From Bradyrhizobium sediminis (lineage in GTDB: Bacteria; Pseudomonadota; Alphaproteobacteria; Rhizobiales; Xanthobacteraceae), in NCBI RefSeq assembly GCF_018736085.1, contig NZ_CP076134.1, positions 3,916,501-3,980,500 of the forward strand: a stretch of 64,000 bases of DNA. The letters run 5' to 3'. The position numbers were made by a program, and so were the translations under genes. Below are positions 1 through 64,000 of this stretch, one piece after another. The notes below the pieces were generated by a model. The model was not told the origin of the DNA, made no database searches, and saw only the letters and a program-made list of their open reading frames with translations. Positions within the stretch are counted from its first letter, which is position 1. Each line of letters begins with the position of its first letter.

Positions 1-1281
1 GCTGGCGAGGTGGAAGCCGAAACAATCCACGGCGCGGCGCAGCAGCCGCAGCCGCCCGCGCGCGATCACGCCGGCATTGTTCGAGATCAGCGAGCGATAG
101 AGAATGTCGAGATCGGCCTTGAATTCCTTCACGCCGTCATAAGGCGCGGCTTCGCCGACCGGCCGCCGGGTAATTCCGACATCCAGCCGCAGCGCAGTCG
201 CGGTGAGCCGCGCGTAGATGCCTGACACCGCCAGCCGATACGGCTCGCCGCTTCGATGCGGCGACTTGTCGGGCGAGCGCTCGGCGAGCGCCCGCAAATC
301 CTTCGAGATATCGGTAAGATGCGCCGCCAGCGACAGTTCGGAGCCGAGTACGTGCAACTCCTCGAGATAGAAGCGCAGCACGCGGCTCGACTGCAGCCCG
401 AGCGTTCCCCGCATCACTTCCGCCGTCACGAACGGGTTGCCGTCGCGGTCGCCGCCGATCCAGCTTCCCATCCTTAGGAAGGACGCCAGTTCGCCGCGCG
501 CGGCGCTGTCGCCCTCGTTCAACCGGTCCTCGAGCGCGCAATGCAGCCGCGGCACCTCGCGCAGGAAGGTGTAATCGTAGAATGAAAGACCGTTGGTGAC
601 TTCATCGAGCACGGTGAGCTTGGTGCGGCGCAGGAGATTGGTCTTCCACAGCGTCAGCACCGCGCGGCGCAGCTGTTCGTCGCTCGCCTCGTTTTCTTCC
701 GGAGTCAGCTGCACCCGTTCGCGCCGGTCGAGCAGGGCGGCGATCTCCATCTCGCGGTCGATCGTGCTCTTGCGGCGAACCTCGGTGGGGTGCGCGGTCA
801 AAACCGGACTGACCAGCGCTTCAGCAAAGAACTTGCGCAGGTCGGCCGCGCTGAAGCCGGCCGTGCGCGCATGCGCCAATGTCAGCGCCAGCGTTCCCGG
901 GCGCGGGGTGCCGCCGGCGGTCGCGCGCACCCGCATCTGCCGGATGTTGTTCTGATCCTCGGCGATGTTGGCGAGATGCGAAAAATAGCTGAAGGCGCGG
1001 ACGATGCGCACGGTCTGGCTGGTCGACATGCTGTCGAGGATGAGTTCGAGCTCGTGCCGCGCCGGCTTGTCGTCATCGCGATGGAACCGGATCGAGGTCT
1101 GCCGGATGCGTTCGACCAGGTCGAACACGTCGGCGCCCTCCTGATCGCGCACGGTGTCGCCGAGGATGCGCCCGAGCAGACGGATGTCTTCGCGGAGCCG
1201 CGCGTCCGCCTCGATGGCGGCGATATCCTCGCCACGGCTGGGACGCACGTCAGACTCTGAAGGCATGGTCTGGGACGACAT
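1..1281 (-). CDS. ppc: Phosphoenolpyruvate carboxylase, N-terminal part (runs off the left edge)
   Basis: Carboxylates PEP to oxaloacetate with bicarbonate, the anaplerotic feed of the TCA cycle; cytoplasmic. The first 427 codons are visible and remain open to base 1, so roughly half of the usual ~900-residue enzyme is present. Two diagnostic motifs are readable: [12 protein letters not shown] around residues 160-171, with the catalytic histidine at about residue 164, and [15 protein letters not shown] around residues 270-284. The start is the ATG at 1281 ([14 protein letters not shown]); a second in-frame ATG lies five codons further in. The family assignment is secure. The C-terminal half, including the allosteric region, cannot be judged here. 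Confidence 0.96.
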
Positions 1282-1377
1282 GACGCTGCTCCAGAAATTG
1301 CCCGGCCTCTATTGAGTCGCAATTTTTTTGCCGCAGCGCAAGATAAAGATGGAGGCGATGCCAACCAGAACTGCCGA

Positions 1378-1502
1378 CCTCATCCTGAGGAGGCCGCGAC
1401 GCGGCCGTCTCGAAGGATGGGCCACACGGGCCTTTCATGGTTCGAGACGCGCGCCGGACAGCGCAAGGGCGCTGCCGGGAAGACGCGCTCCTCACCATGA
1501 GG
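1378..1502. repeat. Palindromic intergenic repeat, family C
   Basis: A cctcatcctgagg arm, a ctcgaaggatggg segment and a tggttcgagacgc...ctcaccatgagg arm form a large imperfect inverted repeat in the gap between the ppc start and the end of the acyl-CoA ligase gene. Related copies occur at about 38853, 43501, 48055 and 59407. It can fold on either strand and may end transcription or act as a REP/BIME-like element, but no function is shown. Confidence 0.7.
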
Positions 1503-1529
1503 AACTGCTGGTTTTCCCGCAACAGCGAG

Positions 1530-3074
1530 CTAAATCTTCCGCCCTGCCCGCTCCCAATAGGGATCGCGGAGGCGGCGCTTGAAGATCTTGCCGGAATCCT
1601 CGCGCGGCAGGCTGCCGTGGATTTCGACGTGTTTCGGCACCTTGTAGTCGGCCAGCGAGGCCTTGAGCTGCGCGCGGATCGAGCCAGCATCGAGCGTGAC
1701 GCCGGGCTGCGGTTCCACCACCGCCATCAGCGCCTCGCCGAATTCGGCGTCGGGAATGCCGAACACCGCGCAGTCGTGCACCCCCGGCACCGCATGCAGC
1801 GCGGCCTCGATCTCGGCGGGATAGATGTTGACCCCGCCCGAGATCACCATGTCGCGCTTGCGGTCGCAGATGAAGACATAACCATCCTGGTCGATATAGC
1901 CGACGTCGCCGGAAGTAATGAAGCCGTCGAGATCGATCTCGGCGCGCTTCTCCGGCTTGTTGTGATAGGTGAAGTCCGGATTGCCCTCGATCTTCGAATA
2001 GATCTCGCCGATCTCGCCCTGCGGCAGGATTTTCCCGTCTTCCCCGACGAAGCGGAGTTCGGCGCCCGGCGCGATCCTGCCGACGGTGCCGGGCTTCTTC
2101 AGCGCATCCTCGGAATTGGCGAAGGTGACCGCGCCTGACTCGGTGGAGCCGTAGAATTCATAGATCACCGGCCCCCACCATTCGATCATCGCGCGCTTGA
2201 CGTCGGCCGGACAGGGCGCGGCGGCATGGATGATGTGGCGCAGCGAAGACATGTCGTATTTCCTGCGCACCTCTTCCGGCAGTTTCATCAGCCGGATGAA
2301 CATGGTCGGCACCATGAAGATGGTGTCGATCTTCTCGCGCTCGACCAGCCGCAGGAATTCCTCGGGATCGAACCGCGGCATCAATACCAGCGCGCCGCCG
2401 AGACGGCCGGCGCGCAAGCCAAACGAGTTCGGTGCGGAATGATACAGCGGGCCCGGCAGCAGCGCCCGCGCGCCCGGCTTCAGGCCATAGATCATCGCCC
2501 GCATGGCTTCCGCGTTGGCGGTCTGCTCCGGCGTCGGCGCGTTGCGCTTTACCCCCTTGGGATGACCCGTGGTGCCCGAGGTGTAGATCATGTTCTGTGG
2601 CTGCGGCAGCGCCGGTCCGTCATAGGGCGCCTGCTGCTTCAGCCAGGATTCCAGATCGGTCGCGAAATCGGGCGTGGCGAGATGCGCGGGATCGATCTTG
2701 TAATTGCCAAGGATTTCCGGCGGCGTCGGCACGCTGAGCACGGTGACGCCTGGGGAAATCGCGTCCCGCAGTTGGTGCAGCATATCGGCGTGGCCGATCA
2801 AGACCGGCGTTCCGGAATCCTTCAGGATGTAATTGATTTCCTCCGGCTTGAAGTGCCAGTTCACCGGCACGCCGTAGGCGCCGAGCCGCATCGCGGCATA
2901 GGCCGCCTCGATGAAGGCGATGTCGTTGCGCATCAGGATGCAGACGCTGTCGCCCTGCCTGACGCCGAGCTTCTGCAATCCGGCGGCGATGCGATCGGCG
3001 CGATCGGCGACCTCGGCGTGGCTGCGCTTGCGTTGACCGCTGATGATGCCGAGGAAAAGCTGTTGGGTTGTCAT
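1530..3074 (-). CDS. Long-chain acyl-CoA synthetase (AMP-forming)
   Basis: Member of the ANL adenylating superfamily, joining a carboxylic acid to CoA through an acyl-adenylate. In 514 residues it shows the phosphate-binding motif MIYTSGTTGHPKG (162-174), the A5-type YGSTESG (308-314), the hinge region GDVGYIDQDGY (389-399) followed by DRKRDMVISGG, and the C-terminal DSGKI whose lysine (about 496) is the adenylation lysine. The ATG at 3074 is chosen because the reading frame upstream is repeat DNA that codes for nothing recognisable. It lies in the same direction as the downstream-ending crotonase at 3205-4020 and probably activates the acid that the neighbouring beta-oxidation enzymes use. 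Chain length and substrate cannot be read from sequence. Confidence 0.92.
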   Translation of the reverse strand: MTTQQLFLGIISGQRKRSHAEVADRADRIAAGLQKLGVRQGDSVCILMRNDIAFIEAAYAAMRLGAYGVPVNWHFKPEEINYILKDSGTPVLIGHADMLHQLRDAISPGVTVLSVPTPPEILGNYKIDPAHLATPDFATDLESWLKQQAPYDGPALPQPQNMIYTSGTTGHPKGVKRNAPTPEQTANAEAMRAMIYGLKPGARALLPGPLYHSAPNSFGLRAGRLGGALVLMPRFDPEEFLRLVEREKIDTIFMVPTMFIRLMKLPEEVRRKYDMSSLRHIIHAAAPCPADVKRAMIEWWGPVIYEFYGSTESGAVTFANSEDALKKPGTVGRIAPGAELRFVGEDGKILPQGEIGEIYSKIEGNPDFTYHNKPEKRAEIDLDGFITSGDVGYIDQDGYVFICDRKRDMVISGGVNIYPAEIEAALHAVPGVHDCAVFGIPDAEFGEALMAVVEPQPGVTLDAGSIRAQLKASLADYKVPKHVEIHGSLPREDSGKIFKRRLRDPYWERAGRKI

Positions 3075-3114
3075 TGTCTCTTTCCGATCTGAAGTCGGGT
3101 TATGGAGTAATCCG

Positions 3115-3195
3115 GTCATTCCGGGGCGATACGGAAGCATCGAACCCGGAATCTCGAGATTCCGGGTCTGGTCCTTCGGACCATCCCGGAATGAC
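3115..3195. repeat. Palindromic intergenic repeat, family E
   Basis: The unit begins gtcattccggggc and ends ccatcccggaatgac, with an inner palindrome cccggaatctcgagattccggg. It fills the gap between the crotonase and the acyl-CoA ligase. A second member of the family is at about 54450. Confidence 0.7.
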
Positions 3196-3204
3196 GATGA
3201 AGAT

Positions 3205-4020
3205 TCATCCAACGTCCGCAAACCGCGGCGCGCGCTTGTCGATGTTGGCGCTGACAGCCTCGAGCTGGTTGGGGCTGCCCATCAGTTTCATCTGCTCGAC
3301 GGATTCGGCGAGCAGCGCCGGACCGGGATCGACGGACAGATTGTTCAGCATGCGCTTGCAGGCGCGGATCGCGTCCGGGCTCTTGCCCGCGATCTCGCGT
3401 GCGAGTTCGAAGGCGGTGGCGCGCGGATCGTCGCAGATGCGGGTGGCGAGGCCATAACTCAGGGCCTCCTGCGCCGAGAAAATCCGCCCGGTATAGGTGA
3501 GTTCGCGCAGGATATCGTCGCGGACCAGGCTGGCCAGGATCGGCGTCCCCGCCATGTCAGGCACCAGCCCCCATTTGATCTCCATGATCGACATCCGGGC
3601 GTCGGGGGTTAGGAAACGCATGTCGGCGCCGAGCGCGAGCTGAAATCCGCCGCCGAACGCCACGCCCTGGATCGCAGCGATCACCGGCACCGGCAGCTGC
3701 CGCCAGCCCCAGACCGCAGCTTGCGGGAAATTGGCCTTGCCATGGGTGCGCGCGGAAAGGTCGCGCTTTTCGCCGCCCGCGATCCCGTTGCCGCCCTTTT
3801 CCTTCATGGCGGCAAAGCGTCCCATATCGAGACCGGCGCAAAACGCTCGGCCTTCGCCGGACAATACTACCGCTCGCACGCCTTTTTCCTGGGCCAGCCG
3901 GGAGGAAGCGGCAACCAGCGCCTCGAACATCGCGGCATCGAGCGCGTTCATCTTGTCCGCCCGCATCAGGCGGACGTCGGCGACGCCCTCCGAAATCGTG
4001 ATCTTGACGCGATCTTCCAT
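3205..4020 (-). CDS. Enoyl-CoA hydratase/isomerase (crotonase) family protein
   Basis: Crotonase-fold protein of 271 residues, the usual size. The two oxyanion-hole segments are visible, GRAFCAGLD (58-66) and GVAFGGGF (119-126). The position that holds the first catalytic glutamate of classical hydratases is Gln here (GGGFQ, about 127), while a second acidic residue is kept in IMEIKWGLVPD (Glu about 147). That makes a plain hydratase less certain; isomerase or another crotonase activity is possible. The ATG at 4020 follows a good ribosome site (AGGGGAG, about 6 nt away); an upstream ATG at 4086 lacks one. It is divergent from the SDR at 4128 and codirectional with the acyl-CoA ligase. Confidence 0.88.
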   Translation of the reverse strand: MEDRVKITISEGVADVRLMRADKMNALDAAMFEALVAASSRLAQEKGVRAVVLSGEGRAFCAGLDMGRFAAMKEKGGNGIAGGEKRDLSARTHGKANFPQAAVWGWRQLPVPVIAAIQGVAFGGGFQLALGADMRFLTPDARMSIMEIKWGLVPDMAGTPILASLVRDDILRELTYTGRIFSAQEALSYGLATRICDDPRATAFELAREIAGKSPDAIRACKRMLNNLSVDPGPALLAESVEQMKLMGSPNQLEAVSANIDKRAPRFADVG

Positions 4021-4074
4021 CCGAATTCTCCCCTGCACTTCTCTTTGTTGCGGCTTTACAGAAAGGCGTTGGAC

Positions 4075-4108
4075 GGATTTAGTCAATCAACCAATTAACT
4101 GACAATCC
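4075..4108. promoter_or_regulatory. Possible operator between divergent acyl-CoA genes
   Basis: An A/T-rich island in otherwise GC-rich DNA holds an imperfect dyad: ggatt...aatcc outer arms and gtca...tgac inner arms around a tcaaccaatt core. It sits between the crotonase (minus) and SDR (plus) starts, where a TetR-type regulator of acyl-CoA genes would be expected to bind. The inner and outer symmetry centres differ by one base, so the call is tentative. Confidence 0.35.
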
Positions 4109-4127
4109 CTTTGGGCGGAAGCCAGAC

Positions 4128-5000
4128 ATGTTCAGCGAACAACTCCTTGCCGGCCGGCGCATCCTCGTCACCGGAGGCGGCACCGGGCTCGGCAAATCCA
4201 TGGCCGAGCGCTTCCTTCAATTGGGCGCCGAAGTCCATATCTGCGGCCGCCGCAAGAGCGTCTGCGACGAAACTGCAACCGAATTGATGGACCTGCACGG
4301 TGGGCGTGTGGTCAGCCACGGCGTCGATATCCGCAACGCCATGGCCGTCGACGAGATGATCGAGGCGATCTGGACCAGCGGCCCCCTCACCGACCTCATC
4401 AACAACGCCGCGGGCAATTTCATCTCGCGCTCGGAAGACCTGACCCCGCGCGGCTTCGATGCGGTCGCCAACATCGTGATGCACGGCACCTTCTATGTAA
4501 CCCATGCGGTGGGCCGCCGCTGGATCGCCGCCAGGCAGCGCGGCAATGTGGTCTCGATCACCGTCACCTGGGTGCGCAACGGCTCGCCCTATGTGGTGCC
4601 GTCGGCGATGAGCAAATCCGCGATCCACGCCATGACCATGTCGCTCGCGGTGGAATGGGGCAAATACGGCATCCGCCTCAACACCATCGCGCCCGGCGAA
4701 ATCCCGACCGAGGGCATGAGCAAGCGCATCAAGCCCGGCGACGAGGCCGGCGCCCGCACCAAGGCGCAGAACCCGATGGGCCGCGTCGGCACCATGGAGG
4801 AACTGCAGAATCTTGCGGTGTTCCTGATTTCCGGCGGCTGCGACTGGATCAACGGCGAGACCATCGCCATGGACGGCGCCCAGGCGCTGGCGATGGGCGG
4901 CAACTTCTACCAGTTGCGCGACTGGTCGGATGCCGACTGGAACCAGGCGCGCGAGTCGATCAAGGCGCAGAACGAAAAGGACCGCGCTGCAAGGGGGTGA
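4128..5000 (+). CDS. SDR family oxidoreductase resembling 2,4-dienoyl-CoA reductase
   Basis: Short-chain dehydrogenase of 290 residues. The nucleotide-binding motif TGGGTGLG (15-22) and NNAAG (92-96) are intact. The usual catalytic Tyr-x-x-x-Lys is not: the segment is VVPSAMSKSAIHAM, with Lys about 163 and Ser at the tyrosine position. The same Ser-x-x-x-Lys pattern is known from mitochondrial 2,4-dienoyl-CoA reductase (PSASAKAG), and the following AVEWGKYGIRLN also resembles it. The likely role is NADPH reduction of 2,4-dienoyl-CoA during unsaturated fatty acid breakdown. It lies next to a crotonase and between two acyl-CoA ligases, which fits. Confidence 0.85.
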   Translation: MFSEQLLAGRRILVTGGGTGLGKSMAERFLQLGAEVHICGRRKSVCDETATELMDLHGGRVVSHGVDIRNAMAVDEMIEAIWTSGPLTDLINNAAGNFISRSEDLTPRGFDAVANIVMHGTFYVTHAVGRRWIAARQRGNVVSITVTWVRNGSPYVVPSAMSKSAIHAMTMSLAVEWGKYGIRLNTIAPGEIPTEGMSKRIKPGDEAGARTKAQNPMGRVGTMEELQNLAVFLISGGCDWINGETIAMDGAQALAMGGNFYQLRDWSDADWNQARESIKAQNEKDRAARG

Positions 5001-5010
5001 TCCACACTCG

Positions 5011-5132
5011 ATGTCGTCCCTGCGAACGCAGGGACCCATAACCACCGCCGGCAGTTGTTACAAAGGCAACTTGCGACATTGCCTGAATTGATGGGCCCCG
5101 GCGTATGGGTCCTCGCGTTCGCGAGGACGACA
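5011..5132. repeat. Inverted pair of family B palindromes
   Basis: Two copies of a short hairpin face each other: gtcgtccctgcgaacgcagggacccata at the left and its inverse tatgggtcctcgcgttcgcgaggacgac at the right, about 70 bases apart. The pair lies between the SDR and the next acyl-CoA ligase. The same arrangement occurs at 8952-9084 and 32161-32279, and a single copy at 6821. Confidence 0.75.
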
Positions 5133-5227
5133 TCGCTGAGAAATAGTCAGGGATATCGGCCCGTATTGTCTTTGCCGCGCAACGACGCCACTATCGCGAC
5201 AATAAAAACAAAACCCACGGGAGAAAC

Positions 5228-6805
5228 ATGTCCGAGACCCAGGAACCGGCCAACCTCGCCGACATGGTGCGGGCGCGGGCGAAGGCCCGCGGCGATGCCA
5301 TCGCCTATGAATTCGACGGACGCCAGACCTCGTTCGCCGAGTTCGACATCAAGACCAACCGCGTCGCCAACGCGCTGATCGCGCTCGGGGTCAAGCCGGG
5401 CGAACGCATCGCCTATCTCGGCAAGAACAGCGACATCTATTTCGAACTGCTGATGGGCGCGATCAAGGCCAATGTGGTGATGGCGCCGGTGAACTGGCGG
5501 CTGGCGGGGCCGGAAGTCGCCTTTATCGTCGATGACTGCAAGGCGCCGGTGCTGTTCGTCGGCCCCGAATTCATCGCCCAGGTCCGCAATATCCTGCCGC
5601 AGCTGCCGAGCGTTCGCCACGTCGTCACCACCGAAGGCGGCGCGCCGGAATGGCAGGATTTCACGGCGTGGCGCGACGCTGAGAGCAGCGACGACCCGAA
5701 GGTCCCGATCGACCGCAAGGACATCGCGATCCAGCTCTACACCTCCGGCACCACGGGCAAGCCGAAAGGCGCGATGCTGTCGCATGCCAACTTTCTCAAT
5801 CTGGTGGAAACCGGCCGCGACCAGAAGCCCGACTGGAACAAATGGTCTGTTGACGACGTCTCGCTGGTGGCAATGCCGATCTTCCATATCGGCGGCTCCG
5901 GCTGGGGCGTGATGGGCCTCTATCACGGCGCCAGGGGCGTCATCGCGCGCGAGTTCGATCCCACCAAGGTGCTGGATTTCTTCGAGCAGTCCGGAATTAC
6001 AAAGCTGTTCATGGTGCCGGCCGCGATGCAGTTCGTGGTGCGGCAGCCGCGCGCACGTCAGGTGGATTTCTCGCGGCTGAAATACATGCTCTATGGCGCA
6101 TCGCCGATCCCGGCGGCGCTGCTGAAGGAATGTATCGAGGTCTTCAAATGCGGCTTCGTGCAGATGTACGGCATGACCGAGACCACCGGCACCATCGTGG
6201 CGCTGCCGCCGGAAGATCATGTCGAGGGACTGGACCGGATGCGCTCGGCCGGCAAGGCGCTGCCCGGCATTGAACTTGCGATCCTCGATGCCAACGGCAA
6301 CCAGCTGCCGCCGGGCGAAGTCGGCGAGATCGCGACCCGCTCCGGCTCCAACATGGCCGGCTACTGGAATCTGCCGGAGGCCACCGCCAAGACGCTCGGC
6401 AGCGACGGCTGGCTGCGCACCGGCGATGCCGGCTATATGGACAAGGACGGCTACCTCTACATCCACGACCGCATCAAGGACATGATCATCTCGGGCGGCG
6501 AGAACATCTACCCCGCCGAGGTCGAGAGCGCGATCTGCGACCATCCCGACGTCGCCGAAGCCGCTGTCATCGGCATCCCCGACGACAAGTGGGGCGAAGC
6601 GGTCAAGGCGATCGTGGTGATGAAGCCGGGCAAGAGCGCAACCTCATCCGACATCATCAACTTCACCCGCGAACGCATCGCCGGCTTCAAGACGCCGAAA
6701 TCGGTCGACTTCCTCGATGCGCTGCCGCGCAACCCCTCCGGCAAGATTCTGCGGCGTCATTTGCGCGATCCGTATTGGGCGGGGAAAGACCGGCAGGTGA
6801 ATTGA
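5228..6805 (+). CDS. Fatty-acid/acyl-CoA ligase (AMP-forming)
   Basis: Second ANL-superfamily acid:CoA ligase, 525 residues. Motifs: LYTSGTTGKPKGAM (170-183), MYGMTETTG (313-321), GYW and TGDAGYMDKDGY (398-409), DRIKDMIISGGENIYPAEVE (414-433), and the C-terminal PSGKILRR with the catalytic lysine near 506. The ATG at 5228 follows a GGGAGAAAC ribosome site. It is only distantly similar to the ligase at 1530-3074, so the two probably act on different acids. Its end is followed by a family B hairpin. Both ligases finish with the same RDPYW tail, a feature shared by many rhizobial FadD-like proteins. Confidence 0.93.
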   Translation: MSETQEPANLADMVRARAKARGDAIAYEFDGRQTSFAEFDIKTNRVANALIALGVKPGERIAYLGKNSDIYFELLMGAIKANVVMAPVNWRLAGPEVAFIVDDCKAPVLFVGPEFIAQVRNILPQLPSVRHVVTTEGGAPEWQDFTAWRDAESSDDPKVPIDRKDIAIQLYTSGTTGKPKGAMLSHANFLNLVETGRDQKPDWNKWSVDDVSLVAMPIFHIGGSGWGVMGLYHGARGVIAREFDPTKVLDFFEQSGITKLFMVPAAMQFVVRQPRARQVDFSRLKYMLYGASPIPAALLKECIEVFKCGFVQMYGMTETTGTIVALPPEDHVEGLDRMRSAGKALPGIELAILDANGNQLPPGEVGEIATRSGSNMAGYWNLPEATAKTLGSDGWLRTGDAGYMDKDGYLYIHDRIKDMIISGGENIYPAEVESAICDHPDVAEAAVIGIPDDKWGEAVKAIVVMKPGKSATSSDIINFTRERIAGFKTPKSVDFLDALPRNPSGKILRRHLRDPYWAGKDRQVN

Positions 6806-6820
6806 AGCGAACCCGCAGGC

Positions 6821-6846
6821 GTCGTCCCCGCGAACGCGGGGACGAC
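6821..6846. repeat. Single family B palindrome
   Basis: Perfect hairpin gtcgtccccgcgaacgcggggacgac 15 bases after the acyl-CoA ligase stop. It could serve as a 3' hairpin for the ligase message, but it lacks a run of T. Confidence 0.7.
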
Positions 6847-6913
6847 GTGGTGAGAGAGCTGAGCGCATTGCGAGCCCGGTACCGGCCTCGGGGTCGACCG
6901 CCTCACCAACACC

Positions 6914-6991
6914 GTCATTGCGAGCGTAGCGAAGCAATCCATCTTCCTTTGCTTTGTCGAAATGGATTGCGTCGCGGAGCTCGCAATGACG
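6914..6991. repeat. Family A inverted repeat
   Basis: Starts gtcattgcgagcgtagcgaagcaa and ends with the inverted arm tggattgcgtcgcggagctcgcaatgacg. Six copies of this family lie in the window (6914, 11411, 28775, 41036, 56959, 61888), always between genes. Confidence 0.8.
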
Positions 6992-7385
6992 TTGATGGAT
7001 TCCGTATCCTCCACGCTAAGCTTGCTGCGGCAAAATAACCCGTCGGGCAAAATTTCCCTTTCGCTGTCGGGCAAATCACTTCTACGACTCCCGCCATCCT
7101 CTCCCGGAGGAAGGGGCGTTGGCCATCGTCACCGAACGTTGGGATGGGATGCGGTGGACGCGGCGGCATCGTGCGCGCGATGGGATGGCAGGGCGGGCTT
7201 CACGGCCCGTGAGCGGTCACAGGACGTGCTGACGAGCGGTGCTGCAGCGTACGGTGAAGTCGTGTGGTCCTGACAGCCTCTGGGTTGGCGTCAAGTCCTT
7301 GCGGAGGCGAAGCCGGCCCAACCGGGCGTCAGGCCAGCCATATCCGCGGGGCGACGGTGACAAACAAATCCTGATCGCCGGGGAG
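6992..7385. other. Non-coding repeat DNA, left half, interrupted by the IS110 element
   Basis: No supported gene. The stretch includes gtcgggcaaaatttccc and ggatgggatgcggtgg, and the tract ending in gtcgtgtggtcctgac. I recognise this text as part of a long intergenic sequence common in Bradyrhizobium chromosomes. It stops at ggggag (7385), and its natural continuation appears to resume at agcgcgctataagcc (8692), on the far side of the transposase. Recognition is from memory, so the exact junction needs an alignment. Confidence 0.5.
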
Positions 7386-7501
7386 CAACTGTATTTTACG
7401 TAGACCTGTGATCGGCCGGCCTCAAGGCTGGCGCTGCGCGCCACCGCCTTCGGCGGCTGACGGCCTTGACCCCGTCCGCTCACCGGTCTTTTGGCTTTGC
7501 A

Positions 7502-7526
7502 TGCGCTCGGTCCTGGACCGAGCGCA
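7502..7526. terminator. Perfect palindrome just after the transposase
   Basis: The arms tgcgctcggtcc and ggaccgagcgca are perfectly complementary around one central base. The palindrome is 13 bases past the transposase stop. There is no T run, so it may be a hairpin at the transcript end or a structural element of the IS end rather than an intrinsic terminator. Confidence 0.45.
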
Positions 7527-7538
7527 GGGTTCGCTCGA

Positions 7539-8691
<1,153 letters not shown>

Positions 8692-8951
8692 AGCGCGCTA
8701 TAAGCCGTAAAGCCATTGCGCAGGGAATGTCGGATCGCCTCCGCTGCCCTGTATGCTCGTGTGCGTTTTTTACTCGTGCATTTTGCACACGAGACCGCGG
8801 GTGCAGCGCGCATCCGGCATTCCCTGCTCCCTCTTCTTTCGAGGGACAACGAAACGCAAACCTCGGGCGCATCCCGTCGCGAGAACGCAAACGCGTATCT
8901 GCTGTTTGACATTCGAATCGGAAGGCGGCGACGAAGGCGACACATTCTCGC
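8692..8951. other. Non-coding repeat DNA, right half
   Basis: No supported gene. It opens agcgcgctataagccgtaaa and continues through a gc-rich hairpin-forming tract (tgcgttttttactcgtgc, gcacacgagacc) to gcgacgaaggcgacac. It appears to continue the repeat text broken at 7385, so the IS sits inside an older intergenic repeat. Confidence 0.5.
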
Positions 8952-9084
8952 GTCGTCCCCGCGAACGCGGGGACCCATACGCCGTGCCGTAGTGGCTACG
9001 GGAAGTGAAAGTGGCCTTGTTGAAGCGTCACGCTCCCACAATAGACGACCGGGGTTATGGGTCCCCGCGTTCGCGGGGACGACG
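8952..9084. repeat. Inverted pair of family B palindromes
   Basis: gtcgtccccgcgaacgcggggacccata and its inverse tatgggtccccgcgttcgcggggacgac face each other about 75 bases apart, next to the 3' end of the acyl-CoA dehydrogenase gene. Each arm is itself a hairpin, so the pair could form two small stems or one long one. Confidence 0.8.
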
Positions 9085-9109
9085 TGGTGATGGAGTTGCG
9101 GTCTCCCCT

Positions 9110-10384
9110 CTAATGCTTCCCCGCCCCCATATATCCGAACAGGAATCCCGCGACCTTCCGCTTCTGGATTTCCTCGCTGCCTTCGGTGATGCGGTAGCGA
9201 CGGTGATGGCGGTAGATGTGTTCGAACGGCTTGTGGCGTGAATAGCCCATGCCGCCATGCACCTGCATGGCGCGGTCGGCGGCCTCGCAGCACAGCCGGT
9301 TCGCCCAGAAATTGCACATCGAGACCCGGTCGGACAGCGTGTGCTCGACCTGGGCCTGGGTCAGCTGGTCCATCTCCCAGGCGGTCTTGCGGATCAGAAG
9401 CCGCAGCATCTCGGCTTGCGTCGCCAGTTCCACCAGCGGCCACTGGATCGCCTGGTTCTCGGCCAGCGCCTTGCCGAACGGCTTGCGCTCGCGGGCGTAT
9501 TTCACGCTTTCATTGATGCAATAGACCGCAGCGCCCAGCGAACTCGCCGCCTGCCGGATGCGATTTTCGTGGACGAAGCATTGCGCCAGCGACAGGCCGC
9601 GGCCGATTTCGCCGAACAGCGCGTCGTCGGGCACGAACACGTCGGTAAAGCTGACGCGCGGATGATCGGTCGGCATGTTGAAGGTCCACATGTACTCCTC
9701 GACCTTCACGCCTTTGGCTTTCGCCGGCACCAGGAAACAGGTGATGCCGCGGGCATCGCCGTCATTGCCTGACGTGCGGGCAAACAGCGCGCAGTGGGTG
9801 GCGACATGCATGCCGGTGGTCCACATCTTCTCGCCGTTGATCACCCAGCCCTTGACGCCGTCGCGGGTCGCCTCGACCGCGCGGGTTTCCATGTGGGTGG
9901 CGTCCGAACCGTGCTCGGGCTCGGTCAGACCGAAGGTGATGCGGTATTTGCCGGTGATCGAACCGTCGATCATGGCCTTCTGGTCGTCGCGGCCGTAGCG
10001 GTCGAGCATGGTGACGATCGGCAGGTTGCCGACGATGGAATGCTCGTTCTGCAGGTCGTTGTGCAGGCCGAGCCCCTTGGCCGCGAAATGCTCGCGGATC
10101 ACGGCCATCCAGAGATTGGAGCCGTCCTTGCCGCCATAGCGCTTCGGGATCGCGAAGCGCAGATGGCCGGCGGCATCGGCGAGATTCTTGGCCTTGCGCA
10201 GCAGCACTTCCCAGTCATGCCGCGGCAGGCCGCCGTTGTCGAAATCGGTGCGCGCCCATTCGCGGCGATGGTCGAAGAAGCGGATGTTATCGTCGGCCTC
10301 TTCGAGCGGCTTGATCTCGCGGGCGATGAAGCGGTCGAGTTCGTCGAGATAGGCGACCAGATCGGCCGGCAGATTGAAATCCAA
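9110..10384 (-). CDS. Acyl-CoA dehydrogenase
   Basis: FAD-dependent alpha,beta-desaturation of an acyl-CoA, 424 residues. Visible are GLTEPEHGSDA (152-162) at the FAD site, the C-terminal RERKPFGKAL, QVHGGMGYSRHKPFEH (374-389) and YRITEGSEEIQ, with Glu about 401 at the catalytic-base position of the classical family. No ATG fits the N-terminus. A TTG at 10384 preceded by CTCCGGGAGAG starts a protein beginning xDFNLPADLVAYLDEL, which matches the family's normal opening; the frame upstream of it looks non-coding. It is divergent from the crotonase at 10608. Substrate unknown. Confidence 0.9.
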   Translation of the reverse strand: MDFNLPADLVAYLDELDRFIAREIKPLEEADDNIRFFDHRREWARTDFDNGGLPRHDWEVLLRKAKNLADAAGHLRFAIPKRYGGKDGSNLWMAVIREHFAAKGLGLHNDLQNEHSIVGNLPIVTMLDRYGRDDQKAMIDGSITGKYRITFGLTEPEHGSDATHMETRAVEATRDGVKGWVINGEKMWTTGMHVATHCALFARTSGNDGDARGITCFLVPAKAKGVKVEEYMWTFNMPTDHPRVSFTDVFVPDDALFGEIGRGLSLAQCFVHENRIRQAASSLGAAVYCINESVKYARERKPFGKALAENQAIQWPLVELATQAEMLRLLIRKTAWEMDQLTQAQVEHTLSDRVSMCNFWANRLCCEAADRAMQVHGGMGYSRHKPFEHIYRHHRRYRITEGSEEIQKRKVAGFLFGYMGAGKH

Positions 10385-10607
10385 GGCGGTCTCTCCCGGA
10401 GATATCGTTATCGTCGATTTGCGTTTAGGCGCTGCGAGGCGCTGCTGCTCGGATCGATTAAGGTGAGAAGACGACGGCCAAGTCAAGCAACCGCATGGGG
10501 CTTGGCACGCGCAGGCGCTTTGCGTAATTGGATGGTATCGGACGGCGGGCACACGCTACTATCCCGGCCAATATTCTTCGCCGCAGAAAATCGAAATGGG
10601 AGCCAAC

Positions 10608-11387
10608 ATGGACCTGAAATTCTCCAAGGTAACGCGCAAGGGCCCGGTCACGATCGTGACGCTGTCGCGCCCCGAAGTGTACAACGCGCTGCATACCGAC
10701 GCCCATTTCGAGCTGCAGAAGGTGTTCGACGATTTCTCTGCCGATCCGGAACAATGGGTGGCGATCGTCACCGGCGCCGGCGACAAGGCGTTCTGCGCCG
10801 GCAACGACCTGAAGTGGCAGGCGGCTGGCGGCAAGCGCGGCTGGGACAAGGGCGGCTTTGCCGGGCTGACCTCGCGCTTCGACTGCGACAAGCCGATCAT
10901 CGCCGCCGTCAACGGCGTCGCGATGGGCGGCGGCTTTGAAATTGCGCTGGCCTGCGACCTCATCATCGCATCGGAGAATGCCACCTTCGCGTTGCCCGAG
11001 CCGCGTGTCGGCTTAGCTGCGTTGGCTGGCGGCGTGCACCGGCTGCCGCGCCAGATCGGGCTGAAGCGCGCCATGGGCATGATCCTGACCGCGCGCCATG
11101 TCGGCGCCAAGGAAGGGCTCGAACTCGGCTTCGTCAACGAGGTGGTGCCGCAGGGTGAAGCGCTGGCGGCGGCCGAGCGCTGGGCGGAGACGATCTGCAA
11201 GAACTCGCCGATGTCGATCCGCGCCTCCAAGCAGGCGATCCAGAAGGGGCTGTCGGTGTCGCTGGAGCAGGCGATATCGGAGCAGCGCGAGTATCCTGCG
11301 GTGAAGGCGATGGCAGCGTCGCAGGATTACATCGAGGGCCCGAAGGCGTTTTCGGAGAAGCGCCCGCCGAAATGGGTGGGGAAGTAA
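10608..11387 (+). CDS. Enoyl-CoA hydratase
   Basis: Crotonase-family protein of 259 residues with both catalytic glutamates in place: GVAMGGGFEIAL (Glu about 111) and ALPEPRVGL (Glu about 131). The oxyanion-hole segment is DKAFCAGNDLK (59-69). It is therefore a credible 2-enoyl-CoA hydratase. Two ATGs lie close together. The second (10608) has GGGAG at a proper distance and is preferred; the first (10596) would add four residues. It is divergent from the acyl-CoA dehydrogenase, giving a short oxidation-hydration pair. Confidence 0.92.
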   Translation: MDLKFSKVTRKGPVTIVTLSRPEVYNALHTDAHFELQKVFDDFSADPEQWVAIVTGAGDKAFCAGNDLKWQAAGGKRGWDKGGFAGLTSRFDCDKPIIAAVNGVAMGGGFEIALACDLIIASENATFALPEPRVGLAALAGGVHRLPRQIGLKRAMGMILTARHVGAKEGLELGFVNEVVPQGEALAAAERWAETICKNSPMSIRASKQAIQKGLSVSLEQAISEQREYPAVKAMAASQDYIEGPKAFSEKRPPKWVGK

Positions 11388-11410
11388 GGGGACGCATCCC
11401 CCTATCCGCT

Positions 11411-11494
11411 GTCATTGCGAGCGAAGCGAAGCAATCCATGGATCAACAGAAAGAAAGATGGATTGCTTCGTCGCAGGTGCTCCTCGCAATGACG
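11411..11494. repeat. Family A inverted repeat
   Basis: gtcattgcgagcgaagcgaagcaatcca at the left and the inverted arm tggattgcttcg...cctcgcaatgacg at the right. It lies between the convergent 3' ends of the enoyl-CoA hydratase and the DUF6285 gene. Confidence 0.85.
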
Positions 11495-11513
11495 ATGCGG
11501 GTAGGCGGTCGCA

Positions 11514-11894
11514 CTAAGCGCCCTTACTTCCCAACTCCCTCTTATATGACGCATAATTCGGCTGATCGACCGCGAGCTTGTCCATCGTGGTCTGCCAGAG
11601 GTGTTCGGCCAACCCAGGCGTCTGCAGGTCGGCTTCGCCGCTGGCGATGCGATCGGCGAGCATGCGGTTGAGTTCGCCGAGCGAGCCCTGCTGGCCGAGC
11701 AATTGCGACAGCCGGGCGAGTTCCGCCGTATCGCTGCCCTCTTCGAGCTCGAGTTGGCGCGTCACCAGATCGAGCGCGTTGATCGAAACCCGCAGCTTGA
11801 ACGCGTTGTGCCCGCTGATCAGGGGTGCGATGTCGTTGCGCAGGAAATCCGCGACCGCCTTGATCAGTTCTTTCGGTGTCGGTTCGTCCTGCAT
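11514..11894 (-). CDS. DUF6285 domain protein (LvaB-like partner of the phosphotransferase)
   Basis: Small, acidic, mostly helical protein of 126 residues (MQDEPTPKELIKAVADFLRN at the start, with ALDLVTRQLELEEGSD in the middle). Its ATG is one base past the stop of the phosphotransferase, so the two are surely cotranscribed. Genes of this kind are regularly found next to APH-type phosphotransferases. In Pseudomonas putida levulinate catabolism a small protein, LvaB, is needed with the kinase LvaA. I infer the same partnership here from size and position; direct homology to LvaB should be checked. Confidence 0.75.
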   Translation of the reverse strand: MQDEPTPKELIKAVADFLRNDIAPLISGHNAFKLRVSINALDLVTRQLELEEGSDTAELARLSQLLGQQGSLGELNRMLADRIASGEADLQTPGLAEHLWQTTMDKLAVDQPNYASYKRELGSKGA

Positions 11895-11895
11895 C

Positions 11896-12885
11896 TCAGC
11901 CTCGCTCTCTCGGTGCCAGCAACCGCAACAGATCGATCTCGGTTTCCGAGGAGCGGCGGCCGATCATGGCGCGTTCGATGGAGTGCTCGGGCGAGAGGCG
12001 AAAACGCTGCATCATGCCGCAGCACATGATGCCCCAGCGCAGCGTGCCCATCACTTCCCAGAATTTGACGCGATCGGGATCGACGCGGCGGCCGGCCGCC
12101 TCGTAACCGGCAAACAGTTCCTCGCGCGTGCCGAAACCGCCGACCGGCTTGTCGATCTCGCCGAAGCGCCACGAATTGACGCAGATCCAGCCGAGGTCCT
12201 CCATCGGATCGCCGAGATGCGCAAGCTCCCAGTCCAGCACCGCGCGCACGCCGTCGGGGCCGATGATGAGATTGCCATGGCGGAAATCGCCGTGCACCAG
12301 CGTCACTTCCCCGGATGGTCCGGGATCGTGGTCGCGCAGCCAGCGCAGCGCCAGCTCGAACACCGGCCGCGGCCAATCAAAGCTGCGGTAGTCCCGTTCG
12401 AACTCGTCGATTTCCTTCGCCGCCGTCATGCGGCGAAGCTCGGGCAATTGCGCCGGATCCAGTCCGTGGATGCCGGCCAGTACCTTGCCGATCTGGCGCG
12501 CCAGGATCGGACGCGCCGATGCAAACTCGGCGTCGCGCAGGATCTTGCGCGGGATGGTTTCGCCCTCGACCCGCGCCATGATGAAGCCGGTGCCGAGTTC
12601 GTCCTGCGGCTGCAGCACATGCAGCACCCGCGGCGACGGCACGCCCGCATCGTAGGCGCGCTGCATCAGGATGGCCTCGGCATCGAGCCCGGCCGCACGC
12701 GAGGGCGCTGCGCCATAGCCCGGCGGCGCGCGGCGCAGGATCGCGCCTATGTTGCCGCCGGGATGGACAATGTCGAACGACCAGGTCTCCTGGCTGGCGC
12801 CGCCGGAGAGCCGGGCCGCGTTGATCACGCCGGTCGCGCCCTCACACCACGTCGCGACGCAACGCCCGAGCGCTTGCTCCATCAT
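11896..12885 (-). CDS. APH-type phosphotransferase (ACAD10/11 kinase-like, LvaA-like)
   Basis: Aminoglycoside-phosphotransferase fold of 329 residues. Visible: glycine-rich LSGGASQETW (27-36), ILRRAPPG (49-56), the catalytic loop LVHGDFRHGNLI (196-207; Asp200, Asn205) and metal-site VLDWELAHLGDP (216-227). The RAPPG segment and DWELAHLGDP belong to the subgroup fused to acyl-CoA dehydrogenase in vertebrate ACAD10/ACAD11 and to LvaA, which phosphorylate 4-hydroxyacyl-CoA. It is not expected to be an antibiotic kinase. The start codon overlaps the preceding crotonase stop by ATGA, and the stop is one base before the DUF6285 start, making a tight three-gene operon. Alternative start one codon downstream (ATGATG). 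Confidence 0.88.
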   Translation of the reverse strand: MMEQALGRCVATWCEGATGVINAARLSGGASQETWSFDIVHPGGNIGAILRRAPPGYGAAPSRAAGLDAEAILMQRAYDAGVPSPRVLHVLQPQDELGTGFIMARVEGETIPRKILRDAEFASARPILARQIGKVLAGIHGLDPAQLPELRRMTAAKEIDEFERDYRSFDWPRPVFELALRWLRDHDPGPSGEVTLVHGDFRHGNLIIGPDGVRAVLDWELAHLGDPMEDLGWICVNSWRFGEIDKPVGGFGTREELFAGYEAAGRRVDPDRVKFWEVMGTLRWGIMCCGMMQRFRLSPEHSIERAMIGRRSSETEIDLLRLLAPRERG

Positions 12886-13673
12886 TTGCCCTTGAACTTT
12901 GCGGGCCGCTTCTCGAGGAACGCGGTGACGCCTTCCTTGAAATCTTCCGCCGAACCCGCCAGCCGCTGCGATTCAAATTCGAGGTTGAGCTGCTCCTCGA
13001 ACGAGTTGTCGGGGCTTTCCCAATACATCTTGCGGATCAGCGACAGCGCGATGGTCGGGCCGTTCGCCAGCTCATGAGCAAGCTTCATGGTCTCTTCCGT
13101 CAAGGCCGCGTCGTCATAGACCCGGTTGACCAGACCCCATTCCAGCGCCTTCTCGGCCGGCAGGCGTTCGCCCAGCAGCGAAAGCTCCACCGAGCGCGCC
13201 TTGCCGATCAGCCGCGGCAACAGCCAGGTCGAGCCGCAATCCGGCACCAGGCCGATGCGGCGGAACGCCTGCAGGAAGTACGACGAGCGCGCGCACAGGA
13301 TGATGTCGCCCATCAGCGCGAAGCTCATGCCGGCGCCGGCGGCCGGTCCATTGACCGAGGTGACGATCGGGCAATGCAGGTTGCGCAGACGGCGCAGGAA
13401 CGGATGGAATGCGGTTTCGAGCGAAGAACCGGCATTGCTCTTGCCCGGCTTCTGGTTGTTGCGGCCCTGCAGATTGGCGCCGGTGCAGAATGCGCGGCCC
13501 GCGCCGGTCAGAACGAGGCAACGCACCTCCGCCTTCTTCTCGTCGATGGCGTCGAGCGCCTCGCCGAGACCGCCCAGCATATCGATGGAGACCGCGTTCA
13601 TGACCTCCTGATGGTCGAGCTTGAGAACCGCGACCGGTCCATCGAAATCGAGCGTGACGTGCTTGAATTGCAT
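12882..13673 (-). CDS. Enoyl-CoA hydratase/isomerase, PaaG-like
   Basis: Crotonase of 263 residues. The usual hydratase glutamates are absent: the first is replaced in GAGMSFAL and the second region reads FRRIGLVPDCGSTWLLP, with Asp about 145. A single aspartate in a VPDCG context is the pattern of PaaG-type Delta3,Delta2-enoyl-CoA and oxepin-CoA isomerases, so isomerase activity is more likely than hydration. It could serve either the local acyl-CoA pathway or the phenylacetate pathway at 52-59 kb, which lacks its own paaG in this window. The ATG at 13673 follows AGGAAAC. It heads the operon with the phosphotransferase (4-bp overlap) and DUF6285. Confidence 0.87.
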   Translation of the reverse strand: MQFKHVTLDFDGPVAVLKLDHQEVMNAVSIDMLGGLGEALDAIDEKKAEVRCLVLTGAGRAFCTGANLQGRNNQKPGKSNAGSSLETAFHPFLRRLRNLHCPIVTSVNGPAAGAGMSFALMGDIILCARSSYFLQAFRRIGLVPDCGSTWLLPRLIGKARSVELSLLGERLPAEKALEWGLVNRVYDDAALTEETMKLAHELANGPTIALSLIRKMYWESPDNSFEEQLNLEFESQRLAGSAEDFKEGVTAFLEKRPAKFKGK

Positions 13674-13850
13674 TGTTTCCTCGTGCGTTGTAGCCCGCGT
13701 TGTAAGCCGCGGTGGGCCGGATCTGAACTCTCGGGCCATATTTGATTTTCTGCGCGGCCTTGTCCATGGTTGGGCCAGTACACCTGCCCGCCATCGGACG
13801 CACATCTAAAGTGCGCCAGACCAAATGAAAACACCCCAAAGGAAACTCTC

Positions 13851-14630
13851 ATGAGCATTTTCGACCTCACCGGCCGCGTGGCTGTCATCACCGGCGGTAA
13901 CGGCGGCATCGGTCTTGGCATCGCGCAGGCGCTGGCCGCCGCCGGCTGCAACGTCTCGATCTGGGGCCGCAACGCCGACAAGAACAAGGCCGCTGCGGCG
14001 ACCATGGCGGGTGCGAAGGGCAAGATCGATACGCGTGTCTGCGATGTCAGCGACGCCGCTTCGGTCAAGGCTGCGATGGCCGCGACGCTGGACAGCTTCG
14101 GCCGGGTCGACGGCTGCTTCGCCAATGCCGGCATCGGCGGCGGCGGCAGGCGCGCCTTCATCGAGCGCACCGAGGAAGAATGGCGCACGATGTTCGCCAC
14201 CAATCTCGACGGCGTATTCCACGTGTTTCAGGCCGCCGCCCGGCATATGACCGAGCGCGCCGCATCGGGCGATGCCTTCGGCCGGCTGGTCGCGACCTCG
14301 AGCCTCGCCTCGCTGTTCGGCACCGCGCGCAACGAGCACTACGCCGCGACCAAGGCCGGCATCAACGCGCTGTGCCGCGCGCTCGCGGTCGAGCTGGCGC
14401 GCCACGGCGTCACCGCCAACGCCATCCTGCCCGGCTGGATCAAGAGCGACATGACCGCCGGCATCATGGCCAACGACAAGTTCGTCGCCAATGTGATGCC
14501 GCGGATCCCGGTGCGGCGGTTCGGCGAGCCCTCGGATTTCGGCGGCATCGCCGTCTATCTCATGAGCAAGGCGTCGTCCTACCACACCGCCGACTGTTTC
14601 GTGATCGACGGCGGCTATACCGCGTTCTGA
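13851..14630 (+). CDS. SDR family oxidoreductase (candidate 3-hydroxyacyl-CoA dehydrogenase)
   Basis: Classical short-chain dehydrogenase of 259 residues with a full catalytic set: TGGNGGIG (14-21), ANAGIG (91-96), Ser about 151, and Tyr164-x-x-x-Lys168 in HYAATKAG. It ends with VIDGGYTAF, the normal family tail. The ATG at 13851 follows AAAGGAAAC. It is divergent from the crotonase-phosphotransferase operon and upstream of an ACAD10/11-like dehydrogenase. In the lva pathway an SDR (LvaD) oxidises the 3-hydroxyacyl-CoA product, and this gene could do the same. Substrate is inferred from neighbours only. Confidence 0.88.
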   Translation: MSIFDLTGRVAVITGGNGGIGLGIAQALAAAGCNVSIWGRNADKNKAAAATMAGAKGKIDTRVCDVSDAASVKAAMAATLDSFGRVDGCFANAGIGGGGRRAFIERTEEEWRTMFATNLDGVFHVFQAAARHMTERAASGDAFGRLVATSSLASLFGTARNEHYAATKAGINALCRALAVELARHGVTANAILPGWIKSDMTAGIMANDKFVANVMPRIPVRRFGEPSDFGGIAVYLMSKASSYHTADCFVIDGGYTAF

Positions 14631-14786
14631 TTTTCCGCGACGCGGACAAACCCGGCACCTGAAGAACTCGCCTGCCCCGTCTGCTTGTAAAGGCCGGGCG
14701 GGCGTCTAGACTATCGGCAAGAGCGCTTCAGACAGATCGCCCGGCAATGGGGCAGTAACGATCTGCACGAATGGGAGGATCACCAG

Positions 14787-16061
14787 ATGAAACATGACTA
14801 CGTGCCCCGAATGACGTCCTACACCCTCAATCCGGAGGACGAACTCAACGATCTCAGAATGTCGGATCGGGTCCGGCCGCTTTACGACCATGTGCGAAAG
14901 TTCATCCGGGAAACAGTCGAGCCGATGTCGGTCGAGTTCTACCGGCATGGCGAGAAGAAAACCGATCGCTGGAGCTTTACGCCCCAACAGCTCGAGGTGC
15001 TGGGAAAAGCCAAGGACAAGGCCAAGGAAGTCGGACTGTGGAACTTCTTTCTGCCCGATGCGGAGACCGGTGAAGGCCTGAAAAATCTCGACTACGCCTA
15101 TATCGCCGCCGAACTCGGCAAAAGTCCGCTGGCCTCGGAGACCATGAACTGCTCGGCGCCGGACACCGGCAACATGGAAGTGCTGGAGCGTGTCGGCACC
15201 AAGGCGCAGAAGGAGAAGTGGCTGAAGCCGCTGTTGAACGGTGAAATCCGCTCCGCCTATGCGATGACCGAGCCGAATGTCGCGTCGTCCGACGCCAAGA
15301 ACATCTCGACCACCGCAAAGCTCGTCGGCGACGAATGGGTGATCAACGGCGAGAAATATTACATCTCCGGCCTCGGCGACCCCCGCTGCAAGATCATGAT
15401 TGTGATGGTGAAGACCAATCCGGATGCACCGCCGAGCAAGCAGCAATCGCAGATCCTGGTGCCGAAGGACACGCCCGGCGTCGAGATCATCGGGCCGATG
15501 CACGTGTTCGGCCACGACCATGCCCCGCGCGGTCATATGCATCTGCGCTTCAACAATGTCAGGGTGCCCAAGGACAACATGCTGCTCGGCGAAGGCCGCG
15601 GTTTCGAGATTTCGCAGGTCCGCCTCGGCCCCGGCCGCATCCATCACTGCATGCGGACGATCGGCAAGGCGGAAAAGGCGCTCGACCTGATGGTTTCACG
15701 CGGCCTGACGCGCGAAGCCTTCGGCAAGAAGATCGCGCATCTCGGCGGCAATCTGCAGATCATCGCGCAGGCGCGCTGCGAAATCGAGGCGATGCGTCTG
15801 ATGGTGCTGAAGGCCGCCAAGGCCATGGACGTGCTCGGCAACAAGGACGCGCGCATCTGGGTCAGCATGGTCAAGGCCATGGTGCCGGAGCGCGCGGCAA
15901 AGATCATCGACCAGGCCATCCAGATGCACGGCGCCACCGGCATCTCGCAATGGACGCCGCTGGCCGAAATGTACACCGACGTGCGCCACCTCCGCTTCGC
16001 CGACGGTCCCGACGAAGTGCACTGGATGGTGGTCGGCCGCCACGAACTGAGCATGCCGTAG
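14787..16061 (+). CDS. Acyl-CoA dehydrogenase, ACAD10/11-like (LvaC-like)
   Basis: Acyl-CoA dehydrogenase of 424 residues. FAD-site segment AMTEPNVASSDAKN (159-172), RGLTREAFGKKI (305-316), and QMHGATGISQWTPLA (379-393). At the end the classical Y-E-G catalytic segment is replaced by RFADGPDEVHWMVVGR (403-418). The ADGPDEVH form marks the ACAD10/11 subgroup, whose natural substrates are 4-hydroxyacyl-CoA derivatives after phosphorylation. With the phosphotransferase and DUF6285 genes 2-3 kb away this suggests a split version of that enzyme. The start is supported by GGGAGGAT upstream of the ATG. Confidence 0.9.
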   Translation: MKHDYVPRMTSYTLNPEDELNDLRMSDRVRPLYDHVRKFIRETVEPMSVEFYRHGEKKTDRWSFTPQQLEVLGKAKDKAKEVGLWNFFLPDAETGEGLKNLDYAYIAAELGKSPLASETMNCSAPDTGNMEVLERVGTKAQKEKWLKPLLNGEIRSAYAMTEPNVASSDAKNISTTAKLVGDEWVINGEKYYISGLGDPRCKIMIVMVKTNPDAPPSKQQSQILVPKDTPGVEIIGPMHVFGHDHAPRGHMHLRFNNVRVPKDNMLLGEGRGFEISQVRLGPGRIHHCMRTIGKAEKALDLMVSRGLTREAFGKKIAHLGGNLQIIAQARCEIEAMRLMVLKAAKAMDVLGNKDARIWVSMVKAMVPERAAKIIDQAIQMHGATGISQWTPLAEMYTDVRHLRFADGPDEVHWMVVGRHELSMP

Positions 16062-16071
16062 GCTCAACCTT

Positions 16072-16099
16072 CGCCCTCTCTCCGCTTGCGGGGAGAGGG
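16072..16099. repeat. Short hairpin between genes
   Basis: gccctctctccgcttgcggggagagggc is a near-perfect palindrome in the 76-base gap between the acyl-CoA dehydrogenase and the flavin reductase-like gene. It may reduce read-through or stabilise the upstream message. Confidence 0.5.
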
Positions 16100-16137
16100 C
16101 GGCCAAACGGCAAAATCCGTCAAACAGGAAATGCACG

Positions 16138-16755
16138 ATGGAATACGCCCCAGAGGATCTGACGTCCCGTGAGCGCTACAAGGTGCTGACGGGGTTCGTC
16201 CTGCCGCGGCCGATCGCCTGGGTGACGACGATCGGACCGACCGGCGTGGTCAACGCTGCGCCGTTCAGCTTCTTCAACGTGTTCTGCGAGGATCCGCCGC
16301 TCTGCATGTTCGCCGCCAACCCGCGGCCCGATGGCCGCGTCAAGGACACGGTGGTCAACATCCAGCGCACCGGCGAGTTCGTGGTCAATCTCGCCGATGA
16401 GCCGCTGGCGCGCGCGATGCACGATTCCAGCGGCGACTTTCCACCTGAAGTCGGCGAGCCCGATTACCTCGGCCTGAAACTGGCGCCGTCGACAAAGGTC
16501 GCGGTGCCGCGACTGGCCGACGCGCCGTGGGCGATGGAGTGCAAGACCTGGAAGACGATCGATGTGAACGGCAACCGCCAGCTGATCATGGGTGAAGGCA
16601 TCCATTTCCACATCCGCGACGAATTGTGGGATGCCGCTTCGATGCGGGTGAACATGGACCGCTATCACCCGGTCGGCCGCATGTTCGCCGACCGCTACTG
16701 CCGCACCGACGACCGAATCGTGTTCCCGCCGGCCGAAGGGACACCTGCAGCGTGA
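16138..16755 (+). CDS. Flavin reductase-like FMN-binding protein
   Basis: 205 residues of the flavin reductase/flavoredoxin (NtaB/HpaC/DIM6-like) split-barrel family. Typical pieces are RPIAWVTTIGPTGVVNAAPFS near residues 24-45, then FFNVFCEDPPLCMFA and the phosphate-binding RVKDTVVNI. Members reduce FMN with NAD(P)H, often for a partner oxygenase, or simply bind flavin. It follows the acyl-CoA dehydrogenase on the same strand with a 76-base gap and is convergent with the flavin monooxygenase gene. That monooxygenase carries its own NADPH/FAD site and should not need a separate reductase. Partner unknown. Confidence 0.85.
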   Translation: MEYAPEDLTSRERYKVLTGFVLPRPIAWVTTIGPTGVVNAAPFSFFNVFCEDPPLCMFAANPRPDGRVKDTVVNIQRTGEFVVNLADEPLARAMHDSSGDFPPEVGEPDYLGLKLAPSTKVAVPRLADAPWAMECKTWKTIDVNGNRQLIMGEGIHFHIRDELWDAASMRVNMDRYHPVGRMFADRYCRTDDRIVFPPAEGTPAA

Positions 16756-16770
16756 GGCGCAAACCGCACC

Positions 16771-18444
16771 CTACGATAGCGCCGCCGCTCTTTGCGGTTG
16801 CTCTGCCGCCGTCATCGTAAAGCCCTCGTATCCCTTGGCCGCGACGTCGTTGCAAATCTGCCGGTAAACCCCGACGCCGCCGATATAAGGCATGAAGACC
16901 TGCGGCTTGCCGGGGATGTTGGCGCCCATGTACCAGGAATTGGCCTGCGGATAGAGCGTGCCCTGAGCGACTTCGTTGACGTGCGCTACCCACTTGTCCT
17001 CGGCGGCCTTATTCGCTTCGATGATGTCGAGGCCGCGGTCGCGCATATGGGCGAGGCAGTCGGCGATCCAGTCGACATGCTGCTCGATCGAAACGATCAT
17101 GTTGGAGAGCACCGACGGACTGCCGGGCCCGGTGATGATGAACAGATTGGGGAAGCCAGCGCTCATCAGGCCGAGATAGGTCTTGGGACCCTCGGCCCAT
17201 TTCTGGTTCAGCGCCTGCCCGTTGCGTCCGCGGATGTCGATCTTTGCAACTGAACCCGTCATGGCGTCGAAGCCGGTTGCAAGGACCAGCGCGTCGACTT
17301 CGTAATCCTCATCCGCGGTCCGCACCGCGTTGGGCAGGATCTCCTGAATCGGATTCGACCTGATGTCGACCAGCGTCACGTTCGGACGATTGAAGGTCGC
17401 GTAGTAATCGGTGTCAACGCAGATGCGCTTCGACCCGATCGGATGGTTGTCGGGCTGCAGCAGCTTTGCGGTTCGTGGATCCTTGACGATCTCGGCGATC
17501 TTGTCGCGGACGAAATCGGCGGCGGTGTCGTTGGCGGCCTTGTCGAGCGCCAGATTGTTGTAGGCCATCATGAAGGTCAGGCCGCCGCGGCTCCAGCGCG
17601 TTTCGTATTTCGAGCGCCGCTCGCTATCGCCATCGTCGAGCGCGCCGCGATCGGGCATGTCGGTATAGATGCCGTTACGCGCCTCTTCCCGCGCAAAGCG
17701 CCTGATTTCCGGGTATTTTGCGCGAAACGCCTCGCGCTCCTCCGCCGTCAGCGCGGCGTTGCGGGCCGGTACGCTGAAGTTGGCCGTGCGCTGGAACACC
17801 GTGAGCTGGCTCGCCTGCTCGGCAATGATGGGAACCGACTGGATCGCCGACGATCCCGTACCGATGACGCCGACGCGCAGGCCGGCGAAATCTATCCGTT
17901 CATGCGGCCAGTTGCCGGTGTGATAGACTTTGCCTTTGAAATCCGACAGACCCTTGATATCGGGCACGCGCGCGTTCGACAGGCAGCCGGTGGCGAGCAC
18001 GACGTGTTTCGCCGTCACCGTCTTGCCGTCGGAAGTCGTCACCGACCATGTGTTTGAGCTTTCGTCGAAGGCCGCCCGATCGACGCGGGTATTGAGCTGG
18101 ATATCGCTGCGCAGTTTGAAGCGGTCGGCGACGTGGTTGGCGTATTTCAGGATTTCGGGCTGCGGCGCGCAGCGCTCGCTCCAGTTCCATTCCTGCTGCA
18201 GTTCGTCCGAGAACGAATAGGAATACTGCATGCTTTCGACATCGCAGCGCGCCCCGGGGTAACGGTTCCAGTACCAGGTGCCGCCGACGTCGCCGCCCTG
18301 CTCGTAGACCCGAGCCGACAATCCCTGCCCGCGCAGCTTATGCAGCATGTACATGCCGGCAAAACCCGCGCCGACCACGACGACGTCGTAAGCCTCGGTG
18401 CCTGCGGTCTGGCCTTTGCCTGAAATGGATTGCACGGCGGACAT
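16771..18444 (-). CDS. Flavin-containing monooxygenase, Baeyer-Villiger type
   Basis: NADPH/FAD monooxygenase of 557 residues. The FAD dinucleotide fold is VVVVGAGFAGMYML (21-34), followed by GGTWYWNRYPGARCD (54-68), the class motif. The Baeyer-Villiger fingerprint FKGKVYHTGNWP is at 169-180 and the NADPH fold GVIGTGSSAIQS at 192-203. Such enzymes insert oxygen next to a ketone, giving esters or lactones from cyclic ketones, steroids or other alicyclics. The gene stands alone on the minus strand, convergent with the flavin reductase-like gene and divergent from the thiolase-like gene. An ATG start at 18444 has GGGAG upstream. Substrate cannot be predicted from sequence. Confidence 0.9.
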   Translation of the reverse strand: MSAVQSISGKGQTAGTEAYDVVVVGAGFAGMYMLHKLRGQGLSARVYEQGGDVGGTWYWNRYPGARCDVESMQYSYSFSDELQQEWNWSERCAPQPEILKYANHVADRFKLRSDIQLNTRVDRAAFDESSNTWSVTTSDGKTVTAKHVVLATGCLSNARVPDIKGLSDFKGKVYHTGNWPHERIDFAGLRVGVIGTGSSAIQSVPIIAEQASQLTVFQRTANFSVPARNAALTAEEREAFRAKYPEIRRFAREEARNGIYTDMPDRGALDDGDSERRSKYETRWSRGGLTFMMAYNNLALDKAANDTAADFVRDKIAEIVKDPRTAKLLQPDNHPIGSKRICVDTDYYATFNRPNVTLVDIRSNPIQEILPNAVRTADEDYEVDALVLATGFDAMTGSVAKIDIRGRNGQALNQKWAEGPKTYLGLMSAGFPNLFIITGPGSPSVLSNMIVSIEQHVDWIADCLAHMRDRGLDIIEANKAAEDKWVAHVNEVAQGTLYPQANSWYMGANIPGKPQVFMPYIGGVGVYRQICNDVAAKGYEGFTMTAAEQPQRAAALS

Positions 18445-18764
18445 TGGTGCGAACTCCCTCGAGATTTTCTTTATGTTGGGATCAGCATTCTACCCGCGGC
18501 GCGAAAGCGCAAGAGCCAAAACCGCCGTTCCGGGCTGCATATTTTGCCTCACGGAATACGCAACAAACGGCTTTCGCCGCATCGGCTCTGCCCGGCGCCT
18601 CGACGCAAGACCAGGCCGACCCGCTTGGCTTCGATGCCCCCGATGCGCTAGCGTCGCCGGAACATGCACCCATCCAGACCTGGAATGAACAGCGTCGCTC
18701 AAGACGCGCCCAAGCCGCCCCCTCTGGATGAGCTCCGCGTTTTAGGAAGGTATCAAGAAGAACA
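18445..18764. other. Divergent intergenic region, 320 bases
   Basis: It separates the monooxygenase (minus) from the thiolase-like gene (plus) and must hold both promoters. I see no palindrome, repeat family member or recognisable small gene, only the ribosome sites next to each start. Confidence 0.5.
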
Positions 18765-20279
18765 ATGGCAAACGCAGCGCAATCCGACGACCGCATCCCC
18801 GTCATTGTCGGCGTCGGCGAAATCACCGATCGACCGAAGGAAATCGCCGATGGCCTCGAGCCGCTCGCTTTGCTGGAACAAGCGCTGAAGCGCGCGGAAG
18901 CGGACTCAGGCGGCAAACTGCTCGGCGACATCGACTCGCTCGACGTCGTCAATTTCCTGAGCTGGCGCTACCGCGATCCGGAGAAACAGCTCGCCGGCCG
19001 TCTCGGCATCAAGCCGGCGCACCTCTATTACGGCCCGGTCGGCGGCGAAAGCCCGATCCGCTATCTGCACGAGGCCGCGCAACGCATCGCACGCGGCGAA
19101 TGCAGCGTCGCCGCGGTCTGCGGTGCCGAAGCGCAGTCGACCGCAACCAAGGCGGAGCGCGCCAAGATCGAACTGCCGTGGACGCCCTTCGCCCATGACG
19201 TGGAAGAGCCGAAGCGCGGCGCCGCGTTCCAGAAACCAATGGCCGTGAAGCTCGGCGTGTTCAGGCCGATCACCGTCTATCCGCTCTACGAGACCGCGAC
19301 CTCGGCGCATTGGGGCCAGACTCCGCGCGAAGCGATGGCGGAATCGGGCGCGCTCTGGTCGGTCTATTCAAAGGTGGCGGCGGAAAATCCCAATGCCTGG
19401 CTGAAGCGGCGTTTCAGCCCTGAGGAGATCACGACGCCGACGCCGGAGAACCGGCTGATCGCCTGGCCCTACAACAAGCTGATGGTGGCCAATCCGACCG
19501 TCAATATGGGCGGAGCGGTTCTCCTGACCAGCCTTGCCAAGGCGCGGGCCGCGGGCGTGGCTGAGGACCGCATCGTTCACGTCTGGGGCGGCGCATCGGC
19601 GGAGGAGCCGCGGGATTATCTCATCCGCGATCAGTTCTACGAGAGCCATCCGCAGAATGCCGTGCTCAAGGCGGTGATGGATCTGGTCGGCGGCAACGGC
19701 AGGACGTTCGACGCGATCGAACTCTACAGCTGCTTTCCCTGCGTGCCGAAAATGGCGCGGCGGACGTTGGGCCTGGGCCCCGACGTACAGCCGACGGTGA
19801 CCGGCGGTCTCACCTTCTTCGGCGCGCCGCTCAACACCTACATGACGCATGCGGCCTGCGCGATGGTGCGCCGCTTGCGTAACGGCGCCAAACTCGGCCT
19901 GCTCTACGGCCAGGGCGGTTTTGTCACCAAGCATCACGGGCTGGTCCTGTCGCGGCAGGCGCTTGGGCACGCACTCGCGCAGGATACCAGCGTGCAGGCG
20001 GAAGCCGACCGGCATCGCGGCAAGGTGCCCCAATTCGTCACCGAGGCCAGCGGCAAGGGTAAGGTCGAAAGCTTTACCGTGCTCTATGGCCGCGGCGGCG
20101 AAGTCGAGCACGGCGTAGTGATGATGCGGACGGTCAATGATTGCCGCGCGCTGGCGCGGGTGCCCGCCAATGACGGCGCGACGCTGGCGCATCTAACCAA
20201 CATGGACCGCACGCCGGTAGGCTCGCTTGGCGATATCGCCACGGCCGAAGACGGCGTGCTGGAGTGGCGGCACCCGTAA
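18765..20279 (+). CDS. Thiolase-like protein (acetyl-CoA acetyltransferase family)
   Basis: Thiolase-fold protein of 504 residues, longer than classical thiolases (~390) because of an extra C-terminal region (after about residue 400) of the type called TLP1 add-on C. The segment that normally carries the nucleophilic Cys (C-S-S-G) reads VGGESPIRYLHEAAQ here (92-106), so the canonical cysteine is missing. The later AVCGAEAQST (117-126) corresponds to the conserved glycine-rich strand. SCP2-thiolase-like proteins of this type may act in side-chain or branched-acid metabolism. ATG at 18765 with AGGAAGG and AAGAAG upstream. Whether it has thiolase activity is open. Confidence 0.82.
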   Translation: MANAAQSDDRIPVIVGVGEITDRPKEIADGLEPLALLEQALKRAEADSGGKLLGDIDSLDVVNFLSWRYRDPEKQLAGRLGIKPAHLYYGPVGGESPIRYLHEAAQRIARGECSVAAVCGAEAQSTATKAERAKIELPWTPFAHDVEEPKRGAAFQKPMAVKLGVFRPITVYPLYETATSAHWGQTPREAMAESGALWSVYSKVAAENPNAWLKRRFSPEEITTPTPENRLIAWPYNKLMVANPTVNMGGAVLLTSLAKARAAGVAEDRIVHVWGGASAEEPRDYLIRDQFYESHPQNAVLKAVMDLVGGNGRTFDAIELYSCFPCVPKMARRTLGLGPDVQPTVTGGLTFFGAPLNTYMTHAACAMVRRLRNGAKLGLLYGQGGFVTKHHGLVLSRQALGHALAQDTSVQAEADRHRGKVPQFVTEASGKGKVESFTVLYGRGGEVEHGVVMMRTVNDCRALARVPANDGATLAHLTNMDRTPVGSLGDIATAEDGVLEWRHP

Positions 20280-20294
20280 CCGAGGCAAGCTCCG

Positions 20295-22325
20295 TCAGGC
20301 CGCCCGCACCGAGTCGAGGAATCTTCCGACCTCGAGCTTGAGGCGGTTGGAGTCGCCGGACAGCGACTGCGCCGCGGAAAGAACCTGCGAGGACGCCGAT
20401 CCGGTCTCGCTGGCGCCGCGCTGCACGTCGGTGATGTTCGACGAGACCTGCTGGGTGCCGTGCGCCGCCTGCTGCACGTTGCGGGAAATCTCCTGCGTCG
20501 CCGCGCCCTGCTCTTCCACCGCCGCCGCGATGGTCGACGAGATCTCCGACAGTTTCTCGATGGTGCCGCTGATCTCCTTGATAGCGTTGACCGAGTCCTG
20601 GGTCGCGGCCTGAATGCCGGCGATCTGCTGGCCGATCTCGCCGGTCGCCTTCGCGGTCTGCTCGGCCAGCGCCTTGACCTCGGAAGCCACGACCGCGAAG
20701 CCTCGACCCGCTTCGCCGGCGCGTGCCGCCTCGATGGTGGCGTTGAGCGCCAGCAGGTTGGTCTGTCCGGCGATGGTGTTGATCAGTTCGACCACGTCGC
20801 CGATCCGCGCGGCCGCCTTCGACAATTCGCTGACCCGATCGGTCGTGGTGCGCGCCTGGCCGACCGCCTCGTTGGCCATCCGCGCCGATTCCTGGACCTG
20901 GCGGCTGATCTCGTTGACGGACGACGCCATTTCCTCAGTCGCGGAAGCCACCGACTGAACATTGGTGGAGGCTTCCTCGGAGGCAGCAGCGACCGCCGTG
21001 GTCAGTTCCTGCGCCCGTTCCGCGGTCGAGGTCAGCGTGCCGGCGGAAGCTTCGAGTTCGGTCGAAGCGGAAGACACGGTCTGGACGATCTCGCCGACCG
21101 CGCCTTCAAAGTCGTCGGCGAGCTTGATCATGTCGGCCTTGCGCTGTTGCGCTGCGATCTGGTCCTGCTCGATCTTGGCTTCCGCTTCGTCGCGGGCCTT
21201 CTGCTCGGCGTTCTCGCGGATGACGGTCACGGTCTTGGCGAGGTCGCCGATTTCGTCGCCGCGATTGGCGCCGGGAATCACCACATCAAGATTGCCGCCG
21301 GCCATCTCACCCAGCGCACCGTTCAGCCGCATCATCGGACGCGCAATGCCGAGGAAGGAGAAGATCACCGACGCGATCAGGGACAGGACAACGACGACGG
21401 TCATGATCAGGTTGATCCGGTTGGCCTGCACCGTCTCGGCAACGACCGCGTCCTTGGAAGCTTTCGCATCCCTTTGCGCGTTGGCGACCGTCGATTCCAT
21501 CAACTCAACGGCGTCGGCGACAACCTTGACCGTGCGATTTGCAATGATATCGGCCTTCAATTCCTCGCTCTTGACGACCTCGTCATTGGCGGCCATGAAG
21601 CGCTTCACGATCTTGTCCATCGAGCTGATCACGCTCAGCAAGTCCCTGTCGTCGGCCTCGCCCCGCAGCTCGTTGAAATTGGCCTTGAGCGCGGCCTGGG
21701 TCTTCGCAATTGAGGCGCTCAAGCTTGAATCGCCGGTCGCCCCCAGCCGCCAGACCATGGCCTGCAGCGCGTTTACCTTGGCGTCGGCCTTATGCAGCAG
21801 CTTTTCGATCTCGGTGCGATTGTCCAGCTTGGCCAGCGCCGGCGAAGCCAGTTGGGCATCGATGGCCTTGGTCCATTCGACGGATATCTCCGAGCGCTTG
21901 TCAATCTGCGCGAGCAGCGTGGTTTGGGTTTTCGCCATATCTTCCATGGCGGACGCGAAACTGTCGATCAAGGACTTGATTTTCCCCAGTCGCTCCCTGG
22001 TTTCCAGCTCCTGAGCGCTCGTCAGCGCGGCATCCAGTTCCTGCGCTTCGGATGCCTTGAAGCGTTGCAGGTCGGCGACGATCTTTTCGACGTCGGCGGA
22101 GGTCCTTGCCAACCTGACATCGCGGGCGGTGAGTTGCATCTTCCGCAGGTCCAGATGCGCCCCGAGCGCGTTATCGGCCACCCGTTGCGACCGGTCGGCG
22201 CGTTCGGTTGATCCGGCTACCATCGATTCGGTCATCATCTGGTTGGCCGCCATACCGATCGCCAACAATACGCCGACGGCACCGGCCAGACCCAGCTTGT
22301 TTCCGATGCGATTGAGCTTGATCAT
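20295..22325 (-). CDS. Methyl-accepting chemotaxis protein (first of a tandem pair)
   Basis: Membrane chemoreceptor of 676 residues. The first transmembrane helix is at about 12-29, followed by a roughly 275-residue helical periplasmic sensor region, the second helix at about 305-326 ([21 protein letters not shown]), a HAMP domain starting [12 protein letters not shown], and the MCP signalling hairpin with tip sequence [20 protein letters not shown] near residues 510-530. It would pass ligand binding to CheA/CheW. No cytochrome, PAS or CheR-docking pentapeptide is visible. The second half is nearly identical in DNA to the neighbour at 22555. The ATG at 22325 follows GGGGG. It is convergent with the thiolase-like gene. 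Confidence 0.95.
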
Positions 22326-22497
22326 CTCAAGGACCCCCTAGTTTGCCGAAATCCGGAATTGGCGATGGCAAACGGAAACCAGCGACCAACGCATGCAGGT
22401 AGCAACGATACCGTGCCTTAACCTAGGGCTGGTTAATTCCGGGTTTCGTGGGACCACGGAGCCATGCACCGAATGGCCGGGCGACATTTGCCCGACA

Positions 22498-22533
22498 TAA
22501 AAAAGCCCGGTCCCTTCACGGGCCGGGCTCTTT
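22498..22533 (-). terminator. Rho-independent terminator of the second chemoreceptor
   Basis: On the minus strand, AGCCCGG..CCGGGCT stem followed by TTTTTT, directly after the 22555-24585 gene. This is the cleanest intrinsic terminator in the window and shows that the two chemoreceptor genes are separate transcription units. Confidence 0.85.
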
Positions 22534-22554
22534 GATTGCCGTCGGCGGTTGTTG

Positions 22555-24585
22555 TCAGGCCGCCCGCACCGAATTGAGGAACTTGCCAACCTCGAGCTTG
22601 AGGCGGTTGGAGTCGCCGGACAGCGACTGCGCCGCGGAAAGAACCTGCGAGGACGCCGATCCGGTCTCGCTGGCGCCGCGCTGCACGTCGGTGATGTTCG
22701 ACGAGACCTGCTGGGTGCCGTGCGCCGCCTGCTGCACGTTGCGGGAAATCTCCTGCGTCGCCGCGCCCTGCTCTTCCACCGCCGCCGCGATGGTCGACGA
22801 TATCTCCGACAGCTTCTCGATGGTGCTGCTGATTTCCTGGATGGCGCCGACCGACTCCTGGGTCGCGGCCTGAATGCCGGCGATCTGCTGGCCGATTTCG
22901 CCAGTCGCCTTCGCAGTCTGCTCGGCCAGTGCCTTCACCTCGGAAGCCACGACCGCGAAGCCGCGGCCGGCTTCGCCGGCACGCGCCGCCTCGATGGTGG
23001 CGTTGAGCGCCAGCAGGTTGGTCTGTTCCGCGATGGTATTGATCAGTTCGACCACGTCGCCGATCCGGGCCGCGGCCTTCGACAACGCGCTGACGCGGTC
23101 GTTGGTCCTGCGCGTCTGGTCGACGGCCTCATTGGCCATCCGCGCCGATTCCTGGACCTGGCGGCTGATCTCGTTGACGGACGACGCCATTTCCTCCGTC
23201 GCGGAAGCCACCGACTGCACATTGGTGGAGGCTTCCTCGGAGGCAGCCGCGACCGCCGTAGTCAGCTCCTGCGCCCGTTCCGCGGTCGAGGTCAGCGTGC
23301 CGGCGGAGGCTTCGAGTTCGGATGAGGCCGACGACACGGTCTCGACGATCTCGCCGACCGCGCCTTCGAATTCATCGGCGAGCTTGATCATGTCGGCCTT
23401 GCGCTGTTGCGCTGCGATCTGATCCTGCGCGATCTTGGCTTCCGCCTCGTCGCGGGCTTTCTGCTCGGCGTTCTCGCGGATGACGGTCACGGTCTTGGCG
23501 AGGTCGCCGATTTCGTCGCCGCGGTTGGCGCCGGGAATCATCACATCAAGATTGCCGCCGGCCATCTCACCCAGCGCACCGTTCAGCCGCATCATCGGAC
23601 GCGCAATGCCGAGGAAGGAGAAGATCACCGACGCGATCAGCGAAATCACCACCACGATCGCCATCGCCATGCTGATCCGGTTGGCCTGCGCAGTCGCTGC
23701 CAGGACTTCCTCCTTTGAGGCATTCATATCCTTCTGCGCGCTCGCAACGGCAGCTTCCATCAATTCGCCGGCCTCGTTGACGACCTTGATCGTCCGATTG
23801 GTCGTGATCTCGGCCTTCGATTCCTCGGACTTGACGACATCGCCATTGGCGACAAGAAATTTCTTGATCACGGATTCCAGCGAGCTGATCCTGCCGTGGA
23901 ATTCCTTGTCATCGGTCTGCTTGCGCGCGGCTTTCAAGGCATCCTTGACCGACCCTTCGGCAATCGCGATCGTCCCCAGCTGTTCGACGTCACCAGTGCC
24001 CCCGAACCGCCATGCCGCCGCCCGCATCGTATTCACGCTGCCATCCGCCTGATACAGCAGCTTTTCTATTTCCGGACGGTTCGGCAAGTCAGCCAGCGCC
24101 GGTGATGCCAATTCGGATTCGATCGCCTTGGTCCACTCATTGGAGATCACCGACCGCTTGCCGATCTGCGCGAGCAGATCGCCTTGGGCTTTCGCAAGCT
24201 CCTCGGTGCCGGAGGCGTAGTCGGTCATCAGCGACTTGATGTTCTGTAACCGCTGCCTGGTCTCGGGCCTTTGCGCGCTCGCCAATGCGGCTTCGATCTC
24301 CTTCATTTCGACCGCGCCAAACTGGCGCATCTCGGCGACGCCCCTGTCCACTTCGGACTGGGTGCTTGCCAACCTGATGCCGCGGGCGGCGAGTTGCACC
24401 TGCCGCATGTTGAGGTGCGCCGCGAGGGTGCTTTCGGCCACGCGTTGGGATCGATCAGCGCGATCGCTCGCTCCGGCCACCGTGGACTCCGTCACCATCT
24501 GATTGGCGACCATGCCGATCGCCAGCAAGACGCCGATAGCGCCGGCGAGACCGAGCTTGTTGCCGATGCGATTGAGCTTGATCAT
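22555..24585 (-). CDS. Methyl-accepting chemotaxis protein (second of a tandem pair)
   Basis: Paralogue of the preceding receptor, 676 residues with the same plan: transmembrane helix near the N-terminus, about 275-residue periplasmic region, second helix ([17 protein letters not shown], about 307-324), HAMP and signalling domains. Its sensor region is clearly different (for example [20 protein letters not shown] against [20 protein letters not shown]), while signalling halves are almost the same. A start three codons earlier (24594) is possible; 24585 aligns with the paralogue ([15 protein letters not shown]). Different ligands feeding one signalling output is the simple reading. Confidence 0.94.
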
Positions 24586-24781
24586 TTCATCCAACCTTCT
24601 TTTTCTTCTTGGAATCGGGATTTGCCCTGGCGAATCAAATCCCGCGCGCGGCCGGCGCTGTGACGCGAATACCGCTCAAGGTTGTTAGGTCCGGTTAATT
24701 TAAATTTCCGTGAAACTAGGGACCATCCGATCGAGCCTCGCCTGATCGGGGCGAACCGCGCGCGGAGCTTCATGTCAGCGC

Positions 24782-26059
24782 CTAACGCATCAGCTTGAGC
24801 GCGTCGGAGAAAAATTCCGTACCGCCGAAATTGCCCGATTTGAGCGCAAGCAGCATGTCGCCGCCCACGGCGCCTACAGCGCGCAAAACCGGCACTCCTG
24901 CAGCGATTTCCTCGCCAACCAGGAAGCCGGGAATCCGCAAGCGATCGACCACGGCGCCTGAAGTTTCGCCACCGGCAACGACCAGTCGCCGCACGCCGGA
25001 CTGGACCAGTCCTTCCGCAAGGTCGGCCATGGCCTGCTCGATGGCATGTCCAGTTGCATCGCGGCCATGACGAGACTGCAGAGCCGCAACCTGATCCGGC
25101 GTCGAGCTGCTGGCGATCAGGACCGGGCCGCGAGCGAGACGCTCGCCGGCCCAGGCCAGCGCGCGCCGGACTTCATCCTTGCCCGCGACCACCTGACCGG
25201 GATCGAGGCGCAGCACCGGCATGATAGCTTCGGCGCTTGCGATCTGCTGCAGGGTCGCCTGCGAACAACTGCCGGCAAGGCACGCCGCCGGTCCGCCGAC
25301 CGGTGCACCGGCAACCGCATTCGGCGCGTTCGACTTGACGCGGCCCGAGGCGACCAGCGCGCGGGCGAGGCCGAGCCCGATGCCGGACGCGCCGACGGAG
25401 AGCCGGTGGTCCAGCGCCACCGCGCCGATGGTTTCGAGGTCGCGGTCGAATACGGCATCGACGATGACAGCCCCGAGGCCCTTGCCGGCAAGATCGGCCA
25501 GCCGCGCCCGGACCGCATCGGGACCACGCGTCAGCACCGCCAATTCGACCAGGCCGATCCTGGTCCTGCTCTGCCGCGCCAGCACCCGCACCAGGTTGGA
25601 ATCATGCATCGGGTTGAGCGGATGGTCCTTGAGCGGGCTTTCGTTCAGCGGCACGGAGCCCACGAACAGATTGCCCTGATAGACGGTGCGGCCGGTCTCG
25701 GGAAACGCCGGCGTCACCAGCACGATCGCGTCGCCGGAATCGGCACGCAGCGCGTCCATGACCGGGCCGATGTTGCCGGCGTCGGTGGAATCGAAGGTCG
25801 AGCAGATCTTGAACAGCACATGACCAGCGCCCCGGTCGCGCAGCCATTTTTCGGCGGCGCGCGAGCGCGACACCGCAAGCCCGGCCTCGATCGAGCGGCT
25901 CTTCAGCGACACCACCACCGCGTCGACCTCGGGCAATGCCAGATCGTCGGACGGGACGCCGATGGTCTGCACCGTACGCAGGCCGCAGCGGGTCAGCGTG
26001 TTGGCGAGATCGGAAGCGCCGGTGTAGTCGTCGGCAATGCAGCCCAGCGCCAGGGTCAC
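24782..26059 (-). CDS. otnK: 3-oxo-tetronate kinase
   Basis: Four-carbon acid sugar kinase of about 425 residues. It phosphorylates 3-oxo-tetronate at C4. N-terminal substrate domain begins LALGCIADDYTGASDLANTL; CSTFDSTDAGNIGP (about 85-98) and VTPAFPETGRTVYQGNLF are family hallmarks; the C-terminal nucleotide domain ends around VAGGETSGAVVDRL and VGGDMLLALKSGNFG. The GTG at 26059 is chosen: it overlaps the otnI stop by four bases (GTGA), follows GGAG, and gives the normal N-terminus, whereas the longer frame starts inside otnI. Third step of the L-threonate pathway encoded by its neighbours. Confidence 0.93.
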   Translation of the reverse strand: MTLALGCIADDYTGASDLANTLTRCGLRTVQTIGVPSDDLALPEVDAVVVSLKSRSIEAGLAVSRSRAAEKWLRDRGAGHVLFKICSTFDSTDAGNIGPVMDALRADSGDAIVLVTPAFPETGRTVYQGNLFVGSVPLNESPLKDHPLNPMHDSNLVRVLARQSRTRIGLVELAVLTRGPDAVRARLADLAGKGLGAVIVDAVFDRDLETIGAVALDHRLSVGASGIGLGLARALVASGRVKSNAPNAVAGAPVGGPAACLAGSCSQATLQQIASAEAIMPVLRLDPGQVVAGKDEVRRALAWAGERLARGPVLIASSSTPDQVAALQSRHGRDATGHAIEQAMADLAEGLVQSGVRRLVVAGGETSGAVVDRLRIPGFLVGEEIAAGVPVLRAVGAVGGDMLLALKSGNFGGTEFFSDALKLMR

Positions 26060-26838
26060 GGCTTTGCTCCGGCGTAAAGCCTGAACCAGCCGAGGCCATC
26101 CGTCGTCTTGGCCCGCGGGTTGTATTCGCAACCGACAAAACCGCCATAACCGAGCCGGTCGAGCTCGGCGAACAGGAACGGATAGTTCAACTCCTCGCCA
26201 TCGGGTTCGTTGCGCGACGGGATGCTGGCGATCTGGACATGGCCGATGATCGGCATCATCTCGCGCAGCCGCATGGTGACGTCGCCATGGATGATCTGGC
26301 AGTGATAGATATCGAACTGCAGTTTCAGATTGGGAATCTTCAGCTCGTTGATCAGGTCGCGCGCGAACGAGAAATCGTTGAGGAAATAGCCGGGCACGTT
26401 GCGCGAATTGATCGGCTCGATCACCACATCGAGGCCATGCGGCGCGAAGAACTCCGCGGTCCAGGCCACGGATTTGTAGAACGCCTCCACCGCCTTGGCA
26501 TTGCTGCGGCTGGCAATGCCCGCCATCAGATGCAGCCGCTTGACACCGGTCGCCTGGGCGTAGGGCAGCGCGGCGCGCAGGCTCTGCTGCAGATCGTCGA
26601 ACCGATCCGGCAGCGCCGCAAAACCTTTTTCGCCGGCGTCCCAGTTGCCCGGCGGCAGATTGAACAGCGCCTGGGTCAGGCCATTGGCACGCAGCCGCTT
26701 GCCGACCTCTTCGGCCGGATGGTCATAGGGGAACAGGAATTCGACGGCGGTAAATCCCGCTTTCGCCGCCGCCTCGAAGCGGTCGAGGAACGGGACTTCG
26801 TTGAACATCATCGAGAGATTGGCGGCGAAGCGGGGCAT
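26056..26838 (-). CDS. otnI: 2-oxo-tetronate isomerase
   Basis: Hydroxypyruvate-isomerase-type TIM barrel, 260 residues, converting 2-oxo-tetronate to 3-oxo-tetronate. Features: MPRFAANLSMMFNEVPFLDR at the N-terminus, NLPPGNWDAGEKGFAA (about 90-105), VIEPINSRNVPGYFL (about 150-165) with a metal-ligand glutamate, and CEYNPRAKTTDGLGW at the end. The position between otnK (4-bp overlap) and ltnD (21 bases) distinguishes it from glyoxylate-pathway hydroxypyruvate isomerase, which it closely resembles. Confidence 0.9.
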   Translation of the reverse strand: MPRFAANLSMMFNEVPFLDRFEAAAKAGFTAVEFLFPYDHPAEEVGKRLRANGLTQALFNLPPGNWDAGEKGFAALPDRFDDLQQSLRAALPYAQATGVKRLHLMAGIASRSNAKAVEAFYKSVAWTAEFFAPHGLDVVIEPINSRNVPGYFLNDFSFARDLINELKIPNLKLQFDIYHCQIIHGDVTMRLREMMPIIGHVQIASIPSRNEPDGEELNYPFLFAELDRLGYGGFVGCEYNPRAKTTDGLGWFRLYAGAKP

Positions 26839-26859
26839 CGACTGTCCTCTTGTTGAATT

Positions 26860-27774
26860 CTACTTCGGCTCGCCCGGCAAATGCGTGCCGGTAACGCGGG
26901 CATACATCCGCGCCACCGAAGCGTCGTCGTCGCGGCCCATGCCGGAAGCCGATGTCATCAGGAACATCTGCAGCGCGGCGGCCGATACCGGCACCGGAAA
27001 TTTCGCCGTGCGCGCCATGTCCTGGATGATGCCGAGGTCCTTGACGAAGATGTCGACCGCACTGCGCGGGGTGTAATCGCCGTCGAGCACATGCGGCATG
27101 CGGTTCTCGAACATCCAGGAATTTCCGGCCGACGCCGTGATCACTTCATAGACCTTGCGGATATCGAGGCCCTGCTTGGCCGCGAATGCGATCGCCTCCG
27201 AGGCGGCGGCGATATGCACGCCGGCCAAGAGCTGGTTGATCATCTTGAACGCGGCGCCCTGGCCGGCGGCATCGCCGAGTTCGTAGAGCTTGGCCGCCAT
27301 CGCATCGAGCGCCGGCCTTGCTTTGGCGAAGGCGGCGGGACTGCCCGATGCCAGAATCGTGAGTTCGCCCTGCGCCGCGCGCTGCGCGCCGCCCGAGATC
27401 GGTGCGTCGAGATAGTGCCGGCCGCTGGCTTCCAACAGCTTGGCCAGCCGCCGCGCGACATCCGGGTCCATGGTGGCGGAGGAGATGAACACGCCACCTT
27501 TGGCCAGCGTCTCGGCGACGCCGTCCTTGCCGAACAGGATGGCCTCGGTCTGGGCGGCGTTGACGACGACGCTGACGGCGATGTCGGCGGATTTGGCGGC
27601 CTCGGCTGGCGTCTTCGCGCCCTTGCCGCCGTCGGCGACGAACCGCGCCACGCTGTCCGGCGAGACGTCGCAGCCGGTCACATCCAAACCCGCGCGCCGC
27701 AGCGAGGTCGCCATGCCAAACCCCATCGAGCCGAGCCCGATGACGGCGATACGCGGTTTTGCGGTTTCAGGCAT
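26860..27774 (-). CDS. ltnD: L-threonate dehydrogenase
   Basis: Beta-hydroxyacid dehydrogenase family, 304 residues; oxidises L-threonate with NAD+ to 2-oxo-tetronate. Rossmann motif GLGSMGFG (13-20), substrate-binding DAPISGG (123-129), catalytic lysine about 177 in GAAFKMINQLL. First gene of the otn operon on this strand. The region 27775-27889 between it and otnC must hold both promoters. D-erythronate or another four-carbon acid cannot be excluded as substrate, but the presence of this paralogue with OtnI, OtnK and OtnC fits the known L-threonate route. Confidence 0.88.
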   Translation of the reverse strand: MPETAKPRIAVIGLGSMGFGMATSLRRAGLDVTGCDVSPDSVARFVADGGKGAKTPAEAAKSADIAVSVVVNAAQTEAILFGKDGVAETLAKGGVFISSATMDPDVARRLAKLLEASGRHYLDAPISGGAQRAAQGELTILASGSPAAFAKARPALDAMAAKLYELGDAAGQGAAFKMINQLLAGVHIAAASEAIAFAAKQGLDIRKVYEVITASAGNSWMFENRMPHVLDGDYTPRSAVDIFVKDLGIIQDMARTAKFPVPVSAAALQMFLMTSASGMGRDDDASVARMYARVTGTHLPGEPK

Positions 27775-27889
27775 GCGGCAGTCCCCTCGGCTTCCTCTTT
27801 GGCCGGCATCGTTGGCCGGCTTGGCCTCTGCGTATCACGGCTTGGCCGCGCTGCCAAAGCATGAGACAAGGCGGCAAAGAGGTGCTGCC

Positions 27890-28549
27890 ATGACCGAAAC
27901 CAGGGTTCGCGAGGAAATCTGCCGCCTTGGGCGCTCGCTGTTCGAGCGCGGGCTGACGCCGGGCTCCTCTGGCAATATCAGCGTGCGGCTTGACGACGGC
28001 GGCTGGCTGGTGACGCCGACCAATGCCTCGCTCGGCTCCCTGGACCCGGCGCGGCTGTCGCGGCTCGATGCCGACGGCCGGCTCGCCTCCGGCGATGCGC
28101 CGACCAAGGAAGTGCCGCTGCATACCGCGCTGTACCAGACCCGCCGCACCGCGCGCGCGGTGGTGCACCTGCATTCGACCCATTCGGTGGCGCTGTCGAT
28201 GCTGCCGGAGATCGACCCCCGCGCCGCGCTGCCGCCGATGACGGCCTATTACCTGATGAAGTGCGGCTTAACCGCCCTCGTGCCGTATTATCGGCCGGGC
28301 GATCCGGCGGTGGCCGACGCGATCAAGGGGCTCGCCGGAAAGTATTCGTCGGTGCTCTTGGCCAATCACGGCCCGGTGGTCGCGGGCGAAACGCTGGAAG
28401 CCGCGGTCTATGCGATGGAAGAACTGGAAGAAACCGCAAAGCTCTATCTGCTGCTGCGCGGGCTGAACCCGCGTTTCCTGACGCCGGCGCAGATCGCCGA
28501 TCTGTCAAAGACCTTCGGGCTGACGCTACCGGAGCACGGGCACGAGTAA
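27890..28549 (+). CDS. otnC: 3-oxo-tetronate 4-phosphate decarboxylase
   Basis: Class II aldolase/adducin fold, 219 residues, releasing CO2 from 3-oxo-tetronate 4-phosphate to give dihydroxyacetone phosphate. Motifs: TPGSSGNISVRL (23-34), PTKEVPLH (71-78) and the zinc ligands in VVHLHSTHS (His93, His95) and ANHGPVV (His160). The start is the ATG after AGAGGTG; the frame is open further upstream but only as the antisense of ltnD. Divergent from ltnD-otnI-otnK, it completes the pathway into glycolysis. Confidence 0.92.
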   Translation: MTETRVREEICRLGRSLFERGLTPGSSGNISVRLDDGGWLVTPTNASLGSLDPARLSRLDADGRLASGDAPTKEVPLHTALYQTRRTARAVVHLHSTHSVALSMLPEIDPRAALPPMTAYYLMKCGLTALVPYYRPGDPAVADAIKGLAGKYSSVLLANHGPVVAGETLEAAVYAMEELEETAKLYLLLRGLNPRFLTPAQIADLSKTFGLTLPEHGHE

Positions 28550-28557
28550 CTCTCCTT

Positions 28558-28650
28558 GTCATGGCCGGGCTTGTCCCGGCCATCCACGTCTATGTTGCGC
28601 ACAACGAAAGAACGTAAGACGTGGATGCCCGGCACAAGGCCGGGCATGAC
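28558..28650. repeat. Family D inverted repeat
   Basis: gtcatggccgggcttgtcccggccatccacgtct on the left and agacgtggatgcccggcacaaggccgggcatgac on the right form a long imperfect hairpin. Related copy at 59507. Confidence 0.8.
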
Positions 28651-28774
28651 GCGGAAAACCCACCGTGACAGCGAAAAGGATGGCGGAAATACGCTACGTT
28701 ATTCCGCCTACGGACTGCCGGATATTCACGACCACACCTGGCCGGTCGCCATTGCGAATGAACGCTCCCTCCAC

Positions 28775-28858
28775 GTCATTGCGAGCGAAGCGAAGCAATC
28801 CATTGGCACAACGGAAAAAAGGGTGGATTGCTTCGTCGCTACGCTCCTCGCAATGACG
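28775..28858. repeat. Family A inverted repeat
   Basis: gtcattgcgagcgaagcgaagcaatcca facing tggattgcttcgtcgctacgctcctcgcaatgacg. Located just past the livF stop. Confidence 0.85.
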
Positions 28859-28866
28859 ACCTCTGG

Positions 28867-29571
28867 CTACAGCCCCAGATACGCCTTGCGCACGTCGGGA
28901 TTGCCCTTGATGTCGCTGGCCGTGCCCTGCATCAGCACGCGGCCGGTCTGCAGGATGTAGGCGCGGTCGGCGATGTCGAGGCATTCGGCCATGCGCTGCT
29001 CGACGATCAGCACGGTCATGCCGGCGTCGCGGATTCGTTTCACCGCGGCAAAGATCTCATCAACCAGTTTCGGCATGATGCCCTGCGACGGCTCGTCCAG
29101 CATCAGCAGCCGCGGCCGCGTCATCAGCGCGCGGCCGATCGCCAGCATCTGCTGCTCGCCGCCGGAGAGCGTTTCGGCGCGCTGCTCCAGTCGCTCCGAC
29201 AGCCGCGGAAACAGCTGGAACACCAGCGCCAGCGGTTGGTCGCGGTCCGCCTCGTGGCGATAGAGATAGCTGCCGAGCCGCAAATTGTCGCGCACCGATA
29301 GCCGCGGAAACAGCCGGCGGTTTTCCGGCACATAGGCGATGCCGCGCGCGGTGATCGCATGCTGCGCCAGGCCGTCGATACGCGCGCCATCGAAGGTGAC
29401 GGCGCCGGAGCGCGGACGTTCGTCGCCGGCGATGGACTTCAGCAGCGTCGATTTGCCGGCACCGTTGGCGCCGGCGACGCAGACGATTTCGCCCTTGGCG
29501 ACATCGAGGCTGACGGCCGAGATGGCGACGAGTCCCTGATACGCGGTGGTGACTTCATGCACCGACAGCAT
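28867..29571 (-). CDS. livF: Branched-chain amino acid-type ABC transporter ATPase
   Basis: 234-residue ATPase of a Liv-type importer. Walker A GANGAGKST (about 34-42), signature LSGGEQQMLAIGRAL, Walker B LLMLDEPSQG, and the LivF-specific VEQRMAECLDIADRAYIL near the end. The ATG at 29571 overlaps the livG stop by 17 bases. Last gene of the minus-strand transporter operon livK-H-M-G-F. Confidence 0.94.
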   Translation of the reverse strand: MLSVHEVTTAYQGLVAISAVSLDVAKGEIVCVAGANGAGKSTLLKSIAGDERPRSGAVTFDGARIDGLAQHAITARGIAYVPENRRLFPRLSVRDNLRLGSYLYRHEADRDQPLALVFQLFPRLSERLEQRAETLSGGEQQMLAIGRALMTRPRLLMLDEPSQGIMPKLVDEIFAAVKRIRDAGMTVLIVEQRMAECLDIADRAYILQTGRVLMQGTASDIKGNPDVRKAYLGL

Positions 29572-30286
29572 GACGATCCCCAAGGTAGGCGCTGATGACT
29601 TTCGGATCGCGAACGATGTCGGCAGGCTTGCCTTCGACCAGCACCTTGCCGAGATCGAGCACGATGGCACGGTCGACCAGCGGCATCACGATCTCCATGA
29701 CGTGCTCGACCATCAACACGGTGACGCCGGTGTCGCGTACCCGGCGCACCAGTTCGACGCCGGTTTGCGCTTCGATCGGGGTCAGGCCCGTGAGCACTTC
29801 GTCCAGCAGCAGCAATTTGGGCTCGGTCGCCAGCGCACGCGCGACCTCGAGCCGGCGTTTTTCCGACGGGATCAACTCGCTGGCCATCACATCGGCGCGG
29901 GCGGAGAGGCCGGCGAATTCCAGGACCTCATGGGCTTTGCGGCGCGCCTCGCGCATCACCGTGGTGCGGACCAGCGCGCCGACGATGACGTTGTCGATCA
30001 CGGTCATGGTCTCGAAGCTCTTGACGACCTGGAAGGTGCGGCCGATGCCGCGCACGCAGCGCTCGGCTGCCGGCAGCCTGGTGACGTCCTCGCCGTCAAA
30101 CCAGATCGAGCCCTGGGTGGGCGGCAGCACGCCCGCGATCAGGTTGAACAGTGTCGACTTGCCGGCGCCATTGGGACCGATCAGTCCGACGATCTCGCCG
30201 CGCCCGACGGAAATCGAAATGTCGCTGTTGGCGATCAGGCCGCTGAACCGTTGCCAGACACCGCGGGTTTCCAGCAAGGCTGTCAT
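29555..30286 (-). CDS. livG: Branched-chain amino acid-type ABC transporter ATPase
   Basis: 243 residues. Walker A GPNGAGKST (about 40-48), Walker B LLLLDEVLTGL followed by EAQTGVELVRR, and the LivG-type insertion between them. The signature segment reads ELIPSEKRRLEVARAL rather than LSGGQ; divergent signatures are normal in LivG, but this one lacks the Gly-Gly pair. The ATG at 30286 overlaps the livM stop (ATGA), and its own end overlaps livF. Pairs with LivF to power the LivH/LivM channel. Confidence 0.93.
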   Translation of the reverse strand: MTALLETRGVWQRFSGLIANSDISISVGRGEIVGLIGPNGAGKSTLFNLIAGVLPPTQGSIWFDGEDVTRLPAAERCVRGIGRTFQVVKSFETMTVIDNVIVGALVRTTVMREARRKAHEVLEFAGLSARADVMASELIPSEKRRLEVARALATEPKLLLLDEVLTGLTPIEAQTGVELVRRVRDTGVTVLMVEHVMEIVMPLVDRAIVLDLGKVLVEGKPADIVRDPKVISAYLGDRHAVGA

Positions 30287-31263
30287 CGGACCGCTCCCTT
30301 GCGACGGCGCGAGAACAGTCCGACCAGGCCCTCCGGCCGCGCCAGCGAGATCAGCACGATCAGGGTGCCGTAGACGATCAGATCGACGCCGCGGCCGGAG
30401 CCGCCGATGAAGGAACGCGTCAGCTCGGTGAGCGGGATCAGGATCACGGCGCCGAGCGCCGGTCCCCACAGCGTACCGATGCCGCCTAGCACCGCAGGCA
30501 GCGCCATCAGCAGCGAGAACTGGAAACCCATCACGCTCTCGGGATCGATGTAGGATACGAACTGTGCGTAGAAGCTGCCGCCGACCGCGGTCAGGAATGC
30601 CGAGACCGCCGCGGCGCCCATCTTGGAATTGAACACCACCACGCCGAGGCTTTCGGCGGCGTCCGGATTGTCCTTTACCGCGCGCCACCAATAGCCCCAT
30701 TTGGAATCTTCCAGCCACCAGGTGACAAACCAGGCGATGCAGGCCAGCGCCAGCGCGAAGTAGAAGTAAGGCAGCTTGCTGCGGGTGAATTGGAACGTCA
30801 GCCAGCTATCCGTGCGGACGGGAATATCGATGCCGAGCGCGGCGCCGGCCCAATCCCAGTTCTGAATCAGCAACAGCGCGATCTCGGCGATGACGATGGT
30901 GGCGATGACGAAGTAATGGCCGCGCAGGCGGAAACAGGGATAGCCGAGCGCCATCGCGATCACGGCCGAGATCAGCCCGCCGCCGATCATTCCGAACCAC
31001 GGCAGCACGCCAAATTTGGTGAAGAGGATCGCGGTCGTGTAGGCGCCGAGCCCGAAATACAGCGCGTGGCCGAGCGAGATCTGCCCGCAATAGCCGGAAA
31101 GGATATTCCAGCTCTGCGACAGCGCCGCATACATCAGCGTCAGAACCATGATGTTCTGGACGTAGACGTCCTTGACGAACAGCGGCACCAGCGCCGCGAC
31201 GAAGGCGAGACAGGCGGCGACGATCAGGTCGCGGCGGCGGCGCTGGGCGAAGGCCGTATCCAT
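30283..31263 (-). CDS. livM: Branched-chain amino acid-type ABC transporter permease
   Basis: Inner-membrane permease of 326 residues, with about nine or ten hydrophobic helices. The family motif SGYCGQISLGHALYFGLGAY is near residues 57-76, and GGIGTLWGPALGA is near 260-272. The ATG at 31263 overlaps the livH stop by one base (TGATG); a GTG immediately before it is an alternative. Confidence 0.92.
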   Translation of the reverse strand: MDTAFAQRRRRDLIVAACLAFVAALVPLFVKDVYVQNIMVLTLMYAALSQSWNILSGYCGQISLGHALYFGLGAYTTAILFTKFGVLPWFGMIGGGLISAVIAMALGYPCFRLRGHYFVIATIVIAEIALLLIQNWDWAGAALGIDIPVRTDSWLTFQFTRSKLPYFYFALALACIAWFVTWWLEDSKWGYWWRAVKDNPDAAESLGVVVFNSKMGAAAVSAFLTAVGGSFYAQFVSYIDPESVMGFQFSLLMALPAVLGGIGTLWGPALGAVILIPLTELTRSFIGGSGRGVDLIVYGTLIVLISLARPEGLVGLFSRRRKGAVR

Positions 31264-32141
31264 CACATCGATCCGAACAGGCCGCGCGGCCGGACAAAGA
31301 CCACCAGCAGGTAGACCGCGTAGATGCCGACCGATTTCAGTGACGGCGGCATGATCAACGCGGTGGTGGCCTCAACGAGGCCGACGATGATGCCGCCGGC
31401 AAAGGCGCCGAACACGCTGCCGAAACCGCCCAATGCCACCGTGACATAGGCGATCAGCGCGAACGAGGCGCCAACGTCGGGATAGATGTAGAAGAACATC
31501 GCCATGACAGCGCCGGCCAGGCCGACCAGCGCCGCGCCGAGGCCCCAGCCCAGCGCGAACACCCTGTTCTTGTCGATGCCGACCAGCGCCACCGCGCCGG
31601 CGTCCTCACGCGTCGCCTCGAGGGCCCGGCCGAAATCGGTGCGGTTGATGAAGAAATACAGCGCGACGAACGCGGCGATCGCCACCAGCGCGCCGATCAG
31701 TTGCGGCTGAGGCAGGAAAATGCCGCCGACCGATATGGTTTTGCCGCCGAACCATGAATGGGTGACGCTGCGATAGTCCGGCGTGAAGAAGAACTGCGCC
31801 AGGCCCCGCATGACGATGGCAAGGCCGAAGGTGGAGAAAATCTGCACCATGCCGGCATTGGCTTTCGCCCTGACCGCAAAGCGGACGATCACGAGGTAGA
31901 CCACCGCCCCGAATACGAACAGGGCGGCCGCGACCAGCGGCGCCGACAGCAAGGGGTCTATCGCGAAGAACGCGAACAGGAAGAACGTCGCATACATCGC
32001 GATCATGAGGAACTCGCCGTGGGCGAAATTCACCACGTCCATCAGGCCGAAGATCAGCGCCAGCCCCACGGCGATCAGGCCGTAGAGCAGCCCCATCAGC
32101 AGGCCGCTGGCAAGACTCTGGATGATGGTCTCGGCTGTCAC
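31263..32141 (-). CDS. livH: Branched-chain amino acid-type ABC transporter permease
   Basis: Inner-membrane permease of 292 residues with about eight helices. Motifs: LMGLLYGLIAVGLALIFGLM followed by VNFAHGEFLM (about 35-45), and ALGGFGSVFGAFAGGIIVGL near 225-245. It starts with GTG at 32141 behind GGATGGGGAC. A 171-base gap with a pair of family B palindromes separates it from livK. That hairpin pair may lower expression of the membrane part relative to the abundant binding protein. Confidence 0.92.
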   Translation of the reverse strand: MTAETIIQSLASGLLMGLLYGLIAVGLALIFGLMDVVNFAHGEFLMIAMYATFFLFAFFAIDPLLSAPLVAAALFVFGAVVYLVIVRFAVRAKANAGMVQIFSTFGLAIVMRGLAQFFFTPDYRSVTHSWFGGKTISVGGIFLPQPQLIGALVAIAAFVALYFFINRTDFGRALEATREDAGAVALVGIDKNRVFALGWGLGAALVGLAGAVMAMFFYIYPDVGASFALIAYVTVALGGFGSVFGAFAGGIIVGLVEATTALIMPPSLKSVGIYAVYLLVVFVRPRGLFGSM

Positions 32142-32160
32142 CGGGATGTCCCCATCCTAT

Positions 32161-32279
32161 GTCGTCCCTGCGAACGCAGGGACCCATAACCACCGGAATC
32201 GCGTTTGAATGAAGGACGTGAGGCCACGATGAAAAAGATACTCCTGGGCGTATGGGTCCCTGCGTTCGCAGGGACGACG
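32161..32279. repeat. Inverted pair of family B palindromes inside the liv operon
   Basis: gtcgtccctgcgaacgcagggaccc and its inverse face each other between livK and livH. As hairpins in the message they would sit right behind the binding-protein gene. Confidence 0.8.
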
Positions 32280-32312
32280 ATGCGTTTGTGATAAGCCTCC
32301 CAAGAAGATGGC

Positions 32313-33557
32313 TTACTTCATCGGCCAGAGGGCTTCGGCGATAGCCGCCTGCGCCGGGAAGACGGTGACGAACTTGCCGCCGACATATTGCAGCAGCACC
32401 GGATCGGCGTCGTTGTTCTGGCCCATGTCGTCGAACTTGACGCGCTTCCACGGCATGATGGTCTGCTCGCCCGGCATGTCGGTGGCCGCCAGCGCCGCAC
32501 GGATCTTTTCGCCATCGGTGGACTTGGCGCGGTTGATGGCGTCGGCCATCACGATCAGGCCCATGAACTGCCGCGACGTCAGATCGTTGAAATCCTTGCC
32601 CGACTTTGCCTTGTACATGGTGTTGATGGTGCCGACGACCGGCCGCTTCTTCGCGAGATCGAGCGAGAAGCTGCCGCGCGAGATCACGCCTTCGAGCTTG
32701 TCGCCGACCGCGTCGTACAGCGCCTTTTCGGAGAAGCCGGCGTCCTGCGCGACGATCGCCTTCGGCTTGTAGCCGAGCTCCGCCATGGTCTTCACCAGGA
32801 GGATGCCGTCGGTGGTGTAGCTCGAGGGCATCAGCACGTCGGCGTTGGCGGCCTTGAGCTGCTGCACTTCCGCGGACAATGACGGCGAGTTGGAGCGGTA
32901 TTTGATGTCGGCGACGATCTTGTAGCCGCGCTCCTTGGCGAGCTTGAGCTGGGCGTTGCCGGAATCGGTGCCGAAAATGGTATCCTCATGGAACAGCGAC
33001 AATGTCTCGATCTTGGTGCCCTTCTTCTTCAGGGCGTCGAAGAAGTCGAACATCGCGGCCGAGAACATTTCGTCATGGGCCGCGGGGCGGAAGTAGAACT
33101 TGAGGCCGCGGCGATGCAGGCTGGGCGAGGAATTGTCGGCCGAAATGAAAGGAACCTGGTAACGCTCGCAGATCTGGCTGACGGTGACAGCCACCGAACT
33201 CTGGTAGGTGCCGATGACGGCGCAGACCTTTTCCTGCGTGATCAGGCGCTCGGCCTCGGCGCGGCCCTTCTGGGGATCGCCCTGGTGGTCGGCGAATACG
33301 AGCCGAACCTTGGCGCCGCCGAGGCCGGGCAACCCAACGCTCTTTGCCAGCGGCAGATCGAAATCATATTTGCTGTTGATGACGTCCGCCGCCGTCCCGT
33401 AGGCATGCTGCGCATCGACGCCGATCTGCGCGTTGGAGCCGGACAGCGGATAAGTGACACCGATCACCACTTCGGGCGCTTGCGCGCGACCCGCGATCGG
33501 CGCGAGGGCGGCGGCAGCGGTGGCTCCAAGCAATACGTTGCGGCGAGTGATGGTCAT
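32313..33557 (-). CDS. livK: Periplasmic substrate-binding protein of the Liv-type ABC importer
   Basis: 414 residues of the Leu/Ile/Val-binding (PBP type 1) family. The N-terminus is a twin-arginine-like signal, MTITRRNVLLGATAAAALAP, with likely cleavage after residues 24-26 (GRA-QA). Then come VVIGVTYPLSGSNAQIGVD and the lobe pattern DHQGDPQKGRAEAERLI, IGTYQSSVAVTVSQI. The substrate may be an amino acid, amide or other small acid; many LivK-like proteins bind aromatic or amide compounds. It lies 84 bases downstream of the DUF1445 gene, probably in the same operon. Confidence 0.92.
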   Translation of the reverse strand: MTITRRNVLLGATAAAALAPIAGRAQAPEVVIGVTYPLSGSNAQIGVDAQHAYGTAADVINSKYDFDLPLAKSVGLPGLGGAKVRLVFADHQGDPQKGRAEAERLITQEKVCAVIGTYQSSVAVTVSQICERYQVPFISADNSSPSLHRRGLKFYFRPAAHDEMFSAAMFDFFDALKKKGTKIETLSLFHEDTIFGTDSGNAQLKLAKERGYKIVADIKYRSNSPSLSAEVQQLKAANADVLMPSSYTTDGILLVKTMAELGYKPKAIVAQDAGFSEKALYDAVGDKLEGVISRGSFSLDLAKKRPVVGTINTMYKAKSGKDFNDLTSRQFMGLIVMADAINRAKSTDGEKIRAALAATDMPGEQTIMPWKRVKFDDMGQNNDADPVLLQYVGGKFVTVFPAQAAIAEALWPMK

Positions 33558-33641
33558 TGCAAATACCCCCTGTTGATCGCGGTTATCGATGAAACGGCAG
33601 AACGTTGCGGTAAAGCCTCAATGAGCGGCAAAGGCTGCCCA

Positions 33642-34466
33642 TCAAAGCACAGCCAATTGCTTGTTCTTGAGATCGGTCACCAGCATCAATCCCGGCGCAT
33701 GCGTGATCGCGAACGGCAGCTTCGCCGCTGCGATCACCGCTTGCGGCGTGACGCCGCAGGCCCAGAACACCGGAATCTCATCGGCTTCCACCGGCACCGG
33801 ATCGCCGTAGTCGGGCCTTGCGATATCGGCGATCCCGATCGAATGCGGATGGCCGAGATGAACCGGCGCGCCATGCACGGAAGGAAACCGCGAGGTGATC
33901 TGCACCGCGCGGATCGCATCCGCCGGCTTGAACGGCCGCATCGACACCACCATCGGACCCGCGAACGGCCCTGCCGGGCGGCATGCAATGTTGGTGCGAT
34001 ACATCGGCACGCGCACCTTGCGCTCGATGTGACGGATCGGCAGATCGTCCGCCATCAGCGCCTCTTCGAACGAGAATGAGCAGCCGATCACGAAGGCGAC
34101 CAGATCGTCGCGCCAATGCGCCATGATCTCGGCCGGCTCTTCCACCACCTCGCCGTCGTGCCAGACCCGGTAGCGCGGCAGATCGGTGCGGATGTCGAGA
34201 TCGATCCCGAGCGAGGGAATATGGGGGTCGCCGACGTCGGACATGCCGATGATCGGGCAGGGTTTCGGATTGAGCTGGCAGAACCGGTGAAACGAAGCCG
34301 CGAGCTTCTCCGGCAGGATCACCAGATTGCCCTGCACGAAACCATTGGCCAGGCCGGCGGTGCTGGTGACGGTGCCGGTGCGGCAGGCCCGCCGGGCCGC
34401 CACGCTTGGCGACAGATCGGCCGCCTTGTCGTCCAACAGCCGTTCCGATCCTGCCAAGCCGGTCAT
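33642..34466 (-). CDS. DUF1445 (UPF0317) family protein, putative hydro-lyase
   Basis: About 274 residues; characteristic [16 protein letters not shown] near residue 37-52, [12 protein letters not shown] (about 70-81) and [13 protein letters not shown] (about 124-136). The family is annotated as putative hydro-lyases and forms the N-terminal part of mammalian D-glutamate cyclase; no reaction is proven for the bacterial members. The ATG at 34466 is preferred because GGGAT precedes it and the residues before it do not match the family; a further ATG at 34517 exists. First gene of a likely operon with livKHMGF, divergent from a LysR gene. Confidence 0.85.
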
Positions 34467-34542
34467 CGTCGATCCCGCCCAAATTAGCTCGACAGCAATG
34501 GGCCATAGAGCTAACATAATGTCTAATCGTTGTTTTTGATCA

Positions 34543-34569
34543 AAATCGATAAATTGTATTTATCGATTT
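34543..34569. promoter_or_regulatory. Perfect palindromic operator between DUF1445 and lysR
   Basis: An 11-bp arm aaatcgataaa (34543-34553), five bases, and its exact inverse tttatcgattt (34559-34569). It sits 15 bases before the lysR ATG in an A/T-rich gap. A LysR-type regulator usually binds a T-N11-A dyad in just such a divergent promoter, so it could control both arms and itself. Confidence 0.75.
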
Positions 34570-34584
34570 GGGAGCTTTGGAAGC

Positions 34585-35502
34585 ATGGTTGATTTCAAGG
34601 CAATCGAGACCTTCATGTGGGTGGTGACGCTCGGCAGCTTTCGCGGCGCCGCGCAAAAGCTCAACACCACCCAGCCTGCGATCTCGCAGCGGATCGCGCA
34701 GCTCGAGCACGAGGTGGGGGTCAGGCTCCTGCAGCGCGACCGGCGCATGGTGCTGCCGACACCGAGCGGGCGGCAGATGATGGTGTATGCCGAGAAGCTG
34801 ATCGGGCTGCGCTCGGAGATGCTGGCCGCGGTCGGCGATCGCTCGGCGATGCGTGGCGTGCTGCGGCTCGGCGTCGCCGAGACCATCGTTCACACCTGGC
34901 TGTCGCAACTGGTCAAGAGCGTCAATCGCGCCTATCCCAATCTCTCGCTCGAAATCGAGGTCGACATCACCTCGAACCTGCGGACACGGTTGCTGGCGCA
35001 GGAAATCGAACTCGCCTTCCTGCTCGGGCCGATAACGGCGCCGACCGTCAGCAACCGGGTGCTGTGCGACTATCCCGTGGGCTTTCTCGCCAGCCCTTCG
35101 CTTGGGCTGGGCCAGCGCAGGCTGACGGTGCACGATCTGGCGAAATTCCCCATGATCACGTTTCCGCGCAAGACCCCGCCCTATGAACTGGTGCGCTCGC
35201 TGTTCAATCGCCCGGACTTGCCGCCGATGCGCCTGCACGCCAGCGCTTCGATCGCCACCGTCGTACACATGGCCATCGAAGGCCTCGGCATTGCGGTCAT
35301 TCCCACCGCGATCGTCGAAAACGAAATGGCGGACGGGCGCCTGCAACTGCTGTCGACCAATCTGCAGATGCCGCAGCTGACATTTGCGGCCAGCTGGCTC
35401 ACTTCCCCCGACACCGTCGCGGTCGAACGCGTGGCCGAACTCGCCGCCAACCTCGCGCAGGGCAGCGCTGTCATTGACGCGCCGCTGCAGGCGCGTCATT
35501 GA
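34585..35502 (+). CDS. LysR-family transcriptional regulator
   Basis: 305 residues. The winged helix-turn-helix is at 3-62 (ETFMWVVTLGSFRGAAQKLN, TTQPAISQRIAQLE), followed by a periplasmic-binding-protein-like effector domain (LRLGVAETIVHTWLSQL from about 92). Divergent from DUF1445-liv and upstream of the M20 hydrolase (45 bases) and 2-hydroxyacid dehydrogenase. The effector is probably the imported compound or a breakdown product. Confidence 0.94.
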   Translation: MVDFKAIETFMWVVTLGSFRGAAQKLNTTQPAISQRIAQLEHEVGVRLLQRDRRMVLPTPSGRQMMVYAEKLIGLRSEMLAAVGDRSAMRGVLRLGVAETIVHTWLSQLVKSVNRAYPNLSLEIEVDITSNLRTRLLAQEIELAFLLGPITAPTVSNRVLCDYPVGFLASPSLGLGQRRLTVHDLAKFPMITFPRKTPPYELVRSLFNRPDLPPMRLHASASIATVVHMAIEGLGIAVIPTAIVENEMADGRLQLLSTNLQMPQLTFAASWLTSPDTVAVERVAELAANLAQGSAVIDAPLQARH

Positions 35503-35546
35503 AAACCCTCGAATATGCGCGGCTCCTGAATTCCGGAAATAGCTCC

Positions 35547-36797
35547 ATGACCAAGATCGCCTCCAACCTGCAGATCGACTCCGCCCGGCTCTGGGACACG
35601 ATTCACGAAACCGCGAAATTCGGCGGCACGCCCAAGGGCGGGGTGCGGCGGCTGACGCTGGGCCCCGAGGACAAACAGGTGCGCGACTGGTTCCGCAGGG
35701 CGTGCGAGGCCGCAGGCCTCGACGTGCATGTCGATGCGCTCGGCTCGATGTTTGGCCTGCGCAAGGGCCGCGACATGTCGAAGCCGCCGGTTGGTCTCGG
35801 CTCGCATCTCGATACCCAGCCCACGGGGGGCAAGTTCGACGGCGTGCTCGGCACGCTGGCGGCGCTCGAAGTGGTGCGTACCCTCAACGATGCCGGGATC
35901 GAGACCGAGGCGCCGATCTGCATCGTCAACTGGACCAATGAGGAAGGCTCGCGCTTTGCCCCCGCGATGATGGCCTCGGCGGCCTATGTTGGCGACTTCA
36001 CCACCGACGATATCCTGTCGCGCAAGGACGCCGACGGCGTCACCGTGGCGGAGGCGCTGGACAGCATCGGCTATCGCGGCGAAGCCCCGGTCGGCACGCA
36101 GAAATTCGCAAGCTTCGTCGAGCTGCACATCGAACAGGGCCCGATTCTGGAAGCCGAGCACAAGACCATCGGCGTGGTCGATTCCGGCCAGGGCGTGCTG
36201 TGGTACGACGGCAAGATCACCGGCTTCGAAAGCCATGCCGGCTCGACGCCGATGCCGCTGCGCCGCGACGCGCTCGCCACCCTGTCGGAAATCGTGCTGG
36301 CGATGGAGAGCGTCGCCCGGAAACACGGACCCAAGGCGGTCGGCACCATCGGCGAAGCCGTGATCGCCAACCCCTCCCGCAATGTCATTCCCGGCGAAAT
36401 CGCCTTCACGGTCGATTGCCGCAGCGCCGACGCCGCGATCATGGACGCGCTCGACAGGGACTTGCGCGCGGCGGTGGCCGAGATCGCCGCCCGCCGCAAG
36501 GTCGACGTCAAGCTCGATCTGGTCTGGCGCAAGCCTCCGACCCATTTCGACCCCAAACTGGTCGATGCGGTGGAGAACGCGGCCCAGGCGCTCGGCTATT
36601 CCAACCGGCGCATCACCTCGGGCGCGGGCCATGATGCCTGCAACCTCAACACCCGCATTCCCACCGCGATGGTGTTCGTGCCTTGCAAGGATGGCGTCAG
36701 CCACAACGAACTCGAGGACGCCACGCAGGCCGATTGCACCGCGGGCGCCAATGTGTTGATGCATACCGTGCTGGCGCTTGCCGGCGTCGCTTCCTGA
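35547..36797 (+). CDS. Zn-dependent amidohydrolase (M20; N-carbamoyl-amino-acid hydrolase/allantoate amidohydrolase type)
   Basis: 416 residues. Metal ligands are readable: His87 and Asp98 in GSHLDTQPTGGKFDG, Glu132/Glu133 in WTNEEGSRFAP, His194 in ELHIEQGP and His386 in GVSHNE. HAGSTPMPLRRDA (230-242) is the dimer-domain motif of the carbamoylase subgroup. It hydrolyses an N-carbamoyl or ureido amide bond, releasing ammonia and CO2; the exact substrate is unknown. The ATG at 35547 is chosen over an upstream TTG that overlaps the lysR stop. Follows lysR and precedes the dehydrogenase by 26 bases, so one operon is likely. Confidence 0.88.
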   Translation: MTKIASNLQIDSARLWDTIHETAKFGGTPKGGVRRLTLGPEDKQVRDWFRRACEAAGLDVHVDALGSMFGLRKGRDMSKPPVGLGSHLDTQPTGGKFDGVLGTLAALEVVRTLNDAGIETEAPICIVNWTNEEGSRFAPAMMASAAYVGDFTTDDILSRKDADGVTVAEALDSIGYRGEAPVGTQKFASFVELHIEQGPILEAEHKTIGVVDSGQGVLWYDGKITGFESHAGSTPMPLRRDALATLSEIVLAMESVARKHGPKAVGTIGEAVIANPSRNVIPGEIAFTVDCRSADAAIMDALDRDLRAAVAEIAARRKVDVKLDLVWRKPPTHFDPKLVDAVENAAQALGYSNRRITSGAGHDACNLNTRIPTAMVFVPCKDGVSHNELEDATQADCTAGANVLMHTVLALAGVAS

Positions 36798-36823
36798 TCG
36801 TCAGCCAACAACCGGAGAATTCA

Positions 36824-37738
36824 GTGCGCGGAGTTTTTGTCGACGCCAACGAATCGCTCGCCGTCATCTTCGAGCGGCTGGAAAGACCGGGCGATCCCAA
36901 GGTCCGCATCCATCGCGACCCCGACATCACCCCGGAGCAATACCCCGAGGTGCTCGGCGACGCCGAGATCGCTATCGTCGATCACACTGCGCTGCCGACC
37001 GAAATCGCCAGGAAATGCACGGGCTTGAAGCACGTGGTGTTTCTGGGCACCGGCGCGCGCAGTTACATGAATCCGGAGGAACTCGCCGGGCTCGGCATCG
37101 AAGTGCACTTGATCAAGGGTTATGGCGACACCGCGGTGGCCGAATGCGCCATCGCGCTGATGTGGGCGGCGGCGCGCGGCATCGCCGAGATGGACCGCGA
37201 AATGCGCGCCGGCAACTGGCTGCGCGAGGACGGCATGCAGCTGACCGGCAAGACGCTCGGCCTGATCGGCTTCGGCGGCATTGCCGCGGAAGTGGCGCGG
37301 ATCGCGCGCGGCAGCGGCATGCGCGTGATCGCCTGGAACCGGACTCCGAAAGAGCATCCCGGCGTCGACTTCGTCACGCTGGAAAAGTTGCTGACCGAAA
37401 GCGACGTGGTCTCGCTGCACCTCTTGCTGAACGACGAAACCCGCGGCTTTCTCTCGGCAAAACGCATCGCGGCGATGAAGCCGGGCGTGATCCTCGTCAA
37501 CACCGCGCGCGGCGCGATGGTGGATGAGCAAGCGATGATCGACGCGCTGAAGTCGGGCCAGATCCGGCATGCCGGGCTCGACGTCTTCAACACCGAGCCG
37601 CTGCCGAAGGATCACCCGCTGACAAAACTGCGCAACGTGACGCTGTCGGCGCATTCGGCATTCCGCACGCCGGAGGCGAGCGAGAACCTGATTGGCGCCG
37701 CGTGGGAGCATTGCAGGAGGATCGCGGCGGGAGCCTGA
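36824..37738 (+). CDS. D-2-hydroxyacid dehydrogenase (NAD-dependent)
   Basis: 304 residues of the D-isomer 2-hydroxyacid dehydrogenase family. Rossmann segment LGLIGFGGIAAEVARIA (145-161), catalytic Arg229 in NTARG, Glu258 in NTEPL and His277 in SAHSAF. It oxidises or reduces a 2-hydroxy/2-oxo acid pair. GTG start at 36824 with CGGAGAA; the frame upstream is inside the amidohydrolase gene. Next to the amidohydrolase and LysR it probably finishes breakdown of the same compound. A degraded copy of its last 27 codons is found at about 38735-38830. Confidence 0.9.
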   Translation: MRGVFVDANESLAVIFERLERPGDPKVRIHRDPDITPEQYPEVLGDAEIAIVDHTALPTEIARKCTGLKHVVFLGTGARSYMNPEELAGLGIEVHLIKGYGDTAVAECAIALMWAAARGIAEMDREMRAGNWLREDGMQLTGKTLGLIGFGGIAAEVARIARGSGMRVIAWNRTPKEHPGVDFVTLEKLLTESDVVSLHLLLNDETRGFLSAKRIAAMKPGVILVNTARGAMVDEQAMIDALKSGQIRHAGLDVFNTEPLPKDHPLTKLRNVTLSAHSAFRTPEASENLIGAAWEHCRRIAAGA

Positions 37739-37794
37739 GCGGCTTCGCTCAGTCTCCCCCGCCGCATCGGCCCCCGCCGAGATCCGGTCGGAGA

Positions 37795-38505
37795 TCAGAA
37801 CTTGTAGGTCAGACCGGTTCCGATCAGCCACGGATCGAGATTGACCTTGCCAGTGACCGGCACACCGCCGCCAAGCGTGCCGTCCCAGTTCGGGCGCAGC
37901 CAGATCTTCTTGACGTCGACGTTCAGGCCGACATGCTTGTTGATCATGTAGTCGAAGCCGATCTGCGCGGCCGGCGCCCACGTATTCTGCAGGTGGCTGT
38001 TGGTGACGATCACGCCCGCATTGTTGAAGGTGTTGCCGGCCGACTGGTTGTAGAACACCGTATAGTTCACGCCGGCGCCGATATAGGGCTTGAACGCGCC
38101 GAGATCGGTGAAGTGATATTGCAGCGTCAGCGTCGGCGGCAGCAGCCAGGCCCTGCCCACGTCGAGGCCGGCCGTGGCGGGAACGCCGGTGCCGGTCACT
38201 TCATGACGGGTGACGCCGAGAATGAGTTCGGCGGCGATGTTGCGGGTGAAGAAGTAGGAGATGTCCAGCTCCGGAACGATCGCATCCGAGGTCTTCAGGC
38301 CCGATCCCGGAACCTGGTCGACCCAGCCCGAATCACGGGTGACGACGCCGAGCGCGCGCAGGCGGATCATCCAGGGATTCCAGGCTTCGACCGCCGGCGC
38401 CTTGGTGTAGACCGGCAAATCAGCGGCTGAAGCGGCTGTCGCGAGTCCAAAGATCCCGGCAGCCAAAGCGAGCGACGAGATCGCAGTTCTTGTTCTTGTC
38501 TTCAT
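37795..38505 (-). CDS. ompW: OmpW-family outer membrane protein
   Basis: 236 residues with a signal peptide (MKTRTRTAISSLALAAGIFG, cleaved after ASA at about 27). The mature part is rich in alternating beta strands. ELDISYFFTRNIAAELILGV (about 70-90), PYIGAGVNYTVFYN, and the terminal TYKF with C-terminal aromatic are typical of OmpW eight-strand barrels, which pass small hydrophobic molecules. Start at 38505 behind GGGGATTTTC. It lies alone between the dehydrogenase gene and its degraded duplicate. Confidence 0.9.
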   Translation of the reverse strand: MKTRTRTAISSLALAAGIFGLATAASAADLPVYTKAPAVEAWNPWMIRLRALGVVTRDSGWVDQVPGSGLKTSDAIVPELDISYFFTRNIAAELILGVTRHEVTGTGVPATAGLDVGRAWLLPPTLTLQYHFTDLGAFKPYIGAGVNYTVFYNQSAGNTFNNAGVIVTNSHLQNTWAPAAQIGFDYMINKHVGLNVDVKKIWLRPNWDGTLGGGVPVTGKVNLDPWLIGTGLTYKF

Positions 38506-38734
38506 GAAAATCCCCAATATTTGCCGGTACGAATGATTCCGCATCGACTGACCTTCACAAAATGCCTTCGCGCGATCCGAAAAATTGATCTGCGTCAAAT
38601 CGTGTGTGCTCCGCACAAACCGCGCGCGACTGTTGCCGCGCCGCCACGGCACTCACTAATGCAAGTGAATCGCACGTCCGCGAATGACTGCCATCTGCAG
38701 GAGAGCGCGTTCGAGTGAGAACTATTATGAATAG

Positions 38735-38838
38735 TCAACGCAGTTGGCTGCATTCGGCGTTGCGCTCCGACGAAGCAAGCAAGAACCAAATCGCGGCTGC
38801 GTGGAAGCATTGCAACCGGATCGCGGGACAACCGAGAC
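38735..38838 (+). pseudogene. Degraded 3' end of a D-2-hydroxyacid dehydrogenase
   Basis: In one frame it reads LHSALRSDEASKNQIAAAWK followed by HCNRIAGQ, which lines up with the last residues of the intact gene at 36824-37738 (SAHSAFRTPEASENLIGAAW then EHCRRIAAG): about 17 of 29 positions agree. The rest of the gene is missing and there is no start or stop of its own family. It is the remnant of a diverged duplicate, or of a recombination that placed ompW between two copies. Confidence 0.7.
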
Positions 38839-38852
38839 CGCCGCACACGGTG

Positions 38853-38966
38853 CCTCATCCCGAGGTGCGGCCACTTGGCCGCATCTCGAAGGATGAGGAT
38901 AAAGGATGAGGATATTGCCCGGCCTCATGGTTCGAGACGGCGCTATCGCGCCTCCTCACCATGAGG
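38853..38966. repeat. Family C inverted repeat
   Basis: cctcatcccgaggtgcgg, ctcgaaggatgagg and cctcatggttcgagacggc...cctcctcaccatgagg. Same family as at 1378, 43501, 48055 and 59407. Confidence 0.75.
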
Positions 38967-38977
38967 GTCCGGCTTCG

Positions 38978-40057
38978 CTATTCCACCATCTCGGCGACCG
39001 CCTTGCCGCACGCCACCGTGTCGGCATTGCCGCCGAGATCGCGGGTCCGCAGCGTCCGTTCGCCGAGCGTGCGTTCGATCGCCGCCACGATCGAGGCCGC
39101 CGCCTGCTTCTCGCCGAGGTGCTCCAGCATCATCGCGCCGGACCAGATCATGCCGATCGGGTTGGCGATGCCCTGCCCCGCGATGTCGGGCGCCGAGCCG
39201 TGCACCGGCTCGAACACCGACGGGAAATGGCCTTCCGGATTGATGTTGCCCGAGGGCGCGATGCCGATGGTGCCGGTGCAGGCCGGGCCGAGATCGGACA
39301 GGATGTCGCCGAACAAATTGGAGCCGACCACGACGTCGAACCAGTCCGGATGCAGCACGAAATTCGCGGTGAGAATGTCGATGTGGTACTTGTCCCACTT
39401 CACCTTGGGATAGTTTTTCGCCATCGCCTCCACGCGTTCGTCCCAATACGGCATGGTGATGGAAATGCCGTTGGATTTGGTCGCCGAGGTCAGGTGCTTC
39501 TTCTGCCGCGACTGCGCCAGCTCGAAGGCGAATTTCAGGATACGGTCGACGCCGATCCGCGTCATCACGGTCTGCTGGGTGACGAATTCGCGGTCGGTGT
39601 CCGGGAACATCCGCCCGCCGACCGATGAATATTCGCCCTCGGTGTTTTCGCGCACCACCCAGAAATCGATATCGCCGGGCTTGCGGTTAGCGAGCGGCGA
39701 CGGCACCCCCGGCATCAGCCGCACCGGACGCAGGTTGACATACTGGTCGAACTCCCGGCGGAATTTAATCAGCGATCCCCACAGGGAAACGTGATCGGGG
39801 ATCTTCGCGGGCCAGCCGACCGCGCCGAAATAGATCGCGTCATGCTTGCCGATCCTGGCCTTCCAGTCCTCCGGCATCATCTCGCCGTGCTTCTCGTAAT
39901 AGTCCCAGGAGGCGAAATCGAAATGATCGAAATGCACCGATACCCCGTGCTTCTTCGCAGCCTGCTCCAGCACCCGCAGCCCTTCCGGCGCCACTTCCTT
40001 GCCGATACCGTCGCCGGGAATGACCGCGATCCGGTATTGCTTTTTCTCGTTGCTCAT
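38978..40057 (-). CDS. ttuC: Tartrate dehydrogenase / isocitrate-isopropylmalate dehydrogenase family
   Basis: 359 residues of the beta-decarboxylating dehydrogenase family. IAVIPGDGIGKEVAPEG (10-26) opens the fold; RENTEGEYSSVGGRM (about 139-153) carries the substrate Arg, and PVHGSAPDIAGQGIANP (about 277-293) the NAD site. The GRMFPDTDREFVTQQTV stretch is typical of tartrate/D-malate dehydrogenases (TtuC/DmlA) rather than LeuB or Icd. It may oxidise tartrate, D-malate or a related hydroxyacid. The ATG at 40057 follows AAGGAAATTCCC. Divergent from the SDR at 40242. Confidence 0.85.
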   Translation of the reverse strand: MSNEKKQYRIAVIPGDGIGKEVAPEGLRVLEQAAKKHGVSVHFDHFDFASWDYYEKHGEMMPEDWKARIGKHDAIYFGAVGWPAKIPDHVSLWGSLIKFRREFDQYVNLRPVRLMPGVPSPLANRKPGDIDFWVVRENTEGEYSSVGGRMFPDTDREFVTQQTVMTRIGVDRILKFAFELAQSRQKKHLTSATKSNGISITMPYWDERVEAMAKNYPKVKWDKYHIDILTANFVLHPDWFDVVVGSNLFGDILSDLGPACTGTIGIAPSGNINPEGHFPSVFEPVHGSAPDIAGQGIANPIGMIWSGAMMLEHLGEKQAAASIVAAIERTLGERTLRTRDLGGNADTVACGKAVAEMVE

Positions 40058-40241
40058 CGGGAATTTCCTTATGGTCTTGAAGGGCCGGTAGCGCCGTTTG
40101 CTGGATCGGATTGCAATGGACCAAAGTCGGCTGCGGTGCAACGCTGCAGTGCAATGTTGACCGTCTCAGCGGCGGCGGCCTAACAATCCGGTCCCACCCG
40201 ATGATCGGCCAGATGTTCCCCCATCACAGAGAGCAATCCCC

Positions 40242-41018
40242 ATGGACCTGCATTTGCGCGGCAAGCGCGTCCTGATCACCGGTGCATCGAAGGGCATCGG
40301 TGCGGCCGCCGCCGAAGCCTTCGCCGAAGAAGGCTGCCACCTGCTGCTTGCGGCCCGCAGCGGCGATCAGTTGAAGGCGCTGGCCGAGCGGCTGCGCTCG
40401 GCGCATCAGATCGACGCCGCCACTGCCGTCGTCGACCTGCGCAAACCGGAGGACATTGCGAAACTGGTGAAGGACGCCGCCGATATCGACATCCTCGTCA
40501 ACAATGCCGGCGACATTCCCGGCGGCTCGATCGACAAGATCGACGAAGCGACCTGGCGCCATGCCTGGGAGTTGAAGGTGTTCGGCTACATCAACCTCAC
40601 CCGCGCCATCTACGCGCAGATGAAAGCGCGCGGCCACGGCGTCATCATCAACGACATCGGCGCCGCCGGCGAAAAAATCGACGCCAATTACATCTGCGGC
40701 AGCGCCGGCAATGCGGCGCTGATGGCATTGACCCGCGCGCTCGGGGGCAAGAGCCTTGCCGACAACATCCGCGTGGTCGGCATCAATCCCGGGCCGGTCG
40801 GCACCGACCGCCACGTCACGCTCTTGAAGACCCGCGCCAGGAACCAGTTCGGCGACGAAAACCGCTACAAGGAATTTCAGAAGAGCATGCCGCTCGGCCG
40901 CCCCGCGCATGCCCGTGAGATCGGCGACCTCATGGCCTTCCTCGCCTCCGACCGCTCCGGCTATACCTCGGGCGTGATCTTCACCGTCGATGGCGGGCAT
41001 ACGTCGGGTTGGGGATAG
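40242..41018 (+). CDS. SDR family protein with altered active site
   Basis: 258 residues. The cofactor motifs are normal: TGASKGIG (13-20), NNAG (87-90) and the C-terminal FTVDGGHTSGW. The catalytic region reads NYICGSAGNAALMALTRAL (149-167): a Tyr at 150 but no Lys four residues later (Ser154), and aligning on the following helix puts Gly and Asn at the Tyr and Lys sites. So it is an atypical SDR, perhaps with another proton relay or a non-redox role. Divergent from ttuC; substrate unknown. Confidence 0.82.
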   Translation: MDLHLRGKRVLITGASKGIGAAAAEAFAEEGCHLLLAARSGDQLKALAERLRSAHQIDAATAVVDLRKPEDIAKLVKDAADIDILVNNAGDIPGGSIDKIDEATWRHAWELKVFGYINLTRAIYAQMKARGHGVIINDIGAAGEKIDANYICGSAGNAALMALTRALGGKSLADNIRVVGINPGPVGTDRHVTLLKTRARNQFGDENRYKEFQKSMPLGRPAHAREIGDLMAFLASDRSGYTSGVIFTVDGGHTSGWG

Positions 41019-41035
41019 CCGCGGCCGTCGCCACC

Positions 41036-41108
41036 GTCATTGCGAGCGAAGCGAAGCAATCCACTCTCTTTGCGGCGCCATGGAATCTTCGCTTCGCTCG
41101 CAATGACG
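41036..41108. repeat. Family A inverted repeat
   Basis: gtcattgcgagcgaagcgaagcaatcca facing atcttcgcttcgctcgcaatgacg, between convergent SDR and hydrolase genes. Confidence 0.8.
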
Positions 41109-41112
41109 GGAC

Positions 41113-41964
41113 TTAAACCGCCGTCCTTTCGAACAATTGCCTGATCAGCGTCGTCACCCTCCCCTTGGGCGACAGCATTTCGTTCATGATCGTAAAGTGA
41201 TTGGCGCCGGGGATTTCCTCATAGGTCACCGGCAATCCGTATTTGACGCGGTGCCCGGCGAAGTCCGAAGTTTGCTGGCGCAGCAGCGGCAGTTCGGCGT
41301 CGCCCACCACCAGCGACAGCGGTTTTAGCGCGCCGCCGGACTGCATCATGGGCGAGTTGCGGCGCGACGTCGCTTCATCGAGCCCGAGCTTGACGTTGAG
41401 ATAGGAGTGCCGGATCGGCTCAAGATCGTAGACGCCTGATATCGCCATGCCCGCGCTTACATTCGGATTCGACAGCGCCATCGAGGTCAGGTGCCCTCCG
41501 GCCGACCAGCCCGACACCACGATCCCGCGCCCGTCGCCGCCAAGCGCGGGCAACTGCCCGGCGAGATAATCGATCCCCTGATGGATTTCGCCGACGATCT
41601 GGTCGAGCGTCGCATCGGGCGCCAGCGTGTAACCGATCAGCGCGACATTGATGCCATGCGCCATCGGGCCTTCGGCAAACAGCGAAAAGACTTCCTTCGC
41701 CCGGTTCTGCCAATAGCCGCCGTGGATGAACAGCAGCGTCGGCGCCTTCTCCGCGGCCTTGAGGAAATCGATCCGGTTGCGTTCGCGCGGACCGTAGCGG
41801 AGGTCGAGATGCGAGGGGTGCCGCTTGCGCATTTCGGCGGAACGCTGCTCCCAGCCGGCGACCATCTCGGCGCTGCCGGCTACCGCAACGCCGTTGTTGA
41901 GGCCGAGGTCGCGCTCCTCCTGGCTCATCTTGCGCCAGTCGGGCGTATCTGAAGGCGTCAACAT
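41113..41964 (-). CDS. Alpha/beta hydrolase, arylformamidase/esterase-like
   Basis: 283 residues. HGGYW (81-85) forms the oxyanion hole; the nucleophile is Ser154 in GWSAGGHL; His256 in GANHFTIM is the likely catalytic His, with Asp222 (VVGDAEL) as partner. HGGYW with this spacing is typical of kynurenine formamidase-like enzymes, but no other kynurenine gene is nearby, so esterase/amidase is the safe call. Just upstream on the opposite strand lies an amidase gene, which hints at shared amide or ester substrates. Confidence 0.85.
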   Translation of the reverse strand: MLTPSDTPDWRKMSQEERDLGLNNGVAVAGSAEMVAGWEQRSAEMRKRHPSHLDLRYGPRERNRIDFLKAAEKAPTLLFIHGGYWQNRAKEVFSLFAEGPMAHGINVALIGYTLAPDATLDQIVGEIHQGIDYLAGQLPALGGDGRGIVVSGWSAGGHLTSMALSNPNVSAGMAISGVYDLEPIRHSYLNVKLGLDEATSRRNSPMMQSGGALKPLSLVVGDAELPLLRQQTSDFAGHRVKYGLPVTYEEIPGANHFTIMNEMLSPKGRVTTLIRQLFERTAV

Positions 41965-42069
41965 GCGGGAATCTCCGGGACGGCGGCGGGTATTTCCACT
42001 TTGCCGGAAAATGTTTTACAGCACTAGGCAATCCGTGGCTTCGAGCCGGAATGAACGGGAGAAATACGA

Positions 42070-43491
42070 GTGGCTGATCAGGGACTGGTAAAAGCGACGG
42101 CGTGCGCCATCGTCGACAAACTCAACAAGGGCGAAGTCACGCCGCTCGATCTGCTCGACGTGCTGGAGAAGCGGATCGCCGAGGTCGACGGCAGGGTGAA
42201 CGCGCTGCCGACGCTGTGCTTCGACCGCGCCCGGGCGCATGCCAAAGAACTGATGAAGAAGCCGGCCGGGAGCCGCGGCCTGCTGGCCGGCATGCCGGTT
42301 CCGATCAAGGACCTCACCAACGTCGCCGGCGTGCTGACGACGCAGGGCTCCCCGATCTACAAGGACTATGTCCCCGCGCGTTCCGATATCCTGGTCGAAC
42401 ATCTCGAAGCCAATGGCGGGGTGATCTACGCCAAATCCAACACGCCGGAATTCGGCGCCGGCGCCAACACGTTCAACGAAGTGTTCGGCGCGACCCGCAA
42501 TCCCTGGGATACGTCGCGATCGGCCGCCGGCTCCTCCGGGGGGGCTGCGGTGGCGCTCGCCACCGGCATGGCCTGGCTGGCGCATGGTTCCGACATGGGC
42601 GGCTCGCTGCGCAATCCCGCCAGCTTCTGCGGCATCGTCGGCTTGAGGCCGAGCATCGGCCGCGTCGCGCATACGCCCGCGGCCGCGATCGACCGCAATC
42701 TCGGTGTGCAGGGCCCGATGGCGCGCAATGTCGAGGATCTCGCGCTGCTGCTCGACGCCATGAGCGGCGAGCACCCGGCCGACCCGCTGTCGCTGCCGGT
42801 GCTGCCGATCTCGTTCCTGTCGGCCGCCCGTTCCGGCAACAAGCCGAAGCGCATCGCCTATTCGCCCGATCTCGGCATCACCCCTGTCGATCCCGAGGTT
42901 GCTGCCATCACCCGCAAAGCGGCGCAGCGTTTTGCCGAAGCCGGCGCCATCGTCGAGGAAGCGCATCCGGACCTGCGCGAGGCCCATGAATGCTTCCACG
43001 TGCTGCGCGCCTTCGACTTCGCGCTCAGCAAGGCGGCGCTGCTACGCGAAAAGCGCGATCAGCTCAAGCCCGAGGTAATCTGGAACATCGAGGAAGGCCT
43101 CAAGCTCACGGTCGAGCAGCTCGAGCGTGCGGAGGCCCAGCGCGTGGCGATGACCGCGCGCACGCTGGAATTTTTCAACAGCTACGATCTCCTGCTGACG
43201 CCGGCGACCATCGTTGCGCCGTTTCCGGTCGAGAACCGCTATGTCGCCGAATGCGCCGGCAAAAAATTCGACAACTACGTCGAATGGCTCGCCATCGTCT
43301 ATGCGATAACGCTGGTGTGCTGCCCGGCGCTATCTTTGCCCTGCGGGTTCACCGCGTCCGGCCTGCCGGTCGGACTGCAGATGGTGGCGCCGCCGCGCGG
43401 CGAGGCAAAGCTTCTCGCCGGCGCCAAAGTGCTGGAGGATATTCTGGGCGTGCGCGGCTCGACGCCGATCGATCCACGGCCGCCCAGATAA
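42070..43491 (+). CDS. Amidase (amidase-signature family)
   Basis: 473 residues, a Ser-cisSer-Lys amidohydrolase. Lys80 in GMPVPIKDL, cis-Ser155 in SAAGSSGGAA and the nucleophile Ser179 in GSDMGGSLRNPA are all present. It would hydrolyse an amide to an acid and ammonia. GTG start at 42070 behind CGGGAGAAA. Divergent from the alpha/beta hydrolase (105 bases between them). Glutamyl-tRNA amidotransferase GatA is excluded by the lone context and the C-terminal sequence. Confidence 0.9.
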   Translation: MADQGLVKATACAIVDKLNKGEVTPLDLLDVLEKRIAEVDGRVNALPTLCFDRARAHAKELMKKPAGSRGLLAGMPVPIKDLTNVAGVLTTQGSPIYKDYVPARSDILVEHLEANGGVIYAKSNTPEFGAGANTFNEVFGATRNPWDTSRSAAGSSGGAAVALATGMAWLAHGSDMGGSLRNPASFCGIVGLRPSIGRVAHTPAAAIDRNLGVQGPMARNVEDLALLLDAMSGEHPADPLSLPVLPISFLSAARSGNKPKRIAYSPDLGITPVDPEVAAITRKAAQRFAEAGAIVEEAHPDLREAHECFHVLRAFDFALSKAALLREKRDQLKPEVIWNIEEGLKLTVEQLERAEAQRVAMTARTLEFFNSYDLLLTPATIVAPFPVENRYVAECAGKKFDNYVEWLAIVYAITLVCCPALSLPCGFTASGLPVGLQMVAPPRGEAKLLAGAKVLEDILGVRGSTPIDPRPPR

Positions 43492-43500
43492 CATCTCCGT

Positions 43501-43627
43501 CATGGTGAGGAGGCGCCCTCCCGGCAGCGCGCTCTTGCGCTGTCCGATACGCCGTCTCGAACCATGAGGTCGGAGTGCCTCCGCTCATCCTTCGAGACGC
43601 GCGCAGAGCGCGCTCCTCTGGATGAGG
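43501..43627. repeat. Family C inverted repeat
   Basis: catggtgaggaggcgcc, gccgtctcgaaccatgagg and ctcatccttcgagacgcg...cctctggatgagg. It fills the whole gap between the convergent amidase and TetR genes. Confidence 0.75.
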
Positions 43628-44275
43628 CTAGCCCGCCACGCGCGCGCCAGCACCGGCGGCCTTGATGGCGACCGACAGCGCCAGTTTGCTCTGCTCCACG
43701 ATCTCCTCGACCAGTTCCTCCCGGCTGATCTGGGCAACCTGGCCGGTGAGCAGTCCCTGCTCGGCCAGCATCACCACACCGTGCAGCGCGGCCCAGATTT
43801 GCAGGGCCTGCCGCTCGCGCAACAATCCGACGGCGGGCGCTTCCAGCGCTTCCAGCACGAGGCCGAACGTTTCAAAGGCTGCGTTGTGCAGCTCGCTGCC
43901 TTTCGACGCACAGGCCATGGTTCGCGACGCGAACATCAAGCGGTAGATCCCGTTGCGGCGCAGACCGAAAGAAAGCGTGGCCTGCGCGAGGCGCGACAGC
44001 TTCGATTGTTTCGACGGCCCGCTGATCGACTCCCGCAGCATGGCGGAAAATTGCCGGAAGGCCTCCGCCGTGACCGCCGCCAGCAAGGCCTCGCGGTCGG
44101 CGAAATGCCGGTACGGCGCCGGTTGCGAGACGCCGAGCTTTTTTGCGAGCGCCTTGAGGCTGATGGCTTCCGGGCCGCCCTGCTCCGCCTCGGCAAGTGC
44201 GGCCTGAACCAGGGCGTCGCGGAGATCGCCGTGGTGATAGGTATTGAGCGGTTTGCGGGCTAACCGAGGCGGCAT
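43628..44275 (-). CDS. TetR-family transcriptional regulator
   Basis: 215 residues. The N-terminal helix-turn-helix (LKALAKKLGVSQPAPYRHFADREALLAAV, about residues 38-66, described in part) is clear; the rest is the variable ligand-binding domain (TetR_C/WHG type). The ATG at 44275 follows AGGACGCAG; a GTG at 44311 is an alternative. Divergent from the ferredoxin-P450 pair, of which it is the probable repressor. Confidence 0.92.
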   Translation of the reverse strand: MPPRLARKPLNTYHHGDLRDALVQAALAEAEQGGPEAISLKALAKKLGVSQPAPYRHFADREALLAAVTAEAFRQFSAMLRESISGPSKQSKLSRLAQATLSFGLRRNGIYRLMFASRTMACASKGSELHNAAFETFGLVLEALEAPAVGLLRERQALQIWAALHGVVMLAEQGLLTGQVAQISREELVEEIVEQSKLALSVAIKAAGAGARVAG

Positions 44276-44301
44276 CTGCGTCCTGATCTCTGACTTTTCA
44301 C

Positions 44302-44341
44302 TTGACACCACAACCGCGGCACGAATGTAATATGCTATAAT
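44302..44341 (+). promoter_or_regulatory. Possible promoter of the ferredoxin-P450 operon
   Basis: TTGACA (44302-44307) is followed 18 bases later by TGTAAT and then by a second box TATAAT (44336-44341). The spacing fits a sigma-70-type promoter for the first box only loosely, so this is a candidate. Confidence 0.35.
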
Positions 44342-44342
44342 T

Positions 44343-44374
44343 TAACGGCGCAGCCAATACGGTCAGCGCCGTTA
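44343..44374. promoter_or_regulatory. Palindrome, candidate TetR operator
   Basis: Arms taacggcgc (44343-44351) and gcgccgtta (44366-44374) are perfect inverses, 14 bases apart, just downstream of the putative -10 box. A repressor bound here would block the ferredoxin promoter. It could also be a hairpin in the leader RNA. Confidence 0.55.
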
Positions 44375-44447
44375 GAATAATAAGACAGCAAGTGGAAACG
44401 CAACACGGCAGCAAGGCTGCAGGTGAGTTTGGGGAGAAGCGCGTCAG

Positions 44448-44657
44448 ATGGCCGGAAAACTCAAAATCCACATCGATCAGGATAAGTGTCAGGGCCATGC
44501 CCGCTGCAAGGCGCTGGCGCCCGAGCTGTTCGAACTCGACGAGTTCGGCAATGCGCACGAAACCGGCGACGGCTCCGTGCCCGCCGGGTTAGAGGACAAG
44601 GCATGGCTCGCCAAGGCCAATTGCCCTGAAATCGCGATTGAAGTCACCGAAGAGTAA
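44448..44657 (+). CDS. Ferredoxin, probably [3Fe-4S], partner of the P450
   Basis: 69 residues. Cysteines at 14, 20 and 59 with His at 17 (CQGHARC ... NCPE) give the C-x-x-H-x-x-C(n)C-P pattern of single-cluster ferredoxins that serve bacterial P450s, with His replacing the Cys of the [4Fe-4S] form. It would pass electrons from a reductase to the P450 encoded 91 bases downstream. No ferredoxin reductase gene is in the window. Confidence 0.92.
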   Translation: MAGKLKIHIDQDKCQGHARCKALAPELFELDEFGNAHETGDGSVPAGLEDKAWLAKANCPEIAIEVTEE

Positions 44658-44748
44658 CTGCTTCACGCCTGTGGCGTCGATTTGAAGCTGCTGACCAATC
44701 TTTAGCGCAATCGTTGATCCAGCGAACGAACCAGAGGAATTTACCCTG

Positions 44749-45990
44749 ATGTCCGATCCCGCCCGCGCCATTCCCGATGCCGCCCCCGCCATGCCCGAGC
44801 ATCCTCCCGTCACCGATTGGGTGCACGATTTCGACCACACCGATCCGCACTGGACGGAAAATCCGTATCCGATCTGGGATGAATTGCGGGCGGCATCGCC
44901 GGTGGTTCATACCGACCGCTTCCTCGGCTGCTACATGCCGACCACCTACGAAGCGGTGAGGGAGATCGCCCACGACACCACGCATTTCTCCTCGCGCCGC
45001 GTCATCGTCCGCGACGTCCGGCCGCCGATTACCAACACCGCGCCGCCGATCACCTCCGATCCGCCGGAGCACAAGCCCGCCAAGCAGCTGCTGCTGCCGC
45101 CGTTCACGCCCGACGCGATGAAGAAGCTCGAGCCCCGGGTTCGCGCGATCTGCAACGAGCTGATCGACGAGTTCATTGCCGAGGGCAAATGCGACGCCGC
45201 GGCGCGCTACACCAAGCACATTCCGGTCCGCGCCATCGCCCACATGCTCGGCATCCCGGAAAAGGACAGCGACCAATTCATCAAGTGGATCCACGAAATT
45301 CTCGAGCTCGGCATCAAGGACGACGCCACCATGATGCGCGCGGTCCAGGAGATGACCGGCTATTTCCACGGCCATATCGAGGCGCGCAAGAAGAACCCCA
45401 CCGACGACCTGATCACGACGATGATGAACGCCCGCGACAAGAGCGGCCAGCCGCTATCGGACGGACACGTGCTGGGCTCATTGCGGCTGTTATTGATCGC
45501 CGGCATCGACACTACCTGGAGCGCGATCGGCGCTTCATTGTGGCATCTGGCGAAAACGCCAGCGGATCGCGAGCGTCTCATCGCCGAGCCGGAACTGATG
45601 CCGACCGCGATCGAGGAACTGCTGCGCGCCTATGCGCCGGTAACGATGGCGCGCGAGGTGATGAAGGATACCGTGATCAGCGGCTGCCCGGTCAAATCGG
45701 GCAATATGGTGCTGCTGTCGTTCCCCTCTGCCAACCGCGACCCCGCCATGTTCCCCGACGCCGACAAGGTCGTGATCGATCGCAAGGAGAACCGCCACGC
45801 CGCCTTCGGACTCGGCATTCACCGCTGCGTCGGCTCCAACCTCGCGCGCATGGAAATGACGGTCGCGATCGAGGAATGGCTGAAGCGGATCCCGGACTTC
45901 GGGCTCGACCCGGCCAGTCAGGTCAGATGGTCGGAAGGCACCGTGCGGGGGCCGCGGCAGCTTCCGGTGCTGTTCGGGAAATCGGCCTGA
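44749..45990 (+). CDS. Cytochrome P450
   Basis: 413 residues, soluble bacterial type. Oxygen-activation helix LLLIAGIDTTWSA (247-259), ExxR at Glu290-Arg293 in EELLRAY, and the heme loop FGLGIHRCVGSNLAR with Cys360 as the iron ligand. The N-terminus has no membrane anchor. It hydroxylates an unknown substrate, using the ferredoxin gene just upstream. The TetR repressor and palindrome suggest induction by the substrate. Confidence 0.96.
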   Translation: MSDPARAIPDAAPAMPEHPPVTDWVHDFDHTDPHWTENPYPIWDELRAASPVVHTDRFLGCYMPTTYEAVREIAHDTTHFSSRRVIVRDVRPPITNTAPPITSDPPEHKPAKQLLLPPFTPDAMKKLEPRVRAICNELIDEFIAEGKCDAAARYTKHIPVRAIAHMLGIPEKDSDQFIKWIHEILELGIKDDATMMRAVQEMTGYFHGHIEARKKNPTDDLITTMMNARDKSGQPLSDGHVLGSLRLLLIAGIDTTWSAIGASLWHLAKTPADRERLIAEPELMPTAIEELLRAYAPVTMAREVMKDTVISGCPVKSGNMVLLSFPSANRDPAMFPDADKVVIDRKENRHAAFGLGIHRCVGSNLARMEMTVAIEEWLKRIPDFGLDPASQVRWSEGTVRGPRQLPVLFGKSA

Positions 45991-46060
45991 GGCGTTCGCT
46001 TCTCCTCATGGCTCCATGCTAGACTTTCGGTTCCGATCAAAACGGAGCCGAAGGTCCGGT

Positions 46061-46726
46061 ATGGCCGAACAGGACGAACCGCCTCCCGACAGCAAACTGA
46101 CGCGCAGCAAGCAGCGCTGGGCGCAGGAGGGCCGCTTCCTCACCGGCATGCCTTCCCGTCCCGGGGAACAGCGCCTGCCGCCGGGGCAGCATCTGACCCG
46201 GGACTGGCCGACGCTCGACCTCGGCCTGACCCCGAATATCTCCAGGGAGCGCTGGCGCCTCGACGTCTACGGCGCGGTCGAGAATCCGCTGTTCTGGGAT
46301 TTTGCGGAATTCACCGCGCAGCCGCAGGCGAAATTCGTTTCCGACATCCATTGCGTGACGACCTGGTCGCGTTACGACAACCGGTGGGAGGGGCTTTCGA
46401 CCCGCGATCTGCTCGACGCCTGCCGGCCGCGCGACGAGGCGCGCTTCGTCGTGCTGCATTCCCACGACGGCTACACTACCAATCTCGCGCTGGAGGATCT
46501 CGCCGCCGAGGATGCCCTGCTCGCGCATAGCTGGTCCGACGCGCCGCTGGAAGCCGAACATGGCGGCCCTGTGCGGCTGGTGGTGCCGCATCTCTATTTC
46601 TGGAAAAGCGCGAAGTGGCTGCAGAGCATCGAGTTGCTGGCCGAGGATGCACCTGGCTATTGGGAAGTCCGCGGCTACCACAACCGCGGCGATCCCTGGA
46701 AGGAAGAGCGCTATTCCGGCGACTAG
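46061..46726 (+). CDS. Sulfite-oxidase-like molybdopterin protein
   Basis: 221 residues of the oxidoreductase molybdopterin-binding (YuiH/sulfite oxidase-like) family. The Mo-ligand cysteine is Cys98 in DIHCVTTWSRYDNRWEG; VLHSHDGYTTNLAL and PVRLVVPHLYFWKSAKW are the conserved surroundings. There is no signal peptide and no heme or dimer domain, so it is a short cytoplasmic member. The ATG at 46061 follows GAAGG. It lies 70 bases after the P450 gene and may belong to the same transcript. Substrate unknown. Confidence 0.86.
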   Translation: MAEQDEPPPDSKLTRSKQRWAQEGRFLTGMPSRPGEQRLPPGQHLTRDWPTLDLGLTPNISRERWRLDVYGAVENPLFWDFAEFTAQPQAKFVSDIHCVTTWSRYDNRWEGLSTRDLLDACRPRDEARFVVLHSHDGYTTNLALEDLAAEDALLAHSWSDAPLEAEHGGPVRLVVPHLYFWKSAKWLQSIELLAEDAPGYWEVRGYHNRGDPWKEERYSGD

Positions 46727-46748
46727 TTCGACTGCCAGCGTTCAACGA

Positions 46749-46770
46749 CACCTCTCCCATCGGGAGAGGT
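46749..46770. terminator. Short hairpin after the sulfite-oxidase-like gene
   Basis: cacctctcccatcgggagaggtg: an 8-9 bp stem with a 3-base loop and no T run. It lies 26 bases before the next start codon. Confidence 0.4.
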
Positions 46771-46795
46771 GAAGACCAGCACATGGAGGCCAACC

Positions 46796-48019
46796 GTGCC
46801 GACTGAACGTTTCCAATTCACGAGTGAGGGCGGCCATCAGTTAGCGGCGTCGCTGGATTTGCCGGAAGGAACGCCGCTCGCCTATGCGCTGTTCGCGCAC
46901 TGCTTCACGTGCGGCAAGGACGTGCTGGCCGCCAAGCGCATCGCGGCGGCGCTCGCCGCCAAGGGCATCGCGGTGTTGCGCTTCGACTTCACCGGCCTCG
47001 GCTCCAGCGAGGGCGATTTTGCCAACTCGACCTTCTCCTCGAACGTCGCCGACCTGGTGCGGGCCGCCGACCACCTGCGCGAAACCAGGAAAGCGCCGGC
47101 GATCCTGATCGGCCACAGCCTCGGCGGCGCCGCCATCCTCGCCGCCGCCGGGCAAATTCCCGACGCGAAAGCGGTCGTCACCATCGCAGCACCTTCCGAC
47201 CCCGCCCACGTCACCGGCCTGTTCAGGGATCGCATCGAGGACATCCGCAAGCACGGCAAGGTGGAAGTCCAGCTCGCCGGCCGGCCGTTCCACATCACCA
47301 GCGAGTTTCTCGACGATATCGCCGGGCACAGCCTGATGGCGGAGGTGACGAATTTGCACAAGGCGCTGCTGATCATGCATTCGCCGACCGACGACACCGT
47401 CGGCATCGACAACGCCACGCATATCTTCGTGGCGGCCAGGCATCCCAAGAGTTTTGTTTCGCTGGCGGGCGCCGATCACCTGCTTTCCGGCAAGCGCGAC
47501 GCGTCCTATGTCGCCGGCGTCATCGTCGCCTGGGCGGAACGCTATGTCGATCTCGCCCTGCCCGAGCAGCCTTCCGTTTCAGGCAACACGCCGCGCAGCG
47601 TCGTGGTGCGCGAGACCGGCACCGGCAAGTTCCAGCAGACCATTTCGGTCGGGCCGCATCGGATGGTCGCCGACGAACCCATTGCCGCCGGCGGCGACGA
47701 CACCGGACCGGGACCCTATGATCTCGTGCTGGCCGGCCTTGGCGCCTGCACCTCGATGACCATGCGCATGTATGCCGACCGCAAATCGCTGCCGCTGGAA
47801 CGCGTCACGGTGACGCTGAACCACAGCAAGATTCATGCGGAAGATTGCGCCGAATGCGAGACCAGGGCCGGCATGCTCGACCGGTTCGACCGGGTGATAT
47901 CAATGGAAGGCGCGCTCGACGCCGAGCAGCGCGAGAAATTGATGGAAATCGCCGACAAGTGCCCGGTGCACCGCACCCTCACCTCGGAGATCCGTATCGT
48001 AACATCAGCGGCGGATTGA
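46796..48019 (+). CDS. Alpha/beta hydrolase fused to an OsmC-like domain
   Basis: 407 residues with two domains. Residues 1-255 are a serine hydrolase ([10 protein letters not shown], Ser108; MHSPTDD, Asp about 199; ADHLLSG, His228). Residues 265-405 are an OsmC/Ohr-like domain with the two redox cysteines Cys318 (LGACTSMT) and Cys389 (DKCPVHRTL). OsmC proteins reduce organic hydroperoxides with these cysteines. The fusion may release and detoxify fatty acid hydroperoxides. GTG at 46796 behind GGAGG is the best start. The order with a desaturase downstream fits lipid metabolism. Confidence 0.9.
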
Positions 48020-48054
48020 CGAACAGTCGAGCGGGCGTATCATCAATTCCATGG

Positions 48055-48156
48055 CCTCGTGGTTCGAAACGCGCGGCGTTGCCGCGCTCCTCACCACGAG
48101 GGTCAGAGACCTCATCCTGAGGAGCATCGCGAAAGCGATGCGTCTCGAAGGATGAA
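48055..48156. repeat. Family C inverted repeat
   Basis: cctcgtggttcgaaacgcgc...ctcctcaccacgagg followed by cctcatcctgagg...cgtctcgaaggatga, between the hydrolase-OsmC and desaturase genes. Confidence 0.75.
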
Positions 48157-48192
48157 GCCCCCGAGCCGAAAATTGCATTGAGAGAACTGCCC

Positions 48193-49146
48193 ATGCCGAT
48201 GGTGGCCCGCGTCGACCCCAAAACGGTCTTTACGCCGGAGGAGTGGAGCCGGCTGACGTCGCGCAGTTCGCCGCGCGGCATGTGGCTGGTGCTCCACGCC
48301 TGGGGCACCATCGCCGCGACCATCGCGCTGGTGATGCTATGGCCGAATCCACTGACCTGGCTGATCGCGGTAATGGTGGTCGGCACCCGCCAGTTGGGCC
48401 TCGCCATCCTGATGCATGAGGCCGCGCATGGCGGACTGCACGGCAACAAGGCGATCAATGAATGGGTCGGGCAATGGCTGTGCGCAGTGCCGGTCGGGGC
48501 CGACCTCGCCAGCTACCGCTCGTATCACTTGCAGCACCACAAGTTCACCCAGCAGCCGGAAGACCCCGACCTCTCGCTGTCGGCGCCGTTTCCGATCACG
48601 AAGGAGAGCTACACTCGCAAGGCGATCCGCGATCTCACCGGGCAAACTTTTGTCAAACAGCGGCTGCCGTTGTTCCTGTCGCTGTTCCGCCGCAAGGACG
48701 GCGACGATAAGGTGTCGCACGAAAGCTTCGTCTCCAGCGGTGCCGACAAGATGGCGCGTTTTCTTGGCGTGAACGCCTTGATGTTCGCGCTGTTCTGGCT
48801 GGCGGGCGCCGGCATCTGGTACTGGGCCGTGTGGGTGGTCGGGATGGCGACCTGGCTGCCGCTGGTGACGCGGATCCGCAACATCGCCGAGCACGCCTGC
48901 ACTTCCACGGGAGAAGACCCGTTCAGCCACGCCCGCACCACGCTCGCGAGTCCGCTCGAGCGGTTACTGATCGCGCCCTATTGGGTGAACTATCACGCCG
49001 AGCACCATCTGTTCATGTACCTGCCGTGCTACCGGCTGCCGGAAGCGCATCGGCTATTGACCGAGAAGGGTCTGATCAAGCGGATGGAAGTGCGCCCCGG
49101 TTATCTCGAGGTGATGCGTCTGGCGACATCACGAGCGCGAGCTTGA
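48193..49146 (+). CDS. Membrane fatty acid desaturase
   Basis: 317 residues of the integral-membrane di-iron desaturase family. Three histidine boxes: HEAAH (75-79), HLQHH (112-116) and HAEHH (268-272). Hydrophobic stretches at about 31-66, 192-225. It introduces a double bond or hydroxyl into a fatty acyl or carotenoid-like chain. A TTG at 48178 is an alternative start; the ATG at 48193 is preferred. The electron donor is not obvious; the ferredoxin 3.7 kb upstream is possible but unproven. Confidence 0.92.
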   Translation: MPMVARVDPKTVFTPEEWSRLTSRSSPRGMWLVLHAWGTIAATIALVMLWPNPLTWLIAVMVVGTRQLGLAILMHEAAHGGLHGNKAINEWVGQWLCAVPVGADLASYRSYHLQHHKFTQQPEDPDLSLSAPFPITKESYTRKAIRDLTGQTFVKQRLPLFLSLFRRKDGDDKVSHESFVSSGADKMARFLGVNALMFALFWLAGAGIWYWAVWVVGMATWLPLVTRIRNIAEHACTSTGEDPFSHARTTLASPLERLLIAPYWVNYHAEHHLFMYLPCYRLPEAHRLLTEKGLIKRMEVRPGYLEVMRLATSRARA

Positions 49147-49155
49147 GCTCGACCA

Positions 49156-50022
49156 ATGTCACTCGTGATTGCCCATGCGTGCGACGACATCGGATTTATG
49201 GTTGGTGACACCCTTCTGAGCCACGAGCGCTTCCAGTTACGTGACGATATCGGCCCCGTGAATGGCGAATTCCACGGCCTGAAAATTCAAGTACTGAACG
49301 GAACGATAGCGGTCGCTTACGCTGGGCATTTTCAATCCGCGTACCGGACCATCTGCGACCTTTACGCAACCCTCAAGCGCACTCCGAGCCTCGATCCTGT
49401 TCAAGGGATCGTCGATAGGCCAAGCCTTGATCAGTGCGAATTTCTCGTCTTGTTAAACGAGTCCCACAAGAAGCAACTGTTTCGGATCGCTGACCACCAG
49501 GCACAACGATGCGAGCGCGCATATATTGGGGACCAAGATGAGTATCATCGATTTTCCGAGATCCGGAGGCCATATGAAGGGCCTCCCGTTCGTCACTCGC
49601 AGAACGCAGAGGGATCAGACGCCGCCGTTCCCGTTACCGAGGGAGAAAAAGAATTCGATGTTGTCTCGAATGCACTGGAAGCGTTGACACGTGAGAGGGT
49701 GGGACGAAAACATCCGACTGTTGGCGCCATCAGCGGTTGTGTCATTCGGGTTGTCGACGCAAGGATCTCAAGAGACCTTGAATACTTACAAGCAGTCGAG
49801 GTTTCTCATTTTCCTTGGGAGCCGCACTCAGGCTATACGCTCCTCGCCTCGAATACGGATCACCGTGGCGTCGGCATCTATTTTCGCTCCGGGCATCGTG
49901 GATTTGTGCTCCCCGTTTGTGGAGACGACACGTGTGTTGCCCTCTCAGAGCCGACACTAGACAGCTTTGTCGCGGCAGCGCGGGACCGGTTTGGAATGCA
50001 TTTGATTGGGGGTACGTGGTAA
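49156..50022 (+). CDS. Protein of unknown function, low-GC orphan
   Basis: 288 residues that I do not recognise as a named family. The first 75 residues (MSLVIAHACDDIGFMVGDTL, then HGLKIQVLNGTIAVAYAG) have the strand-strand-helix look of an Ntn-hydrolase/proteasome-beta-like fold, an impression only. No signal peptide, membrane helix or repeats. Its base composition is clearly lower in GC than its neighbours: one line of this gene (49441-49500) has 29 G/C of 60, while a line of the adjacent desaturase (48781-48840) has 41 of 60. It begins 9 bases after the desaturase stop, with a poor ribosome site. Likely acquired by transfer. Confidence 0.7.
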   Translation: MSLVIAHACDDIGFMVGDTLLSHERFQLRDDIGPVNGEFHGLKIQVLNGTIAVAYAGHFQSAYRTICDLYATLKRTPSLDPVQGIVDRPSLDQCEFLVLLNESHKKQLFRIADHQAQRCERAYIGDQDEYHRFSEIRRPYEGPPVRHSQNAEGSDAAVPVTEGEKEFDVVSNALEALTRERVGRKHPTVGAISGCVIRVVDARISRDLEYLQAVEVSHFPWEPHSGYTLLASNTDHRGVGIYFRSGHRGFVLPVCGDDTCVALSEPTLDSFVAAARDRFGMHLIGGTW

Positions 50023-50074
50023 AAGAGGAGCCGTTACGAACGTCCGGGGCAACTCACCCACGAACTAGAGAACG

Positions 50075-51145
50075 TCAACTCACATCCTGCGCCGGCACCA
50101 GCGGCTGCACGCGTAGCGCGCCGCGCAGGCCCGCTGCCGTCCCTAACAGAATCCCGGCGACTGCGACGAACGACGCCAGCGCCAGCGTCGACAGGCCGGT
50201 CAGGCCTTGCCCGATCGAGCAGCCATAGGCCATCGCGCCGCCCGCGCCCATCAGCGCCGCGCCGGCAATCGAGCGCAGCATGTGGCGCGGCGAATTGAAG
50301 CCTTCCCAATGGAAGCGACGCGTCGCCAGCGCCGTCAGCAGGCTTCCGGCGAACACGCCAGCCACCATGGCGACGCCGAAATTCAGCGTCAGCCCGGTCG
50401 ACAGCATGACGTACTGCACGCCATCGGCGATCGGCGCGATGAAGGTCAGCGACGTCACCGCGGCGGGATTGAAATCGTCGGCGCCGAGAAAGCCGGTCGC
50501 GAACCATCCCGCGGTGGCCAGCAGGCCGACCGCGAGCCCGGCCGCGATCTGCCCCCAGGCGCGCTGGAACGGCGCATGCGCGAACGCAAAGATGATCAGG
50601 GCGCCTGAGATGGCGGACGCCGCCAGCATGCGGGCGAACGTCTCGCTGAGGCCAAACGCCGACAGCAGCGCCGGCAACGAGATGATCTTCGGCGCGGTCT
50701 GCGACATCTGCAGCACCGCGACGCGGGGCGGCGCGATCAGGCCTTTCAGCGTCATCTGTGCGGCGATGCCGAGCACGATCACCACCACGAACGAACGCAG
50801 ATTGCCGCGCCCGAGCAGCACCAGCGCGCGCGAGCCGCAGCCGTTCGACAGCACCATGCCGTAACCGAACAGCAAACCGCCGGCGAACATCAGCGGCGCC
50901 GAGAACGACGGCTGCAGATAGATCGTCTTGCCGAGATCGACGACGCCGCCGGCGGCGAGAAGCTGCGTTGCCGCGATCGCGACGCCGAGCGCCAGCGCGT
51001 AGGTCCGGACCAGGCGGCTGTCGCCGTCGGCCCACCAGCCGCGCAGGCTACTGAGCAGACAGAAGCCGCTCAACAGGCCGACCGCGCCATAGGCGAGACC
51101 GATCGCGAGGCCGCTCACCACGACAATATTGTCCACGCCCTGCAC
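50075..51145 (-). CDS. YeeE/YedE-family transporter (thiosulfate/sulfur import type)
   Basis: About 356 residues with roughly nine hydrophobic helices. The two family signatures are present as repeats: LSNGCGSRALVLLGRGN (about 91-107) and AYGCSIGQGLTGLSTLAL (about 310-327). In the thiosulfate transporter TsuA the Cys of each C-G/S motif lines the path. It may import thiosulfate or another sulfur compound. GTG at 51145 with AAGGGAAAA is preferred; a further GTG at 51187 would add 14 residues. Alone on this strand. Confidence 0.87.
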   Translation of the reverse strand: MQGVDNIVVVSGLAIGLAYGAVGLLSGFCLLSSLRGWWADGDSRLVRTYALALGVAIAATQLLAAGGVVDLGKTIYLQPSFSAPLMFAGGLLFGYGMVLSNGCGSRALVLLGRGNLRSFVVVIVLGIAAQMTLKGLIAPPRVAVLQMSQTAPKIISLPALLSAFGLSETFARMLAASAISGALIIFAFAHAPFQRAWGQIAAGLAVGLLATAGWFATGFLGADDFNPAAVTSLTFIAPIADGVQYVMLSTGLTLNFGVAMVAGVFAGSLLTALATRRFHWEGFNSPRHMLRSIAGAALMGAGGAMAYGCSIGQGLTGLSTLALASFVAVAGILLGTAAGLRGALRVQPLVPAQDVS

Positions 51146-51374
51146 TGGATTTTTCCCTTGGCTTTCGCGGCCAAAGATGGCCGGCACGGCTCAATTAAGC
51201 TGCAAAATCAGCCGTGCTATAGCGTCCGCCGCATGGGCCAGTCCACGGCTTGCAAACACAAAGAATGAAGCTGTCGCGTACCTCGCCACAGGGAGAATAA
51301 AACCTTCGCTCTCAATCGAAATGCGAATGGTTTCGTCCCCGCTGCGGAAGCGCGAAATGAAGGGATCGGATAGC

Positions 51375-52400
51375 TTATGCCGGCCGCAGGATAACGCGGT
51401 CGCGCGAGGAGCCGGCCACCGCGACATAGGCGGCCTTCGCCTGTTCCAGCGGATAGATCGCACTCGGCAAAATCGGGAACGGCTTCAGATGCCCGCTGGC
51501 GAAACCGGGACCGAGCTCCCGCAGCACCGCCCCGGTCGCGATCGATGACAGCGCCAGCGTATCGATGCCGACATAGGTGTGCTGGCCGCGATAGAACTCG
51601 AGGATGTTGAACTGCACGATGCGGTCGACCGCGGCGATCAGTATCTGGCGTCCGCGCAAGGCCAGCGATTTGTGCGCCGCCTGGAAATAGGGATCGCCGA
51701 CGGTGTTGAAGACGATGTCGGCGCCCTTGCCCTCCGTCAGCTCGCGGACGCGCGCGGCAACGTCGCTTGCGGAAGCGTCGATCACTTCGACCTTGCCGTT
51801 GGCGTGGCCTTCGTACGGTTCGCTCTTGCGTACCACGCCGATCACATCGGCGCCGTGCCAGCTCGCGATCTGCACTGCGGCCTGGCCGACCTTGCCGTTG
51901 ACGCCCATCACCAGCACTGTATCGCCCTGCTTCGGCATGCCGGCGCGGCGAAAGCCTTCGATCGCGGTGACGAAGGGTACGCCGATCCCGGCCGCCTCCT
52001 CCCACGAGATATTGCGGGGCTTGTCGACCACGGCCTCGGTTTCCACCTGGAGATGCGTGGCATGGGTGCCGTCGCGCCGGATCCCGAGATCGCCCGAGGA
52101 GCCGAATACTTCGCGCCCGATCCAGTCGGCCGGCCCGTCGATCACAACGCCGGCGTAATCGCGGCCGGGCGTGCGCGGAAACACCGCGTAAGCCATCAGG
52201 CCGGTAGCGGCCTTCACGTCGGAGGGATTGACCGCCGCCGCCTTGACCTCGATCAGCAGCTCGTTCAAGGCCCGCGACAGCGTACGCTGCTCGACCACCG
52301 GCGCCAGCGAGGCCGGATTGTCCGCCTTCGCCAGCAGCCGCACGCAGCGCGCCTCGACGGCAACCGGCGGGCCATTTGGTTTTGGGGGGGCGGGTATCAT
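51375..52400 (-). CDS. Zinc-independent MDR oxidoreductase (quinone oxidoreductase-like)
   Basis: 341 residues of the medium-chain dehydrogenase/reductase superfamily. AAAVNPSDVKAATG (about 54-67) and PGRDYAGVV (78-86) are the QOR/enoyl reductase hallmarks; the NADPH fold reads VLVMGVNGKVGQAAVQIA near 164-181. No structural or catalytic zinc cysteine set is seen, so it is a quinone oxidoreductase/crotonyl reductase-like member. Start ATG 52400 behind GGGAAGACC; a longer upstream frame is not supported. Divergent from paaI. Substrate unknown. Confidence 0.87.
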   Translation of the reverse strand: MIPAPPKPNGPPVAVEARCVRLLAKADNPASLAPVVEQRTLSRALNELLIEVKAAAVNPSDVKAATGLMAYAVFPRTPGRDYAGVVIDGPADWIGREVFGSSGDLGIRRDGTHATHLQVETEAVVDKPRNISWEEAAGIGVPFVTAIEGFRRAGMPKQGDTVLVMGVNGKVGQAAVQIASWHGADVIGVVRKSEPYEGHANGKVEVIDASASDVAARVRELTEGKGADIVFNTVGDPYFQAAHKSLALRGRQILIAAVDRIVQFNILEFYRGQHTYVGIDTLALSSIATGAVLRELGPGFASGHLKPFPILPSAIYPLEQAKAAYVAVAGSSRDRVILRPA

Positions 52401-52593
52401 GGGTCTTCCCGATTTGTGGCGATTTCCAGCGATTTGACGCCCGCAGGGATCGTTGACACCATGGTGGCTTCGCATCATGACTAACCGACTGATCGCTGAG
52501 TTCAAGAGGCTTGTTGCAACAGGCCCGCAGCGGCCTTGAACCGGCCTTGGGGAGAACGCTCTTGCATCCGATCCTGCTCGCGGGGAACCCGCA

Positions 52594-53058
52594 GTGAACG
52601 TCAAGGCCACGCTGTCGCCGGACGATCTCGCGCGCGCCTGCGCGGACGCGATGTGGAAGGAAGACGACGCCAGCCAGGGTCTCGGCATGGAGATTCTGCG
52701 GATCAGGGCCGGCGAAGCCGTCATGTCGATGACGGTCAAGCCGCATATGGTCAACGGCCACGGCATCGCCCATGGCGGCTTCATTTTCCTGCTGGCGGAT
52801 TCGACCTTCGCCTTTGCCTGCAACTCCCACAACGAGCGCGCCGTGGCGGCGCAGTGCAACATCACCTTCATCCGGCCGGGCAAGCTCGGCGACCGGCTGG
52901 TGGCGACAGCGCGGGAGATCTCGCGAACCGGCCGTTCCGGGATCTACGACGTGCGCGTCACCGTCGATGACACAGCGATTGCCGAGTTGCGCGGCCATTC
53001 CCGCACCATCGGCGGCGCCTGGGTGCCGGCCGCCGCCACGGACGCCAAGGCGCGATAG
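52594..53058 (+). CDS. paaI: Hydroxyphenylacetyl-CoA thioesterase
   Basis: 154-residue hotdog-fold thioesterase. The family motif GHGIAHGGFIFLLADSTFAF (55-74) contains the catalytic Asp and the Gly-Gly helix start. PaaI removes CoA from dead-end ring-hydroxylated or other aromatic CoA esters and frees trapped CoA. It starts with GTG and is 49 bases upstream of paaK, so these two genes form a small operon convergent with paaABCDE. Confidence 0.92.
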   Translation: MNVKATLSPDDLARACADAMWKEDDASQGLGMEILRIRAGEAVMSMTVKPHMVNGHGIAHGGFIFLLADSTFAFACNSHNERAVAAQCNITFIRPGKLGDRLVATAREISRTGRSGIYDVRVTVDDTAIAELRGHSRTIGGAWVPAAATDAKAR

Positions 53059-53107
53059 AGCGCCGATTTCAGGAAACCTGCCAGGCACAACTCCCAGGAA
53101 CAATTCG

Positions 53108-54436
53108 ATGGCTTCGACGAACCTTCAATCCAGGGGAAGTTATAGCGCCGAGCTGGACCAGGCCGAGCGGGCATCGCGCGACGAGATCACCGCGCTGCAG
53201 ACCGGGCGCATGGCGTGGTCGCTGGCGCATGCCTACGATAATGTCGCGCATTACAGACGCGCCTTCGACGAGGCCGGGGTGAAGCCGGCCGATTTCCGGC
53301 AATTGTCGGACTTGAAGAATTTCCCGTTCACGGTGAAGACCGACCTGCGCGACAATTACCCGTTCAACATGTTTGCGGTACCGCGCGAGAAACTGGTCCG
53401 CGTCCACGCCTCATCCGGCACCACGGGCAAGCCGATCGTAGTCGGCTATACCCAGGCCGACATCGACATGTGGGCGGACGTGATGGCGCGCTCGATCCGC
53501 GCCGCGGGCGGCCGCAGCGGCATGATCATCCACAACGCCTATGGCTATGGCCTGTTCACCGGCGGCCTTGGCGTGCACTACGGCGCGGAAAAACTCGGCT
53601 GTACCGTGGTGCCGGTGTCCGGCGGCATGACCGAACGGCAGGTGCAGCTGATCAACGATTTCCGGCCCGACATCATCACGGTGACGCCGAGCTACATGCT
53701 TGCGATCCTGGACGAGTTCAAGCGCCAGGGACTCGACCCGCGCAAGTCATCCCTGAAGATCGGGATTTTCGGTGCCGAGCCCTGGACCAATGCGATGCGC
53801 ACCGAGATCGAGCAGTCGTTCGACATGGATGCCACCGACATCTACGGACTGTCCGAGGTGATCGGCCCCGGCGTGGCGCAGGAATGCATCGAGACCAAGG
53901 ACGGCCTGCACATCTGGGAGGATCATTTCTACCCGGAAGTGATCGACCCGGAGACCGGCGCGGTATTGCCCGACGGCGAAAAGGGCGAACTGGTTTTCAC
54001 TTCGCTGACCAAGCAAGCGTTCCCGATCATCCGCTATCGCACCCGTGACCTGACCCGGCTGCTGCCGGGCACGGCGCGGCCGGGCATGCGGCGGATGGAG
54101 AAGGTCACCGGGCGCTCCGACGACATGATCATCCTGCGCGGCGTCAATGTGTTCCCGACCCAGATCGAGGAAGTGCTGCTCGGCACCGACTGGTGCGGCG
54201 GCCACTTCATCATCGAACTGACCCGCGAAGGACGCATGGACGAGATGACGGTGGTGGCGGAGGCGCGGCCGGAACTCTGGGACGAGAGCGGGCTGGTCGA
54301 GCACACCGAGCGCGTCACCGCCTATATCAAGAACACCATCGGCATCACCGCCCGGATCCGCGCCGTGCCGCCGGAGACGCTGGAGCGCTCGCTCGGCAAG
54401 GCCAGGCGCGTGTTCGACAAGCGGCCGAAGGATTAG
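53108..54436 (+). CDS. paaK: Phenylacetate-CoA ligase
   Basis: 442 residues; activates phenylacetate to phenylacetyl-CoA, the first step of the pathway. The P-loop-like VHASSGTTGKPIVVGYT (96-112), IYGLSEVIGPGVAQECIE and SDDMIILRGVNVFPTQIE (about 337-354) are PaaK-specific; the enzyme lacks the longer N-terminal domain of fatty acyl ligases. Start ATG 53108 behind AGGAACAA. Confidence 0.96.
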   Translation: MASTNLQSRGSYSAELDQAERASRDEITALQTGRMAWSLAHAYDNVAHYRRAFDEAGVKPADFRQLSDLKNFPFTVKTDLRDNYPFNMFAVPREKLVRVHASSGTTGKPIVVGYTQADIDMWADVMARSIRAAGGRSGMIIHNAYGYGLFTGGLGVHYGAEKLGCTVVPVSGGMTERQVQLINDFRPDIITVTPSYMLAILDEFKRQGLDPRKSSLKIGIFGAEPWTNAMRTEIEQSFDMDATDIYGLSEVIGPGVAQECIETKDGLHIWEDHFYPEVIDPETGAVLPDGEKGELVFTSLTKQAFPIIRYRTRDLTRLLPGTARPGMRRMEKVTGRSDDMIILRGVNVFPTQIEEVLLGTDWCGGHFIIELTREGRMDEMTVVAEARPELWDESGLVEHTERVTAYIKNTIGITARIRAVPPETLERSLGKARRVFDKRPKD

Positions 54437-54449
54437 TCCACCCACCGCC

Positions 54450-54543
54450 GTCATTCCGGGGCAGCCCGCAGGGCTGAATCCGGAATCTCGCGGCAATAAC
54501 TTCCGGATTCCGGGTTCGCGCTAACGCGCGCCCCGGAATGACG
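54450..54543. repeat. Family E inverted repeat
   Basis: gtcattccggggcagcccgcaggg, an inner pair ccggaatctcgcgg / ttccggattccggg, and ccccggaatgacgg. It sits between the convergent paaK and paaE genes, where it may separate the transcripts. Confidence 0.75.
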
Positions 54544-54557
54544 GGGATGAGCACACG

Positions 54558-55661
54558 CTAAACGTGATCGTAATCCACCACGACCTTGTCCGTGGTCGGC
54601 CGCGCCTGGCAGGTGAGGATGAACCCTGCCTCGAGCTCCCACGGCTCCAGCGAGTAATTCACTGCCATCTCGGCCTTGCCCTCGACCAGCTTGGCGCGGC
54701 AGGTCGAGCACATGCCGCCCTTGCAGGCGAACGGCAGGTCCACGCCGCCGCGCAAGGCGGCGTCGAGAATGGCCTCGCCTTCGGCGACCGGCACCTCGCG
54801 GCGCTTGCCGTCGATGATGAGTGCAGCATGGGCCTTCGGCGGCGCGCTCGCCGGCACCACCGTCTTGGGACGCGGCTTGCCGCCGAGTCCGGAGACGAAA
54901 CGCTCGACGTGGATGCGGTCGGCTGAAATGCCGATGTCGCGGCAGGTCGCCTCGACATCCTCGCTCATGCCGGTGGGACCGCAGATGAAGACGTGATCGA
55001 CCGACGCCGCCGGGACCAGCGAACGCAGCAGCACCCTCACCTTGTCGCCGTCGAGCCGGCCGTGCAGGATCGGGATGTCCTGCTCTTCGCCCGAGATCAC
55101 ATGGAACACCGATAGCCGCTGCAGATAGCGATCTTTCAGCTCCTCCAGCGCCTCGCGAAACAACATGCCTGATGTCGAGCGGTTGCCGTAGAACAGAAAG
55201 AAGCGGCTGTCCGGTTCGCGCGCCAGCACGCCCTTGACGATGGAGAGGATCGGCGTGATGCCGGAGCCGGCGGCGAAGCCGACATAGACCCGTGCCTCGC
55301 CGGGCGCCGGCGCCACGCCGAAGCGGCCGGTCGGGGTCATGACATCGAGCTCGTCACCGGCCTTCAATTCGTCGGCGGCCCAACTCGAGAACGCGCCGCC
55401 GTCGACCTTCTTCACCGCGATGCGCAGTTCGCCGTCGTCGGGCCCCGAGCAGATCGAATAGGAGCGGCGCACCTCCTCGCCGTCCATCGTCGTGCGCAAG
55501 GTCAGATACTGGCCCGGTGAAAAGCTGTAATCGCCGGCGAGCTCCTTCGGAATCGCAAAGGTCAGCGACACCGCATCCGGCGATTCACGGCGCAGATCGT
55601 CGACGGCGAGACGGTGAAAACGGGGTGCGTGGGACAATGACGCCTCAACGATCAGTGACAT
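54558..55661 (-). CDS. paaE: Phenylacetyl-CoA epoxidase, reductase subunit
   Basis: 367 residues. A ferredoxin-NADP reductase module (RSYSICSGPDDGEL at 65-78, FAAGSGITPILSIV near 128-141) is followed by a plant-type [2Fe-2S] domain (FACKGGMCSTCRAKL with a later LTCQ, four Cys). It supplies electrons to the di-iron epoxidase PaaA. The ATG at 55661 overlaps the paaD stop by ten bases. Last gene of the paaABCDE operon. Confidence 0.96.
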   Translation of the reverse strand: MSLIVEASLSHAPRFHRLAVDDLRRESPDAVSLTFAIPKELAGDYSFSPGQYLTLRTTMDGEEVRRSYSICSGPDDGELRIAVKKVDGGAFSSWAADELKAGDELDVMTPTGRFGVAPAPGEARVYVGFAAGSGITPILSIVKGVLAREPDSRFFLFYGNRSTSGMLFREALEELKDRYLQRLSVFHVISGEEQDIPILHGRLDGDKVRVLLRSLVPAASVDHVFICGPTGMSEDVEATCRDIGISADRIHVERFVSGLGGKPRPKTVVPASAPPKAHAALIIDGKRREVPVAEGEAILDAALRGGVDLPFACKGGMCSTCRAKLVEGKAEMAVNYSLEPWELEAGFILTCQARPTTDKVVVDYDHV

Positions 55662-56155
55662 TTGAAATAGTCGAACGGTTCACGGCAGCTCTTGCAGCGC
55701 CACAGCGCCTTGCAGGAGGTCGAGCCGAATTCGGACAGCACTTCGGTATTTGCGGAGCCGCATTGCGGGCACGCCACCTGCTGCACCCCGAACAGCGCGC
55801 GGCGGGAGCCTGCGGCTTGCGGCGGCGCGATGCCATACTCCCTGAGCTTGCGGCGGCCGTCCTCGCTCATCCAGTCGGTGGTCCAGGCCGGCGACAGCAC
55901 GGTGCGCACTTTCGAATTGCGGAAACCTTCGCGTTCCAGCGCCATCTCGATTTCGAGCGTGATCATGTTCATCGCGGGGCAGCCGGAATAGGTCAGCGTG
56001 ATCGCGACTTCGACCTGGCCATCGTTGATCGCGACGTCGCGGAGCACGCCGAGATCGGCGATGGTCAGCACGGGAATTTCGGGATCGACCACGGTCGCCG
56101 CGGTATCCCACGCGTGTTGCCGCAACCCGGCATCGCTGAATACAGTGCTCACCAT
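55652..56155 (-). CDS. paaD: Phenylacetyl-CoA epoxidase accessory protein
   Basis: 167 residues. An N-terminal MIP18/DUF59-like domain (VVDPEIPVLTIADLGVLRDV, 22-41; SGCPAMNMI) is followed by a zinc ribbon (Cys129, Cys132, Cys154, Cys157). PaaD (also called PaaJ) is needed for iron-sulfur or metal loading of the epoxidase. Start ATG at 56155 overlaps the paaC stop by seven bases. Confidence 0.95.
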   Translation of the reverse strand: MVSTVFSDAGLRQHAWDTAATVVDPEIPVLTIADLGVLRDVAINDGQVEVAITLTYSGCPAMNMITLEIEMALEREGFRNSKVRTVLSPAWTTDWMSEDGRRKLREYGIAPPQAAGSRRALFGVQQVACPQCGSANTEVLSEFGSTSCKALWRCKSCREPFDYFKCH

Positions 56156-56925
56156 GCGACCCCCGGAAAGGTCCGCTGCATCGATTGCAGCTCGCTGAGC
56201 AAATGCCCGAGATGCTCGCTGTGCCGGCCATCGCGGCCGCCCTGCTGCATCCAGTCGTTGCTGGGCAGAACCAGCGTCGCCTCGCCCACGACTCCGGAGA
56301 CCGTGTCGAGCCATTGCGAACGCAAGCCCGCGGGATCGACGGCAATGCCGGCATCGAACAGGGCACGCTCGCCGGCATCCACCTCGAACATTTCGCCGGT
56401 GAAGGCCCAGAGATCGTCGACGGCGGTTTGCGCGCGGGCGTGGCTCTCCTCGGTGCCGTCGCCGAGCCGAACGATCCATTCCGACGAATGCCGCAGATGA
56501 TAGGCGCTTTCCTTCTCGGACTTTGCCGCGATCGCCGCCAGCGTGGCGTCGCTCGACTTCATCATCGCGCGCCAATAGAGGTCGGCGAAGGCCGAGTAGA
56601 AAAGCTGCCGCACCATGGTGCGCGCGAAATCGCCGTTCGGCTGCTCCAGCAGCAGCAGATTGCGGTACTGCCTGACGTCGCGCAGGTAGGCCAGCTTGTC
56701 TTCGTCGTTACCCTTGCCTTCGACCTCGGCCGCGTAGGAATAGAGTTCGCGGGCCTGACCGAGCAGATCGAGAGCCATATTGGCGAGCGCCATATCCTCC
56801 TCGAGGATCGGCGCATGGCCGCACCATTCCGACAGCCGGTGCCCGAGAATCAGCGCATCGTCGGCACGGCGCAGCGTGTACAGCACCAGCGGGGTTTCGG
56901 AGACCTGGATAGAAGCGGTTGCCAT
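56149..56925 (-). CDS. paaC: Phenylacetyl-CoA epoxidase, structural subunit
   Basis: 258 residues, helical ferritin-like paralogue of PaaA without a full di-iron set. HRLSEWCGHAPILEEDMALA (28-47), LLLLEQPNGDFARTMVRQ, and ESAYHLRHSSEWIVRLGDGT (about 138-157) are family motifs. It scaffolds PaaA in the AC complex. The ATG at 56925 is preferred over the open upstream frame, which runs through a family A repeat. Confidence 0.95.
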   Translation of the reverse strand: MATASIQVSETPLVLYTLRRADDALILGHRLSEWCGHAPILEEDMALANMALDLLGQARELYSYAAEVEGKGNDEDKLAYLRDVRQYRNLLLLEQPNGDFARTMVRQLFYSAFADLYWRAMMKSSDATLAAIAAKSEKESAYHLRHSSEWIVRLGDGTEESHARAQTAVDDLWAFTGEMFEVDAGERALFDAGIAVDPAGLRSQWLDTVSGVVGEATLVLPSNDWMQQGGRDGRHSEHLGHLLSELQSMQRTFPGVAW

Positions 56926-56958
56926 ATTGTCTAACCTGCTTGCGCTGACAGTATTGTC

Positions 56959-57071
56959 GTCATTGCGAGGAGCGAAGCGACGAAGCAATCCAGTCTTTCT
57001 TGGGCTATGGATTGCTTCGCGGAGCCTGCCATCGGGCGCGCTTTCGCGCGACCCGTTGGCTCGCAATGACG
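56959..57071. repeat. Family A inverted repeat inside the paa operon
   Basis: gtcattgcgaggagcgaagcg...tggattgcttcg...ctcgcaatgacg, longer than other copies because of an extra hairpin (gggcgcgctttcgcgcgaccc). It lies between paaB and paaC, genes that normally touch, and may affect the ratio of upstream to downstream subunits. Confidence 0.85.
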
Positions 57072-57114
57072 GCTTCAAAATCCGAAAAACGCGCCTCACC
57101 ATGAGGATCGAAAG

Positions 57115-57402
57115 TCACATGTGCCCGACTTCCTCGGGCACCTCGTAAAACGTCGGATGGCGGTAGATCTTGGATTCCGCCGGCTCGAACATCATGGCCT
57201 TGTCGGCCGGATCGGACGCGGTGATCGCGCTCGACGGCACCACCCAGATCGACAGCCCCTCGCCGCGGCGGGTGTAGAGGTCGCGCGCGGCCTGTACCGC
57301 CATCGTGGCGTCGGAGGCATGCAGCGAGCCGACATGCTTGTGCGCGAGCCCATTGCGGCTGCGAATGAAGACTTCCCACAGCGGGGTATTCGGCGTGGAC
57401 AT
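57115..57402 (-). CDS. paaB: Phenylacetyl-CoA epoxidase, small subunit
   Basis: 95 residues. PaaB bridges two PaaAC units in the epoxidase. Typical pieces: LWEVFIRSRNGLAHKHVGSL (8-27), DAANMA-like DATMAVQAARDLYTRRGEG and FYEVPEEVGHM at the end. Start ATG 57402; 17 bases after paaA. An in-frame start at 57417 is less likely. Confidence 0.95.
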   Translation of the reverse strand: MSTPNTPLWEVFIRSRNGLAHKHVGSLHASDATMAVQAARDLYTRRGEGLSIWVVPSSAITASDPADKAMMFEPAESKIYRHPTFYEVPEEVGHM

Positions 57403-57419
57403 GACGATCTCCCTCAACT

Positions 57420-58415
57420 CTATTCGGCGGCTTGCGCGACTTGCCGGCGCTTGCGTTTCTCGGCATAGGCCTGGGCCGCCTCGCGGACCCAGGCGCCGTC
57501 GTCATGCGCCTTGCGCCGCGCCGCCATCCGGTCGCGGTTGCAAGGGCCGTTGCCAGCCAGCACCTGCTTGAATTCTTCCCAGTCGATCGCACTGTATTCC
57601 CAGTGCCCGGTCGCCGGGTTCTGCTTCATGCCGGGATCGGGAATTGTCAGGCCGAGATACTGCGCCTGCGGCACGGTGGCATCGACGAATTTCTGGCGCA
57701 GCTCGTCATTGGAGAAGCGCTTGATCTTCCATCTGGTCGAGGTGTCGCTGTGCTGGCTCACCTGGTCGGGCGGCCCGAACATCATCAGCACCGGCCACCA
57801 CCAGCGGTTCAGCGCGTCCTGCGCCATCGTCTTCTGCTCCTCGGAGCCGCGCGCCAGCGTCAGCATGATTTCGTAACCCTGCCGCTGGTGAAAGGATTCC
57901 TCCTTGCAGACGCGGATCATCGCGCGCGCATAGGGACCGTAGGAGCAGCGGCACAGCGGGATCTGGTTCATGATCGCCGCGCCATCGACCAGCCAGCCGA
58001 TCACGCCGATGTCGGCCCAGGTCAGGGTCGGATAGTTGAAGATCGAGGAATATTTGGCCTTGCCGGCCAGCATCTGATCGACCAGTTCCTCGCGCGAGGC
58101 CCCTAACGTCTCCGCCGCGGCATAGAGATAGAGCCCGTGGCCGCATTCGTCCTGCACCTTGGCGAGCAGGGCTGCCTTGCGGCGCAGCGACGGCGCGCGC
58201 GTGATCCAGTTGCCTTCCGGCAGCATGCCGACGATTTCGGAATGGGCGTGTTGGGAAATCTGCCGCGTCAGCGTCTTGCGATAGGCCGCCGGCATCCAGT
58301 CGTTCGGCTCGATGCGCTCCTCGGCATCGATGCGCGCCTGAAACGCCGCCGCGTGCGCGGCGTCCTCGATATTGCGGTCATCAGCGTCGGACGTGTTGAG
58401 CGCCTGCGTGTACAT
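57420..58415 (-). CDS. paaA: Phenylacetyl-CoA epoxidase, catalytic subunit
   Basis: 331 residues, ferritin-like di-iron oxygenase that converts phenylacetyl-CoA to the 1,2-epoxide. Iron ligands occur in [13 protein letters not shown] (about 91-103) and [13 protein letters not shown] (about 170-182). Other hallmarks are [17 protein letters not shown] and the C-terminal [12 protein letters not shown]. Start ATG at 58415 behind GGGAGACGG. First structural gene of the operon, 68 bases after paaX. Confidence 0.96.
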
Positions 58416-58473
58416 GGCCGTCTCCCGGAAGATACTTAACATATATCAGAATATGCGGAACTCAAGCAATTCT

Positions 58474-58488
58474 TGTAACATAATTACA
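58474..58488. promoter_or_regulatory. Small palindrome upstream of paaA, candidate operator
   Basis: tgtaa-cataa-ttaca is a perfect 5-bp dyad overlapping the paaX stop codon in the A/T-rich gap before paaA. It is a possible binding site for PaaX or another regulator; similar sites elsewhere would be needed to trust it. Confidence 0.3.
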
Positions 58489-59353
58489 CGTCGGTAAAGC
58501 GGCGCGCCAGATCCTTGCCGGCGCCGGGCAGCGGTCCGGTCTCGCAGGTTCCGTTCCGCTCAAGCCATTGTTCGGACGCGGGAAGCACCCCCCGATAGAT
58601 CTCGCCGCAGAGCTTTCGGGCGGCCCGGCCCGGCCAGTCCGCAGGGAGCAACGCCGTCGGCAAGAGCGGGTCGCGCAGCACCACCCGCCGGTAATGATGG
58701 ATCAGCAGGATCCGCGCGGTGAAGGCGTCAGCCTCCGCGAGGGCCTCGCGGCGGCCGGCCCAGTTCCGCAGCGGCTCGAAGGTCTTGATGAACTTCAGAT
58801 AGGCGTCGGCGGTGCGATCAAGCGGCCAGCTCTCGCTCAGCAGGCGGCGGCCGCTGTCATCCTCGGCGGACACTTCCAGGCGGATCGCGGTTGCGGCTTC
58901 CTCCGGAACGGGAACGCCCGACGGCGCGACCCATACGCCCGGCAGCGGGCTGCCGAAGCCGGCATTCTTCAGCGCCTCGCGCGAGGCGTCGCGATCCTCG
59001 CCGTTGCCGATCAAGAGCAGCTCGAAGCGTCCGGTCCAGTTGGATGGCTGCGGATCGTAGATATGCCGGGTCGCGGCGTCGAAGGTCTGACGCCCTTTTC
59101 GCGCCAGCCGATAAAAGCTGTTGCGGCCGACCTTGTGGCGCTCGAGCCAGCCGTCGGCGGCGAGCCGCGACATCGCGGTGCGCACCACGCCGCTGTCGAT
59201 GTCGAGCACCTCGAAGAATTTCAGCAGCGTGCCGAGCCAAACCGATCCGCCGCGCGGCACGATGGCATCGCCGAACACCGTGATGACGATGGAGCCCGTG
59301 CGCGACGGTTCGCGCTTGAGCTGAGAGATGATGCGGGCAAGCGGCTGCGGCAT
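58484..59353 (-). CDS. paaX: Phenylacetate catabolon repressor PaaX-like
   Basis: 289 residues. N-terminal winged helix (MPQPLARIISQLKREPSRTG; SGVVRTAMSRLAADGWLERH about 54-73) with the PaaX-specific GRNSFYRLARKG, then the PaaX central domain and WPGRAARKLCGEIYRG near the end. PaaX proteins release DNA on binding phenylacetyl-CoA. It lies in line ahead of paaABCDE, so it is likely cotranscribed and autoregulated. Start ATG 59353; a TTG 36 bases upstream is less likely. Confidence 0.93.
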   Translation of the reverse strand: MPQPLARIISQLKREPSRTGSIVITVFGDAIVPRGGSVWLGTLLKFFEVLDIDSGVVRTAMSRLAADGWLERHKVGRNSFYRLARKGRQTFDAATRHIYDPQPSNWTGRFELLLIGNGEDRDASREALKNAGFGSPLPGVWVAPSGVPVPEEAATAIRLEVSAEDDSGRRLLSESWPLDRTADAYLKFIKTFEPLRNWAGRREALAEADAFTARILLIHHYRRVVLRDPLLPTALLPADWPGRAARKLCGEIYRGVLPASEQWLERNGTCETGPLPGAGKDLARRFTDV

Positions 59354-59406
59354 GCGTGATGCATAGCGCGATTTATGGAGTGGCGACAACGCTCACGACC
59401 CGGACT

Positions 59407-59450
59407 CTCATGGTTCGAGACGCGTGGCGGTGCCACGCTCCCTCACGAGG
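59407..59450. repeat. Family C repeat, short form
   Basis: ctcatggttcgagacgcg...cgctccctcacgagg, a single hairpin upstream of paaX. Confidence 0.65.
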
Positions 59451-59506
59451 GTCAATAGGACTGAGTCAATCTGCGGCCTACGGGACAGCGTAAATTGGCA
59501 ATGCTC

Positions 59507-59580
59507 GTCATGGCCGGGCTTGTCCCGGCTTCATCAAATCAAGAAAGACGTAGATGGCCGGGACAAGCCCGGCCATGACG
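59507..59580. repeat. Family D inverted repeat
   Basis: gtcatggccgggcttgtcccggc facing ggccgggacaagcccggccatgacg, between paaX and the lipase-like gene. Confidence 0.85.
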
Positions 59581-59605
59581 AAAAACACTCGCGCTTGCGC
59601 CGATT

Positions 59606-60376
59606 CTAGCGGTGCGGATCGGGGTAAACGAGGCTGCGCCAGCCGTTGCGGTCGAACGGCGCCCATGTGCCTTCGGGCTGGGCCAGACGATCGGCCACGG
59701 CGTAGACCACCGCGGGATGATGGCCCATGCCGCAATGGCTGCTTTCGACCTCGATGCTTTCGGAGGTCGCGGAGGTCTTTTCCATGCAGCCCTGCCACGC
59801 GCAGATGCCGTCGGTACGGCTGAAGATCGCGGTGGTCGGCACCGGCGGCGTTTCGGAAAGCGCCCCGCCGAAGCGGTGATCCTCTTCCTCGGCGCTGCGG
59901 CCGCTTGCCATCTCGTAGACCCGCCAGGCGTTGGTCGCCTTCGGGCTGCCCGCGAACGGGCTGCCGAGCGTGATCACCGAGCGCACGCGATCGGGCATCA
60001 TCTTGGCCAGCTGGCGCGCATAGAGACCGCCGAGGCTCCAGCCGACCAGGCTGATCTTGCGGCCGTGGGCATCGTTCAGTTCATGCACCAGGTCGACCAT
60101 CGCGTGCTGCACGCCATGGCGCAGGCCGAGATTGCGGCCTTGCCGCCAGCCGCTGACGGCATAGCCACGGTTCTTCAGGAAGCTGCGCAAGGGCCGCGTC
60201 GAGGTGTCCGAGGCGACCAGGCCGGGCAACACCAGCACCGGATGGCCGTCGCCCTTCGGCGCGAGGCTGAGCAGCGGCAATGCGCCGAGAAACGCACCGA
60301 ACTCATGGAGGGCGCGCCCTTCCAGAAACATCAGGGTTCTGGACGGCGGGCGCAGCGTCTGGGCAGTGGCGGACAT
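59606..60376 (-). CDS. Alpha/beta hydrolase, lipase-like
   Basis: 256 residues. The nucleophile elbow GWSLGGLYARQLA (Ser about 114) and an N-terminal VLVLPGLVASDTSTRPLRSFL are typical of triacylglycerol-lipase-like hydrolases; acidic partner and His are near SRTDGICAW and SHCGMGHHPAV. No signal peptide. Standalone gene, function unknown beyond esterase/lipase fold. Confidence 0.85.
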   Translation of the reverse strand: MSATAQTLRPPSRTLMFLEGRALHEFGAFLGALPLLSLAPKGDGHPVLVLPGLVASDTSTRPLRSFLKNRGYAVSGWRQGRNLGLRHGVQHAMVDLVHELNDAHGRKISLVGWSLGGLYARQLAKMMPDRVRSVITLGSPFAGSPKATNAWRVYEMASGRSAEEEDHRFGGALSETPPVPTTAIFSRTDGICAWQGCMEKTSATSESIEVESSHCGMGHHPAVVYAVADRLAQPEGTWAPFDRNGWRSLVYPDPHR

Positions 60377-60560
60377 CAGGTTTCCTCTTCAGGGCCGGAA
60401 TCGACCCAATCGGTCAATTGAAAACGCGGCTCACGCACAATCGTTCCGCAGTGCAGCAATCCCTTGAAGGAAGCTATGGCACCGATTCCTTCATTCAAGC
60501 GGCTGCCTGCCGATGGGACAATGGGTCGACGCACTTAATACGGGCGCCGTGATCAAAAAG

Positions 60561-61847
60561 TCACAGCAGGCGAAGCAGTAATTCCACGGTGTAGAGCCCG
60601 AGTCCGGCAAGCCCGCCGATCAGCGCGCCGTTGAAGCGGATGTATTGCAGGTCCTTGCCGATGTTGATTTCGATCAGCGCAATCAGCTGCCCCATGTCCC
60701 AGGCCTTGACCTGATCGGAGATGAAGCTCGACACCCCGCTCTTCTGATCGGCGATGAAACTCCTGAGCACGGCGACGAGACCCTGGTTGATCTCGGCGCG
60801 CAGCTCGGCATCGGCTGCGAGCGCCTCGCCTGCTTTCACGAACATTCCGGCAAGATGCTGCTGCAGCACCTGGGTTTCACCGCTGGCGCTGCGCTCGATG
60901 AAGGATCGCGCGTTCAACCAGATGTTGCGCGCGAGGTCGCCGAGTTCGGGGCGCGCCAGGAGGTCGCGCTTCAATCCGTCGAGGCGATCGGCAAAGGCCT
61001 TGTCGCTGCCGAGCCGGTCGACGAACGACAGCAGCATGTGATTGAATTCGCCGCGGAACGGATGCTGCGGATCGTTGCGCACTTCCTCGAAAAACGTGGT
61101 CGCGGACGCCACGATTCGCTTCACCAGGAACCTGTCGGCGCGGTAGAGCTTCAGCAGCGTCGGCAATTCGTCGCGGATCTTCTCGCGGATCACGGCCATG
61201 GTTTCCGGCTGGGTCAGCGACTGATGCACCACGCGCAGGATGTCATCGAGCAGGCCCTGGTGCCTGCCCTCCTGCACGAAGCCGCGCAGCGTGCCGGCGG
61301 CGAGCGGCGCCAGATCGATCCCCTGCAACTGGGTGGTGATGCGCCGGGTGATGAATGTCATCAGGCCCGAGGTCTCCGTCGCCGACACCGCTTCCGGCAG
61401 CAGCCGCAGCGCAAAGCGGGCGAGATCGTCGCTGCGCTTGCGGTCGCGCAGCCAGTCGGCGATGAACGAGCCGAAATCGATCTGGCGCAGCTTGGCTTCC
61501 ACGGGGGCTGCTTCGAGGAAGTGCACCTCGATGAATTCGCCGAGCTTGTCGGCGATGCGGTGCTGGTTGCTCTGGATGATCGCGGTGTGCGGGATCGGCA
61601 GTCCCAGCGGCCTCTTGAACAACGCCACCACCGCGTACCAGTCGGCGAGGCCGCCGATGGTGGCGGCCTCCGCGAACGCGGCGACGAAGCCAAAGACCGG
61701 ATGCACATGCAGCAGCGACTTCGCCGTAATGAACAGCGCCAGCGTGGCCGCCAGCACCAGCGTCGCCAGCGCCTTGACACGCCGCAGCTCGGCCGCGCGT
61801 GCGGCGTCGCCGGGAGCGTCGAAAGAAAAGGTGACCGGGACGGTCAT
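60561..61847 (-). CDS. DUF445 family membrane protein
   Basis: 428 residues. A short hydrophobic helix at about 27-45 (ALATLVLAATLALFITAKSL), the conserved IGGLADWYAVVALFKRPLGLPIPHTAII (about 65-92, given in part), a long helical cytoplasmic or periplasmic region, and a final hydrophobic tail GALIGGLAGLGLYTVELLL. The family (YjiN-like) has no known reaction. Start ATG at 61847; the open frame before it is a family A repeat. Confidence 0.88.
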   Translation of the reverse strand: MTVPVTFSFDAPGDAARAAELRRVKALATLVLAATLALFITAKSLLHVHPVFGFVAAFAEAATIGGLADWYAVVALFKRPLGLPIPHTAIIQSNQHRIADKLGEFIEVHFLEAAPVEAKLRQIDFGSFIADWLRDRKRSDDLARFALRLLPEAVSATETSGLMTFITRRITTQLQGIDLAPLAAGTLRGFVQEGRHQGLLDDILRVVHQSLTQPETMAVIREKIRDELPTLLKLYRADRFLVKRIVASATTFFEEVRNDPQHPFRGEFNHMLLSFVDRLGSDKAFADRLDGLKRDLLARPELGDLARNIWLNARSFIERSASGETQVLQQHLAGMFVKAGEALAADAELRAEINQGLVAVLRSFIADQKSGVSSFISDQVKAWDMGQLIALIEINIGKDLQYIRFNGALIGGLAGLGLYTVELLLRLL

Positions 61848-61887
61848 GGCGGCTTTCGCGTGTCGGGGCCCGATGATAGCAGCATCC

Positions 61888-61971
61888 GTCATTGCGAGCG
61901 AAGCGAAGCAATCCATCTCGCCGAGCAAGGAAAACTGGATTGCTTCGTCGCTAACGCTCCTCGCAATGACG
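61888..61971. repeat. Family A inverted repeat
   Basis: gtcattgcgagcgaagcgaagcaatcca facing tggattgcttcgtcgctaacgctcctcgcaatgacg, upstream of the DUF445 gene. Confidence 0.85.
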
Positions 61972-62003
61972 GAGGATGCAATGATGATCTATTGACATGC
62001 CCG

Positions 62004-62035
62004 TCAAAAAGAAGGCCCGCCTAAGCGGGCCTTCG
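62004..62035 (-). terminator. Rho-independent terminator of the phasin gene
   Basis: On the minus strand AAGGCCCGC-TTAG-GCGGGCCTT followed by CTTTTTG, 27 bases after the phasin stop. A strong stem with a T run. Confidence 0.85.
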
Positions 62036-62061
62036 AACTGACGCTACTGACGCGATCGCGA

Positions 62062-62538
62062 TCAGGCGGTCTTGTTGTAGACCTTGGCGAAGTTGTCCTG
62101 GGCGGTCTTGGCGCCGTCGGCGACGAGCTTGCCGAGATATTCGGTCGAGGCCTTCGCCCGCGACACCAGCACTTCGCCGCGCGCACGGACCATGTCGGAC
62201 TGGATCTGCACCGCCTCGTTGAGCGACTTGGCGGAAGCCAGCTTGTCGATGCCGGCGAAGAACTCCTGGGCGTCCTGGTAGATCGCGTCCTGAATGTTGC
62301 GGCTGATCTTGGCGGCCTCGGAGACCGAACCGGCAACGGCGGTCTCGATCGCGGCGGTCACCTTCTCGGAGCCGGCATGAAGGTCGGCGGCGCGCTCCTT
62401 GGCGGTCTCGGTCTGCTTCTTCACGAACTCACGGGCGGCTTCCGGAACTTCCATGTTCTGGAGCTTGGTGAACGCCTCGGTGACGGGCGCGAAGGCTTCC
62501 TTGACGGTGTTCAGCACGGAATTGGTTTCGATGGTCAT
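62062..62538 (-). CDS. Phasin (PHA granule-associated protein)
   Basis: 158 residues, nearly all amphipathic helix. FTKLQNMEVPEAAREFVKKQ (23-42) and ADLHAGSEKVTAAIETAV (51-68) match the phasin_2 type of rhizobia; the middle SRNIQDAIYQDAQEFFAGID is also typical. It coats polyhydroxyalkanoate granules and limits their size. ATG at 62538 behind GGAG. Its own terminator follows. It is near the PHA synthase-type gene, in the same direction. Confidence 0.93.
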   Translation of the reverse strand: MTIETNSVLNTVKEAFAPVTEAFTKLQNMEVPEAAREFVKKQTETAKERAADLHAGSEKVTAAIETAVAGSVSEAAKISRNIQDAIYQDAQEFFAGIDKLASAKSLNEAVQIQSDMVRARGEVLVSRAKASTEYLGKLVADGAKTAQDNFAKVYNKTA

Positions 62539-62642
62539 GGGGTTTCTCCATCCTCAGGGTTTGAGCTATGGGCTCACCCCGTCCGGATTTGGCCCGGGGC
62601 AAAGTCTGTATGACACGGTTAATGGTGCGCCGCAACATCAAT

Positions 62643-62660
62643 GTTGCAGTGCGATATCGC
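62643..62660. promoter_or_regulatory. Dyad upstream of the phasin gene
   Basis: ttgcagtgc followed by the perfect palindrome gcgatatcgc. TGC-rich dyads are bound by PhaR in some alphaproteobacteria, so this is a possible repressor site, but only part of the consensus is present. Confidence 0.25.
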
Positions 62661-62709
62661 GAATTCGTGATAGGAGCGCTTGCCCGGCAAAGCGGCTCGC
62701 CGGCGGTAT

Positions 62710-63306
62710 TTAGTGCTGCACGGCCGCCGGCAGCCCGTAGGCCTCCAGCTGGGCCCGGACCTGGGCAACGTTGTGGCCGAGCACCACGATGTCGTGGGTC
62801 TTGCCATCCTTGTCCTTCACATGGTCGCGCAGCAGCGCCTCGGCCTTGAAGCCCAGGCCCTCGAAGATGGCGATGGCGCCGGACTGGTCGACCGTCATCT
62901 GCACCACCAGCTTCTCCAGGCCGGCGCTCAGCGCCAGCGCAAAGGTTTCCTGCGACAGCGCCCGGCCCACTCCCCGGCCGCGCACGTCCGAGGAGACCAC
63001 GTTGCGGATTTCGCCGACATGCGGCGACCACGACCAGGGATCGCGCACCAGGGTGCCGCATCCGACCACCCTGCCCGCCTTCACCGCCAGGATGCTGGTG
63101 ATGGCGCCGCGCTCGATCTCCTTGATCCAGGCACTTAGCACCTTGGGCTCGCTGATGTTGCGTGGCAGGAACAACAGATCGTGCACCGGCAGCTTCTGCG
63201 CAAAGTCGAGCACGGCGGCTTCGTCGGCCTGCGCCATCAGGCGGAATTCGATCTCGCCGGCCTCGGTCTGCACGCGGCGCGGATAGGTTCTGATATCGCT
63301 GCTCAT
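62710..63306 (-). CDS. GNAT-family N-acetyltransferase
   Basis: 198 residues. The acetyl-CoA-binding motif A reads VVSSDVRGRGVGRALSQ (about 103-119), followed by LVVQMTVDQSGAIAIFEGLGFK, the normal GNAT end. The substrate is unknown. The ATG at 63306 overlaps the stop of the PHA synthase gene by four bases (ATGA), so the two are translationally linked. Confidence 0.9.
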   Translation of the reverse strand: MSSDIRTYPRRVQTEAGEIEFRLMAQADEAAVLDFAQKLPVHDLLFLPRNISEPKVLSAWIKEIERGAITSILAVKAGRVVGCGTLVRDPWSWSPHVGEIRNVVSSDVRGRGVGRALSQETFALALSAGLEKLVVQMTVDQSGAIAIFEGLGFKAEALLRDHVKDKDGKTHDIVVLGHNVAQVRAQLEAYGLPAAVQH

Positions 63307-64000
63307 ATCGATCTCTCGCATAACCATGAATCGAGTTTCGGCCACAGCCGCTTGATGGCGTTGGCGCCGGCGACCAGGCTGACATGGCCGCCCTTCAGGA
63401 TCACCTCTTCCTTGTCGGTCGAGCCGATCTTCTGAATCAGGGGCTTGGCCGCGTCATAGGGCACGATGTGATCGTGCTCGGCGACCGCGTGCAGGATCGG
63501 CACCTTGATTTTCGAAATATCCGCCTTTCGCCCGCCGACCGACATCGCGTCGTTGTAGAGCTTGTTGTCCCACATCAGGTCCCTGGTGATGGTACGGAAA
63601 TATTCGCCGGCCAGCGGCAGCGTATCGGTCGCCCAGCGGTCGAACATGCGGTACGACTTGACGTATTCGTCGTTCCAGATGTTTTCCCACAACTGCACCT
63701 GGCTTGCGGCGCGCGACGCCGGCCGCAGCATCTCGAATGACGACAGGATCATCTCGGGCGGAACGTTGCCGGCGCTGTCGATCAGCCGGTCGACGTCGAA
63801 ATAGCGCTTGTCGGAGAAATTCTGCAACAGCTTCATCTCGCGGAAGTCGACCGGCGTGGTGAAGCAGATCAGGTTCTTCATCGGCCCTTCGTTGAAGATC
63901 GACCCGTACAGCAGCGACAGCACGCCGCCGAAACAATAGCCGATCACGGTGACGTCGGTCTCGCCGGAATCCTGCTGCACGCGGCGGACGCAGTCTGGAA
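63303..64000 (-). CDS. phaC: Poly(3-hydroxyalkanoate) synthase-type protein, C-terminal part (runs off the right edge)
   Basis: 232 residues visible, open to the window edge. Lipase-like box GYCFGG with the nucleophilic Cys, Asp in AEHDHIVPYDAAKPL and His in KGGHVSLVAGANA make the PHA synthase triad. The DCVRRVQQDSGETDVTVIGY lead and length suggest a class III-type PhaC or a related polymerase-like hydrolase; class cannot be fixed without the N-terminus. It polymerises hydroxyacyl-CoA. Next gene is the GNAT, then phasin. Confidence 0.88.
   Translation of the reverse strand, partial: PDCVRRVQQDSGETDVTVIGYCFGGVLSLLYGSIFNEGPMKNLICFTTPVDFREMKLLQNFSDKRYFDVDRLIDSAGNVPPEMILSSFEMLRPASRAASQVQLWENIWNDEYVKSYRMFDRWATDTLPLAGEYFRTITRDLMWDNKLYNDAMSVGGRKADISKIKVPILHAVAEHDHIVPYDAAKPLIQKIGSTDKEEVILKGGHVSLVAGANAIKRLWPKLDSWLCERSI

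Follow-up and report, generated by a model that had tools for sequence, protein, structure and literature searches.

The locus at positions 11514..16061 of the analysed DNA (the window, 64,000 nucleotides of the Bradyrhizobium sediminis genome) probably provides the phosphorylation step of a catabolic gene island for an oxygenated carboxylic acid. Most likely, a hydroxyacyl-CoA is phosphorylated and the phosphate is then lost to give an enoyl-CoA. This chemistry is known in mice and in other bacteria, and phosphorylation followed by phosphate loss is the route of 4-hydroxy acids into beta-oxidation in animals and bacteria alike. The kinase of the window belongs to a separate branch, clade B.

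Layout and conservation of the locus

Five genes are found at this position: those for a DUF6285 protein, an APH-type kinase, an enoyl-CoA hydratase-family protein, an SDR-family oxidoreductase and an acyl-CoA dehydrogenase (ACAD). Pfam and NCBIfam matches place all of them where the initial annotation had named them, and the motifs that it quoted (RAPPG, DWELAHLGDP and RFADGPDEVH) are all present in the sequence. The kinase, DUF6285 and ACAD genes sit inside a larger fat-burning gene island, listed below; fractions are counts among 14 same-genus loci, window included.

1530..3221, minus strand: second acyl-CoA synthetase of the island (PF00501, E = 2e-70; 9/14, some stretches ending earlier)
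3205..4086, minus strand: third enoyl-CoA hydratase-family gene (PF00378; 11/14)
4128..5000, plus strand: second SDR (PF13561; 12/14)
5228..6805, plus strand: acyl-CoA synthetase (PF00501, E = 1e-85; 11/14)
9110..10552, minus strand: second acyl-CoA dehydrogenase, ACAD2, conventional, with the Glu base and without the phosphate-binding residues (12/14)
10596..11387, plus strand: second enoyl-CoA hydratase-family gene (PF00378; 12/14)
11514..11894, minus strand: DUF6285 protein, 126 aa, probable LvaB-type kinase partner (PF19802, E = 6e-32)
11896..12885, minus strand: APH-type kinase, 329 aa, clade B, predicted hydroxyacyl-CoA kinase (PF01636, E = 2e-36)
12882..13685, minus strand: enoyl-CoA hydratase/isomerase family protein, PRK05981 equivalog, PaaG-like (NCBIfam, 492.6 bits against a cut-off of 351)
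13848..14630, plus strand: SDR-family oxidoreductase, 260 aa, LvaD-like in a general sense only (PF13561, E = 6e-59)
14787..16061, plus strand: ACAD10/11-type acyl-CoA dehydrogenase (best PDB relative mouse ACAD11, E = 8e-116)
16138..16755, plus strand: flavin reductase-like protein adjoining the ACAD (PF01613; 8/14)
16771..18444, minus strand: Baeyer-Villiger monooxygenase of the phenylacetone/steroid monooxygenase type (PDB 1w4x, E = 7e-202; 4/14)
18765..20279, plus strand: thiolase-like protein with a TLP1 C-terminal domain (NCBIfam PRK08257.1-5, 921 bits against a cut-off of 684; 11/14)

The hydratase, kinase and DUF6285 genes are consecutive on the minus strand, and the divergent SDR and ACAD genes are on the plus strand, so that the locus probably comprises two transcription units. 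The stop codon of the hydratase gene overlaps the start of the kinase gene (ATGA), and only one base lies between the end of the kinase gene and the beginning of the DUF6285 gene. The overlapping gene had been described as a PaaG-like isomerase. The overlap is real, but the match above cut-off is the PRK05981 equivalog, and PaaG comes second with 276.2 bits, under its own cut-off of 345.15. Promoter and terminator scans of 11300-16200 gave 1 and 2 hits, respectively, no more than in shuffled sequences.

Conservation of the gene neighbourhood was a check that the initial annotation had proposed. The five-gene arrangement, strands included, is kept in all 14 same-genus genomes examined (the window, L063-L069, L072 and L280-L284). 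Ten of these are every same-genus genome in the phylum sample; the other four were picked among the 34 of 36 genus genomes that have a DUF6285 match. The arrangement is not due to chance, because it is kept throughout this set, and the locus is a genus-wide place to look for the substrate of a clade B kinase. In a locus from another genus of the same family (L070, genome G610), the kinase and DUF6285 genes and some of the island are present, and an ACAD of the window's ACAD10/11-type subfamily is missing. The monooxygenase was rejected as a constant part of the island and is a variable neighbour. Seven other same-genus loci have the thiolase-like gene without it, and a few stretches are too short to tell.

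The kinase and its DUF6285 partner

The catalytic motifs of the kinase are preserved (Asp200 and Asn205; HGDFRHGN at 198 and DWE at 218). Its sequence matches 3dxp with 65.4 bits, mouse ACAD11 with 53.6 bits and the 25-hydroxysteroid kinase with 39.5 bits. The kinase tree puts it in clade B, the third of the clades, whose sister group is the LvaA-type clade (V); the two are separate with support of 96/95 and 98/93. It is thus outside both the group formed by the kinases of Pseudomonas lva-type operons and the canonical ACAD10/11-kinase clade (C). The initial description of the kinase as LvaA-like or ACAD10/11-like holds as a distant relatedness with retained catalytic residues, but not as membership of either clade. 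The three clades can now be told apart, although their members all receive the same kind of annotation, as an aminoglycoside or family phosphotransferase. An antibiotic-resistance APH was rejected, the NCBIfam matches being weak (29.5 bits or less). No assay of a clade B kinase was found in the literature searched.

A fold search with a kinase-DUF6285 fusion homolog placed the 25-hydroxysteroid kinase (9fsg/9ft5) among the nearest solved folds; the VIA-align match list spans mainly residues 2-337 of the model and barely covers the DUF6285 part. Like the window kinase, this enzyme has the APH fold, and it phosphorylates a hydroxyl so that the phosphate can leave, but it acts on the tertiary alcohol of free steroids (PMC8449060, in excerpt).

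DUF6285 scores 110.5 bits against a curated cut-off of 28.1 and is the single match in the whole genome. The protein is predicted to be all-helical (pLDDT 86.5 and pTM 0.56 for the model of DUF6285 alone). Foldseek returned 21 PDB matches with E up to 10, none of them at 0.001. The coupling of DUF6285 to the kinase is tight. Both clade B and the LvaA-type clade carry it (60/63 search matches; 78/80 LvaA-type loci), and at times it is fused to the kinase. The partnership extends across many proteobacteria, and the natural fusions can be expressed as one chain.

A comparison of DUF6285 with LvaB had also been suggested initially, and the correspondence is made by synteny. DUF6285 is very probably LvaB, because Pseudomonas operons laid out as lvaR-ABCDE have it directly behind the kinase; the operons in question come from Pseudomonas other than KT2440, including P. 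putida 31753. Identities between loci L200/L201 and L079 are 51% for the regulator, 53% for the kinase, 78% for the ACAD and 69% for the SDR. They resemble the 52, 59, 78 and 67% given for P. citronellolis and KT2440 in the available part of PMC6692424, which is a further point for the equivalence. That part of the paper reports no lvaB for P. citronellolis. The layout is similar in P. taiwanensis (L200), and there DUF6285 is found behind the kinase with an iterated profile.

Tentatively, DUF6285 (LvaB) may be an obligate structural subunit and the defining mark of a hydroxyacyl-CoA kinase superfamily made up of two clades, separate from the ACAD10/11 kinases. Clade B would then have substrates of its own, perhaps hydroxyacyl-CoAs that are branched or that come from lactones or oxygenase reactions. 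In this genus it would have gained a new partner, an ACAD10/11-type dehydrogenase; the closest relatives of that dehydrogenase act next to canonical ACAD10/11 kinases.

The dehydrogenase and the proposed pathway

By sequence, the dehydrogenase belongs to the ACAD10/11 group. The best PDB matches are 8v3u, 8v3v and 2wbi with 380-391 bits, followed by the uncharacterised 4hr3 with 374; the remaining chains among the matches listed score 137.7 bits or less. The six active-site residues that were checked are all conserved: R279, R284, H286, H287, R290 and Asp406 correspond to mouse R626, R631, H633, H634, R637 and D753. The phosphate-binding R626, H634 and R637 are thus matched by R279, H287 and R290, and the conserved R631 by R284. 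Asp406 replaces the classical Glu base, as had been noticed in the initial annotation, which assigned the protein to the same kind. ACAD2 has the equivalent of the conserved R631 only. The ACAD tree contained 78 rows, 71 of them different. Of its 20 V rows, 5 are from Pseudomonas-like loci and resemble conventional ACADs (best query pACAD_3527k); these 5 are placed at the root and were left out of the reading. The placement of WIN_pACAD_4105k, on a long branch, is unsure.

The likeness to mammalian ACAD10 and ACAD11 (PMC12440821 and PMC11342911, in part) lies in this dehydrogenase domain, whereas in the window the polypeptides are separate and the kinase is distant from the ACAD11 kinase domain. 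The genome has four dehydrogenases with the ACAD10/11 residues. One, at 2447608, has the same six residues, is 54% identical to the window ACAD, and forms a second, canonical split pair with a kinase at 2449155. That kinase, however, belongs to clade C, scores 254.5 bits against the ACAD11 kinase domain and has no DUF6285. Separation of kinase and dehydrogenase, initially thought to be a new combination, is therefore no novelty: it is found in this pair, in the lva operon (PMC6692424, available part) and in the bacterial orthologs described in the accessible text of PMC11342911.

In the proposed pathway, an acyl-CoA synthetase would form the CoA thioester, and the kinase with DUF6285 would transfer phosphate from ATP to a side-chain hydroxyl of the hydroxyacyl-CoA. 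The ACAD (14787-16061) would hold the phosphorylated acyl-CoA by R279, H287 and R290. With Asp406 as the base and with flavin, oxidation, expulsion of phosphate and re-reduction would yield the 2-enoyl-CoA. The hydratases, an SDR, the conventional ACAD and the thiolase-like enzyme would continue beta-oxidation. An SDR may also generate the hydroxyl from a ketone, and the monooxygenase, in the minority of genomes having it, may provide an ester or lactone at an earlier step. Because of ACAD10/11 and Lva, the best guess for the hydroxyl is C4.

The P. putida lvaABCDE operon likewise encodes a kinase, a small partner protein, an Asp-base ACAD, an SDR and an acyl-CoA synthetase (PMC6692424, from an excerpt). 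The four shared families (kinase, DUF6285, Asp-base ACAD and SDR) and the acyl-CoA synthetases nearby, the nearer of which is 34% identical to that of the Pseudomonas operon, speak for a true lva-type pathway for levulinate or 4-hydroxyvalerate, as initially proposed. This reading is nevertheless improbable. The kinase is in another clade; the ACAD is 33% identical to its presumed lva counterpart and closer to ACAD11; and the SDR is 32% identical, a generic level. The lvaR gene is divergent from lvaABCDE, in that order, whereas in the window order and strands differ, transcription is divergent within the module and a hydratase gene overlaps the kinase start. A search of the whole window and of 16 related loci gave no match to the LvaR-type regulator of the Pseudomonas operon. 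Levulinate was dropped as the leading specific substrate because the kinase, ACAD and SDR are so distant and the regulator was not found. As for the predicted growth on 4-hydroxy acids, lactones or levulinate, it is plausible that some hydroxy acid or lactone is used; the case for levulinate is weak on the same grounds and given the rarity of ACAD10/11-type neighbours described below.

Neighbours of related kinases in other genomes

Neighbours within 6 kb were counted for 40 clade B kinases from 38 loci outside the window's locus and for 93 LvaA-type kinases. An ACAD10/11-type dehydrogenase is near only 4 of the 40, which counts against the proposed pathway, compared to 86 of the 93. The conventional ACAD2 type (65-75% identical) is near 9/40 and 0/93, respectively, and is the commonest of the scored ACAD types beside clade B kinases there. 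In L071 the kinase, DUF6285, ACAD2 and hydratase (67% identity) genes stand in a row. P450 and CoA-transferase III genes, named by Pfam from one representative of each cluster, occur near clade B kinases in 4 loci each within 5 kb.

These neighbours, together with the 25-hydroxysteroid kinase fold and its tertiary-alcohol substrate, favour another assignment. The kinase-DUF6285 pair might mainly work with ACAD2 (9110-10552) and the hydratases, and its target might be a hydroxyl at a position other than C4, for instance a tertiary one, or one on a branched chain, in an acyl-CoA derived from terpenoids or steroids, or else a free alcohol. The ACAD10/11-type enzyme might then serve another kinase or substrate. 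We consider this rather unlikely: conventional ACADs did not act on 4-phosphohexanoyl-CoA in one study (PMC12440821, in the portion available), ACAD2 lacks the phosphate-binding residues, and the ACAD10/11-type gene is kept in 14/14 same-genus loci compared to 12/14 for ACAD2.

Neither ACAD type is present within 6 kb of 27 of the 40 clade B kinases, and at least 10 clade B kinases lie next to a DUF502 gene and near mfd- and recG-like genes. These counts and the low score against ACAD11 would suit a generic small-molecule APH kinase that does not act on acyl-CoA and is in the island by chance. Such a chance placement is highly improbable, since the sister clade contains the kinases of lva-type operons, with the same DUF6285 partner, and the locus is conserved in the genus.

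Further observations weigh against the preferred pathway, in which the kinase serves the ACAD10/11-type dehydrogenase. The two genes are on opposite strands, and L070 has the kinase and DUF6285 without a subfamily ACAD. Genome G310, of the same genus, has a second, diverged clade B locus (L082, kinase 49%) with ACAD2 and no ACAD10/11-type gene. In 13 loci with the window's ACAD subfamily outside the genus, the stretches read contain no recognised kinase. At the level of whole genomes, the ACAD subfamily and DUF6285 co-occur outside the genus (8/10 versus 21/378 genomes of the phylum sample, Fisher p = 1.5e-8), a result of little weight because it is uncorrected for kinship. A relative of the monooxygenase (62%) also adjoins the ACAD-subfamily gene of L155.

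Core genes and conservation of the locus

The genome is a single contig of 5,554,208 bases, and the window occupies positions 3916501-3980500. The initial annotation had named five genes of a 4-hydroxyacyl-CoA module, and all five are found in place:

Core genes of the locus (window coordinates; ORF listing and Pfam/NCBIfam scans)
11514-11894, minus strand: DUF6285 protein
11896-12885, minus strand: APH-type kinase
12882-13685, minus strand: enoyl-CoA hydratase-family gene, PRK05981
13848-14630, plus strand: SDR
14787-16061, plus strand: acyl-CoA dehydrogenase (ACAD) of the ACAD10/11 type

The hydratase stop and the kinase start share an ATGA, and one base separates the kinase stop from the DUF6285 start. 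The Pfam/NCBIfam scans also place around the core two acyl-CoA synthetases, a second ACAD of the conventional kind (ACAD2), a second SDR, two additional genes of the hydratase family, a flavin reductase and a thiolase-like protein. A Baeyer-Villiger monooxygenase near the core genes matches 1w4x (E 7e-202) and is of the phenylacetone/steroid type. An IS110-family transposase (7539-8540, minus strand) lies between an acyl-CoA synthetase (5228-6805) and ACAD2 (9110-10552); it has no match in the stretches from 13 other same-genus genomes.

The hydratase, kinase, DUF6285, SDR and ACAD occur together in all 14 same-genus genomes examined at the locus (the window, L063-L069, L072 and L280-L284). 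Ten of these are every same-genus genome of the phylum sample, each with DUF6285 and the ACAD; the other four were chosen for having DUF6285. In L064 and L280 the ACAD is more than 6 kb away from the kinase. DUF6285 itself is present in 34 of the 36 genomes sampled in the genus, the window's own counted. Among the best 120 of 7,999 relatives of the kinase, the named close ones comprise Bradyrhizobium sp. at 89-90% identity and a single Reyranella MAG at 88%, which makes Bradyrhizobium the probable host. ACAD2, its accompanying hydratase and the second SDR are each found in 12 of the 14 loci; of the remaining two, L069 is cut by a contig end and L072 has none of the three in its stretch. The counts fall to 11 for the nearer synthetase, for the third hydratase and for the thiolase-like gene, to 8 for the flavin reductase and to just 4 of the 14 for the monooxygenase, certain stretches stopping short of the outer genes.

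The dehydrogenase

Among solved structures the window ACAD is closest to ACAD11 of mouse and human (380-391 bits; 8v3u, E 8e-116). An uncharacterised ACAD, 4hr3, scores 374 bits, and all other listed chains score at most 137.7 bits. Residues R279, R284, H286, H287, R290 and D406 align with R626, R631, H633, H634, R637 and D753 of mouse ACAD11. PMC12440821 gives D753 as the catalytic base, has R626, H634 and R637 contacting the 4-phosphate in modelling, and reports no detectable activity of conventional ACADs on 4-phosphohexanoyl-CoA.

Among the ACADs of the same genome that were aligned, four carry the ACAD10/11 residues: that of the window and those starting at 2447608, 601879 and 4105489. 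The first of the latter belongs to a canonical split ACAD10/11 pair (2447608-2449826), ACAD then kinase, which has no DUF6285 and is far from the window. The other two (601879-602925 and 4105489-4106562) have the full residue signature and no recognised kinase in the 20 kb stretch around them.

The window ACAD belongs to a tight subfamily, identities in 398 phylum genomes reaching down to 72% with the next at 60%, and the subfamily is a single clade in the ACAD tree (support 100/100). At none of the 13 loci of this subfamily that lie outside the genus (10 genomes) was a kinase of any of the three kinds described below seen. Among the next-closest ACADs (56-58% identity), 8 of 11 loci have a kinase within 4 kb whose best query is the canonical kinase. 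The genus thus appears to have joined to a DUF6285-type kinase an ACAD of a stock usually paired with ACAD10/11 kinases; this is a parsimony reading and not a dated event. In L155, a locus from another family, a monooxygenase 62% identical to that of the window directly precedes an ACAD of the same subfamily (8113-11206).

The kinase and DUF6285

The window kinase retains the HGDFRHGN and DWE motifs. Its best score to mouse ACAD11 is 53.6 bits, compared to 60.6 bits for the Pseudomonas operon kinase and 254.5 bits for the kinase of the split pair elsewhere in the genome. A tree of 93 kinases resolves three clades: canonical clade C (9 rows, 100/100), clade V of the Pseudomonas operon type (34 rows, 98/93) and clade B, that of the window (50 rows, 96/95). 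V and B lie jointly across a long branch from C. The tree is silent on unsampled clades, since clade B was sampled via DUF6285 and clade V via either DUF6285 or a V-type profile. The initial reading of a split ACAD10/11-like, lva-type module is supported in part: the dehydrogenase is ACAD11-like, and the kinase falls in neither the canonical nor the LvaA-type clade.

Pseudomonas genomes, including P. putida 31753, have the order divergent regulator, kinase, DUF6285, ACAD, SDR and acyl-CoA synthetase. This matches the lvaR-ABCDE layout given in PMC6692424 and makes it very probable that LvaB is a DUF6285 protein, a conclusion drawn from Pseudomonas other than KT2440. The DUF6285 protein of one Pseudomonas locus, L079, has 118 residues.

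A search of 289 class genomes with the kinase as sole query gave 63 matches (E <= 1e-50), part of them LvaA-type. DUF6285 follows immediately downstream on the same strand in 60; in two of the other three, the match is the leading copy in a kinase tandem. Two loci, L098 and L046, have the tandem arrangement kinase-kinase-DUF6285. Among V loci found by kinase profile, 78 of 80 have DUF6285; it was not found in L239, and L198 is cut by a contig end. The two genes are fused in 18 distinct reading frames (L047, L051, L053, L055, L078, L080, L081, L093, L099, L112, L114, L116-L118, L240, L247, L260 and L266); the best query is of clade B for 11 of them and of clade V for the other 7. Both Pfam domains are present in all of the best 120 of 2,581 relatives of one fusion, a list biased toward fusions because the query region spanned both domains. 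An AlphaFold2 model of a clade-B fusion (pLDDT 91.7, pTM 0.91) supports a fixed arrangement of kinase and DUF6285. The word DUF6285 was not found in the literature searched.

Genomic partners and the proposed pathway

An ACAD with the ACAD10/11 signature lies within 6 kb of 86 of 93 V kinases and of only 4 of 40 B kinases, the latter counted without the window's locus and the counterparts of that locus in the same family. The ACAD2 type is found within this distance of 9 of the 40 B kinases versus none of the 93 V kinases, and 27 B kinases have neither type. The surroundings of clade-B kinases, for which a single representative was named per cluster, are varied and include thiolases, a CoA-transferase, P450 and, in 10 loci, DUF502 with recG- and mfd-like genes. 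In those 10 the DUF502 gene adjoins the kinase and DUF6285 (L083-L086, L088, L091, L092, L103, L104 and L109).

Judging from PMC12440821, PMC11342911 and PMC6692424 and from the aligned residues, a synthetase would act first, followed by the kinase with DUF6285, the ACAD10/11-type ACAD, and then the hydratases with the rest of β-oxidation. C4 is the most plausible guess as to where the phosphate is placed. The main rival is phosphorylation at another position, with ACAD2 as the partner. A related locus in another genus of the family, L070, has no ACAD of the window's subfamily, and a second, diverged clade-B locus in a same-genus genome (L082 in G310; kinase 49%, ACAD2 75%) has no ACAD10/11-type gene in its stretch. 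Within the genus itself the ACAD10/11-type gene is kept at all 14 loci and ACAD2 at 12. In the minority of genomes carrying it, the monooxygenase is a hint that the source may be an ester or a lactone. The proposed chemistry of the locus is of a known type, and the gene combination here differs from known systems; no description of it was found in the titles and abstracts of a literature mostly without subscription journals or the original lva paper.

Beside the island are two adjoining methyl-accepting chemotaxis proteins of near-equal length (20295-24594, minus strand). Next to them (24782-27774, minus strand) are an SBD_N/NBD_C kinase of the four-carbon acid sugar kinase type and genes encoding TIM-barrel isomerase-like and 3-hydroxyisobutyrate dehydrogenase-like proteins; a branched-chain-type ABC transporter comes after them.
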